Shown here: one piece after another, positions 1 through 34,051 of the stretch
How the letters are laid out: each line of letters starts with the position of its first letter
Position numbering within the stretch: the first letter of the stretch is position 1
Origin: a virus
Virus record (IMG/VR): IMGVR_UViG_3300042485_002397
Coordinates: 1-34,051 of that record
Strand: one strand, 5' to 3'
Length of the DNA: 34,051 bases
Position numbers and translations under genes: made by a program
The notes under the pieces: generated by a model
What the model was told of the DNA's origin: nothing
The model's database searches: none
The model's input: the letters and a program-made list of their open reading frames with translations, nothing else

Positions 1-290
1 CCCACGGCCCACGGCCCACGGCCCACGGCCCACGGCCCGCGAACCACGCGACACGGGCCACGGGCCACGCGACACGGGCCACGCGTCCGGTACCGCTGGC
101 AACAATTCACGGCTCACGGGACACGGGCCGGGAACCTGTCACGGGAAAACGGACGCGCAAGGGCGGAAAGGGGCGGCCACGGGCGGCCACGGGCGGAAGG
201 GCGGCCCGGGAAGGGCCCAGAATCCGATACCGGCTGAGGGCCAAGGGCGGCCGGGAATGCGGCCACGGGCGGCCGGAGAGCTCCCTACAG
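1..290. repeat. GC-rich degenerate tandem-repeat region, no gene
   Basis: No convincing gene lies here. The first 35 bases are five perfect copies of the 7-mer CCCACGG. An 18-base unit, CCACGCGACACGGGCCAC, occurs at 44-61 and again at 65-82. GGGCGGCCAC is repeated back to back at 171-180 and 181-190, with further variants to about 275. The whole stretch is built from CACGG and GGGC words and is far richer in G+C than the rest of the window. It lies just beyond the terminator of the leftmost transcription unit and at the window edge, so it could be a genome terminus, a packaging or replication site, or a poorly assembled low-complexity end. Confidence 0.8.
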
Positions 291-293
291 GCG

Positions 294-324
294 AAAAAAA
301 AGGGCCGGCATAAGGGCCGGCCCT
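294..324 (-). terminator. Rho-independent terminator after the cysteine-rich gene
   Basis: On the minus strand a 9-bp perfect stem (301-309 with 316-324, AGGGCCGGC/GCCGGCCCT, 6-base loop) is followed directly by eight T residues. It lies 28 bases downstream of the stop codon at 352-354. The GGGCCGGC stem core recurs in the terminator at 1097-1128. Confidence 0.85.
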
Positions 325-351
325 CGAGGGCGCAAGCTCGAGCTCGAGCGA

Positions 352-1041
352 CTACGCCGGCCGGCCGATATCGCCGACCACGTGATGCCGGAGAAAGGAT
401 CCCGGCGGGAGCTCCCGGGCGAACCGCTCGAGGGCGGCCGCGTCATCCGGTGCGCCCTTCGAGCTTGTCGCGCGCCATTGCAGCGCCACGTGGCCGCCGG
501 CGCCGTAGCACCCGCCCGGCTCATCCGTGCCCACGCGGCGAGCTTGCGAACCGTGCGCCGTGAAAGTCACGACAAAGTCACGCTCACCACGGGCGCATAA
601 GGGCTCCCCGTCGCCACAATTCGAGCACGTGACGGCGTCCGACACTTCGGCCGGGCAACGCACGAACCGCACGTCGTCGACCCGCTTCGGGATCTCAACC
701 CCGGCGCCGATCGTGAGCGTAGTCGGCCGCCCGAGCTTGCGGGCTTTCAATGCGGCCGCGAGAGTGTCGGCCGAAAAGTTGATCACGGTCTCGCCGGGCG
801 CCGGTTTCGGAAGCTTCGCGGCCGGGAAATGGGAATACGTCCACGCGCGGCCGTTACGCGGCACGGCGCGCCGGAGGGCGGCCAGATATCCGCGATCGAT
901 AGCACCGGCGGCGGCGGCGGGTTGCGGGTTGAGCGGGCACGTACGCGGGCAAGTGGAAAACACGTTAGAAGCTCCGGCGCGGTAGGTCACCGCAATGGGG
1001 CCGGTTTTCGAGTTCGCAGACTGACGAACGGTTTTTAACAT
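352..1041 (-). CDS. cysteine-rich conserved phage protein (possibly GP88/DUF7227-like)
   Basis: A 229-residue protein of unknown function. The ATG at 1041 is chosen because AGAAAGGAG lies 11 bases upstream; an open frame continues upstream but only through the leader. The N-terminus has an NSKTGPI...VTYRA segment followed by CPRTCPLNP, and a second cysteine cluster, CSNCGDGEPLC, lies near residue 145, so metal binding is plausible. The N-terminal SNSK-x-G pattern followed by clustered cysteines recalls GP88/DUF7227-type phage proteins, but this is a weak resemblance from memory. The gene has its own promoter, leader hairpin and terminator, so it is monocistronic. The DNA is markedly more GC-rich than the central part of the window. 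Confidence 0.75.
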   Translation of the reverse strand: MLKTVRQSANSKTGPIAVTYRAGASNVFSTCPRTCPLNPQPAAAAGAIDRGYLAALRRAVPRNGRAWTYSHFPAAKLPKPAPGETVINFSADTLAAALKARKLGRPTTLTIGAGVEIPKRVDDVRFVRCPAEVSDAVTCSNCGDGEPLCARGERDFVVTFTAHGSQARRVGTDEPGGCYGAGGHVALQWRATSSKGAPDDAAALERFARELPPGSFLRHHVVGDIGRPA

Positions 1042-1063
1042 GGCGAAATATTCTCCTTTCTGG

Positions 1064-1082
1064 CCGGCACGACATGCGCCGG
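1064..1082 (-). promoter_or_regulatory. 5' leader hairpin shared with the DUF932 gene
   Basis: The minus-strand leader holds the hairpin CCGGC-GCATGTCGT-GCCGG just after the predicted transcription start and just before AGAAAGGAG. A 23-base segment covering it (1062-1084) is identical to 2275-2297 upstream of the DUF932 gene. This is likely a 5'-terminal stabilising or regulatory stem-loop. Confidence 0.6.
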
Positions 1083-1089
1083 TGCCGGG

Positions 1090-1118
1090 AGTATGCATAA
1101 AAGAAAGGGCCGGCACAA
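1090..1118 (-). promoter_or_regulatory. Predicted promoter of the cysteine-rich gene
   Basis: Minus strand TTGTGC (1113-1118), 17-bp spacer, CATACT (1090-1095). The boxes are individually weak. The element aligns with the promoter predicted upstream of the DUF932 gene in spacing and in the distance to the shared leader hairpin. The -35 box starts in the loop of the preceding terminator and runs into its stem. Confidence 0.4.
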
Positions 1119-1128
1119 TGGCCGGCCC
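1097..1128 (-). terminator. Rho-independent terminator after the DUF932 gene
   Basis: Minus-strand stem GGGCCGGC/GCCGGCCC (1107-1114 with 1121-1128, 6-base loop) followed by a T-rich tract, TTTCTTTTAT. It starts 27 bases after the DUF932 stop codon. Confidence 0.75.
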
Positions 1129-1155
1129 CTAGTAGTGCCCGCAGCGGGCGGGAGC

Positions 1156-2256
1156 TTATGCCGCGATATCCTCCAAAATGGCGCCGGCCGTGCTCTCGAA
1201 TTCCACGCGTTCCGCTGTCCACGGAATCGACCGTGCGTAGGCCGTGGCGCCCGTCACCGCGTCCCATGCGGTTTCAATCGGGCGGCCCTCTTCGGCCATA
1301 TGCACGGTTTTGATTCGATCGGCCACGCGCGGCCCGAATCGCGACGCTAAAAACGCGTCGACCTTTTCGAGCTTGGAAGCTTGCGCCGTGCGCAGAATGT
1401 TGGACACGTTCGACGCACTCGCGCGCGAGTACTCTAAAAGGGCCGGGGCGGCCTCTTCGATGAATCTGTCGGGCGCACTCGCCGTATGGCGAATGCTGAT
1501 TTCCTCGAGCTCATGGGCGCCCCATACGATCCGGTTTGCGCAAACATAGTCGAAAAGGAAGGTTTTAACCTTTAAGGCGCCCGCGCCGGTCTCGCTGTTC
1601 GTTACAAAAAACCCACGTGCGAGCTCGCCGGTTTTACCGTCGCGGCGGTTCGGAAGCTCTATTCGGTTTTTCTCATCCGCGAGGAAAACGAACATATCGC
1701 GATCGCCAGCAAATAGCGTCGTATTCTTCGCGGTAACTTGCGAGAGCTCGCGGCCGAATTCGCCCGGCACGCGGAAGTCGCCGGTGACGCCGTCGCCGAA
1801 CCGATCCTCGAGGGCGCGCACCACATCAACATTCCAGATGCGGCCGTAACGCGGGCCCGTGGCGGCTCGAAGCTCGAGCTCCAAGGTACCAGGGCGGCGC
1901 GTGAGTAGCACGCCGGTGTCGATCGCGTCACGCTCGACGCGGAGGCCGTAGTTCAAACAATCGGCCGCAAGTGGCGCCGGGAGTGTGCGCAGGTACGCGC
2001 CCGGGGCTCCTGAAAGGTTCGCCAATTGGCCAAATGCCCAGTTAGTCGGGGCGGCCGCGTGGCCGTTCGGGCCCTCGATGACGATTCCTCGATTATCGGC
2101 CGACGGAGTCGCTGAAAGCTGACGCGAACTAACGACGGCGGCGCGAGAGTTCGCGCGGATCTCTTCGAGCTTGGCGCGCATGGCGGGCAAGCTTGTGAAA
2201 CGCTCCTCGAGCGGACGGGTGGCCCATTGGTGGGAGGCCTGAGTAAGAGTCGACAT
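1156..2256 (-). CDS. DUF932 family phage/plasmid protein
   Basis: A 366-residue protein matching the DUF932 (TIGR03299-type) family found in phages and plasmids, whose function is not established. The family signature is in the second half: a GFFVTNSETG segment, then DYVCANRIVWG (equivalent to the RVVCxNT motif), then ISIRHT followed by a helical C-terminus. The length is somewhat above the usual 250-350. The start at 2256 follows AGAAAGGAGAAAGGAA; an upstream in-frame ATG at 2283 would place the ribosome-binding site inside the gene. It is transcribed alone from the promoter at 2303-2331 and closed by the terminator at 1097-1128. DUF932 proteins often lie near DNA-metabolism genes on mobile elements, but no activity can be assigned from sequence. 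Confidence 0.85.
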   Translation of the reverse strand: MSTLTQASHQWATRPLEERFTSLPAMRAKLEEIRANSRAAVVSSRQLSATPSADNRGIVIEGPNGHAAAPTNWAFGQLANLSGAPGAYLRTLPAPLAADCLNYGLRVERDAIDTGVLLTRRPGTLELELRAATGPRYGRIWNVDVVRALEDRFGDGVTGDFRVPGEFGRELSQVTAKNTTLFAGDRDMFVFLADEKNRIELPNRRDGKTGELARGFFVTNSETGAGALKVKTFLFDYVCANRIVWGAHELEEISIRHTASAPDRFIEEAAPALLEYSRASASNVSNILRTAQASKLEKVDAFLASRFGPRVADRIKTVHMAEEGRPIETAWDAVTGATAYARSIPWTAERVEFESTAGAILEDIAA

Positions 2257-2276
2257 TTCCTTTCTCCTTTCTGTGG

Positions 2277-2295
2277 CCGGCACGACATGCGCCGG
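2277..2295 (-). promoter_or_regulatory. 5' leader hairpin of the DUF932 gene
   Basis: Second copy of the CCGGC-GCATGTCGT-GCCGG hairpin, lying between the predicted -10 box and the AGAAAGGAG ribosome-binding site. It sits in a 23-base segment (2275-2297) identical to the leader of the neighbouring cysteine-rich gene at 1062-1084. Confidence 0.6.
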
Positions 2296-2302
2296 TGGTG
2301 CG

Positions 2303-2331
2303 AGTATCAGCTATCGATCGGGCCGATGCAA
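2303..2331 (-). promoter_or_regulatory. Predicted promoter of the DUF932 gene
   Basis: Minus strand TTGCAT (2326-2331), 17-bp spacer, GATACT (2303-2308). The -35 box lies in the loop of a GGGCCG/CGGCCC hairpin (2320-2325 with 2336-2341) just after the stop of the upstream gene. The same promoter-in-hairpin arrangement is seen at 1090-1128. Confidence 0.4.
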
Positions 2332-2341
2332 GGGCCGGCCC

Positions 2342-2554
2342 TCAAATCGGCGCGATGCGGAACGCGTCGCGGGCTGGCATATCGTCAAGCTGCCCGGCGT
2401 CTACCGCCCATCTACAGTCCCGCAGATGCTCCGCTAGTGCCGCGTCCGCATCGCCGTAGCTGTCGAAGGTTTCGGGTTCGCCGTCTAGGCTCCACGCGTT
2501 GTCCCAGTCATCGCCGACAAGGGTCAGCACCTCCCATCGTTGCGCGGCGGTCAT
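2342..2554 (-). CDS. small hypothetical phage protein
   Basis: A 70-residue acidic protein, not recognised. It starts WEVLTLVGDDWDNAWS and contains ETFDSYGDADAALAEHL, a pattern seen in small phage proteins that pack a short beta-sheet against a helix. The ATG overlaps the stop of the upstream gene as ATGA, so translation is probably coupled. Two base positions after its end the palindrome AGGGCCGGCCCT begins, which forms part of the next gene's promoter region. Confidence 0.65.
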   Translation of the reverse strand: MTAAQRWEVLTLVGDDWDNAWSLDGEPETFDSYGDADAALAEHLRDCRWAVDAGQLDDMPARDAFRIAPI

Positions 2555-2862
2555 TGGTCGCCCCCCGTCGCCTTGGCGAGAGCGTCACGGGCGGCATCTA
2601 GCACGCTCCCGACTTCCTCGCGTGAGTCTTTATCGTCGGTTGACTCATCATCAAACAAGGGTAACGCGAGGGATAGCACATTGACGCAGTTTTGTAGCGC
2701 GGCCAGTAGGTCAGGCGCGGCGGCTATCAGGTGAGCGTCTGCTTCGTTGCAGTCGAGTTTAGTCAGCGTGTAGCCCTCGCCGCCTTGCTCATGGTCGATA
2801 AACCAGTACTCACGAACAGACCGACGCAATTCCCACGGCCCCGGTGTGTGCTGTGCGCTCAT
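2551..2862 (-). CDS. conserved small phage protein with HTPGPW and LIAAAPDLL motifs
   Basis: A 103-residue protein of a very common phage family of unknown function. It has the N-terminal HTPGPW motif, the central EADAHLIAAAPDLLAAL motif and an acidic helical C-terminus. The ATG at 2862 overlaps the upstream stop as ATGA; the frame is open further upstream but only as a shadow of the preceding gene. Its own stop overlaps the next start in the same way, so it is the middle gene of a three-gene coupled operon. Confidence 0.8.
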   Translation of the reverse strand: MSAQHTPGPWELRRSVREYWFIDHEQGGEGYTLTKLDCNEADAHLIAAAPDLLAALQNCVNVLSLALPLFDDESTDDKDSREEVGSVLDAARDALAKATGGDQ

Positions 2863-3053
2863 TGGTCGCCCTCTTCTTCGGCCTTCATCGCTTTGATCTC
2901 TTCGATCTCGACCTCGAGCTCTGCTTCGTCCATGTTTCTGAAACCAACAAAACCGTTGAGCATGCAATGCATCAACATTAGGTCTTGCTGGCCCTCGAGA
3001 ATCCGGGTCATCCATTCGTCGACCAAGAGGTCGATCTTTTCATCGCGTGTCAT
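2859..3053 (-). CDS. small acidic helical protein
   Basis: A 64-residue protein, not recognised. It is strongly helical and ends in an acidic run (LEVEIEEIKAMKAEEEGDQ). The ATG at 3053 is preferred over an in-frame TTG at 3059 because AGAAAGGAG sits 8 bases upstream of the ATG and only 2 bases upstream of the TTG. It is the first gene of a three-gene operon driven by the promoter at 3086-3114. Its stop overlaps the next ATG by four bases. Confidence 0.7.
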   Translation of the reverse strand: MTRDEKIDLLVDEWMTRILEGQQDLMLMHCMLNGFVGFRNMDEAELEVEIEEIKAMKAEEEGDQ

Positions 3054-3085
3054 CTTCAATTCTCCTTTCTAATTCCCTCACATGA

Positions 3086-3114
3086 GGTGTAGTGCGATCG
3101 TCAGCGAGTGACAA
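3086..3114 (-). promoter_or_regulatory. Predicted promoter of the 64-residue gene operon
   Basis: Minus strand TTGTCA (3109-3114, 5 of 6 matches to the sigma70 -35 box), 17-bp spacer, TACACC (3086-3091). It lies 33 bases upstream of the start codon and its ribosome-binding site. Confidence 0.5.
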
Positions 3115-3124
3115 CGGGTTGTCA
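3109..3124. promoter_or_regulatory. Operator-like palindrome over the -35 box
   Basis: A 16-base inverted repeat with perfect 7-base arms TGACAAC and GTTGTCA around a 2-base centre. The -35 hexamer of the predicted promoter is part of one arm. It has the size and position of a repressor site. No T-tract follows, so it is not a clear terminator for the 50-residue gene ending at 3126. Confidence 0.4.
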
Positions 3125-3125
3125 A

Positions 3126-3278
3126 CTACTTTCGATTCCTTCCGTGCAGTATGGTCTGCCAGACCATGAACAACACGAACTTGATCATGTTTTTTCTGGG
3201 CGGTTCCTCCTCAAGCTTGATCGAGCCCGTCGGGAACTGTTTGCTGATTCTCGAGGCGTACCGATCACGCCGCGTCAT
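3126..3278 (-). CDS. small protein with hydrophobic segment
   Basis: A 50-residue candidate gene, not recognised. The N-terminus is basic (MTRRDRYASRISKQF) and a hydrophobic stretch, MIKFVLFMVWQTIL, lies near residues 30-43, so membrane association is possible. The ATG at 3278 has GAGGAG 7 bases upstream and overlaps the end of the 60-residue gene by 14 bases in another frame. The frame stays open upstream, but that part only shadows the neighbouring gene. Its reality rests on the ribosome-binding site and packing. Confidence 0.5.
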   Translation of the reverse strand: MTRRDRYASRISKQFPTGSIKLEEEPPRKNMIKFVLFMVWQTILHGRNRK

Positions 3279-3447
3279 CCTCGGTCTCCTCGATGCAATA
3301 GTCCGATACGCCGAGGTCATATCCGCGTCGATAGGCCACGCGATTCTCGTCATCGTCAATGGCATCGAGCCCCTCTTCAACGCCGGCACCAACTGCGCGC
3401 CCGTCGTGATAACCACAGGCGAACCAATAAAGCTGCTCGTCATTCAT
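3265..3447 (-). CDS. small acidic hypothetical protein
   Basis: A 60-residue acidic protein, not recognised. It contains QLYWFACGYHDGRAVG and YRRGYDLGVSDYCIEE, two GYxxG-type repeats typical of a family of small phage proteins. The ATG follows AGAAAGAGGA with 8-base spacing. A possible promoter lies at 3497-3526. It is the first gene of a two-gene unit with the 50-residue gene. Confidence 0.65.
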   Translation of the reverse strand: MNDEQLYWFACGYHDGRAVGAGVEEGLDAIDDDENRVAYRRGYDLGVSDYCIEETEDDAA

Positions 3448-3496
3448 TGCTTAAATCCTCTTTCTGTTTTCTATTTGGGACAACCCCAGAACCCCA

Positions 3497-3526
3497 ACCC
3501 TAGTTGAACACCGGGCACGCCGTCAA
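3497..3526 (-). promoter_or_regulatory. Possible promoter of the 60-residue gene
   Basis: Minus strand TTGACG (3521-3526), 18-bp spacer, TAGGGT (3497-3502). The -35 box overlaps the stop codon of the VRR-NUC gene. The -10 box is weak. Confidence 0.3.
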
Positions 3527-3945
3527 GACTTCATCAGCTCGATCTCGAGCATGCCCCACGGCATCGTGCCGTAGTGCCACTCCTCAATCGGTGTCGTATC
3601 GACGCCCGACTTCGCCAGCTCGAGCACTTGGTCGCCCCGGTACAACTTCAGCACACCCTCTTTGCTTGCGACCTTCTTGAACGGCACGAACAGCACGAGC
3701 ACGAATGTCGCGCATCCGATTTCCGCGTGCCGCGCATGAAAGGCAATCTGATGCGGCGAGAGGCGCACCCGCCGACCATGCGTCACGACCTTCAGCTCTA
3801 CAGGCGCATAGGTGCCCGATCGGCGCAGGGCGATCAGGCAGTCCGGGATGCCAAGCCCGACCCGTGACTCAATCCGGGTAATAAGGCAGTTTGGGAGGTT
3901 TTCTTTCAGCCGTTGATACAACTTCGTCTCGGGCTTCGCCGGCAT
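3523..3945 (-). CDS. VRR-NUC domain nuclease
   Basis: A 140-residue protein with a VRR-NUC fold, the PD-(D/E)XK-type nuclease used by phages as a stand-alone endonuclease or Holliday-junction resolvase. Visible motifs are SRVGLGIPDCLIAL (G-x-PD), APVELKVV (ExK catalytic pair) and SPHQIAFH...GCATFVLV (the conserved Q and the final strand). The ATG at 3945 has GGAGG six bases upstream. The gene starts inside the end of the terminase small subunit gene (77-base overlap in another frame), which implies translational coupling. It probably processes branched DNA during replication or packaging, as inferred from the position next to terS. Confidence 0.85.
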   Translation of the reverse strand: MPAKPETKLYQRLKENLPNCLITRIESRVGLGIPDCLIALRRSGTYAPVELKVVTHGRRVRLSPHQIAFHARHAEIGCATFVLVLFVPFKKVASKEGVLKLYRGDQVLELAKSGVDTTPIEEWHYGTMPWGMLEIELMKS

Positions 3946-4597
3946 CCTCTTCCTCCTCAAGCACGGCCTCGGTGACGGGTTCATCCTCGCCTTCGAGGCT
4001 CTGCTCCACCTGCTGCGGCGTCACATCAATGATCGGGCTGCCATTGCCGTAGAGCTTCTTGATTTCCTCAAGCTTACGCATGACCTCTTCCTTGCTCATA
4101 GAATCGATCGTGCCGTGCCGAATCTCCTTGCGATCGATGTAGATCGTGCCAAGGGCTTGCCCGCGGCGGTACTCGGCCTGTACGGCTGCGCCGAACGCGC
4201 CCGCGGACAGGGCTTGATCCCGGATGACCTGAAGGTCACGCATATGCCGCTCGTAGGTCGTGCCGTACTTCTCGGCCATCTCTGCCCGCAGCCTCTGGAT
4301 CTCCGACACAATGTGCGGGTTGATGTTCGGATCGGTCAGCGACTCGGCGTAGTACTTGACCCTTTTTTCGGGATACCCCGCCCGCAGGGCCGCCTCCTTA
4401 GCGGTGACGTGCCCATCGCCCGACACGAACTCGTTGACGAACTTCCATTCCTGGGTGGTCAGGGCCTGATCCCGTCTTTTCGACTTGCTGTTTTTCTTGC
4501 CTACCGCCGGAACGGGCTGGTTGACCTTGTTCAGCGTTGTTTGGGGGATGCCTCGCCCGACACGGGCCATGAACGCATCTTCCTTCTTGCTGCTCAC
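3869..4597 (-). CDS. terS: terminase small subunit
   Basis: A 242-residue protein with features of a phage terminase small subunit (Terminase_2-like), which recognises DNA for packaging. Residues 40-85 carry the DNA-binding part, LTTQEWKFVNEFVSGDG followed by KEAALRAGY and ADP-like SLTDPNINPHIVSEI. Then come an AEKYGTTYERHMRDL helical region and an acidic tail rich in Glu. The GTG at 4597 is preferred: it overlaps the upstream TGA as GTGA and has GGAGG five bases upstream. An in-frame ATG at 4570 would shorten the protein by nine residues. The large subunit is not in the window. The AT-rich region at 4810-5247, one small gene upstream, is where a pac or cos site might be sought. Confidence 0.85.
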   Translation of the reverse strand: MSSKKEDAFMARVGRGIPQTTLNKVNQPVPAVGKKNSKSKRRDQALTTQEWKFVNEFVSGDGHVTAKEAALRAGYPEKRVKYYAESLTDPNINPHIVSEIQRLRAEMAEKYGTTYERHMRDLQVIRDQALSAGAFGAAVQAEYRRGQALGTIYIDRKEIRHGTIDSMSKEEVMRKLEEIKKLYGNGSPIIDVTPQQVEQSLEGEDEPVTEAVLEEEEDAGEARDEVVSTAERKPPKLPYYPD

Positions 4598-4809
4598 GCC
4601 GTCCTCCAGACGCGCCAGCCGCCCTCGACCTTCCGGCACGAGAACTTCCACCCGTGGCGCTTGGAGTACATCCATGCCGCCGATCGGGCGTTCTTGACCA
4701 TCGACGGATCCTCGATGAGGAAGCTATCGCCGACATACATGTCATGAAACGGGTACCTCAACCGGGCATGGCTTTCCGGTGGTGGTACGTTGGACTCAAT
4801 TTGCAACAT
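4594..4809 (-). CDS. conserved small phage protein upstream of terS
   Basis: A 71-residue protein of a common phage family of unknown function. The pattern is conserved: YPFHDMYVGDSFLI, then PSMVKNARSAAWMYSKRHGWKFSCRK and a final GGWRVWRTA. It looks like a small single-domain beta-alpha fold with many aromatic and basic residues, which could suit nucleic-acid binding. It begins the terminase operon. No ribosome-binding site precedes the ATG, and the predicted -10 box ends six bases before it, so its transcript may be leaderless. Its stop overlaps the GTG start of terS. Confidence 0.8.
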   Translation of the reverse strand: MLQIESNVPPPESHARLRYPFHDMYVGDSFLIEDPSMVKNARSAAWMYSKRHGWKFSCRKVEGGWRVWRTA

Positions 4810-4815
4810 GCCGAC

Positions 4816-4844
4816 AGTCTACAGGGGTCAACAGTCAATGCCAA
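4816..4844 (-). promoter_or_regulatory. Predicted promoter of the terminase operon
   Basis: Minus strand TTGGCA, exact 17-bp spacer, TAGACT. The -10 box ends six bases before the ATG at 4809, so transcription would begin at or very close to the start codon. The two boxes share TTG and T-A-x-A-x-T with other predicted promoters in this window. Confidence 0.45.
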
Positions 4845-4882
4845 GGCGTTTTACGCGATTTATATAACTCTCAGGAGGGTCA

Positions 4883-4945
4883 ATGAAGAAAAAAAAATCA
4901 AAAATTTTGTCCGCGCGCGCATTTTATATCAAATTACACCTGTAG
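4883..4945 (+). CDS. possible 20-codon leader peptide
   Basis: A tiny open frame starting MKKKKSKILS with AGGAGG placed four bases before the ATG, one of the strongest ribosome-binding sites in the window. It is strongly basic and ends at TAG inside the loop of the hairpin at 4933-4956. It could be a leader peptide controlling plus-strand transcription, a small toxin-like peptide, or a coincidence in A-rich DNA. Confidence 0.25.
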   Translation: MKKKKSKILSARAFYIKLHL

Positions 4946-5155
4946 AGAGGTGTAATACTACCGTGTAGTTACAAGTCATTGTTCCTACTCACTTCTTACA
5001 CCATTACATCCATTACACCTTTTCCCAACTTTTTTTAAAAAAAATTCATTAGACCCCCCTGAGAGTCTACTAAAGCTGTAAAAACGCCCTTTTTGACCAC
5101 GATGCGGTCATTTTACCCCGTGACCCGTGACCCTTGTACCATTAAAACCACAGAT

Positions 5156-5184
5156 TTGCCCTTTCTATCCCTACAGTACACAAT
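5156..5184 (+). promoter_or_regulatory. Possible promoter of the plus-strand HNH gene
   Basis: Plus strand TTGCCC (5156-5161), 17-bp spacer, CACAAT (5179-5184). Transcription would begin next to the base of the strong hairpin at 5192-5219. Confidence 0.35.
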
Positions 5185-5191
5185 AGTCGCA

Positions 5192-5219
5192 GCCCTCCGG
5201 GACGGACATCCCGGAGGGC
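5192..5219 (+). promoter_or_regulatory. Strong 5' leader hairpin of the HNH gene
   Basis: An 11-bp perfect stem GCCCTCCGGGA/TCCCGGAGGGC with a 6-base loop. No T-tract follows on either strand, so it is more likely a 5'-terminal mRNA stem-loop than a terminator. It parallels the leader hairpins at 1064 and 2277. Confidence 0.5.
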
Positions 5220-5247
5220 CACTTCCCATCCATCGAGGTAACGACAG

Positions 5248-5529
5248 ATGAGCGAACCCAGTATAGACCTTGTTGAATACCTATTCCGTTACGACCCGGA
5301 AAGCGGCGCCATCTGCTGGCGCCGAGTACGCAACGGCAGGCGGGCGGACACTCGCCACGAGCGCGTCGACGAGAACGGCCAATGGCGCGTGGTCCTTGGT
5401 CATACGCTATATCCCGCCGCCCAGATTGCGTGGCTCTTGGGCCATGGGGAGTGGCCCATGTTCCCGATCGTGCATCTGAACGGCAACATCAACGACAACC
5501 GGCTCGAGAACTTAGCCCGCGGGGGATAA
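5248..5529 (+). CDS. small HNH-type endonuclease-like protein
   Basis: A 93-residue protein resembling stand-alone phage HNH proteins (HNH_3 type). The N-terminal YDPESGAICWRR matches the usual YDPxTGxLxW start of these proteins. The core runs AAQIAWLLGHGEWP, then IVHLNGNINDNRLENL, equivalent to DHINGDxxDNRxxNLR. The position usually filled by the first catalytic histidine (HRxAW) is Q in AAQIAW, so nuclease activity may be lost or the nicking site altered. The ATG has GAGGT eight bases upstream. It is alone on the plus strand between opposing operons, a common position for a self-mobile homing gene. Its stop touches the minus-strand terminator. Confidence 0.75.
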   Translation: MSEPSIDLVEYLFRYDPESGAICWRRVRNGRRADTRHERVDENGQWRVVLGHTLYPAAQIAWLLGHGEWPMFPIVHLNGNINDNRLENLARGG

Positions 5530-5564
5530 AAAACCCCATCTCGACTCGTCGCCGGGATGGGGTT
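5527..5564 (-). terminator. Rho-independent terminator of the small-gene operon
   Basis: On the minus strand a stem AACCCCATC/GATGGGGTT (5556-5564 with 5532-5540) is followed by a run of T, giving GGTTTTTTAT. It closes the long minus-strand operon that ends at 5612. On the plus strand the same stem lies after the HNH gene but lacks a good T-tract. Confidence 0.8.
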
Positions 5565-5611
5565 GTGGCCAAGGGAGGGGTACTCGTTAGGGAACAGCGG
5601 CCACTAAAACC

Positions 5612-5854
5612 TTATTGGATGCCCATACCGAGCACGCCCTTGAAGTCTCCTTCGAGCATCCGTGCGGCGGCGTAGGCGGGCATGATTTCGCCGAACTCGA
5701 TGCCTGTGACATCGAGGTCTTGGTCCATGATCCCTGGCACATGGACCACGGGCCCGACGAGTGCGTACCGTGTCCCGTTGATCGTGACGACGATCATTTG
5801 GACGAGCGGTTCGTCGGCGGGGCCGCAGACGCCTGTGATGGTGAGGGTACTCAT
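5612..5854 (-). CDS. small hypothetical protein
   Basis: An 80-residue protein, not recognised. It looks like a small beta-rich domain (LTITGVCGPADEP, VTINGTRYALVGP) with a helical end, MPAYAAARMLEGDF. The ATG at 5854 overlaps the stop of the upstream gene as ATGA; the frame is open further upstream only as a shadow. It is the last gene of the long minus-strand operon, 48 bases before the terminator. Confidence 0.65.
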   Translation of the reverse strand: MSTLTITGVCGPADEPLVQMIVVTINGTRYALVGPVVHVPGIMDQDLDVTGIEFGEIMPAYAAARMLEGDFKGVLGMGIQ

Positions 5855-6087
5855 GGTTTGTCGATCTTGCGCCCGGACTCGTACCAATGCAAATCGAGGA
5901 GCAGCCGTTCGATATGGTTCTGGAGGCCGTCCCGTTCTTGTTTGACCCGTTTCAGATCGCTCGTGAGGGCTTCCAGGAGGTCATTGGAGACCTCGATCCG
6001 CCTTCGCAGGGCGTAGACATACTCCCGGAGCAGGATGTCTGTAATCGGCACGGGCGGGTCGTCTGTGGAGTTGATGGCGGGGCGCAT
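5851..6087 (-). CDS. small coiled-coil protein
   Basis: A 78-residue protein, not recognised. Residues 20-70 form a long charged helix with heptad-like spacing (LRRRIEVSNDLLEAL, LKRVKQERDGLQNHIERLLLDL), so a coiled coil is likely. The ATG shares its A with the upstream TAA stop (TAATG) and lies just beyond a 19-base tandem duplication. Its own stop overlaps the next ATG. Confidence 0.65.
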   Translation of the reverse strand: MRPAINSTDDPPVPITDILLREYVYALRRRIEVSNDLLEALTSDLKRVKQERDGLQNHIERLLLDLHWYESGRKIDKP

Positions 6088-6119
6088 TAGGTTGCACCTT
6101 TATCATTAGGTTGCACCTT
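6086..6119. repeat. 19-base tandem duplication at a gene junction
   Basis: ATTAGGTTGCACCTT at 6086-6100 is repeated exactly at 6105-6119 with TATC between, so the unit is 19 bases. It covers the stop/start junction between the 74- and 78-residue genes. Since 19 is not a multiple of 3, the duplication adds codons to the end of the upstream gene in a shifted frame. Confidence 0.85.
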
Positions 6120-6311
6120 GTACTGGTAGCGGGCTTGCTTGAGCACCTTGCGGCCGTAGTGCTCCGCGGCGAGGCATTCCTCGACCGAGTCCCGCAGGTC
6201 CCGGCGGCGGGGCATGGTGTTGTAGCCTTGGGTGAGTTCGATGGTCACGCCGTTCAGCGCCAGTTGGAGCAGGGCGATTGTGTCGAGGAGCTCGGCTCGG
6301 GTGGGGCTCAT
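6087..6311 (-). CDS. small hypothetical protein
   Basis: A 74-residue, mostly helical protein, not recognised. It starts MSPTRAELLDTIALLQLAL and ends in a basic segment. Its last ten residues are encoded by the 19-base tandem duplication at 6086-6119, so the ancestral protein probably ended slightly differently. The ATG at 6311 overlaps the upstream stop as ATGA; the frame is open further upstream as a shadow of the DUF6378 gene. Confidence 0.65.
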   Translation of the reverse strand: MSPTRAELLDTIALLQLALNGVTIELTQGYNTMPRRRDLRDSVEECLAAEHYGRKVLKQARYQYKVQPNDKGAT

Positions 6312-6820
6312 CTGATGAGCCCCCGGAGCCGATCCGCGACGAGGGTGGCGTAGCCGGCGATATCGTGCCATTGGTCGATATCGTCCGCGTTGCCATTGAC
6401 GATGCGCGAGACCTTGGTCGCGATCATCTCGAGGGCTTCCCATTGGTCATCGGCGTAGGTCTTGCCCATATCCTGGGCGTGGTCGGCCATGGCGCGCTTG
6501 AGGGCTTGGGCGAGGCGTGCGTTGTCGCTGAACGCGCCGTAGGCCTTGGCCCGTGATCCGAGGGTCTCGAGCATTGATGTGTCGTTTGATTTCACGAGCA
6601 CGATCGCATCTGCGGCGTGTGGCGAGGGGGTGGTCTCTCCTGCCCATTCCTCGATGGTGAGGGCGCCGTCTGACGGCCCACGGGCCTTGTCGCGGAGCTT
6701 GTAGGCGTAGGGAACAGAGAGCTTGAAGCGTTTAGCGACGCCTGAGACCTTTGCGCCTGGGGTGTCGAGGAAGTACTGGTAGGCCTTTTCGGCGGCGGGT
6801 TTCATTTTGCGGATGTTCAT
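6308..6820 (-). CDS. DUF6378 domain protein with N-terminal HTH-like segment
   Basis: A 170-residue protein. The C-terminal 80 residues match the phage DUF6378 domain: RAKAYGAFSDNARLAQAL, MADHAQDMGKTY, then WEALEMIATKVSRIVNGN and DQWHDIAGYATLVADRL. The all-helical fold is reminiscent of MazG-type proteins, but no activity is established. The N-terminal 50 residues (AYQYFLDTPGAKVSGVAKRF, VPYAYKLRDKA) look like a helix-turn-helix, so this may be a fusion of a DNA-binding segment and the domain. The ATG overlaps the stop of the upstream membrane-protein gene. Confidence 0.8.
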   Translation of the reverse strand: MNIRKMKPAAEKAYQYFLDTPGAKVSGVAKRFKLSVPYAYKLRDKARGPSDGALTIEEWAGETTPSPHAADAIVLVKSNDTSMLETLGSRAKAYGAFSDNARLAQALKRAMADHAQDMGKTYADDQWEALEMIATKVSRIVNGNADDIDQWHDIAGYATLVADRLRGLIR

Positions 6821-7038
6821 TGGGGCATATCCTTGTTGAGTGAGAGCAGGGTGTAGCAGGACGCCGGGACAGCGGAGCTGCCCGAGTCGTAGGCACAGGC
6901 CGCGTAGAGCGGGTCGGGGGCGTTAGCGATCATGCGCGTGCGAAGGTAGCCGTCGTAAGCGACAGCGGCGAGGAACGCGAGAAGCAGGAACGCGAAAAAC
7001 GAACCAATGGCCAAGAGGCTTTTGTCGTAACCATCCAT
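6817..7038 (-). CDS. small single-pass membrane protein
   Basis: A 73-residue protein with one clear transmembrane helix (LLAIGSFFAFLLLAFLAAVAY, about residues 7-27). A short polar C-terminal part holds two cysteines, AACAYDSG and ASCYTL. The ATG at 7038 follows AGAAAGGAG with 7-base spacing. Positive-inside reasoning is uncertain, since only YLRTR follows the helix. It could be an inner-membrane accessory protein, and a holin or spanin part cannot be ruled out. No endolysin is nearby to support a lysis role. Confidence 0.65.
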   Translation of the reverse strand: MDGYDKSLLAIGSFFAFLLLAFLAAVAYDGYLRTRMIANAPDPLYAACAYDSGSSAVPASCYTLLSLNKDMPQ

Positions 7039-7057
7039 AAACAATCTCCTTTCTAGG

Positions 7058-7207
7058 TTAAAAATACTCTCTTCCGCCGCGACTACATCTCCAATTCGGT
7101 CGTGGCACACGGCGCCACTCTTCGCTCTGGGGGCTGCGTCGATAGCAGAAGTACATGCTTATACCAACTACGGACAACAGAATCAACAACAACCAGAAAC
7201 TAGTCAT
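7058..7207 (-). CDS. very small membrane protein
   Basis: A 49-residue protein with an N-terminal transmembrane helix (SFWLLLILLSVVGISMYFCY) and a basic, tryptophan-rich tail. The ATG at 7207 overlaps the stop of the HNH gene as ATGA, and AGGAGAAAGAAAGC lies upstream. Not recognised; it could be a small accessory membrane peptide. Confidence 0.55.
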   Translation of the reverse strand: MTSFWLLLILLSVVGISMYFCYRRSPQSEEWRRVPRPNWRCSRGGREYF

Positions 7208-7593
7208 GCTTTCTTTCTCCTGGATTTCTTCTTTCTCCCCGCCCTTATACGCTGTCGTTCCTGCCAATGCAAGATGCGGTGGCAATTTGAGCAAAGGGGG
7301 ATGCACTTCTCCTCGGCCTCGCGGATCGCGGCGGAGACATTGCTGCGCTTGGTGGCGAGGTCATTGACGGACTGTTTGTTCTCGCGGATGACATGGTGGA
7401 AGTCGATCACCGCGGGGTGGGAGAACCCGCAATGGGCGCAGACCTTGTTCGCTCGGTAGGCTTCCCAGCGTTCTTTTTGCTCTCGCTTGCGCCGCGCGGA
7501 GGAGGCCTTGGTCTTGGACGGGTTGGAGAGATACCAGCGCCGCGAGTACTCTCGCTGCCGTTCGCGTCGGACATTGTCGTCCTTGAACGGCAC
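7204..7593 (-). CDS. HNH endonuclease
   Basis: A 129-residue protein with a complete zinc-supported HNH motif: C52-A-H-C55, then IDFHH at 63-67 (catalytic His pair), then CSNCHRILHW at 101-110. The N-terminal 45 residues and the C-terminus are strongly basic, as in DNA-binding homing or packaging-associated HNH proteins. The start is GTG at 7593, right after the upstream TAA. HNH proteins like this nick or cut DNA and are often mobile, but some are needed for terminase action. The gene is embedded in the small-gene operon, so it is not obviously a recent insertion. Confidence 0.85.
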   Translation of the reverse strand: MPFKDDNVRRERQREYSRRWYLSNPSKTKASSARRKREQKERWEAYRANKVCAHCGFSHPAVIDFHHVIRENKQSVNDLATKRSNVSAAIREAEEKCIPLCSNCHRILHWQERQRIRAGRKKKSRRKKA

Positions 7594-8019
7594 TTAGAGC
7601 TTCTTTTTCCAGTACAGGGCTCGTGCGAGGGAGTAAAGCAGAGGAGGGCTATAGAGCCTGAATCCACAGGCGATAAGGTTATTGGCGCTTGGTCCGTTGT
7701 CCGTGGTGTCTGACACGGCCCAGTTGTACCCCTGTCGCTTGGCCCATGTAAGGCGGGCGCGGATGAGTCGGCGTTGGATGCCGCCGCCTCGAGCGAGCGG
7801 CGTGACGCCGCAGCGGCCCAGGTAAACGCCGTCTGGGATCTGCTGGGATGGGACGAGGCACGCGAATGCCACCGGCGTGCGCCGGTGGTACGCGATCCAC
7901 CAAACCCCCTCTTCTGGAAAGTACGAAGCATCGTGCGGCAGACAAGCCCGTTGCAGCTCGATAAGGGTCTCTTCGACTTCCGGGTTTGAAGGGTCGACCT
8001 TTTTACAGATGACCTTCAT
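7594..8019 (-). CDS. GNAT family N-acetyltransferase
   Basis: A 141-residue protein with the GNAT fold. The acetyl-CoA motif A is seen as YLGRCGVTPLARGGGIQRRL (R77-x-x-G80 followed by the basic helix). Motif B follows at SDTTDNGPSANNLIACGFRLY, where N-x-x-S-x-N-x-L and GF are typical. It transfers an acetyl group from acetyl-CoA to an amine on an unknown target. Phage GNATs may modify host proteins, but the substrate cannot be read here. The ATG at 8019 lies 27 bases after the upstream stop and has only a weak ribosome-binding site. Confidence 0.8.
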   Translation of the reverse strand: MKVICKKVDPSNPEVEETLIELQRACLPHDASYFPEEGVWWIAYHRRTPVAFACLVPSQQIPDGVYLGRCGVTPLARGGGIQRRLIRARLTWAKRQGYNWAVSDTTDNGPSANNLIACGFRLYSPPLLYSLARALYWKKKL

Positions 8020-8046
8020 GGGCCGGGATATTACCGGCCTGGGGTG

Positions 8047-8376
8047 TCATTTGAAACCGTATTCCTTGAGCATGGCCGGGGTCGCGTAATAGCGCAGCAC
8101 TGTTTCAACGGCGAAGACATGCCCGTTGATAGTTGCAATGTCGATATCCTTGTCCATATCGAAGATGCCGATCTTCTTGCCTGCCTTGCGATCCTTGAGG
8201 TCGCGGGAGAGGGAGGTGTGCAGCCCGACGAGCTCTTGGATCACGATCTGGTCGAGGGTCTCTGCATTGACTTCCAGAGAGACGGTGCTACTTGCCTCGT
8301 TTTTGGGTGTTTCGGACAGATATTTTTTAGCGGCCTTCTTGCCGAGTGTGCGTTCGAGCACGGCTTTGCGGTTCAT
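8047..8376 (-). CDS. conserved phage protein of unknown function
   Basis: A 109-residue protein. It has a basic N-terminus and a helical segment, IQELVGLHTSLSRDLKDRK. A conserved-looking end follows, GIFDMDKDIDIATINGHVFA then VLRYY, a pattern seen in small phage proteins near replication genes. Function is unknown. The ATG lies in the 20-base junction repeat at 8368-8387, where GAGGTG supplies the ribosome-binding site and the upstream TGA overlaps the ATG. Confidence 0.7.
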   Translation of the reverse strand: MNRKAVLERTLGKKAAKKYLSETPKNEASSTVSLEVNAETLDQIVIQELVGLHTSLSRDLKDRKAGKKIGIFDMDKDIDIATINGHVFAVETVLRYYATPAMLKEYGFK

Positions 8377-8387
8377 CGCGGCACCTC
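8368..8387. repeat. 20-base gene-junction repeat, copy 1
   Basis: Identical to 8592-8611. On the minus strand it reads GAGGTGCCGCGATGAACCGC, which holds a ribosome-binding site, the last residues of one gene (EVPR-stop) and the start of the next (MNR). Confidence 0.9.
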
Positions 8388-8600
8388 ACCCCTTGCGCGG
8401 ATAGCCTCTACAGTTCGTTGAGCAGAATTATCAGACTCGCACAAACCATAAACAATTTTGCAGCAAGCCTCGCGCTCATGGGCGGCAACGAGGGCGGCAA
8501 ACTTCTCAAAGCAATGCTCTGGCATATCGTAGACAGAGAAATCGCCGTCAAAAAAAGCCCCTGCCTCTTGCGCCATGCGGATGATGTCGTCGCGGTTCAT
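8373..8600 (-). CDS. conserved small phage protein with DDIIRMA start and AAHEREAC motif
   Basis: A 75-residue protein of a very common phage family of unknown function. The start MNRDDIIRMAQEAG and the motif FEKFAALVAAHEREACCKI are typical, as is the end AIRARGEVPR. The ATG at 8600 overlaps the upstream stop. A truncated 14-codon relative with the same start lies at 9551-9595. Both ends of this gene are set in an identical 20-base junction, so it could be swapped as a cassette. Confidence 0.8.
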   Translation of the reverse strand: MNRDDIIRMAQEAGAFFDGDFSVYDMPEHCFEKFAALVAAHEREACCKIVYGLCESDNSAQRTVEAIRARGEVPR

Positions 8601-8611
8601 CGCGGCACCTC
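8592..8611. repeat. 20-base gene-junction repeat, copy 2
   Basis: Exact copy of 8368-8387. The two copies flank the 75-residue gene in direct orientation, so recombination between them would delete or exchange exactly one gene and rebuild the same stop/start junction. Confidence 0.9.
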
Positions 8612-8878
8612 CTCTTGTCCCGGTATCTGGCAGTACGCTTCCCAATACCCTTTGGCAATCTCTCTGGCACGGTGCTTGTTCACACCTTCACGCATCAAAG
8701 TTACAGTCAATCCATCCACCCACCATGCGGGGGTCTTGCTCTCCGGCTCCGGCGCGGCGAGGTGGGTGCGGAGTTTGATCGCCAACTGCGACATCCTCAC
8801 CCCGCCAGCGAAAGTCCTCTGCGCGGCGTCGTGCGTCAACACATCAAGGCACTCGGTCAGCAATTCACGGTCGCTCAT
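8597..8878 (-). CDS. small hypothetical protein
   Basis: A 93-residue protein, not recognised. The N-terminal half resembles small phage helical proteins (SDRELLTECLDVLTHDA, RMSQLAIKLRTHLAAPEPE); the C-terminal half holds WWVDGLTVTLMREG. The ATG at 8878 shares one base with the upstream stop (TGATG), with AGGTG upstream. The last four residues (EVPR) match the end of the next gene because of the shared junction. Confidence 0.7.
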   Translation of the reverse strand: MSDRELLTECLDVLTHDAAQRTFAGGVRMSQLAIKLRTHLAAPEPESKTPAWWVDGLTVTLMREGVNKHRAREIAKGYWEAYCQIPGQEEVPR

Positions 8879-9096
8879 CAGAGCACCTCCCGCGTCGGGC
8901 AAACTTCGTCCTTTTCCTCATGGCGATTGATATACCCGCCATATGGGGTTGGTGGACGAAGACTCCTCCAATACATCGCAGCAGGAAGCAGCGGCACTTC
9001 GTAGGGGTATTTGCATCGCCCTTTGCCTGACGAATGAAGGCCGCCCTTCGCCGTCCGCTTCCAGTCCGCGTGTTTACAGCCTATGCAACCTTTCAC
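8878..9096 (-). CDS. small cysteine-rich conserved phage protein
   Basis: A 72-residue protein of a widespread phage family. It has a CIGCKHADW start, then GKGRC and a final CPTRE, so three or four cysteines and a histidine could hold one metal ion. PLLPAAMYW and GGYINR are conserved-looking segments. The start is GTG at 9096 with AGGAGGT six bases upstream. Function is unknown. Confidence 0.75.
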   Translation of the reverse strand: MKGCIGCKHADWKRTAKGGLHSSGKGRCKYPYEVPLLPAAMYWRSLRPPTPYGGYINRHEEKDEVCPTREVL

Positions 9097-9107
9097 GGCT
9101 TCACCTC

Positions 9108-9311
9108 CTAATCCCGAATGATTCGTTTCGCGCCGAGTTTTTTTCCCGGTAGTGGCTGTACCAAATAACCCACGGGAATTTCCGCAGGGATAAAGCCCTT
9201 CATAAGGTGCAAGGCATGGATCTCTGCCCCGCCCATTTCATCCGCAAGTAATACAGCCTCCTCTCGGGTGGCTTTGATGAATGTGACAAAATCTACAATT
9301 TTAGTTTCCAT
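9108..9311 (-). CDS. small hypothetical protein
   Basis: A 67-residue protein, not recognised. A strand-helix start (VDFVTFIKATREEAVLLADEM) is followed by a basic end, GKKLGAKRIIRD. The ATG follows GGAG at 7-base spacing and lies three bases after the stop of the upstream membrane-protein gene. Confidence 0.65.
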   Translation of the reverse strand: METKIVDFVTFIKATREEAVLLADEMGGAEIHALHLMKGFIPAEIPVGYLVQPLPGKKLGAKRIIRD

Positions 9312-9314
9312 GTC

Positions 9315-9554
9315 TTATCTCCACTGCGTTACAGCAAACAACAGCACAGCGATGAACATCAGCAGCACAACTCCAAGCATGATGCTGAGAAAATTGATCG
9401 TGCCGTCGGCTTCCTTCAATTTCTCTTGCAGGACAATAAGTTCTTTGTCCTTGAGGAACAGCGCGTTCTTGTGTAGCGAGTTCTCACGCAGCAGCTCCCG
9501 TATCTCCTGATTGAGCCGGTCCTTGCTGAACTCGGGCTTTCTTTCTGTATTCAT
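9315..9554 (-). CDS. tail-anchored coiled-coil membrane protein
   Basis: A 79-residue protein. Residues 10-50 form a charged coiled coil (LNQEIRELLRENSLHKNAL, LKDKELIVLQEKLKEA). The C-terminus is a transmembrane helix (FLSIMLGVVLLMFIAVLLFAV) followed by TQWR. This tail-anchored layout places the coil in the cytoplasm. Such proteins occur in phage early regions as membrane anchors; a spanin or holin role is less likely without an adjacent endolysin. The ribosome-binding site AGGAGGTGAAGC lies in the 14-codon remnant upstream. Confidence 0.7.
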   Translation of the reverse strand: MNTERKPEFSKDRLNQEIRELLRENSLHKNALFLKDKELIVLQEKLKEADGTINFLSIMLGVVLLMFIAVLLFAVTQWR

Positions 9555-9595
9555 GCTTCACCTCCTGCCATGCGGATGATATCGTCGCGGGTCAT
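9551..9595 (-). pseudogene. 14-codon truncated relative of the 75-residue gene
   Basis: The frame reads MTRDDIIRMAGGEA and then stops. It begins like the 75-residue gene at 8373-8600 (MNRDDIIRMAQEAG...) and then lacks the remaining 60 residues. The DNA similarity extends over the first 30 bases. The start and stop overlap the flanking genes as ATGA, and its end supplies the ribosome-binding site of the next gene. It is probably a deletion remnant kept as a translational linker. Confidence 0.65.
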
Positions 9596-9771
9596 CGGTT
9601 GCTTACTCTTGCCTTGCTGTGGAGCCAGCCCTTCGGCGTCTGCTTGTAGCCGACCGCGAGTAAGGCCTCGATCGAACGGCAGTTCCCGTCGACGCGCTTG
9701 TGCAGACGGAAAGCATCGGGCGAGGCGAAGACTTGCTTGCACTCAACGCAGCGGCGGATCTTCGAGATCAC
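9592..9771 (-). CDS. small C2HC zinc-finger-like phage protein
   Basis: A 59-residue protein. The start RRCVECKQVFASPDAFRLHK followed by DGNC gives the metal-binding pattern C-x2-C ... H-x6-C. The remainder, SIEALLAVGYKQTPKGWLH, matches a common phage family with the order Cys-Cys-His-Cys, Gly and Trp. The start is GTG at 9771, overlapping the upstream TGA as GTGA; its stop overlaps the following ATG. The perfect packing and the clear finger make it a real gene. It may bind DNA or protein. Confidence 0.8.
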   Translation of the reverse strand: MISKIRRCVECKQVFASPDAFRLHKRVDGNCRSIEALLAVGYKQTPKGWLHSKARVSNR

Positions 9772-9968
9772 TGGTCGCGGGCCTCGAGCATTGCATCGGC
9801 AAGCCTGTAGGCATCTGCCGACACATAGTACGGGGTGTTCTGCGGCGTGTGGGGATTCGAGAGGATCCCGGTCAGCGCAGCGGCGGCGTAGTAGTCGCGC
9901 AGCGTGATCCCGCCTTCGATCCTGGCGGAGCCTTTGTCATCGGTCACTCGGTCTGGAAATACGTTCAC
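9768..9968 (-). CDS. conserved small phage protein with ITLRDYYAAAAL motif
   Basis: A 66-residue protein of a common phage family of unknown function. The signature is GGITLRDYYAAAALTG followed by SADAYRLADAMLEAR. The GTG start at 9968 overlaps the upstream TGA as GTGA, and the stop overlaps the next GTG in the same way. Confidence 0.8.
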   Translation of the reverse strand: MNVFPDRVTDDKGSARIEGGITLRDYYAAAALTGILSNPHTPQNTPYYVSADAYRLADAMLEARDQ

Positions 9969-10201
9969 GGTTCTTCCTCTCGTAAGGTTTCAGTAATCTC
10001 ATCTTCAAGCAACATGCGCTGCGATTCGCTAAGTACTTTGAGCACATTTACTCGCGCTTTCTTGCCGTCCTCCTTCTCGAGCTCGGCGTAGGCGGCTTTG
10101 ATCTCGATCATCGCAGGGAGCACGGCGCGCTCCAGTACGATCGGATCGAGGATGTCGAACGACAGTTCAACCTCCAGGCTTATCGACGTACGGTGATACA
10201 C
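9965..10201 (-). CDS. small helical hypothetical protein
   Basis: A 78-residue protein, not recognised. It has a long charged helix (LERAVLPAMIEIKAAYAELEKEDG) and an acidic end, LLEDEITETLREEEP. The GTG at 10201 is preferred, with GGGAG seven bases upstream, giving a 35-base overlap with the RHH gene. A CTG further in has a better-placed GGAGG but is a rare start codon. Confidence 0.6.
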   Translation of the reverse strand: MYHRTSISLEVELSFDILDPIVLERAVLPAMIEIKAAYAELEKEDGKKARVNVLKVLSESQRMLLEDEITETLREEEP

Positions 10202-10616
10202 TGTTTTTCTCCCGGTTCTTTTCAATGCGAGCAAGTAGTTCGGCCTGTTTATAGGTCTCGTCGAAGAACGGTTCAATCTGCTCACGAAAGATCTGCGACA
10301 TGCTCTTTTTGTAGAACTTCGCGAGCTCCTTGAGCTTCGCGTGCACATCAATCGGAACCATGACAGCCACGAACTTCGCCCCCTTGCGCTTGCTCGGTGA
10401 GTAGCGGCCCGGGTAGCGGTAGTTGCGTTTGCGTCGATAACGCCAGACGTATTCTTGCAATTTCGCGAGTTTCTGCTTGGCCTCGGGATCAGTACGCGCC
10501 GCAAGACGGCGCATACCAAGACGCGGAAATGTCCGGTTGAACTCGTCGTAGTTCAGGTTCTTCCAGCGCAGTCCTTTGGGGACAGGCTTTTTTGGCTTCA
10601 CTGGTGGCTTATCCAC
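10167..10616 (-). CDS. ribbon-helix-helix DNA-binding protein
   Basis: A 149-residue basic protein. The centre holds an Arc/CopG-type ribbon-helix-helix: the strand AKFVAVMVPIDVH, then helices AKLKELAKFYKK and MSQIFREQIEPFFDETY (about residues 78-120). The N-terminus is rich in K, P and R (DKPPVKPKKPVPKGLRWK). The start is GTG at 10616, six bases after AGAAAGGAG. It is the first gene after the polymerase with its own predicted promoter, so it may be the regulator of this operon, and the palindrome at 3109-3124 could be a binding site. That link is inference only. Confidence 0.75.
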   Translation of the reverse strand: MDKPPVKPKKPVPKGLRWKNLNYDEFNRTFPRLGMRRLAARTDPEAKQKLAKLQEYVWRYRRKRNYRYPGRYSPSKRKGAKFVAVMVPIDVHAKLKELAKFYKKSMSQIFREQIEPFFDETYKQAELLARIEKNREKNSVSPYVDKPGG

Positions 10617-10641
10617 ACTATTCTCCTTTCTCGGAATGCTG

Positions 10642-10670
10642 ACTCTAGCGCAACGGCGCCTGCCTCGCAA
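10642..10670 (-). promoter_or_regulatory. Predicted promoter of the RHH gene and small-gene operon
   Basis: Minus strand TTGCGA (10665-10670), 17-bp spacer, TAGAGT (10642-10647), just after the PolA stop codon and 26 bases before the start codon at 10616. Confidence 0.4.
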
Positions 10671-12539
10671 CTATCCTTTCGCTTCTCCCCAGGACGGGCC
10701 GATTTCGACATCGACCCGGGAGGGGACTTCGAGGGTGACGGCCTCTTGCATGATCCGTGACGCGTGGTCCGCGTCACTTCGCTCATTAACACTGATAGCG
10801 ATTTCGTCATGCACTTGGAGGAGCAGGCGGTGCCCTGCTTTATGCAGCGCGACCATTGCGGCCTTGGTCTGATCGGCTGCGGAGCCTTGGATCAGGCGAT
10901 TCAAGCCTTTGTATGTCATCGCACGCTTGATCCGTGAGCCGTATTCGATGACGGCTTGTTCGCGCGGCAGGGCTTTGTTGATGCCGTACTCGACGGGTTC
11001 CCAGAGCGGGAAGCGGCACTTGCGGCCGAGTAGCGTGCGGATCGAGCCGCCGGAGGCGGGGTGTTCGATGCGGCGCATGACGGCGTCGATTGTGCCGCGA
11101 AGGAAGGGGACCTTGGAGTGGAAGGTGCCGATGAGTTCGGCGGCCTCGTCCAGGGGCAAGTCGAGGGAGTTGGCGAGCTTTTGCTTGCCCATTCCGTACA
11201 TCAGCCCGAGTCCGATGGTCTTGGCGGCTTTGCGTTTGATCCCTGCCATATCTGCCACCATTTGGTGGAAGTCGGTGTTGGGGTCGCTGCGGTATGCATC
11301 CGCCATGCGTTCCGCTCCTGGTAGACCGAGAAGGGTAGCGTAGTGGACGAGAAGCCGAGGCTCTTGTGAGCTGAAGTCATTGGCTGCCCAAAGCTGTCCT
11401 TGTTCAGGCAGGAAAAGCGAGCGTACCAGGGGACCGATGATTTCATGGCGAGCCGGCACCTGTTGGAGGTTAGGGTTGTTCATGGAGAGGCGCCCGGTGA
11501 CGGTACCGCCGTCCTCGGAGCGCATCTGGTTGATATGCGGGTGGATCCGGCCGTCAACGGCGCTATGTCGAAGGTATGGCTCGAGAAAAGTTCCGTGGGT
11601 CTTGTTGAATTCTCGGGCTTCGATGATGAGCTTGGCCACAGGGTGGTCATGGCTATCGAGGAAGGTCTTCGTGAAGCTCGGCAGGCCTGTGGTGGTCTTG
11701 GGGTAGGGCAGGCCCATCTTGTCGAAGGCCTTGGCGATGCTGGCAGCGGCCCAGATATCGACCTTCTCGCCGGAGAGGGACTTGATCTGTTTGATGTGCT
11801 CGAGTTCCTTACGCTTGAACTCGTCGATGAGCTGCTCGCACTTCGGGCGGTCGAAGCGGATGCCCTGGAAGGTCAGATCGATGATGATAGGGAGGAGTTC
11901 GGTCTCGAGGTTGAAGATCGACTCGACTTCGTCCTTCTTGATGAGCGTCTTCAGGTGGTGCCAGAGCTTGAGCGTCAGCGCCGCGTCCTGCTCGGCGTAG
12001 TCCCCGACATACATGGCGGGGAGTTTCCAGAGCTCCTTCTTGGCGTGTACGCCGAAGTCGGAGGCGGCGTCCTTCAACCCCTGTTCGGACTTGACCTCCT
12101 TGAGGTAGTCGAAGCCGAGTGAGTTAAGCGCGTAGCTATAGCGGTTCTCATCGATCAGCGGGGCGGCGAGCATGGTGTCATAGACGGTACCATTGACCGT
12201 GAACCCTGATGCCCGGAGCCAGCCGAGATCGTATGCAGCGTTATGCATAATCTTGTCGCAGGGCAGTTCGAGCACCTTCTTGACCCAGCGCTCGACGATC
12301 CGCTTGTCGAGGTTCCCGCCCCCCTGGTGGGCAACGGGGAAGTAGCCCTTCCAGCCATCTACCGCGATCGCGTAGCCGACGATATAGCCATCCTTCCGGG
12401 GCCATCCTGGCCCCATCGATTCCATGTGGGGGTCACAGGTTTCGAGGTCGATCGCGATTTCTGCTGCGGCAGAGAGATCGGGGAAGGTAGCAGGCGGCGT
12501 CCACTCGGACGGGCGCTGGAACATGGGGACAGTTCTCAC
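10671..12539 (-). CDS. polA: family A DNA polymerase
   Basis: A 622-residue DNA polymerase I-type replicase with proofreading domain. Exonuclease motifs are D31-L-E33, HNAAYD (99-104) and YAEQD (181-185). Polymerase motif A is NDFSSQEPRLL with D388, motif B is R436-KAA-K440-TIG-L444-GLM-Y448, QGSAAD lies at 551-556, and motif C is VHDE (576-579). Residue 444 corresponds to Phe762 of E. coli Pol I and is leucine here. The length fits phage PolA without the 5'-exonuclease domain. The start is taken as GTG at 12539, which overlaps the helicase TGA; an in-frame ATG at 12524 is possible. It extends primers at the phage fork with the neighbouring helicase and primase. Confidence 0.95.
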   Translation of the reverse strand: MRTVPMFQRPSEWTPPATFPDLSAAAEIAIDLETCDPHMESMGPGWPRKDGYIVGYAIAVDGWKGYFPVAHQGGGNLDKRIVERWVKKVLELPCDKIMHNAAYDLGWLRASGFTVNGTVYDTMLAAPLIDENRYSYALNSLGFDYLKEVKSEQGLKDAASDFGVHAKKELWKLPAMYVGDYAEQDAALTLKLWHHLKTLIKKDEVESIFNLETELLPIIIDLTFQGIRFDRPKCEQLIDEFKRKELEHIKQIKSLSGEKVDIWAAASIAKAFDKMGLPYPKTTTGLPSFTKTFLDSHDHPVAKLIIEAREFNKTHGTFLEPYLRHSAVDGRIHPHINQMRSEDGGTVTGRLSMNNPNLQQVPARHEIIGPLVRSLFLPEQGQLWAANDFSSQEPRLLVHYATLLGLPGAERMADAYRSDPNTDFHQMVADMAGIKRKAAKTIGLGLMYGMGKQKLANSLDLPLDEAAELIGTFHSKVPFLRGTIDAVMRRIEHPASGGSIRTLLGRKCRFPLWEPVEYGINKALPREQAVIEYGSRIKRAMTYKGLNRLIQGSAADQTKAAMVALHKAGHRLLLQVHDEIAISVNERSDADHASRIMQEAVTLEVPSRVDVEIGPSWGEAKG

Positions 12540-14854
12540 AATCTAAAAGCCTTCTGTGCGTTCTTGGGTAAAACGATATGGAGTGCATGCTTGGCGCGGG
12601 TCACTCCGACATAAAACAGGCGGTTAAGGTCATCGGCGTTGCGGTCGTATTCCTTCGCAAACTTCGTCGAGAGGTCGCTGATGAGCAGGACATTGTCCGC
12701 CTCACCGCCCTTGGCGCCGTGGATCGTGGAGAGCTTGATGGGGACTTTGCCCGTGAGCTTCACGCCTCGGCGCAGGAGCGCGACGATGTAGTTTCGCTTG
12801 TCCTCAGCGACCTTGGTGAGCGCCTCGTGCCAGATGGCATCGGTGAGGAGCCCGTGGTCCTTGGTCAGCGATTCGTGGGTATACATCGCGTCCATGTTCG
12901 CCGCCTTGAGGCCCTTGTGCCCGTGCTTAACGAACTGCCCATCGAGGTACTTGTAGATGAGTTTGACCGTCTCGAACGGGACTTCCTGGCCCTTGCGCAG
13001 CCGTTCCCAGCCGACCACGGCGTGTAGCACGGACTCGGGGACGCTCCGTTGTCCGCCGCGCTCGAAGAGTAGGCCTTGGGATTTGATCCACTCGTGCATG
13101 TCCGTGAGCATGTAGTTGGCGGCGGCGAGCACGAGCCACTCGCCTTGGGTGAGGTCGACGTGGTGGAAGTCGTTGTGGAAAATGATAGCTCCGCCTTCGG
13201 TGCGGGGCTTCCAGATCTTCGGTTGGCGCTTACGGATGCGGTTGACGACGCGATCGGCAAAGGCGTGGATCTTGGAGGGGACACGATAGGACTGATCGAG
13301 GATGCGGATATTGCCCTCGAGGGTGAGGAAGCTATCGACATCGGCTCCCGCCCAGGTGTAGATGCAGTTGTGGGTCAGGATGTTGTCAGCAAAATAGTTA
13401 TGGTGTTTCTCTACTTCTAGGGAATAGACCGTTGTATTTGCCCAGGCCGTATCCACACTAAAGGGCAGCCAACGCAGTTCATCCCGGGCTTTGTTTGCTA
13501 CAAGCATGGCTTCGGGGATTAAGTTACACGCCCTAACGGCAAAAATCTGACTACCCCCTCGACGCTGCCGCATCTCTCCCCTGTCGTACACGGGGTGTTC
13601 GCGAAACTTACCTAGATCAGACAGGAGTCTCAGCGCATTGTGCTCGGTAGATAAATCCGCATGGACTTTATCTATCGCGGCGGACAAGTTCTTGTTCCCA
13701 GCAGGCCCTTTGAATACGGTTTGTGGGATACCGTACTGATAAGAAAGCCGATTTTCCCAATAAAAAGCCTCCTCGTGGGAGTCGACCACCCGTAAAAACC
13801 ACATTCGCTGCGCTTGTTCCAGGTGGGCTCGTACCCAAGCATGGACACACCCATCCGCCCTGAACAGTTGGCACTGACCAATGCGAAAGTTTTTCCCTTT
13901 CTGCATTAGGTACACCACCTTGAGATGGGCCACGTCTTTAAGAGGTTTCCAGCGAGCAAGGCAAAGGTGGTTGCTTGTGTAACGGGAGATGTTCCCACCG
14001 GACGTGACTGCGTGTATTGGGCCCGAGTACGAACGAGACGCTTTTTGAAAGGAATACCCGTTTTTCTTGCCCACAATGTAGGAACCGCTTCTGTCGTAAC
14101 AAACTAGCCGATGAAGGGCTGGTTCGAGCTGTTCAATAGAGACCTCCCCATCCGTAGTTAGTACGCGGGCCCCTGCGGGCTGGCACTGGTCATCGTCTCC
14201 TGCTATGTACATGCTCGAACACCTCTCTATTAAGGCTTTTACCAGCCTCCATTGTAGCCTAGAAAGGTCTTGCGCTTCATCAATTATCACCGTTGCCAGC
14301 CTGGGCAGCCGCTCCGGCTCATCGACCACGCGCTCAAGAAGATCGGTAAAATCCAACAGCCCCCGGGAGGCTTTGTAATGTCTGTAAGCTCTGTCAACGT
14401 ACTCGAAGTGGAACCACTCGATCGTCATGCCGCTTTCGTTGTAATGCTGGCGCAGGTCCTTGCCCTTGATCCGCGCGATGTTAATCTCGTTCAGGATCGG
14501 GTGGTCGGCCTTGATGGCAAACTCCTCGTCTCCCTGCTCAACGGCGAGCTCGATCCCCGCTTCCTTCGCGAACTCTGCGTAGTGCTGCGGCGTCATCATG
14601 TCCTTGGAGCCGATGCCGAGGCAGCGGTAAGCAAGTGAGTGCAGCGTACGAAACCACGGGAAGTCGAGGTCCGGGTTCAGTTGCGGGAACTTCTGTGTCG
14701 CCCGATCACGCGCTTCAGTCGCGGCTTTGCGAGTGAAGGCGTAATACCCGATTTGCGTCGGATGGACATCCGCAGCAAGTTCCCGTTCAACGACGGAAAG
14801 CAGGTAGGTCGTCTTGCCGGCGCCAGGGGGGCCGAATACTTTCTCGACGCTCAT
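12536..14854 (-). CDS. SF1 (UvrD/PcrA-like) helicase interrupted by an intein
   Basis: A 772-residue frame made of a 499-residue helicase and a 273-residue intein. Helicase motifs are Walker A GPPGAGKTT (8-16), Walker B VIIDEAQD (189-196), motif III GDDDQ|CIYTWAGA, motif IV LDQSYRVP, motif V LSTIHGAKGGEADNV and motif VI YVGVTRAKHAL. The intein lies within motif III, between Q223 and C497 of the precursor, so the unspliced protein should be inactive. The helicase unwinds DNA using ATP and probably works with PolA and the primase. The ATG overlaps the stop of the upstream gene as ATGA. Confidence 0.9.
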   Translation of the reverse strand: MSVEKVFGPPGAGKTTYLLSVVERELAADVHPTQIGYYAFTRKAATEARDRATQKFPQLNPDLDFPWFRTLHSLAYRCLGIGSKDMMTPQHYAEFAKEAGIELAVEQGDEEFAIKADHPILNEINIARIKGKDLRQHYNESGMTIEWFHFEYVDRAYRHYKASRGLLDFTDLLERVVDEPERLPRLATVIIDEAQDLSRLQWRLVKALIERCSSMYIAGDDDQCQPAGARVLTTDGEVSIEQLEPALHRLVCYDRSGSYIVGKKNGYSFQKASRSYSGPIHAVTSGGNISRYTSNHLCLARWKPLKDVAHLKVVYLMQKGKNFRIGQCQLFRADGCVHAWVRAHLEQAQRMWFLRVVDSHEEAFYWENRLSYQYGIPQTVFKGPAGNKNLSAAIDKVHADLSTEHNALRLLSDLGKFREHPVYDRGEMRQRRGGSQIFAVRACNLIPEAMLVANKARDELRWLPFSVDTAWANTTVYSLEVEKHHNYFADNILTHNCIYTWAGADVDSFLTLEGNIRILDQSYRVPSKIHAFADRVVNRIRKRQPKIWKPRTEGGAIIFHNDFHHVDLTQGEWLVLAAANYMLTDMHEWIKSQGLLFERGGQRSVPESVLHAVVGWERLRKGQEVPFETVKLIYKYLDGQFVKHGHKGLKAANMDAMYTHESLTKDHGLLTDAIWHEALTKVAEDKRNYIVALLRRGVKLTGKVPIKLSTIHGAKGGEADNVLLISDLSTKFAKEYDRNADDLNRLFYVGVTRAKHALHIVLPKNAQKAFRL
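13367..14185 (-). mobile_element. intein in helicase motif III
   Basis: Residues 224-496 of the helicase frame. Block A starts with Cys224 (CQPAGARVLTTDGEVSIEQL), block B holds T293-S-N-H296 (YTSNHLCLA), block F is VEKHHNYFADN and block G is ILTHN ending in His495-Asn496, with Cys497 as the +1 nucleophile. All residues for standard protein splicing are present. There is no LAGLIDADG motif. The middle (about residues 350-400) has EEAFYWENRLSYQYGIP, which resembles a segment of unknown role in some phage inteins. The DNA here looks poorer in G+C than its flanks, which suggests more recent entry. Confidence 0.9.
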
Positions 14855-15027
14855 GGTTCCATTGGCGGGGAGGGGAAGTATGGGGCGATCGCAATCATGA
14901 ACCGCTCGGGCTCTTCCTGGCGCTTATCGTCCGCGTCGCGATAGTCGTCGTACACGCCGACGACGAGGCTGCCGTGGTCGAGCGCGACATACAGGACGAC
15001 GAACACCATGCGCTGGTGGTCATTCAC
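14851..15027 (-). CDS. small conserved phage protein
   Basis: A 58-residue protein, not recognised with certainty. It looks like a small beta-alpha domain (MVFVVLYVALDHGSLVVGVY followed by DDYRDADDKRQ). The GTG at 15027 overlaps the upstream stop by eight bases; an ATG at 15009 lacks a ribosome-binding site. The stop overlaps the helicase ATG. Confidence 0.6.
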   Translation of the reverse strand: MNDHQRMVFVVLYVALDHGSLVVGVYDDYRDADDKRQEEPERFMIAIAPYFPSPPMEP

Positions 15028-15304
15028 CTTCTTGGTTCCCTTTGACCACCGCATTGACCCTCTCCATGTCGCAGGGCCAGACAACGATTGGCGTGGACTT
15101 GCCGACGTACCCGCCTTCGATGTTGTAGCTGATGTACTCCAGGGCCTCCTCGTGAGAGAGCCCCGACTGATGCATTAGGATCGCAACAAGGGCGTCGCCG
15201 TCGTAAATCAATGTGTCGACACGCTCTGCGCCGCCGTTTTCGTGCTTCTGCCACACGGTTGCGATACCGATCAGTGCTTTGTCGAATCCGTCCATCTTAA
15301 GCAT
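15020..15304 (-). CDS. conserved phage protein with MDGFDKALIGIA start
   Basis: A 94-residue protein of a common phage family of unknown function. The start MDGFDKALIGIA is typical, as are LIYDGDALVAILM, LSHEEALEYISYNIEGGYVG and TPIVVW. The ATG shares its A with the TAA of the primase gene (TAATG), and AGGAG lies nine bases upstream. Its place between primase and helicase suggests a link with replication. Confidence 0.75.
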   Translation of the reverse strand: MLKMDGFDKALIGIATVWQKHENGGAERVDTLIYDGDALVAILMHQSGLSHEEALEYISYNIEGGYVGKSTPIVVWPCDMERVNAVVKGNQEGE

Positions 15305-16836
15305 TAGAAGGGACTCCTGCTTTTCTTTTGTTCCGGTGTGTCAAACGGTGAGTCTTGTCGCTCAAAGCGCGGGATGCGCCAGCAGCGCACAGCCCGGTTC
15401 TTGAGGAAGAGGCTGATCGGCTCGCCGCCGATGTCGCGGATACGCTGCGCAATCTTCGGTGACGAGAGTCCTTTGAAGTTGTTGCGCAAAAGGTGCTGGT
15501 TCAGATCCTTCATGCGGAAGTAGGTCTTGCCCTCCTCATCGCTCGTCCACGGGCGGCCGAGCAGGATCTCGTCGCGATCCATCGCCTGCTGGAGATGGGT
15601 GCAGAACTCTTCGAGCAGGTCATTGAACTGGCCCGTGACCGTTGTGTCTTCGCTCGCGACTGTGATCTGTTCGGTCTCGACCATCTCGGTGAGCAGCCCG
15701 TTCAGCAACTGCTCCCAATCCTGCTTGCGCACAGCGGGGGGCAGCACGTTGAGCTTCTCCACGCATGCCTTTTGGAAGGCGATCTGGTTAAAGAGGCTTT
15801 CGGTGTCGAGCTCAATGCGCTTGCCATTGACATCGAGGAACCACAGCGGAGGTTCGCTTGCGTACTTTGAAAGCGCAGAGAGCTGCGGGGAGTCTGGCCC
15901 GTGGGCCCCGATCCCGTGTTTGCGGGTCCTGCACAGCCCACTATTGCAAAAGGCGTTAAGCGGTGCGTCTTTGCACTTGTACTTGTAGTCCTTCTTGCCA
16001 AGCTGCTTGATGACGACCTGGAGCTCGTTGTTCGGCAGCGGTGGGATGACATACTTGAAGTTGTACTCAAGGATCAGGTTGTCCCAGGTACCGGGATGCG
16101 CTTTCTTGAGGTATGTGCCGATCGCGAAGAGCGCGTTGTTCCGTGTGCCTTCAGGCACGCCCTGTGCGCAGATCGCCTGGAGGCATGGGGGGCCGTCCTT
16201 GACGGGGGTTTCTGCGGACTTCGGTGCCTCGGGGATCTTCAGCTCTCCGCTCTGCACGAACCTGTCGTACAGCGCGTAGAACTCTTCGAGCGTTGCGGCT
16301 TGGCCATCATCGTTGAAGGCATAGCGCATCGTGTCATCGCCCCCGAAATACGGGAGGTTCAGGAAGTTGCCGGTATCGCCGCGTTCGACGAGGATCTCGG
16401 CTTGCTTCGGGAAAATCTCGCGACCCGCTTCGCCAAGCAGTGCAGCCGCACCCTTGAGGTACCTCTGCATCTCCGCGGCGGGGATCGGCTCTTTGGTGAA
16501 AAGGAATACGTGAGCGCCGCCGGACTTGCTTCGGCAGACGACAAGGGGCAGCTCGAGGCTGCGGATCTTTTTGATCAGCCCAGCATGATCCAGAGGATAC
16601 TGATCAATATCAATGCATCCCCAAATGCAGGAGTTGTCTGCACGAATAGGGATGATGCCGAGCGAAGGCTCCACGCCTTCAAGATGCTTTTGCCAGAGTT
16701 CATCGGTCGGAGGCTTGCGAACGACAACGGCCTTCCCGGCCTGCTTGCCGCTGCTCTTCTCGGTCTCGATTTTGTACGTTCCATAGGCGATATCCAAACC
16801 CGTAAAAATCGCCTTGAACCGTGTGATATCGGTCAT
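15304..16836 (-). CDS. archaeo-eukaryotic-type primase (AEP, PriCT-like C-terminus)
   Basis: A 510-residue primase. The catalytic pair is D76-I-D78 in CIDIDQYP, followed by SKSGGAHVFLF (103-113) with the conserved S-x-H-type nucleotide-binding segment and EIFPKQ. This matches AEP primases of phages and TOTE-type systems, not DnaG or T7 gp4. After about residue 230 comes a PriCT-like region (GTRNNALFAIGTYLKKA, then CKDAPLNAFCNSGLC, a four-cysteine cluster). A C-terminal 150-residue part has no clear helicase motifs. The ATG at 16836 follows AGAAAGCAGAA, a variant of the usual leader. It makes RNA or DNA primers for PolA; the separate SF1 helicase would supply unwinding. Confidence 0.85.
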   Translation of the reverse strand: MTDITRFKAIFTGLDIAYGTYKIETEKSSGKQAGKAVVVRKPPTDELWQKHLEGVEPSLGIIPIRADNSCIWGCIDIDQYPLDHAGLIKKIRSLELPLVVCRSKSGGAHVFLFTKEPIPAAEMQRYLKGAAALLGEAGREIFPKQAEILVERGDTGNFLNLPYFGGDDTMRYAFNDDGQAATLEEFYALYDRFVQSGELKIPEAPKSAETPVKDGPPCLQAICAQGVPEGTRNNALFAIGTYLKKAHPGTWDNLILEYNFKYVIPPLPNNELQVVIKQLGKKDYKYKCKDAPLNAFCNSGLCRTRKHGIGAHGPDSPQLSALSKYASEPPLWFLDVNGKRIELDTESLFNQIAFQKACVEKLNVLPPAVRKQDWEQLLNGLLTEMVETEQITVASEDTTVTGQFNDLLEEFCTHLQQAMDRDEILLGRPWTSDEEGKTYFRMKDLNQHLLRNNFKGLSSPKIAQRIRDIGGEPISLFLKNRAVRCWRIPRFERQDSPFDTPEQKKSRSPF

Positions 16837-16913
16837 TTCTGCTTTCTCGAAAGAGGGGGCCTACTAACAATAAGTGATTGCGGGGAAGCATTGCTTTCGG
16901 CCCCCGGGAAACA

Positions 16914-17687
16914 TCAGAACGGAGCCGCACCCGAAGCGGATTCCGCGCCTTCACCTTCGTGCTTCGTCTTCACCTGGCCGGAGCTGACCGACTGGGAGAA
17001 CGCCTTAGCAATCTGGTAAACACCCTCGTCTTCGACCGTACCGATACGCTCGACTTCCCAGCCGAACCACTTGCCCTTGTCGTTCGACTCGGCCTGCGTG
17101 GAGAGGCGGTACAACTGCGAGTACATCGGCGGGGTGAAGAGACCGTTCTTACCCTGCAACTTCACCGACTGCATCATGCTGTTCCACTTGCGGCTCTTCT
17201 TGAGCTGCGTGGACTTCATGACGATGAGCGCCGGCGAAGGCACGCCGTTCTCGTCCACGACCATCACATAGTGGTTAGCCGTGTTCTCGATGTAGTTGCC
17301 GTTGTCGAGGTAGTCCTTGTTTTCGCCCGGTTCGCGATGCGTGCGCGACAGGATATCGGAGGTCGACGGGTAGATATGGATCGGTGCACCCGATCCGCTA
17401 CCACGCGGAGCCCACTCGATGTACTGACGCACATATGCGCACGGAATGACGGAGATGCCCTTCTTGCCGTCGTAGAGCTGCCCCGTCACGCTGTTGTAGA
17501 TCATGCCGGGAAGGGCCCCGTCGATCTCGCCGACTTCCGGCGACGTGTTCGTGAGCAGGCGCAGGAACGGCAGGGCGAAATCGTCCTGGTTCATGCCAGC
17601 AAAACTGCTGCTGGCATCCTCCTCAAACGCGGTGGCGATGGCCAGAGCGGTGCCCTGGGTCTTCTCTGCAAGTGCTGATTTAGCCAT
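16914..17687 (-). CDS. conserved replication-module protein, possible ssDNA-binding protein
   Basis: A 257-residue protein of a phage family found in replication modules. The N-terminal part holds GMNQDDFALPFLRLLTNTSP, followed by a beta-rich centre (IYNSVTGQLYDG, VIPCAYVRQYIEWAPRG). The C-terminus is a flexible tail, KHEGEGAESASGAAPF, ending in Pro-Phe after acidic residues as in bacterial SSB and similar to T7 gp2.5. That tail, the lack of an enzymatic motif and the position upstream of the primase suggest an ssDNA-binding protein. The ATG at 17687 follows AAAGGAAC. No sequence motif proves the role. Confidence 0.65.
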   Translation of the reverse strand: MAKSALAEKTQGTALAIATAFEEDASSSFAGMNQDDFALPFLRLLTNTSPEVGEIDGALPGMIYNSVTGQLYDGKKGISVIPCAYVRQYIEWAPRGSGSGAPIHIYPSTSDILSRTHREPGENKDYLDNGNYIENTANHYVMVVDENGVPSPALIVMKSTQLKKSRKWNSMMQSVKLQGKNGLFTPPMYSQLYRLSTQAESNDKGKWFGWEVERIGTVEDEGVYQIAKAFSQSVSSGQVKTKHEGEGAESASGAAPF

Positions 17688-17703
17688 TTGTATTGTTCCT
17701 TTA

Positions 17704-18258
17704 TTAAGATTTAATCGTCGCTTTTTTGCCGATGAAGGCGCCAAACAGTTCCGTGGGGAACTCCTGGCCACGCTCCACCCGCTCCTTGACCCAGGCCTTG
17801 AGGGTCTGGGGTTCTATCTTCTCGGACTGGTCAGCCGGATAGCCTTGCTGCCCGAGTAGATTCAGTAAACGAGCACAGAGCTCGTCTTCGCCGCGGCCGA
17901 ATCGGACGCTGACGGTGTTCTTGATGATGTCGTCAAAGCCGTGGTCCCTGAGCCATTGGAAGGCTTCGGCGCGTCGGGCTTCGCTAATGGAGGCACTGTA
18001 GAAGGGCTTGATGTCGATTGAGCTGCCATCGTCCATGCGGAACGATGTCATCCCAAGCTCGGCAAGCGCCTCTGGCAGGGCTTCCTCGGTGATCTTACGG
18101 AACTGGGATTTCAGCTCTTTGAGCGTGTCCTCCTGGTCCGTGATCTCCTTCTCGATCTGCTTGGCGCGACGCGCCAGAGCCGAGATTCCCGATAACTGGT
18201 CGTTTCCGACTTTCAGTGCATCGGCTTCGTTTTCAAACAAGCTCGTAAGGTTCATCAT
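17704..18258 (-). CDS. conserved phage protein with N-terminal coiled coil (DUF7173-like?)
   Basis: A 184-residue protein. Residues 20-60 form a coiled coil (ARRAKQIEKEITDQEDTLKE). The conserved-looking domain follows: LGMTSFRMDDGSSIDIKPFY, WLRDHGFDDIIKN, then LKAWVKERVERG and FGAFIGKKATIK. I recall this family from phage replication modules without an assigned function. Two ATGs occur; the first at 18258 follows AGAAAGGAGAAC. It overlaps the upstream gene by 26 bases in another frame. Confidence 0.7.
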   Translation of the reverse strand: MMNLTSLFENEADALKVGNDQLSGISALARRAKQIEKEITDQEDTLKELKSQFRKITEEALPEALAELGMTSFRMDDGSSIDIKPFYSASISEARRAEAFQWLRDHGFDDIIKNTVSVRFGRGEDELCARLLNLLGQQGYPADQSEKIEPQTLKAWVKERVERGQEFPTELFGAFIGKKATIKS

Positions 18259-18580
18259 GTTCTCCTTTCTTGTAAAGATCCACCTCGAGCGGGATGTAGC
18301 GGCGTTCCCGCTTGTCCCACTTAAGGCACTTGAAGCGACCGTTGTTCCTGGACGCCGCGACAGCACAACAGATGCCTATTGCTGACGGGTCACCAATGAG
18401 GAGCAAGTAGTCCGCATCGGTGAACTTGTCGAGCTTCCGCTGGATCCGACGCACGGTCGGCATCACGGAAAAGGCTATCTGTGCATTGGGCGGCAGGATG
18501 GTCTCAATCTGGCCGTAATCGAGAGCACTTGCAATGTTGTGCTGCAAAGTCTCGGAAACGACATACACCGTAGGCACCAT
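18233..18580 (-). CDS. conserved phage protein of unknown function
   Basis: A 115-residue protein of a family common in phages, usually at the start of the replication operon. Features are VPTVYVVSETLQHNIASALDYG, DADYLLLIGDPSAIGICCAV and LKWDKRERRYIPLEVDLY. The GDPSAIG segment looks like a loop in a Rossmann-like fold, but no activity is known. The ATG follows AGAAAGGAGAAAA. It is the first gene of the minus-strand replication operon. Confidence 0.75.
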   Translation of the reverse strand: MVPTVYVVSETLQHNIASALDYGQIETILPPNAQIAFSVMPTVRRIQRKLDKFTDADYLLLIGDPSAIGICCAVAASRNNGRFKCLKWDKRERRYIPLEVDLYKKGEHDEPYELV

Positions 18581-18607
18581 TTTTCTCCTTTCTCAAAACT
18601 CGAAGCT

Positions 18608-18636
18608 AGTGTAGACTCGCGCTTCAGGGATTGCAA
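18608..18636 (-). promoter_or_regulatory. Predicted promoter of the replication operon
   Basis: Minus strand TTGCAA (18631-18636), 17-bp spacer, TACACT (18608-18613), 28 bases before the start of the first gene. It lies in the 80-base gap between divergent genes. On the plus strand the same gap holds a small hairpin, CAGGG-ATTGCAAG-CCCTG, in the leader of the SNF2-type gene. Confidence 0.5.
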
Positions 18637-18660
18637 GCCCTGTTAGAAAGCGAGAGGAAC

Positions 18661-20112
18661 ATGAGTCAATTCTTACAGACATATCGGTTTAAAAACAAGC
18701 CTTTTGTACACCAGGCGGCGTACCTACAACGCTTTTGGGATCATCAGGTTGCGGCATTGTTTGCAGACATGGGCACTGGAAAGAGCTTCATGTTGATCAA
18801 CAACATAGCGATGTTGTATGACCTGGGCCGTATCAATGCGGCATTGATCGTAGCGCCGAAGGGGGTCTACCGCAACTGGGTGGACACCGAAGTCCCAAAG
18901 CACATGCCAGAGCATGTGGTGTACCGCATGGCGCTGTGGTCAGCAACGCCACGCAAGGCAGAACAGGAAGCCCTCGACAACCTGTTCGAGATCACCGAGG
19001 ACTTGAAGCTCCTTATGATGAACATCGAGGCGTTCTCAACGCCGCGCGGCACGAAGTTTGCTCAAAGATTTCTGTTCGTACACAACGCGATGATGGCGAT
19101 CGATGAGTCGACGACGATCAAGACGCCGAACAGCAAACGCAGCAAAAACACTGAAAAAACAGGCAAAATGGCGAAGTATCGTCGCATCATGACGGGCTCG
19201 CCGGTGACGAAATCACCACTTGATCTGTACCAGCAGTGCGCGTTCTTGTCTGACGCGTGTCTTGACTCCCCGTCCTACTACGCGTTCCAAGCGCGCTACG
19301 CCGTGACAGTGGAGCGGCGGCTTGCGAGCCATAGTTTCAAACAGATCGTTGGCTATCGTAAGCTCGATGAGCTTAAAGAAAAGCTGGATCGGTTCAGCTT
19401 CCGCGTCAAGAAGGAGGAATGCCTAGACTTGCCGGACAAGCTCTATGTCAAGCGCGAAGTGGATCTCACGGATCAGCAGAAGGAAGCGTACAACCAGATG
19501 AAGACGCTGGCGCTCGCGCAGTTTGACCAAGGGCTGATGTCTACGGTGAATGCGTTGACGCAGTTGATGCGCTTGCATCAGATCGTCTGTGGTCATGTGA
19601 AGCTGGACAATGGCACGCTGATGTCAATCCCAAACAAGCGGGTCGAGGAACTCTTGTCCGTCGTCGAAGAGACGGACGGCAAGATGATCATTTGGGCCAC
19701 TTACCGTCATGACATCATCGCCATCAAGACCGCCCTCCAGGCTCAGTACGGCATGGAGAGCGTTGGTACGTACTTTGGCGACACGGACGATGACGAGCGC
19801 CGGCGGGTCGTTGCGGACTTCCAGGATCCAGAGAGCAAACTGCGCTTTTTCGTGGGAAACCCCAGCACCGGAGGCTACGGCCTGACCCTTACGGCGGCGA
19901 GCGTGGTCGTTTACTACAGCAATAGCTTCGATCTCGAGAAGCGGTTGCAGTCGGAGGACCGTGCGCACCGCATCGGTCAGCGTAAGAATGTGACATATAT
20001 AGACCTAATTACACCCAAAACGGTCGACGAGAAGATCGTCAAGGCGCTGCGTGACAAGATCGACATCTCGACCCAAGTGCTTGGAGAGGACATCAAGAAA
20101 TGGTTGATCTAA
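18661..20112 (+). CDS. SNF2-type SF2 DNA-dependent ATPase
   Basis: A 483-residue SF2 ATPase of the SNF2-like group seen in phage replication modules. Walker A is FADMGTGKS (34-42), motif Ia APKGVYRNW, motif II MAIDEST (145-151, DEST in place of DEAH), motif III MTGSPVTKSPLDLY, motif V GNPSTGGYGLTLTAASVVVYY and motif VI QSEDRAHRIGQRKNV. The ATG at 18661 has GAGAGGAAC directly before it; the open frame upstream lacks a ribosome-binding site. It is likely to translocate on or remodel dsDNA, perhaps in recombination. It runs opposite to the rest of the replication genes and overlaps the nuclease gene by 13 bases. Confidence 0.9.
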   Translation: MSQFLQTYRFKNKPFVHQAAYLQRFWDHQVAALFADMGTGKSFMLINNIAMLYDLGRINAALIVAPKGVYRNWVDTEVPKHMPEHVVYRMALWSATPRKAEQEALDNLFEITEDLKLLMMNIEAFSTPRGTKFAQRFLFVHNAMMAIDESTTIKTPNSKRSKNTEKTGKMAKYRRIMTGSPVTKSPLDLYQQCAFLSDACLDSPSYYAFQARYAVTVERRLASHSFKQIVGYRKLDELKEKLDRFSFRVKKEECLDLPDKLYVKREVDLTDQQKEAYNQMKTLALAQFDQGLMSTVNALTQLMRLHQIVCGHVKLDNGTLMSIPNKRVEELLSVVEETDGKMIIWATYRHDIIAIKTALQAQYGMESVGTYFGDTDDDERRRVVADFQDPESKLRFFVGNPSTGGYGLTLTAASVVVYYSNSFDLEKRLQSEDRAHRIGQRKNVTYIDLITPKTVDEKIVKALRDKIDISTQVLGEDIKKWLI

Positions 20113-20816
20113 TCCCGATCAGAAGGCTCTACAAATACGAAAGACTTGAGCGTATCGACTCCCCGGAAGGCCGGCGATACCTGGATGGTAATGCGGTTGC
20201 ATTGCCGAGTGTGACCACGATCCTCTCCGGCACGAAGGACAAAGCTGGCCTTGACGCGTGGGCCGCGAGGGTTGGTGAGACCGAAGCGAACCGGATCCGT
20301 AACGAAGCGGCCACGGTCGGTACGCATATGCACAATGTCATTGAGCGCATGGTGGCGTACCGGGATCTGCCGAGGCCGACGAATTGGCTCATGCTCAAGG
20401 GCTATGAGATGGGGTACAGGCTCGTAAACGAGTACTTTCGCAACCTGAACGAGATTTGGGGCTCGGAAGTTAGCTTGCATTACCCCGGGAAATACGCGGG
20501 AACAACGGATTTGGTCGGGGTGTACCGTGATAACCCATCAATCATCGACTTCAAGCAGTCACTGAAGCCTAAGAAGCATGAGTGGATCCAGGACTACTTC
20601 CATCAGCTCGCTGCGTACGCATTAGCCCATGACTTCATACACGGCACCAAAATCAATCACGGATACGTGCTGATCGCCCTGCAATCAGGCGGCACTCAAG
20701 AGTTCAGCACGAGCGGCGCGGAGTTCGATCGCTACAAGGATGAATGGCTAAAGCGCGTGGAAGCGTTTAGCCAGGCATCGGCGGAGCCCCGCCCTGCATC
20801 GCAGCCGCCCCAGTAA
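20100..20816 (+). CDS. PD-(D/E)XK (Cas4/RecB-like) nuclease
   Basis: A 238-residue nuclease. The RecB-type motifs are GTHMHNVIE (74-82), GTTDLVGVY with D137, IIDFKQS with D150 and K152, and YFHQLAAYALA with Q169. This order is typical of phage Cas4-like exonucleases that take the place of T7 gp6 or lambda Exo. The ATG overlaps the end of the SNF2-type gene, so the two are coupled and may act together on DNA ends. The last 50 bases overlap the end of the large virion protein gene on the other strand; both encode Pro/Ala-rich tails. Confidence 0.9.
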   Translation: MVDLIPIRRLYKYERLERIDSPEGRRYLDGNAVALPSVTTILSGTKDKAGLDAWAARVGETEANRIRNEAATVGTHMHNVIERMVAYRDLPRPTNWLMLKGYEMGYRLVNEYFRNLNEIWGSEVSLHYPGKYAGTTDLVGVYRDNPSIIDFKQSLKPKKHEWIQDYFHQLAAYALAHDFIHGTKINHGYVLIALQSGGTQEFSTSGAEFDRYKDEWLKRVEAFSQASAEPRPASQPPQ

Positions 20817-23800
20817 TCGCATCGTTTGGGAAGAGCTGCTGAAGCATCATCCGGCTCTGAGAGGTCGGCGGCGCCCCGCCGCCTCCACCAGCCGGGGGCG
20901 CGCCACCCGTCGGGGGAGTCATGCCAGGCACCCCACGGGTCGTGGGAGCTGGCGGCGCTGTGCGAATACGACGGGCCTCATCGCGACGGCGCTGGATATC
21001 TTCTTGGCGCTGCTCAGTGATGTTCAGCGCAGGGATCACGGCACGCTGGCCGGTGCTTACGAGGATGCCGGCGGCGTTTAGCTGCTCCTGTACATCACGC
21101 AAGAACGCAAGTTTCTCTTGATCCGTGCGGCCCTTGCGCAGGAGCGCGGCCATGAGCTTCGGATCGGCAGCCGCTTCACGAAGGCCCGCGAGGGCATTGA
21201 GTCGTGGCATTTGGTTAAAGAGCTGCTGCGCCGTGTTCGACACGGCACTGGCCGCAGCAAGCGAGCCAGGTCCAGATGGGATCGCGGCCGAGCTGCCATG
21301 CAGCGCGAGCCAACGCACGGCAAAGACCTCGAGAGGGTTGCCGCCAGCGAGCACATTCTCGATAAAGAGCCGATTGGTCTTGGCGTCATCAATGCGGCGT
21401 ATTGTCCCAAGTATGCGACGGATGTTTTTCACCTCATCGCTCGTCATGAGCCCCTGCGTACGCAGGAGATTGACGATAGAAGGCTGCCCTGGGGCAAGTG
21501 GTTTGAAGAGGTTGTCGTCAAACGCCTTAACGCTGAACTGATTGCCCGTGCCGCCGGACTTGGTGTACGCCCACTCGAGGATGGATGACTTCAGGCCATC
21601 GAGCGCAGCTCGTGGCGTCTGTGATGTGTTAGCAACCGCAATCAGCCGACGAAGATCCGTTACCGGGGTGCGACTGGCAAGGATATCCGAAACCGCAGCC
21701 GTTGGATTTTCGCCACCGGCGAGCACTAGCGAAAAGTCTTGTTGGTTGCGCAACTGACGGGCAGCCGCACTCTTTGGATCGTTCAACGCAGCAAATGCAT
21801 TCTCTGCATCTAGTGCAGTCTTAAGGTCGTTCTTCAGCGAACCGAACTTGTTCAGTGTCGCTTCGTTGCGCGCCATCCAGTTAGCAAGCGCTTGAGCGTT
21901 TACGCGGCCGGTTTGTGGGTTGACGATCGTCGGATCCGTCATCGCAAGACGAAGCACGCGATCCATCGCATCGGTGACAGAGACAACGCGCTTTTGTGAA
22001 AGCTCTGCCATCGGGCGGACTGCATCAAGCTGCTGCTGGACAATGCCGATCTGTCGAGCAGGAGCCTTTGCCGCACGAAGCTGTGCGAGCTGCTGGGTGA
22101 GCGCATCAAACTGCTGTGAGAAGAAGCCCACGGCGTCTTCTACCTGTTCCATGCGAGCGTAGGTCAGGTCACTGTCGCGACCGAACATGCGACTGACCAA
22201 CAGCTCAGGCGGGATACGCTCCGCACCGGCCTTGGTCACCGCCGTGATATCGCGCGCATAGCTGCGGGTGAAGTTGTCGTTAAGTGACTTAGAAAACTGA
22301 CGGGCGCGATCGTAGGCTGTCGTATTGAGCTGCGAGAAGTCATCGAGGATCGACTCCGCCAGCATGCCGTACATGCGAGCGTCCGTCGGAGAGCGCTGGT
22401 TCTTGCTCGAAGCAGAGTCCCTGGCCCACCCGAGAAGATCACTACGAATACGGATTAACTCGTCGACATCCGTCTTGTTTCCAAGCGGCTGATAAATAGG
22501 CTTGCCACCGCGACCGCGACGGACCCCGCCGATCAAGTACTCATCCGGCACACGGCCTGTCTCCAAGTACTCTGGAGTACGCATGCCGCGCTTATATGAG
22601 GCAATGGCCGTCTCATTGACACCAAGCCGTCCCATGATCGAACGCAATTCGGCAGGCAGCGCCAGATAACGCTCCGGGGTCATGTTCGAGGCAACATCAA
22701 GGAATGAGGTCAGGGTCTTCTTCGGCAAAACCTGGCGCGGTACGATCTGGCCCTTCTGCACCTTAGTGCTCTGCTGATAGGCCTGTCGCCACAAGAGCTT
22801 TTCGTAGTCACGCGCTTCGTTTAGCGCTTCTTCGACATTGTTCTTGATTGTTTGACCAATCAACTGACGATTGGCAGGCGTATCCCGTGAGATACGGGAC
22901 ACCGCATTCGCCGCAGTGCGTTCGGCTATGCCAATACGACCGAGAACCATCGAGTCGTAAAGCTGTGACTGCATTTCCGCAGCCGTGCGCAAGGCCACGG
23001 GACTACCGATGTTACTAAGCGCCCCGATCAGGGCCTGTTGCGCGCGCAGCGCGGATCTTGCCTGATCGGTGCTCTTGGCACGGAACGACGCATCGCCACG
23101 GGCAAGGCTCTCTTCGAGAAGAGCAAGCCCCGGATCACCTGTCGCTTGAGCCGCGGTCGGTCGTGCGTCAGGCGGGAAGTCTGCCTCAAGCTGACGAATG
23201 AGGTTCTTGTAGTAGCGCTCGCGCAAAACCTGAGCCTGCGCAAGCGCATCAGGGGTGCCGAGTTCCTCAAGCTCCTTGATGGGTGCTGATTCCTTCAGCG
23301 TATTGTCAAGAATGCTGTAGAGACGATTGGCACGCGCTGTATCTACCGCAGAATCACTAAACTTCTGCGAGATCAGGTTTTTAACGACATCGTAGCCGAT
23401 TGTAGCGCTTTTAAAAAGAAACCGCGTGGGAGTGAACACACTTGCGAAAAACTCAGAGCCGAAGCGAACGCCCGCATCCCCCGGAAAAAACGCTTCGGCG
23501 GCACCGCCTGCTGTGCCTACTGTGCCCGCGATCAGTGCTTCTGTGCCAAGGTAGCGTTTTGGGTTGCGACGAGCGAGCTGGACTGAGTAATCGATGATCT
23601 TGTAGATGCGCGAGCCTGGGCCATTTGCAATACCGAGGGCCGACGGTGCCGTCATCAGTAGCGTGGTCGGAGTGGAGGCCAGGAGGCCGCCTGCCGTGAT
23701 CGCGCCTTCGCGATATGGGACGAGATCTTCGCGCGGCGGGGCAGGGAAGAAATCTGCAAGCGTATCGCCAAGCGCATAGCTGACCCCATACGCGCCTGCG

Positions 23801-24450
23801 GCAGCAACAAGAGGAATCACTTGCGCCCCGGGCGCCGCCGCAGCGATAGGTAGCGTCTTTGTAAATGCCAACGCAGCCGCGGCAGCAGGAGTGCCGTAGC
23901 GCACTGCACCTTCAGCCACGCCAAGGCCGACCTGACCCGCTTTTTCGCCAACAGTGGGAGCAATGGAAACCAAAGAAGAGGGCAGTGGCGGCACATCCTC
24001 CCGGAGCGGATCCCTGATCACGCCCATCAGTGAGTCAACGCCTGGCTCAGTGATTGGAACCAGACTCGGGGGCAATTCTGGAGAGGGGGCTAAGGCCCCC
24101 ATCGCTACAATACGAGGCGAGATAAGGGCCGCTTCCACAGTATCAAGAACTGAAGGCCCTTGGTCCGTGGTCGGTGCAGCCTGATCCCCCTCTCGTCCAT
24201 CAAAACGAATAACGCGGTCGCCTATCGTAATTTCAGAGATACCCGATGACTCGGGAGGAGGGGCAGAAGCTAGCCGAATGTCTCCGAGTCGGGAGAACAA
24301 TGCCTGCCTCCTGTCTTCGGGGAGGTTGTTGAAAGTCTCCGCATTCATCGCGAACTGCGGATCAAGGCCCAGGCTGGACATGTATCCACGCACAGCAGAT
24401 ACATCTTCCGGCGACATATCCTCAAAACGAAAACTGCCAGGCGTTGCCAT
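20767..24450 (-). CDS. very large virion protein, candidate internal (ejection) protein
   Basis: A 1227-residue protein, last gene of the virion block. Residues 170-360 hold several hydrophobic Ala/Gly-rich segments (AAAALAFTKTLPIAAAAPGA, VIPLVAAAGAYGVSYALGD). The remainder is long, helical and rich in Gln, Arg and Ala with coiled-coil character. The last 60 residues are Pro/Gly-rich (TPPTGGAPPAGGGGGAPPT). I see no catalytic motif such as a transglycosylase. The size, membrane-prone segment and place at the end of the virion genes fit an internal virion protein that enters the host envelope with the DNA, as in T7-like phages. The ATG lies two bases after the upstream stop. Confidence 0.7.
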   Translation of the reverse strand: MATPGSFRFEDMSPEDVSAVRGYMSSLGLDPQFAMNAETFNNLPEDRRQALFSRLGDIRLASAPPPESSGISEITIGDRVIRFDGREGDQAAPTTDQGPSVLDTVEAALISPRIVAMGALAPSPELPPSLVPITEPGVDSLMGVIRDPLREDVPPLPSSLVSIAPTVGEKAGQVGLGVAEGAVRYGTPAAAAALAFTKTLPIAAAAPGAQVIPLVAAAGAYGVSYALGDTLADFFPAPPREDLVPYREGAITAGGLLASTPTTLLMTAPSALGIANGPGSRIYKIIDYSVQLARRNPKRYLGTEALIAGTVGTAGGAAEAFFPGDAGVRFGSEFFASVFTPTRFLFKSATIGYDVVKNLISQKFSDSAVDTARANRLYSILDNTLKESAPIKELEELGTPDALAQAQVLRERYYKNLIRQLEADFPPDARPTAAQATGDPGLALLEESLARGDASFRAKSTDQARSALRAQQALIGALSNIGSPVALRTAAEMQSQLYDSMVLGRIGIAERTAANAVSRISRDTPANRQLIGQTIKNNVEEALNEARDYEKLLWRQAYQQSTKVQKGQIVPRQVLPKKTLTSFLDVASNMTPERYLALPAELRSIMGRLGVNETAIASYKRGMRTPEYLETGRVPDEYLIGGVRRGRGGKPIYQPLGNKTDVDELIRIRSDLLGWARDSASSKNQRSPTDARMYGMLAESILDDFSQLNTTAYDRARQFSKSLNDNFTRSYARDITAVTKAGAERIPPELLVSRMFGRDSDLTYARMEQVEDAVGFFSQQFDALTQQLAQLRAAKAPARQIGIVQQQLDAVRPMAELSQKRVVSVTDAMDRVLRLAMTDPTIVNPQTGRVNAQALANWMARNEATLNKFGSLKNDLKTALDAENAFAALNDPKSAAARQLRNQQDFSLVLAGGENPTAAVSDILASRTPVTDLRRLIAVANTSQTPRAALDGLKSSILEWAYTKSGGTGNQFSVKAFDDNLFKPLAPGQPSIVNLLRTQGLMTSDEVKNIRRILGTIRRIDDAKTNRLFIENVLAGGNPLEVFAVRWLALHGSSAAIPSGPGSLAAASAVSNTAQQLFNQMPRLNALAGLREAAADPKLMAALLRKGRTDQEKLAFLRDVQEQLNAAGILVSTGQRAVIPALNITEQRQEDIQRRRDEARRIRTAPPAPTTRGVPGMTPPTGGAPPAGGGGGAPPTSQSRMMLQQLFPNDAITGAAAMQGGAPPMPG

Positions 24451-24452
24451 GC

Positions 24453-26609
24453 TTATCGGTTCCTAGTTCTTGCCGGAGTCACACCCATCCACAGGACCTC
24501 TGTATCAGGTGGAAGTCTAGCAATTTCTTCCTCACTGTAGACGGCCGGCGGCAGGCCAAGATTGGATTTTACGCGTTCAAGCACTTTGACTTTTTTACGC
24601 GCGTCGGCCACTTGGTCTGGAGCCAAAGTGGATCCAACAGTGCCCGGGGAGGTGTCTGCCTTTGCACGATTGTCAGCAAGTGCCTGATCGATCAGCGTCG
24701 ACAACGCAATAAGCTGCGTGCCATAAGCTTCGGGATCCTTAAGAAGCGCCGGCTTCAACTGCAACACGCCTTGCAGCATACGCTGCTCGGTGACGCTGTT
24801 TTGTGCGCTCTTCAAGAACGCCTCGACGACCTCTTCCGTCACGAGATTGGCTTGCGAACGAGCAAGTGTGATTTCTCGCATTGGATCGCCAAGGCCCGGA
24901 ATCTGCGAAATGCCTGCGTAAACGGAAGCAAACGGACCAGCAATCTTCGAGCGATCGCGCCATAGTGACACGGGAGCAGCAAAGGCTTCTTCGCGTGACA
25001 AGTATGTTGGCTCGTCGACCGGACGATCCGCTGGGCGTGCAGTACCGGCTTCTGTCGGCTTACGCCCGCCCTCATTCAGCAGCGGAGCAGGAGTTTCTGC
25101 CTGAACATTCTCCCGTTCGGGGGCCGGGGTTACCGCAGGCGCGTCACGCGGTAGCGTTATCGTAGTGCCTACAGGCGCCCCGCCCTTGTTACGTAGGTTT
25201 TGCGCTTCCATTACAAAGCTCGGGAGTTTATTGCCAGGAAGTTCCTGGAACCCGCTTGGCTGTCTTGTGATCGGATCCACAACCGCCTGATAGCGAGGCT
25301 GTATGTAGCTGCTAATCGCCGCAGCGACCCTGTTGGTTTCCTGGGGCGTGGTCTGACCAGAGGCAAAACGATCCAAGAGCCCTGGCTCGAGGAAGGTATT
25401 CATTTCCCACTGGCTACGCGAGCCCGTGGCAGGCGTCGGCTTGTTTGCCGCAGCGCGTGCTCTGGCATCGGCCGTCAAAACGGTGTTAAGAATAGAACGC
25501 TGCTCGGTCATCAACTTCGCGTTGAGATTTTGGATCTCATCCCGATCCTTCTCGCCCGCCTGGAGCGCCAAGAGGCGCAACTGACGCTTCGTGTCCTCAA
25601 TATCCGAAACGCGCTTCTGCACGGCCGCAGGCAGATTGCTGAACGCGCCTGCAAGACGCGCCATGGGCGAACCACGAAGGGCTTCGCCCCGCGGGCCGCG
25701 GTTAGCAGCGAAGTTAAGGGCAGCCCCCGCAATGTCAAAAAGCAGTCCAGACTGCGAAGCCGACTTATCCGAGCCCAAAAGGCGCTCGTACTCTGGCAAC
25801 CGGCCCTGCATGGCCGATTCCAGTGTCGGAACGGCCACGGGCTGCTGTTCCAGCGTGCGAGCCGCCTGCCTCTGCGCAAAATCCACCAGCTCCGGCGAAT
25901 ACAGCAAGTTCGCCGCAGAAGTGCGGTCCTCGGGAAGGTCTTCCTCATCCATCTGGGTCACGCCTTCCGGGGTTGACCCATCCCTAAAACGCTGGACAAG
26001 CCCACCCTGGTTCATCTGGATCGGCGGCATGCCTTCCGGCGGAATCGGCTGTCCATCAGGCCCAATCATCGGGCCAGCGCCCGGGGGAGGCCCCTCGGGC
26101 GGCGGGCCGCCCGGCGCCATGCCGCCCCCGGGGGGAGGGCCGGCAGCAGCAAGAAGCGCGGCCATATCACCGCCGGCAGGCGGCGGGGGTCCACCAGGAG
26201 GAAGGGGTGGCGCCCCGGGAGGCGGAACTCCCATATCTCCCCCCGAGGGCGGCGGCATCGGAGCTTGTGGCCCTTGGGCCATGTCACTTGATTGTGGCAA
26301 CGCGCCCAGTCCGCCCTGCTGCGCGAGCACGGGCTGGAGCATGGCGAGAACAGTGTCAGGGGTTTCGGCTGCGGCCTCGTAACCGACGAGATCGGCGAGC
26401 TCCTCACGGCGCGCATCGACCGATCGCATATCGCCGCGAAGATTGTTCATGAGGATTTCGGGCGAGTCCGGGCGGCGGTTAAGCACGCGTGCCGCGGATG
26501 CCTCTTCGGAGCCTTCCTCCTCTTCGAGTTCGGCCTCTTCCTCGCCCATTTGGTCGAGGAACCCTTGCATGATTCCGACGTTCTCGACGTCCATCATTTC
26601 ATTTTTCAT
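24453..26609 (-). CDS. large Pro-rich virion-associated protein
   Basis: A 718-residue protein, not assigned to a known family. It begins with an acidic stretch (EEEAELEEEEGSEEA). Residues 110-205 are a low-complexity Pro/Gly/Ala segment (MPPPSGGDMGVPPPGAPPLP and similar). A middle region of Ala-rich helices follows (LFDIAGAALNFAANRGP, VSDIEDTKRQLRLLALQ). The C-terminal third includes FASVYAGISQIPGLGDP and a helical end. It is likely a structural or ejection protein, judged from the neighbours. The ATG lies 15 bases after the upstream stop with GAGG five bases upstream. Confidence 0.7.
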   Translation of the reverse strand: MKNEMMDVENVGIMQGFLDQMGEEEAELEEEEGSEEASAARVLNRRPDSPEILMNNLRGDMRSVDARREELADLVGYEAAAETPDTVLAMLQPVLAQQGGLGALPQSSDMAQGPQAPMPPPSGGDMGVPPPGAPPLPPGGPPPPAGGDMAALLAAAGPPPGGGMAPGGPPPEGPPPGAGPMIGPDGQPIPPEGMPPIQMNQGGLVQRFRDGSTPEGVTQMDEEDLPEDRTSAANLLYSPELVDFAQRQAARTLEQQPVAVPTLESAMQGRLPEYERLLGSDKSASQSGLLFDIAGAALNFAANRGPRGEALRGSPMARLAGAFSNLPAAVQKRVSDIEDTKRQLRLLALQAGEKDRDEIQNLNAKLMTEQRSILNTVLTADARARAAANKPTPATGSRSQWEMNTFLEPGLLDRFASGQTTPQETNRVAAAISSYIQPRYQAVVDPITRQPSGFQELPGNKLPSFVMEAQNLRNKGGAPVGTTITLPRDAPAVTPAPERENVQAETPAPLLNEGGRKPTEAGTARPADRPVDEPTYLSREEAFAAPVSLWRDRSKIAGPFASVYAGISQIPGLGDPMREITLARSQANLVTEEVVEAFLKSAQNSVTEQRMLQGVLQLKPALLKDPEAYGTQLIALSTLIDQALADNRAKADTSPGTVGSTLAPDQVADARKKVKVLERVKSNLGLPPAVYSEEEIARLPPDTEVLWMGVTPARTRNR

Positions 26610-26624
26610 GTATGCCTCAATCCC

Positions 26625-28556
26625 TTAACCGAAAAGTCCGGCCCTTGACGCGCCTGCCGCTGCCGTCAACCCCGCAAGGCCAATGCCTGCGGCCTGTTGG
26701 AACGGGCTCGCCGAAGGCTGGCTGACCGCCGTCGTCGCCATCTGCGTGGACGGTGCCCCGCGATAGATGTCCGAGAGGAACCCGAGCTGCTGGTACGGAG
26801 CGTAAAGCCGCTGCATCTGCGTCGCACGCTGCGCATCGAGCCCCTGCTGGTTGAACGCCTGCTGCGCCTGTCCGGTGTTGTAGAGGAAGTTGATATCCGA
26901 CTGCTGCATGCCCTGCGCCGCCTGGCCGATGCCGAGCTGATTGATGGCCTGTTGGCCGTACTGCTGGCCAATCTGTCCGAGACCCTGCGCCATCTGCTGG
27001 CCGATTCCAAACTGCTGGCCTGCGAGTGCGCCCACGCCCTGCGCAATGTTTTGGAACTGCCCCGACTGCTGGCCGTAGATGCCGGCAAGTGCCTGCGCCG
27101 CAGCCGTACGATTCGCGCCTTGCTGCATGAGCAGATTCGAGATGTTCTGCTGCATTCCAGACTCTTGGCCCGCGATCGCCGCCTGCTGCGAGGCGAGATT
27201 GCCGTAGCCCTGTGCCGCCTGCTGGTAAAGACCGGCCGCGGACTGACCAAGACGCGCCTGCTCCACGCCCAACTGCCCAAGGCCCTGCCCCGCAGCGATC
27301 TGCTGCTGCGAGAGGTTGCCATAAAGGCCAGCGGCACCTTGGCCGAGTTGAGCCTGTTGCGCCGCCTGTTGCCCTGCGGTCTGCCCGATATTGGCAATCT
27401 GGCCAGCAGCCGCTTGTTCTGCCCCCGCACGCTGCGCTTCGAGCGAGCCAAGGGCCTGGCCTGCCTGAAGGCCTAGCTGACCTGTTGCCTGGCCACCTTG
27501 AAGGGCACGCTGCTGCTGTTGCTCAAAGGACGCCATCGCATTGGCTTGCGCTTGCGAGTACCCCTGGGAGAGGAGGTTTGCAATCGAGCCTGCCTTCTGC
27601 TCGAGCAACCCGCGCTGCAATTCGGCGCGCTGCACGCCTTCTCGTTCGCTGCCGAAGGCCCCAGAACGAACGGCTTGGGCAGAAGCGCCCTGCTGCGCAA
27701 TCGCACCCTGGCGCTCGATTTGCCGCATCGTCTCGTCGATAACTTGCTGACGATACGGATCCATGAAGGACTGAGCGCGCGACGGATCGTAGCCTTGCGT
27801 ACCGGCAGAAATCCCACCGATCCCGCGCTCAAGCCCTTGTCCGATAGCGCCTTGCGCCCCAGCCATCTGCGGCACACCCGCCGCCCCCGCCGCACGCTGT
27901 GCGGCGTTCATCAAGAGCTGCTGCGAACCCGAGAAGTCCGCCCCGGCGGACATCGCAGCCATGCGCTGCGCGTCCGAAAGACCACCCAGGCCCTGTGCCA
28001 TAGTAGCCGTGGCCGGAGTCAGGTCCGCCTGCGAAGAACGGGCGGCCATGTTTTGCGCAGTGGCTAGCGCATTAACGCCAGTGCCGATGTCCTGATAGGC
28101 CGGATTCAGGCGGCCAGTAACATCTGCCTGTAGCGCACGCTGCCCGGCCAGATCCATGTAGCCAAGGCCCGTGTTGATCTGGCCAATACCGCCCCCCATA
28201 CCGGCAGCGGCAGCGCCCGCCTGACGCATGGCGGCCTGGGCATCGGTGAACTGCCCACGAGTGTCTGCGCCACGGAGGATATCGCCCGCTTCACGGGTCG
28301 TGGTCATCGCCCCTGCGAGGCCCTGGTTCGCGGCCGTTACATACGGCGAGAACGCGCCGACGCCCTGCTGCTCCGCAGCACGCATCGCGGCGATCTGAGC
28401 CGGAGAAAACCCAGCGACCTGATAGCCCGGAAGCTGATCAGCAAACCCCTGCTGCGCGGCGAGGTCCCTCGCCTGCTTCATAAGGTCAAGCTTATAGGCT
28501 TCGATCTCCGGGGCTTCCCGGACGATCTGTTGCGTGGCGGATGTATCTGTTGCCAT
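26625..28556 (-). CDS. Gln/Ala/Gly-rich repetitive virion protein
   Basis: A 643-residue protein. The N-terminal third is Ala-rich and helical. Near residues 262-310 is the segment FMDPYRQQVIDETMRQI followed by RSGAFGSEREGVQRAEL, which I recall from virion proteins of marine and freshwater podoviruses. The next 250 residues are a degenerate repeat of about 12-15 residues (LGQGAAGLYGNLSQQQIAAG, LGQSAAGLYQQAAQGYGNL). The C-terminus is glycine-rich and hydrophobic. It may be a long helical or fibrous part of the ejection apparatus. The ATG lies one base after the upstream stop, with AAAGGG eight bases upstream. Confidence 0.75.
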   Translation of the reverse strand: MATDTSATQQIVREAPEIEAYKLDLMKQARDLAAQQGFADQLPGYQVAGFSPAQIAAMRAAEQQGVGAFSPYVTAANQGLAGAMTTTREAGDILRGADTRGQFTDAQAAMRQAGAAAAGMGGGIGQINTGLGYMDLAGQRALQADVTGRLNPAYQDIGTGVNALATAQNMAARSSQADLTPATATMAQGLGGLSDAQRMAAMSAGADFSGSQQLLMNAAQRAAGAAGVPQMAGAQGAIGQGLERGIGGISAGTQGYDPSRAQSFMDPYRQQVIDETMRQIERQGAIAQQGASAQAVRSGAFGSEREGVQRAELQRGLLEQKAGSIANLLSQGYSQAQANAMASFEQQQQRALQGGQATGQLGLQAGQALGSLEAQRAGAEQAAAGQIANIGQTAGQQAAQQAQLGQGAAGLYGNLSQQQIAAGQGLGQLGVEQARLGQSAAGLYQQAAQGYGNLASQQAAIAGQESGMQQNISNLLMQQGANRTAAAQALAGIYGQQSGQFQNIAQGVGALAGQQFGIGQQMAQGLGQIGQQYGQQAINQLGIGQAAQGMQQSDINFLYNTGQAQQAFNQQGLDAQRATQMQRLYAPYQQLGFLSDIYRGAPSTQMATTAVSQPSASPFQQAAGIGLAGLTAAAGASRAGLFG

Positions 28557-28557
28557 A

Positions 28558-30918
28558 TTACTTACCCTTTACCTTGCCGCCTTCCAGCATCTTCATGAGT
28601 TTATACATCCGACGCGCGCCTTTGCGACGGCTGCCGTGGCCCGCGTTGCGTACGGCTTTGGCCGTGAACACAAACTCACCGTCCGACAGCATCGCCGGGA
28701 TTGAATCCGATGTTCCCGTGCCGGGGCCGTTAATCGGCCCTGTTTTACGCGGGAACTTCGTCGGCTGGCCGCCGTTGCGCAGTCCTTGTACGCCCATGAT
28801 CCCTCGCTGATTAAGTGCCTGTACGGCCATTCCGGCCTGCTGCGCAGCTTGCGGGCCAGCAAAAAGCATCGCCTCGGTCTGCGCAACAGTGACAGGATTA
28901 CTCGCCGCAGCACGAATCGCGTTATTCACCGCACCACCTTGCGCATAGCCGGGGGGACGACCTGGCTGCTGTACGGGGTTACCGTAAAGAAGCGGCACGC
29001 CATAAAGCCCCGAGACATTGTACGGCTGCGGGACTCCGCCCGGCATATTAGTTACCGCGCCCGGAGGCGGCATATATGTCGGTGTCGGCGAGAGCGGCAG
29101 CGTCGAAATCGTCGACGGAGTCGAAGGTCCGGGGGCCGTGGCCCCTGCTCCGATCTGCCCGAGCCCATAAGAGGGCGTTGCGACAACCGGATTGTACGGC
29201 TGGAGCGTGGTCGGCTGAACTGCGTTCTTGAAAAGTTCCGGGTTGTCGCGGATGTAGTCTTCGCCCGTGTAGTTACGATCGAAGAGTGGGTTCTCCTCCG
29301 ACTTCCCTGCCTTAAATCCGCCGGCAAGGCCCGTGACGGTGAGCGCCGTGGCGACGCCAGGGACATATTTGCCAAGGGCGGTTTTAGCATCTGGATTGAC
29401 AAGAAACGCGTTCTTAAAGGCGTCGTATGTCGGCGTCTCGCCACCCGGGGCAAGGGATTTAAAGTAACTCCCCACGCGTCCCATAGCGGTAGTCGGCGCA
29501 GTGGTCGGCATTGCGGTTGCAGTCTGCATAGCCGGGCTCGACGCAACAAACCTCGGACTGGCACCAGCGCCCTCGATATCAAGACCCCCGATGTCATATG
29601 TCGTTCTGGCAGGGCGATATTCAATCGCGGAGGTCGCGCCCGGAGCGGGCGCTGTTTCATATGGTCCGCTAGCGACCCCTTCCATCGCCTGTGGATTGGG
29701 CGTATCAGCCCCGCCTGGAACCATGTCGTAGGCTTGCCCAGCTTGCGTCCGCATGGGAACTCTTTTCCCGGTGACACTGACCTCTTGAAGCTGGTCAGCT
29801 CCCGGGGGCTTATAGGACATGCCCGCCATGATGCCTGACTGAAGGCCCAGCCCAAGGGCCTCCTGCGTGCCCATGCCCGCGAGTTTGCCGATGCCGGCGC
29901 TCGTGACGCCCGCGCCGATGCCCTGCGCAAGCTTACCCCCCTCGGTAACCCCAGGGATATTGCCCGCAAACTTGGCAATGCTCGAAACCGGATTGACGCC
30001 GAACGCCGTGCCGCCCGCACCAAAGTAACTGGTCGCGGCGTTGATCAAGAGGCTCTTGGCGTTGATCTTTTCGCCCGCCATCGCCGACACAGCAGCTCCC
30101 GCTGCCGTCGAAGCTAATGCCGTGCTGGCGGCGGCTGCGGTCGTCGACAAGGCTACGCCCGCCGCCGTGCCCGTTGCCGCTCCGACTACGCTCGCCGCTG
30201 CTGGGCCGAGGACCGCAGCAAGGGCTACCGTCGCAATGATACGGACGATGGGGTTCTTAAGGAGCTTCTTGACCGTCTTCTTGATGCCCTTGAAGAGCTT
30301 CTTCAAGAAGAACTCAGGCAGCCCCGTTTCCGGGTTAATCGTGCCCGAACCGCCCATGGACTTGAGCAGCCGCGCCTCGGACGGCGTGATATGGGCCAGG
30401 ATCGAGTCGCCATTACGGCCCTTGGAGGCAAGGTACTTAGCCATGTCGGCTAGTCCACCCTCGGCCATGGCCATGGGCGCCATGCCCTCGACGACCGGAG
30501 CCATCTCCATCGGGGCCTGGGCGCCTTGGACTCCGGCAGCCTGGTACTCGTTCAGGGCCATGATGGCCATGCCGAGATACGCCGGATCGTAGGCTTCCGG
30601 CAGGTCATCATCGTCCATCAGGCCCATTTCGATCAGCCGCTGGCGGATCTGCGGGTACTCGTCAGGCTTCTGGGACATGTACTCGAGGAGCTCGAGTAAC
30701 GAACTAAGCTCGGTCGGGCTGAGATCGAGCTCGTCGATGCTTTCCCTGACCGCCTGGCGGACGGCCTCGGCCTGCGCCGGATCGTTGCTCGATGCCCCCA
30801 GCGCCGTTAGCGCGGCATCGTAGGTGTCCGCGCTGGAGACGTATACCGGCGGGGTTGCGGGCCCTTGGTTTTGCATGGCCTGCCCTTCGGGCAAGCTCAT
30901 GATGCCTTCATTTTCCAT
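28558..30918 (-). CDS. large virion protein with hydrophobic region and conserved C-terminal motif
   Basis: A 786-residue protein. Residues 180-215 hold DSILAHITPSEARLLKSMGG and SGTINPETGLPEFF, a pattern common in virion proteins of podoviruses. A basic patch (FKGIKKTVKKLLKNP) is followed by a long Ala-rich hydrophobic region (IIATVALAAVLGPAAASVVG). The C-terminus holds GPGTGTSDSIPAMLSDGEF and FTAKAVRNAGHGSRRKGA, a widely conserved phage module. The ATG at 30918 follows GAAAGGACACCT; the frame is open 36 bases further upstream without support. It is likely an internal or tail-associated virion protein. Confidence 0.75.
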   Translation of the reverse strand: MENEGIMSLPEGQAMQNQGPATPPVYVSSADTYDAALTALGASSNDPAQAEAVRQAVRESIDELDLSPTELSSLLELLEYMSQKPDEYPQIRQRLIEMGLMDDDDLPEAYDPAYLGMAIMALNEYQAAGVQGAQAPMEMAPVVEGMAPMAMAEGGLADMAKYLASKGRNGDSILAHITPSEARLLKSMGGSGTINPETGLPEFFLKKLFKGIKKTVKKLLKNPIVRIIATVALAAVLGPAAASVVGAATGTAAGVALSTTAAAASTALASTAAGAAVSAMAGEKINAKSLLINAATSYFGAGGTAFGVNPVSSIAKFAGNIPGVTEGGKLAQGIGAGVTSAGIGKLAGMGTQEALGLGLQSGIMAGMSYKPPGADQLQEVSVTGKRVPMRTQAGQAYDMVPGGADTPNPQAMEGVASGPYETAPAPGATSAIEYRPARTTYDIGGLDIEGAGASPRFVASSPAMQTATAMPTTAPTTAMGRVGSYFKSLAPGGETPTYDAFKNAFLVNPDAKTALGKYVPGVATALTVTGLAGGFKAGKSEENPLFDRNYTGEDYIRDNPELFKNAVQPTTLQPYNPVVATPSYGLGQIGAGATAPGPSTPSTISTLPLSPTPTYMPPPGAVTNMPGGVPQPYNVSGLYGVPLLYGNPVQQPGRPPGYAQGGAVNNAIRAAASNPVTVAQTEAMLFAGPQAAQQAGMAVQALNQRGIMGVQGLRNGGQPTKFPRKTGPINGPGTGTSDSIPAMLSDGEFVFTAKAVRNAGHGSRRKGARRMYKLMKMLEGGKVKGK

Positions 30919-30992
30919 AGGTGTCCTTTCCAGTTTGAGCCGAAGACCCAACAAGGGGTCGCGCGCCGGGAAAGGACGCGAAGGTGACTCGG

Positions 30993-31022
30993 ATTATGGG
31001 GTAAGTTGTCAAGTGTTGTCCA
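30993..31022 (-). promoter_or_regulatory. Predicted promoter of the virion gene block
   Basis: Minus strand TGGACA (31017-31022), 18-bp spacer, CATAAT (30993-30998), each 5 of 6 matches to the sigma70 boxes. It lies in the 108-base gap between the 108- and 786-residue genes, about 75 bases upstream of the start codon. The gap also holds a weak hairpin, GACCC-CTTGTT-GGGTC. Confidence 0.4.
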
Positions 31023-31026
31023 CCTA

Positions 31027-31353
31027 TTACGATCGGTCGATCTCTAAATAGGACAGATAAAAATGGACGCCGGCAATGCTTGACGTAATCGTAAGCACGT
31101 CCCCCGTCTCCAAAACGCATGGAATGCCGTTAAAAACGTCAAAAGTCGTGTTAACAGGCAGCGCCCTGTCCTTCTGCAAATAGTAGGTTGTCCCAGTGCC
31201 CGTGTGGGTGATGGTGATCGACGCCACGCCTGCGCCGACGTTTGTTACGCGCAGGGATCGCACCACGGCAGAGTTGGCCGCTGGGACGGTGTACAACGCT
31301 GTTGCTGTTGCCGCCGCTGGGACCGAATACTTGCGAAGGTATTTGTTTGCCAT
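31027..31353 (-). CDS. small virion-type beta-sandwich protein
   Basis: A 108-residue protein. It consists of beta strands with the pattern ALYTVPAANSAVVRSLRVTN, ASITITHTGTGTTYYL and LETGDVLTITSS. This matches small structural proteins next to tail or fibre genes in many phages. It lies seven bases after the stop of the fibre-like gene with TGAGG upstream of the ATG. It may decorate the fibre or tail. Confidence 0.75.
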   Translation of the reverse strand: MANKYLRKYSVPAAATATALYTVPAANSAVVRSLRVTNVGAGVASITITHTGTGTTYYLQKDRALPVNTTFDVFNGIPCVLETGDVLTITSSIAGVHFYLSYLEIDRS

Positions 31354-31360
31354 CTATGCC

Positions 31361-32776
31361 TCACTGGGTCAAATCATAAAAAGAGAGGGCACCTACGCCG
31401 CCTCCGCTGCCTGCACCGCCTGTAGTTACAACACGTGCTGCCAGCGTAAATATGTCACTGACACCCGCCAAAGATGCTCCAAGCTGCAGGTCCCAGTTAT
31501 AGGCATTCCCTGCGTTTAATGGCACTGGCCCCGATTTACCGGTGGTAAACGTGTTACTGCAGATTGTTCCACCCGTCATAGCGGAGGCCGTGATGTCGTA
31601 CTCTACGTTTGCGTCAGAGGACACTGCGGCCCATGACGGACCAGTCAAGGTCGCGTTTTTAATCAGCGCAATCTCGTAGTTGTCGGAGGTTGTCGGAAGA
31701 AAATTTACTGCCGATGGTATGACAACAGCGCCCAAGGCGGTGGACGCCAGGCGAATAGAGGCAATAGGGTAAAAAGAAGTCGTAATCGTTGAAGAAGATG
31801 TCGCATTGACCCGTCTTGCAACGTGTTCAATTGACGTCTGCTCAAACCCGCCCTCCGACACTACAGAGCAGCATATCTGCGTCAACGAGGCTGCAACTGC
31901 TGCAGTAGTGGTCGTGATCTCATATCGCACCGGCAAGATGGCAGTTGTCATGTAGACGGTGGTGCCATACTCGTTTGCGGTCTCAAAGGTGTGGCAAACA
32001 ATGTACTGGCCGTCAATGATGAAGCCACAGCGCACAGAGCCGACGCCTAGCCACTCAAAGTCCATCCAAAGAATCTGCGGATGGGTCAAGTCAAGCGTGA
32101 TGCCACTAGCCCCTGTTCCATCCAGGCGGTCCCCATTCCACGCAGACTGGGCCACGGTCCGTGAGTTGTCTACCGTGCCAGAAGTTTTGGTGCGAACGGT
32201 GAATGAATTGATGCCACCAGCACGCTGAAAGAACACGCCGTTTTCAGTGTTGAAGTAGCCGACCTTCTGATTCAGGTTTGCAGATGTTCCGTTGTCCATG
32301 AGGAACGTCGCCAGCACCAGCAGGCCTTTGCCGGGCTGGTACGGGAACGAGCGATACGTCTGACGGACCACGGACCCTACTCCGCCAGCAGTAACAGCCA
32401 GTGTATTGCTTGCTTGGTTGGTGTTGAATGTCAGGGAACCAGTGCCCGTAGTTGAAGTATCGAACTGATTGTCCGAGGCGTACCTGTTCTGGCTGTCAAA
32501 CAGCGTGTAGGGCTGGCTGACACGCAACCTGCCAAACGCATCCGTGTTGGTCCCTCCAATTGAGATGGGAACTGGCAGTCCGTTTGTGTCCATAAACCCT
32601 CCACCGTCCCCATACCACGCGTACGCGGTGTCCTTGTCCTCGGTGACAATCGGCGTGTAAGTGTTGTTAAGCTGAAAAATAACCTGCTCAAGCGATCGCA
32701 CGAGCTGATCAAACTGCTCCGCGCTGTACCCCTGCTGGGCCGCGTTTGGCAGACGGACGTTGTTGATCTTGCTCAT
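31361..32776 (-). CDS. fibre-like virion protein
   Basis: A 471-residue protein of a widespread phage virion family. The conserved segments are TDAFGRLRVSQPYTLFDSQ, FPYQPGKGLLVLATFL, VGYFNTENGVFFQ, AQSAWNGDRLDG and MDFEWLGVGSVRCGFIIDG. The short N-terminal helix (SAEQFDQLVRSLEQVIFQL) may attach it to the tail, and the remainder is beta-rich and Thr/Ser-rich, as in receptor-binding or appendage proteins. The host receptor is unknown. The ATG overlaps the stop of the upstream gene as ATGA. Confidence 0.75.
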   Translation of the reverse strand: MSKINNVRLPNAAQQGYSAEQFDQLVRSLEQVIFQLNNTYTPIVTEDKDTAYAWYGDGGGFMDTNGLPVPISIGGTNTDAFGRLRVSQPYTLFDSQNRYASDNQFDTSTTGTGSLTFNTNQASNTLAVTAGGVGSVVRQTYRSFPYQPGKGLLVLATFLMDNGTSANLNQKVGYFNTENGVFFQRAGGINSFTVRTKTSGTVDNSRTVAQSAWNGDRLDGTGASGITLDLTHPQILWMDFEWLGVGSVRCGFIIDGQYIVCHTFETANEYGTTVYMTTAILPVRYEITTTTAAVAASLTQICCSVVSEGGFEQTSIEHVARRVNATSSSTITTSFYPIASIRLASTALGAVVIPSAVNFLPTTSDNYEIALIKNATLTGPSWAAVSSDANVEYDITASAMTGGTICSNTFTTGKSGPVPLNAGNAYNWDLQLGASLAGVSDIFTLAARVVTTGGAGSGGGVGALSFYDLTQ

Positions 32777-34051
32777 CTCAACCCATCAGGTTGGATATCG
32801 ACTCGCATCGTGCCAAAGCGCCACCTGGTGTCGATGTCGCTGCTCTCAATCTGCAACGCAACCTGGCGCCCGCGCGCGCGGGTATCGACCTTCTGCGTAC
32901 TCGGTTCGATGATATACGGATCGAGCGAACTCGGTGTCGCAGGGGCCTGTGGGTACAAGCGCAACAGCAAACGAACCGTAAGATTGCCTTCCTGGTTCTT
33001 GAAGTCCGGGATAAAGCGCTTCATGAAGAGCACCTGATCGCCATCGCCAATGTCAAAGTACCCTGACTTCACATACGCGAGGATCGGTTGGCCATCTCCG
33101 TTCGCGCCATTCTCCTGGTTAAAGATCCGTGAGCGGCCGGCCGTGAGCCCATTGATCGTGCTGATCGTCGCAGCAGTGCTGTCCGGGTCAAAGGTGGTCG
33201 CAAGCGGATTGGAATAGGTGCCAAGGTCCGCCCAGGCCGTACGAGGCATCGTGCCCACGGACCAGACCTGCTCGAGGTAGTTATAGGTGACAAAACGGTC
33301 GATGTAGTCGTTGTCCGCGGTGCAGTACCACCATGTCACTTCGTTGAACTGCGTGTTGATGCCGACATGCACTTTCTGTGCTTGCGTGAAGTTCAAATCC
33401 TTAAACACATAGTCCTGCACGGTGCACGGGAGCTTTTTCACCGTACCGTCGAACACGAAGAACGCGTCCTTGGCCATCCAATACGCCACGCCGTTTACAT
33501 CCGCCGAGGCATGCGGACCAATCAGGCCGCAGTTCGCACCGAGCTGCTGGAAACCGAAGGTGTACGGCGGCCCAAGGTACTGCATGCCGTGAAGCGCCGT
33601 GTCCGTCCAGATCAGGATCTGCCCGCGTGAACGCAGTGCCGAAACAATGAAGTTTCCGTCTGTCAGACGCTGGCCGCCGGCGGTGTTCGTGGCCGTAGCG
33701 ACGAAAGTGTTGATGTCTTCCTGATTGGAGAAGCGCACAAACATCGGATCCTGCGACGAAGGCGTACCAATCGTGCTTTCCGTGCCGAAACAGATCAGAT
33801 GTCGATCCGGCGTCGATACCAATGCGTACTTACTCTTGGTTGGCGCGCCAGAAATAGCCGTTGCGCGTACACCAATGCCCGTGCTCGGCAGCCATTCGTA
33901 GATGCCGCCATCAACGAGCTGCAAAATCAGGTTTTCGCCAAATGTATCGAACTGCCAGACGCTCGAGAAGAGTGCTATTGACGCTGACGGCGGCCGTGCG
34001 GTTCCCCAGGTGAGCAACCCCCACGTTCCCGTGCCCCAGCCAAAGTCGGCG
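32773..34051 (-). CDS. tail or head-completion protein, 5' end outside the window
   Basis: The frame is open to the window edge, so the true start is missing; 425 residues are visible. The start of the visible part holds a GWGTGTWGLLTWGT segment, then SSVWQFDTFGENLILQLVDG and IYEWLPSTG. The middle has WVRF-like MFVRFSNQEDINTFVA, ILIWTDTALHGMQYLGPPYT and NEVTWWYCTADND. Such repeated beta motifs with many W and F occur in P22 gp10-like stabilisation proteins and in T7 gp12-like tail tube proteins. I cannot choose between them. The stop overlaps the next ATG. Confidence 0.7.
   Translation of the reverse strand, partial: ADFGWGTGTWGLLTWGTARPPSASIALFSSVWQFDTFGENLILQLVDGGIYEWLPSTGIGVRATAISGAPTKSKYALVSTPDRHLICFGTESTIGTPSSQDPMFVRFSNQEDINTFVATATNTAGGQRLTDGNFIVSALRSRGQILIWTDTALHGMQYLGPPYTFGFQQLGANCGLIGPHASADVNGVAYWMAKDAFFVFDGTVKKLPCTVQDYVFKDLNFTQAQKVHVGINTQFNEVTWWYCTADNDYIDRFVTYNYLEQVWSVGTMPRTAWADLGTYSNPLATTFDPDSTAATISTINGLTAGRSRIFNQENGANGDGQPILAYVKSGYFDIGDGDQVLFMKRFIPDFKNQEGNLTVRLLLRLYPQAPATPSSLDPYIIEPSTQKVDTRARGRQVALQIESSDIDTRWRFGTMRVDIQPDGLR

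Follow-up and report, generated by a model that had tools for sequence, protein, structure and literature searches.

An intein with a putative GIY-YIG-type nuclease domain in a viral SF1 helicase gene and a co-conversion footprint in the flanking DNA

The interrupted helicase gene

The window analysed here is the whole stretch of 34,051 nucleotides of IMG/VR virus record IMGVR_UViG_3300042485_002397. On its minus strand it carries an SF1 helicase ORF of 772 residues (12536-14854) that contains an intein, and all features of this gene given below lie on the same strand. The N-extein of the UvrD/Rep-like helicase (residues 1-223, 14186-14854) ends with GDDDQ, and the C-extein (12536-13366) begins with Cys+1 (CIYTWAGA). 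The insertion point, GDDDQ/CIYTWAGA, is located in SF1 motif III, and UvrD helicase models of Pfam and NCBIfam match both flanks. Between them, the region 13367-14185 reads through as 273 residues without a stop (CQPAG...NILTHN), from Cys1 to Asn273.

Cys1, the first splice nucleophile, is residue 224 of the ORF (codon 14183-14185) and is invariant in a 56-row alignment. Block B, T70-S-N-H73 (13967-13978), is evident from the translation and the same alignment. In the intein model and in the alignment with mini-inteins the Hint fold resumes at the block N4-like sequence ACNLIPEAM (13505-13531). Blocks F and G, YSLEVEKHHNYFADNILTHN (13367-13426), were recognised with Pfam and NCBIfam; the intein terminates with His272-Asn273, and Cys497 of the ORF is the +1 residue. 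TIGR01443 matches the C-terminal block above its cut-off, and PF14890 matches it with an E-value of 6.6e-5, which is below the gathering score. An AlphaFold model of the intein based on the 56-row alignment has a pLDDT of 96.2 and a pTM of 0.90, and its predicted Hint part superposes on solved inteins with Z of about 20 and rmsd of 1.6-1.8 over 131-138 residues. The element thus has the features of a class-1 intein, namely Cys1, TxxH, His-Asn, Cys at +1, a predicted Hint fold and empty alleles at the exact site (see below).

The original prediction had placed an intein with complete splicing residues but no LAGLIDADG endonuclease in motif III of this helicase. Its coordinates proved to be exact, all splicing residues are present, and neither a LAGLIDADG motif or family match nor an HNH family match was detected in the window intein or in ten relatives. 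The comparison of base composition that had been proposed along with it gave a G+C content of 52% for the intein and 58% for the exteins, with 56% versus 76% at third codon positions.

Elsewhere in the window, a primase-like gene in the replication cluster (15304-16836, minus strand) encodes a TOTE-type archaeo-eukaryotic primase domain (PF22548), and a matching primase is present in phage DSL-LC04. Six large ORFs (414-1227 aa) in 20767-34017 on the minus strand have no Pfam match. Over the stretch that was compared, positions 8367-15822 match IMG/VR contig 3300044641_007440 (15822 bases) without a difference; this contig apparently represents the same virus in another assembly.

The domain between blocks B and N4

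The room for an insert beyond the Hint fold that had been predicted does exist, but it is occupied by a nuclease-like domain after all. By alignment, profile comparison and modelling, intein residues 86-205 (13571-13930), located between block B and N4, appear to constitute a GIY-YIG-superfamily-like domain. Direct searches with the window intein gave no such assignment: Pfam, PHROGs and NCBIfam returned just pieces of the Hint domain and no significant GIY-YIG match, phmmer against the PDB yielded weak matches to intein C-termini and nothing else, and with the whole-intein model Foldseek matched inteins only.

For alignment, relatives of the intein were gathered from phage records, IMG/VR and bacterial genomes. 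The insert comprises about 120 residues with the motif layout VVYLM...FRIG...R119...E144. Among 55 diverse inserts, Tyr92, Arg101, Gly103, Trp129 and Glu144 are invariant, and Leu93, Met94, Arg119, Glu123, Ala140 and Pro154 are conserved in over 90%. Tyr92 of VVYLM (13910-13912) corresponds to the Tyr of GIY, Arg101-Ile-Gly103 (13877-13885) to YIG and Arg119 (13829-13831) to the catalytic Arg. Glu144, the equivalent of the catalytic Glu, is located in helix α2, EEAFYWENRLSYQYGIP (13724-13774); this is the segment for which the original prediction could name no role. In close pairs, dN/dS of the insert is 0.06-0.23, similar to that of the Hint part. The second GIY-YIG motif departs from the canonical YIG spelling, since it reads RIG or RVG in the inserts, with the Gly kept and the Tyr replaced by Arg. 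A basic residue at this position is also found in a T5orf172 member recognised by Pfam (L097, KIG). Because of the Arg at the second-motif Tyr, we refer to the domain as GIY-YIG-like and not as a canonical member.

Modelled alone with AlphaFold (pLDDT 96.3, pTM 0.89), the insert has the order β-β-α-β-α-α-α, which contains the β-β-α-β-α core of GIY-YIG domains. In a comparison with VIA-align 2 the best 12 rows were all GIY-YIG nucleases, with Z scores of 3.9-5.2, which are modest and in a range that, as the tool cautions, may reflect a common arrangement. Among these rows are BH0048 (Z 5.2, rmsd 3.1, 74 residues), Slx1 (Z 4.5, rmsd 3.1, 83 residues), the UvrC N-domain (Z 4.1, rmsd 3.3, 65 residues) and At-HIGLE (Z 3.9, rmsd 3.7, 79 residues); the best unrelated row follows directly after the 12 with Z 2.9. 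No GIY-YIG chain is among the best 50 Foldseek rows for the insert alone, which are chance matches, and the insert profile matched no PDB sequence. Since the Z scores are modest and GIY-YIG chains are absent from the Foldseek best 50, independent sequence evidence was sought.

For this purpose, GIY-YIG domains encoded in genomes that also harbour such inteins were aligned, and the resulting reference profiles were run against that of the insert with hhalign. The insert profile matched YhbQ-type domains with a probability of 84.9 (E 6.5e-6) and UvrC-type domains with 67.5 (E 5e-5), whereas its match to a reference alignment of mixed GIY-YIG types was poorer (probability 51) than those to these clean sets. 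Neither the YhbQ-type nor the UvrC-type score was reached by any of 200 column-shuffled profiles. In the profile alignment the Tyr of GIY, the Gly of YIG and the catalytic Glu are in register. Two Patescibacteria inteins with near-canonical motif spacing (GWRIGITNNLKQRL), L226 and L227, additionally emerged from about 1,170 genomes surveyed in three phyla. This pair matches the insert family of the window intein with an E-value of 1.4e-23 and YhbQ GIY-YIG with 5.9e-7. A direct match of PF01541 to L227 (E 0.0018) stays below the gathering score, and the window protein has no significant match to this model. Judged by its predicted fold and the putative catalytic Tyr, Arg and Glu, the insert may be regarded as a divergent member of the GIY-YIG superfamily that lacks the strict YIG spelling.

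A GIY-YIG relative could also have lost catalysis and now stabilise the intein or bind DNA, with mobility provided by general phage recombination. Such a loss would be in line with the Arg in place of the second-motif Tyr and with the weak structural Z, but the equivalents of Tyr92, Arg119 and Glu144 are invariant or nearly so across phyla and the insert is under the same purifying selection as the Hint part. Moreover, the basic residue recurs in the Pfam-recognised L097, and the flanks have repeatedly been replaced in association with the intein, as described below. We therefore consider a loss of catalysis unlikely. A chance resemblance of an unrelated fold, for which the missing GIY-YIG chain in the Foldseek best 50 and the missing PDB sequence match could be quoted, is scarcely credible in view of the best VIA rows all belonging to one superfamily, the motif register with its shuffle control, and the bridging sequences with a Pfam GIY-YIG match.

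The intein family and related systems

The GIY-YIG-like domain recurs in inteins whose hosts are helicases, methyltransferases and other proteins of phages and bacteria. The same SF1 motif III junction as in the window is occupied by 34 of 62 non-redundant inteins, and a position three residues downstream of it by another 5; N6/N4-type DNA methyltransferases harbour 17, and the remainder are found in single other sites. At one methyltransferase site, inteins with the domain (274-285 residues) and without it were found. The latter, L056 (149 aa) and L090 (144 aa), are complete mini-inteins, and the alignment places the missing part exactly between block B (HQFSV / HLWSV) and N4. Nearly all matches from the genome survey were traceable to an intein within a host ORF, two being fragmentary, and no free-standing copy of the domain was seen in the about 1,170 genomes of the three phyla.

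Canonical LAGLIDADG endonucleases come after block N4. Hence, the insertion point of the GIY-YIG-like domain, between B and N4, is a different one. We think it probable that phages and bacteria (Patescibacteria, Planctomycetota, Cyanobacteria, Proteobacteria, Bacillota and others) harbour a widespread, unnamed lineage of inteins whose homing relies on a GIY-YIG-type nuclease of their own, carried at the junction of blocks B and N4 and not at the LAGLIDADG site. If this is true, inteins would have acquired a further class of nuclease, and the Hint fold would have a second site for the insertion of modules.

Several members of the collection deviate in their architecture. In L054 an ORF of 1954 aa encodes one helicase with three inteins (in motif II, in motif III and at a later site), each with a VYLM...RVG domain. 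The intein of L044 (4001-4816) occupies the same helicase site as that of the window and ends with HN followed by Cys, but begins with Ala instead of Cys (GDDDQ/AGVLGTK); its splicing mechanism is possibly class-2-like or degenerate. The bacterial UvrD inteins L076-L095 as well as L010, L051, L055 and L057 have an extra 60-110 residues after the GIY-YIG-like core. This segment (e.g. LCGDRRG.TPMHRIS...SWRFET) has no Pfam match, is probably a DNA-binding module and is absent from the window intein. A phage protein of ~371 aa in L003, L004 and L005, perhaps a tail assembly protein, also harbours a Hint domain (in L003 at about 4373-4441). This domain ends with VHN and is followed by Lys, not Cys, Ser or Thr, so that ordinary splicing is unlikely.

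The closest known systems are the intein in gp34.33 of Bacillus phage SPO1, a UvrD-type helicase, and its relative in CampHawk. Both occupy the same host motif and site as the window intein, are 39-41% identical to it over the whole intein (41% for SPO1, with exteins 25% identical) and have the same VYLMQKG..FRVG..R..E domain. They have been annotated as inteins for years; the available annotation of the SPO1 record lists an intein only and names no nuclease domain, and the available text of the CampHawk paper (PMC3868849) likewise names just the intein.

LAGLIDADG inteins such as PI-SceI and PI-PfuI also combine a Hint fold with an embedded nuclease, and their homing cycle likewise involves empty sites and mini-inteins, but their nuclease is of the LAGLIDADG type and follows N4, whereas that of the window intein is GIY-YIG-like and lies between B and N4. 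A putative GIY-YIG homing nuclease is associated with the AceL NrdHF split intein (PMC7891396), where it is a separate gene between the intein halves, in contrast to the fusion inside one contiguous intein in the window. The group I intron nuclease I-TevI and the phage T5orf172 homing endonuclease genes (PMC10448857) belong to the same superfamily and to a phage homing context; they are intron-encoded or free-standing, not located within a Hint domain as in the window.

A 2006 paper stated that inteins lack GIY-YIG nucleases (PMC1564403), and later reviews (PMC7765530; PMC3943268) count GIY-YIG among the homing families, their available text giving no intein example. A phrase search of the literature, covering few subscription papers, found no report of a GIY-YIG intein; in the literature searchable in this way, this nuclease class inside an intein is apparently not reported. 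If the assignment is true, the family would account for the mobility of inteins in which no nuclease has been annotated, that of the classic phage SPO1 among them. Homing could then be tested directly in laboratory phages with compact (~275 aa) bifunctional inteins, for which the natural nuclease-free mini-inteins would serve as built-in controls.

Empty alleles, flanking DNA and mobility

Intein-free relatives, proposed earlier as a check, make up most of the near relatives of the helicase. All 80 near helicase relatives that were fetched have the uninterrupted sequence GDDDQ-A-VYTWAGA at the site, a count favoured by one search pattern that included the insertion site, and none of them carries the intein sequence in motif III. 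In the extein tree the window helicase pairs with the intein-free L203 (support 99/88) within a clade of six (100/100). Presence of the intein is scattered over this tree, whose well-supported branches cannot be reconciled with fewer than three changes.

Upstream of the intein, ~180 bp of N-extein coding DNA (14186-14365) resemble intein-bearing alleles. DNA identity to the nearest intein-free allele, L202, is 0.69 within these 180 bp versus 0.94 at 180-480 bp, and in the first 120 bp the three rows closest to the window are the intein-bearing alleles L015, L014 and L016. Sites separating intein-bearing from nearby intein-free alleles were taken as informative. The window shares the intein-bearing state at 16/30 of them in the upstream tract versus 10/240 outside both tracts (p 1.9e-11). 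A second, short tract of ~30 bp downstream (13337-13366), with 3/5 informative sites shared, includes the codon of Cys+1, which is Ala in intein-free alleles. Synonymous divergence between the window and the nearest intein-free allele is 0.83 in the upstream tract and 0.19 beyond it (p 8e-12), a step without parallel among 2077 control pairs of intein-free alleles. The step is repeated between L015 and L199 (0/1800 controls). The pair L014 and L196 points weakly in the same direction; since equally low values occur in 12 of 1800 control pairs, it is not counted as independent proof. Adaptation of the flanks to the intein was considered as the cause of their divergence and rejected: the divergence is highest at synonymous sites, which speaks strongly against a cause at the protein level.

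The flank pattern is a co-conversion footprint as expected of homing and indicates that the intein was copied in from another virus. Recombination with an intein-bearing allele is evident from the tract, but the tract does not name the nuclease, and ordinary phage recombination without one could in principle suffice. Since the Ala at +1 of the recipient is no splice nucleophile, a working insertion would require that the Cys codon is co-converted as well.

Very probably, the element is a class-1 (Cys1/Cys+1) mobile intein with a GIY-YIG-superfamily domain of the homing-endonuclease type between blocks B and N4, as sequence comparison and structure prediction both suggest. The helicase would be translated as an inactive precursor, from which the Hint domain would, according to its conserved residues (Cys1, His73, His272-Asn273, Cys+1) and fold, excise itself and join the helicase parts. 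The intein, released or still embedded, would cut an intein-free allele near the GDDDQ/A codon in a co-infecting phage, with Tyr92, Arg119 and Glu144 serving as a GIY-YIG-type active site. Recombination repair would then copy in the intein together with 100-200 bp of its flanks, including the Cys codon that replaces the Ala of the recipient. While the copying is backed by the co-conversion footprint, we infer splicing, DNA cutting and the start of conversion by a cut of the GIY-YIG-like domain.

The original prediction had instead regarded splicing as a possible timing control of the helicase. From the location in motif III it does follow that splicing must precede helicase activity, but a domesticated post-translational switch is very improbable, given that all 80 near relatives found work without the intein, that its distribution is sporadic and accompanied by co-conversion, and that inteins of the family are found in methyltransferases and other hosts as well. 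Timing control thus received no support. The scattered presence, the co-conversion tracts, the mini-inteins without a GIY-YIG-like domain and the unrelated host proteins point to a selfish homing element.
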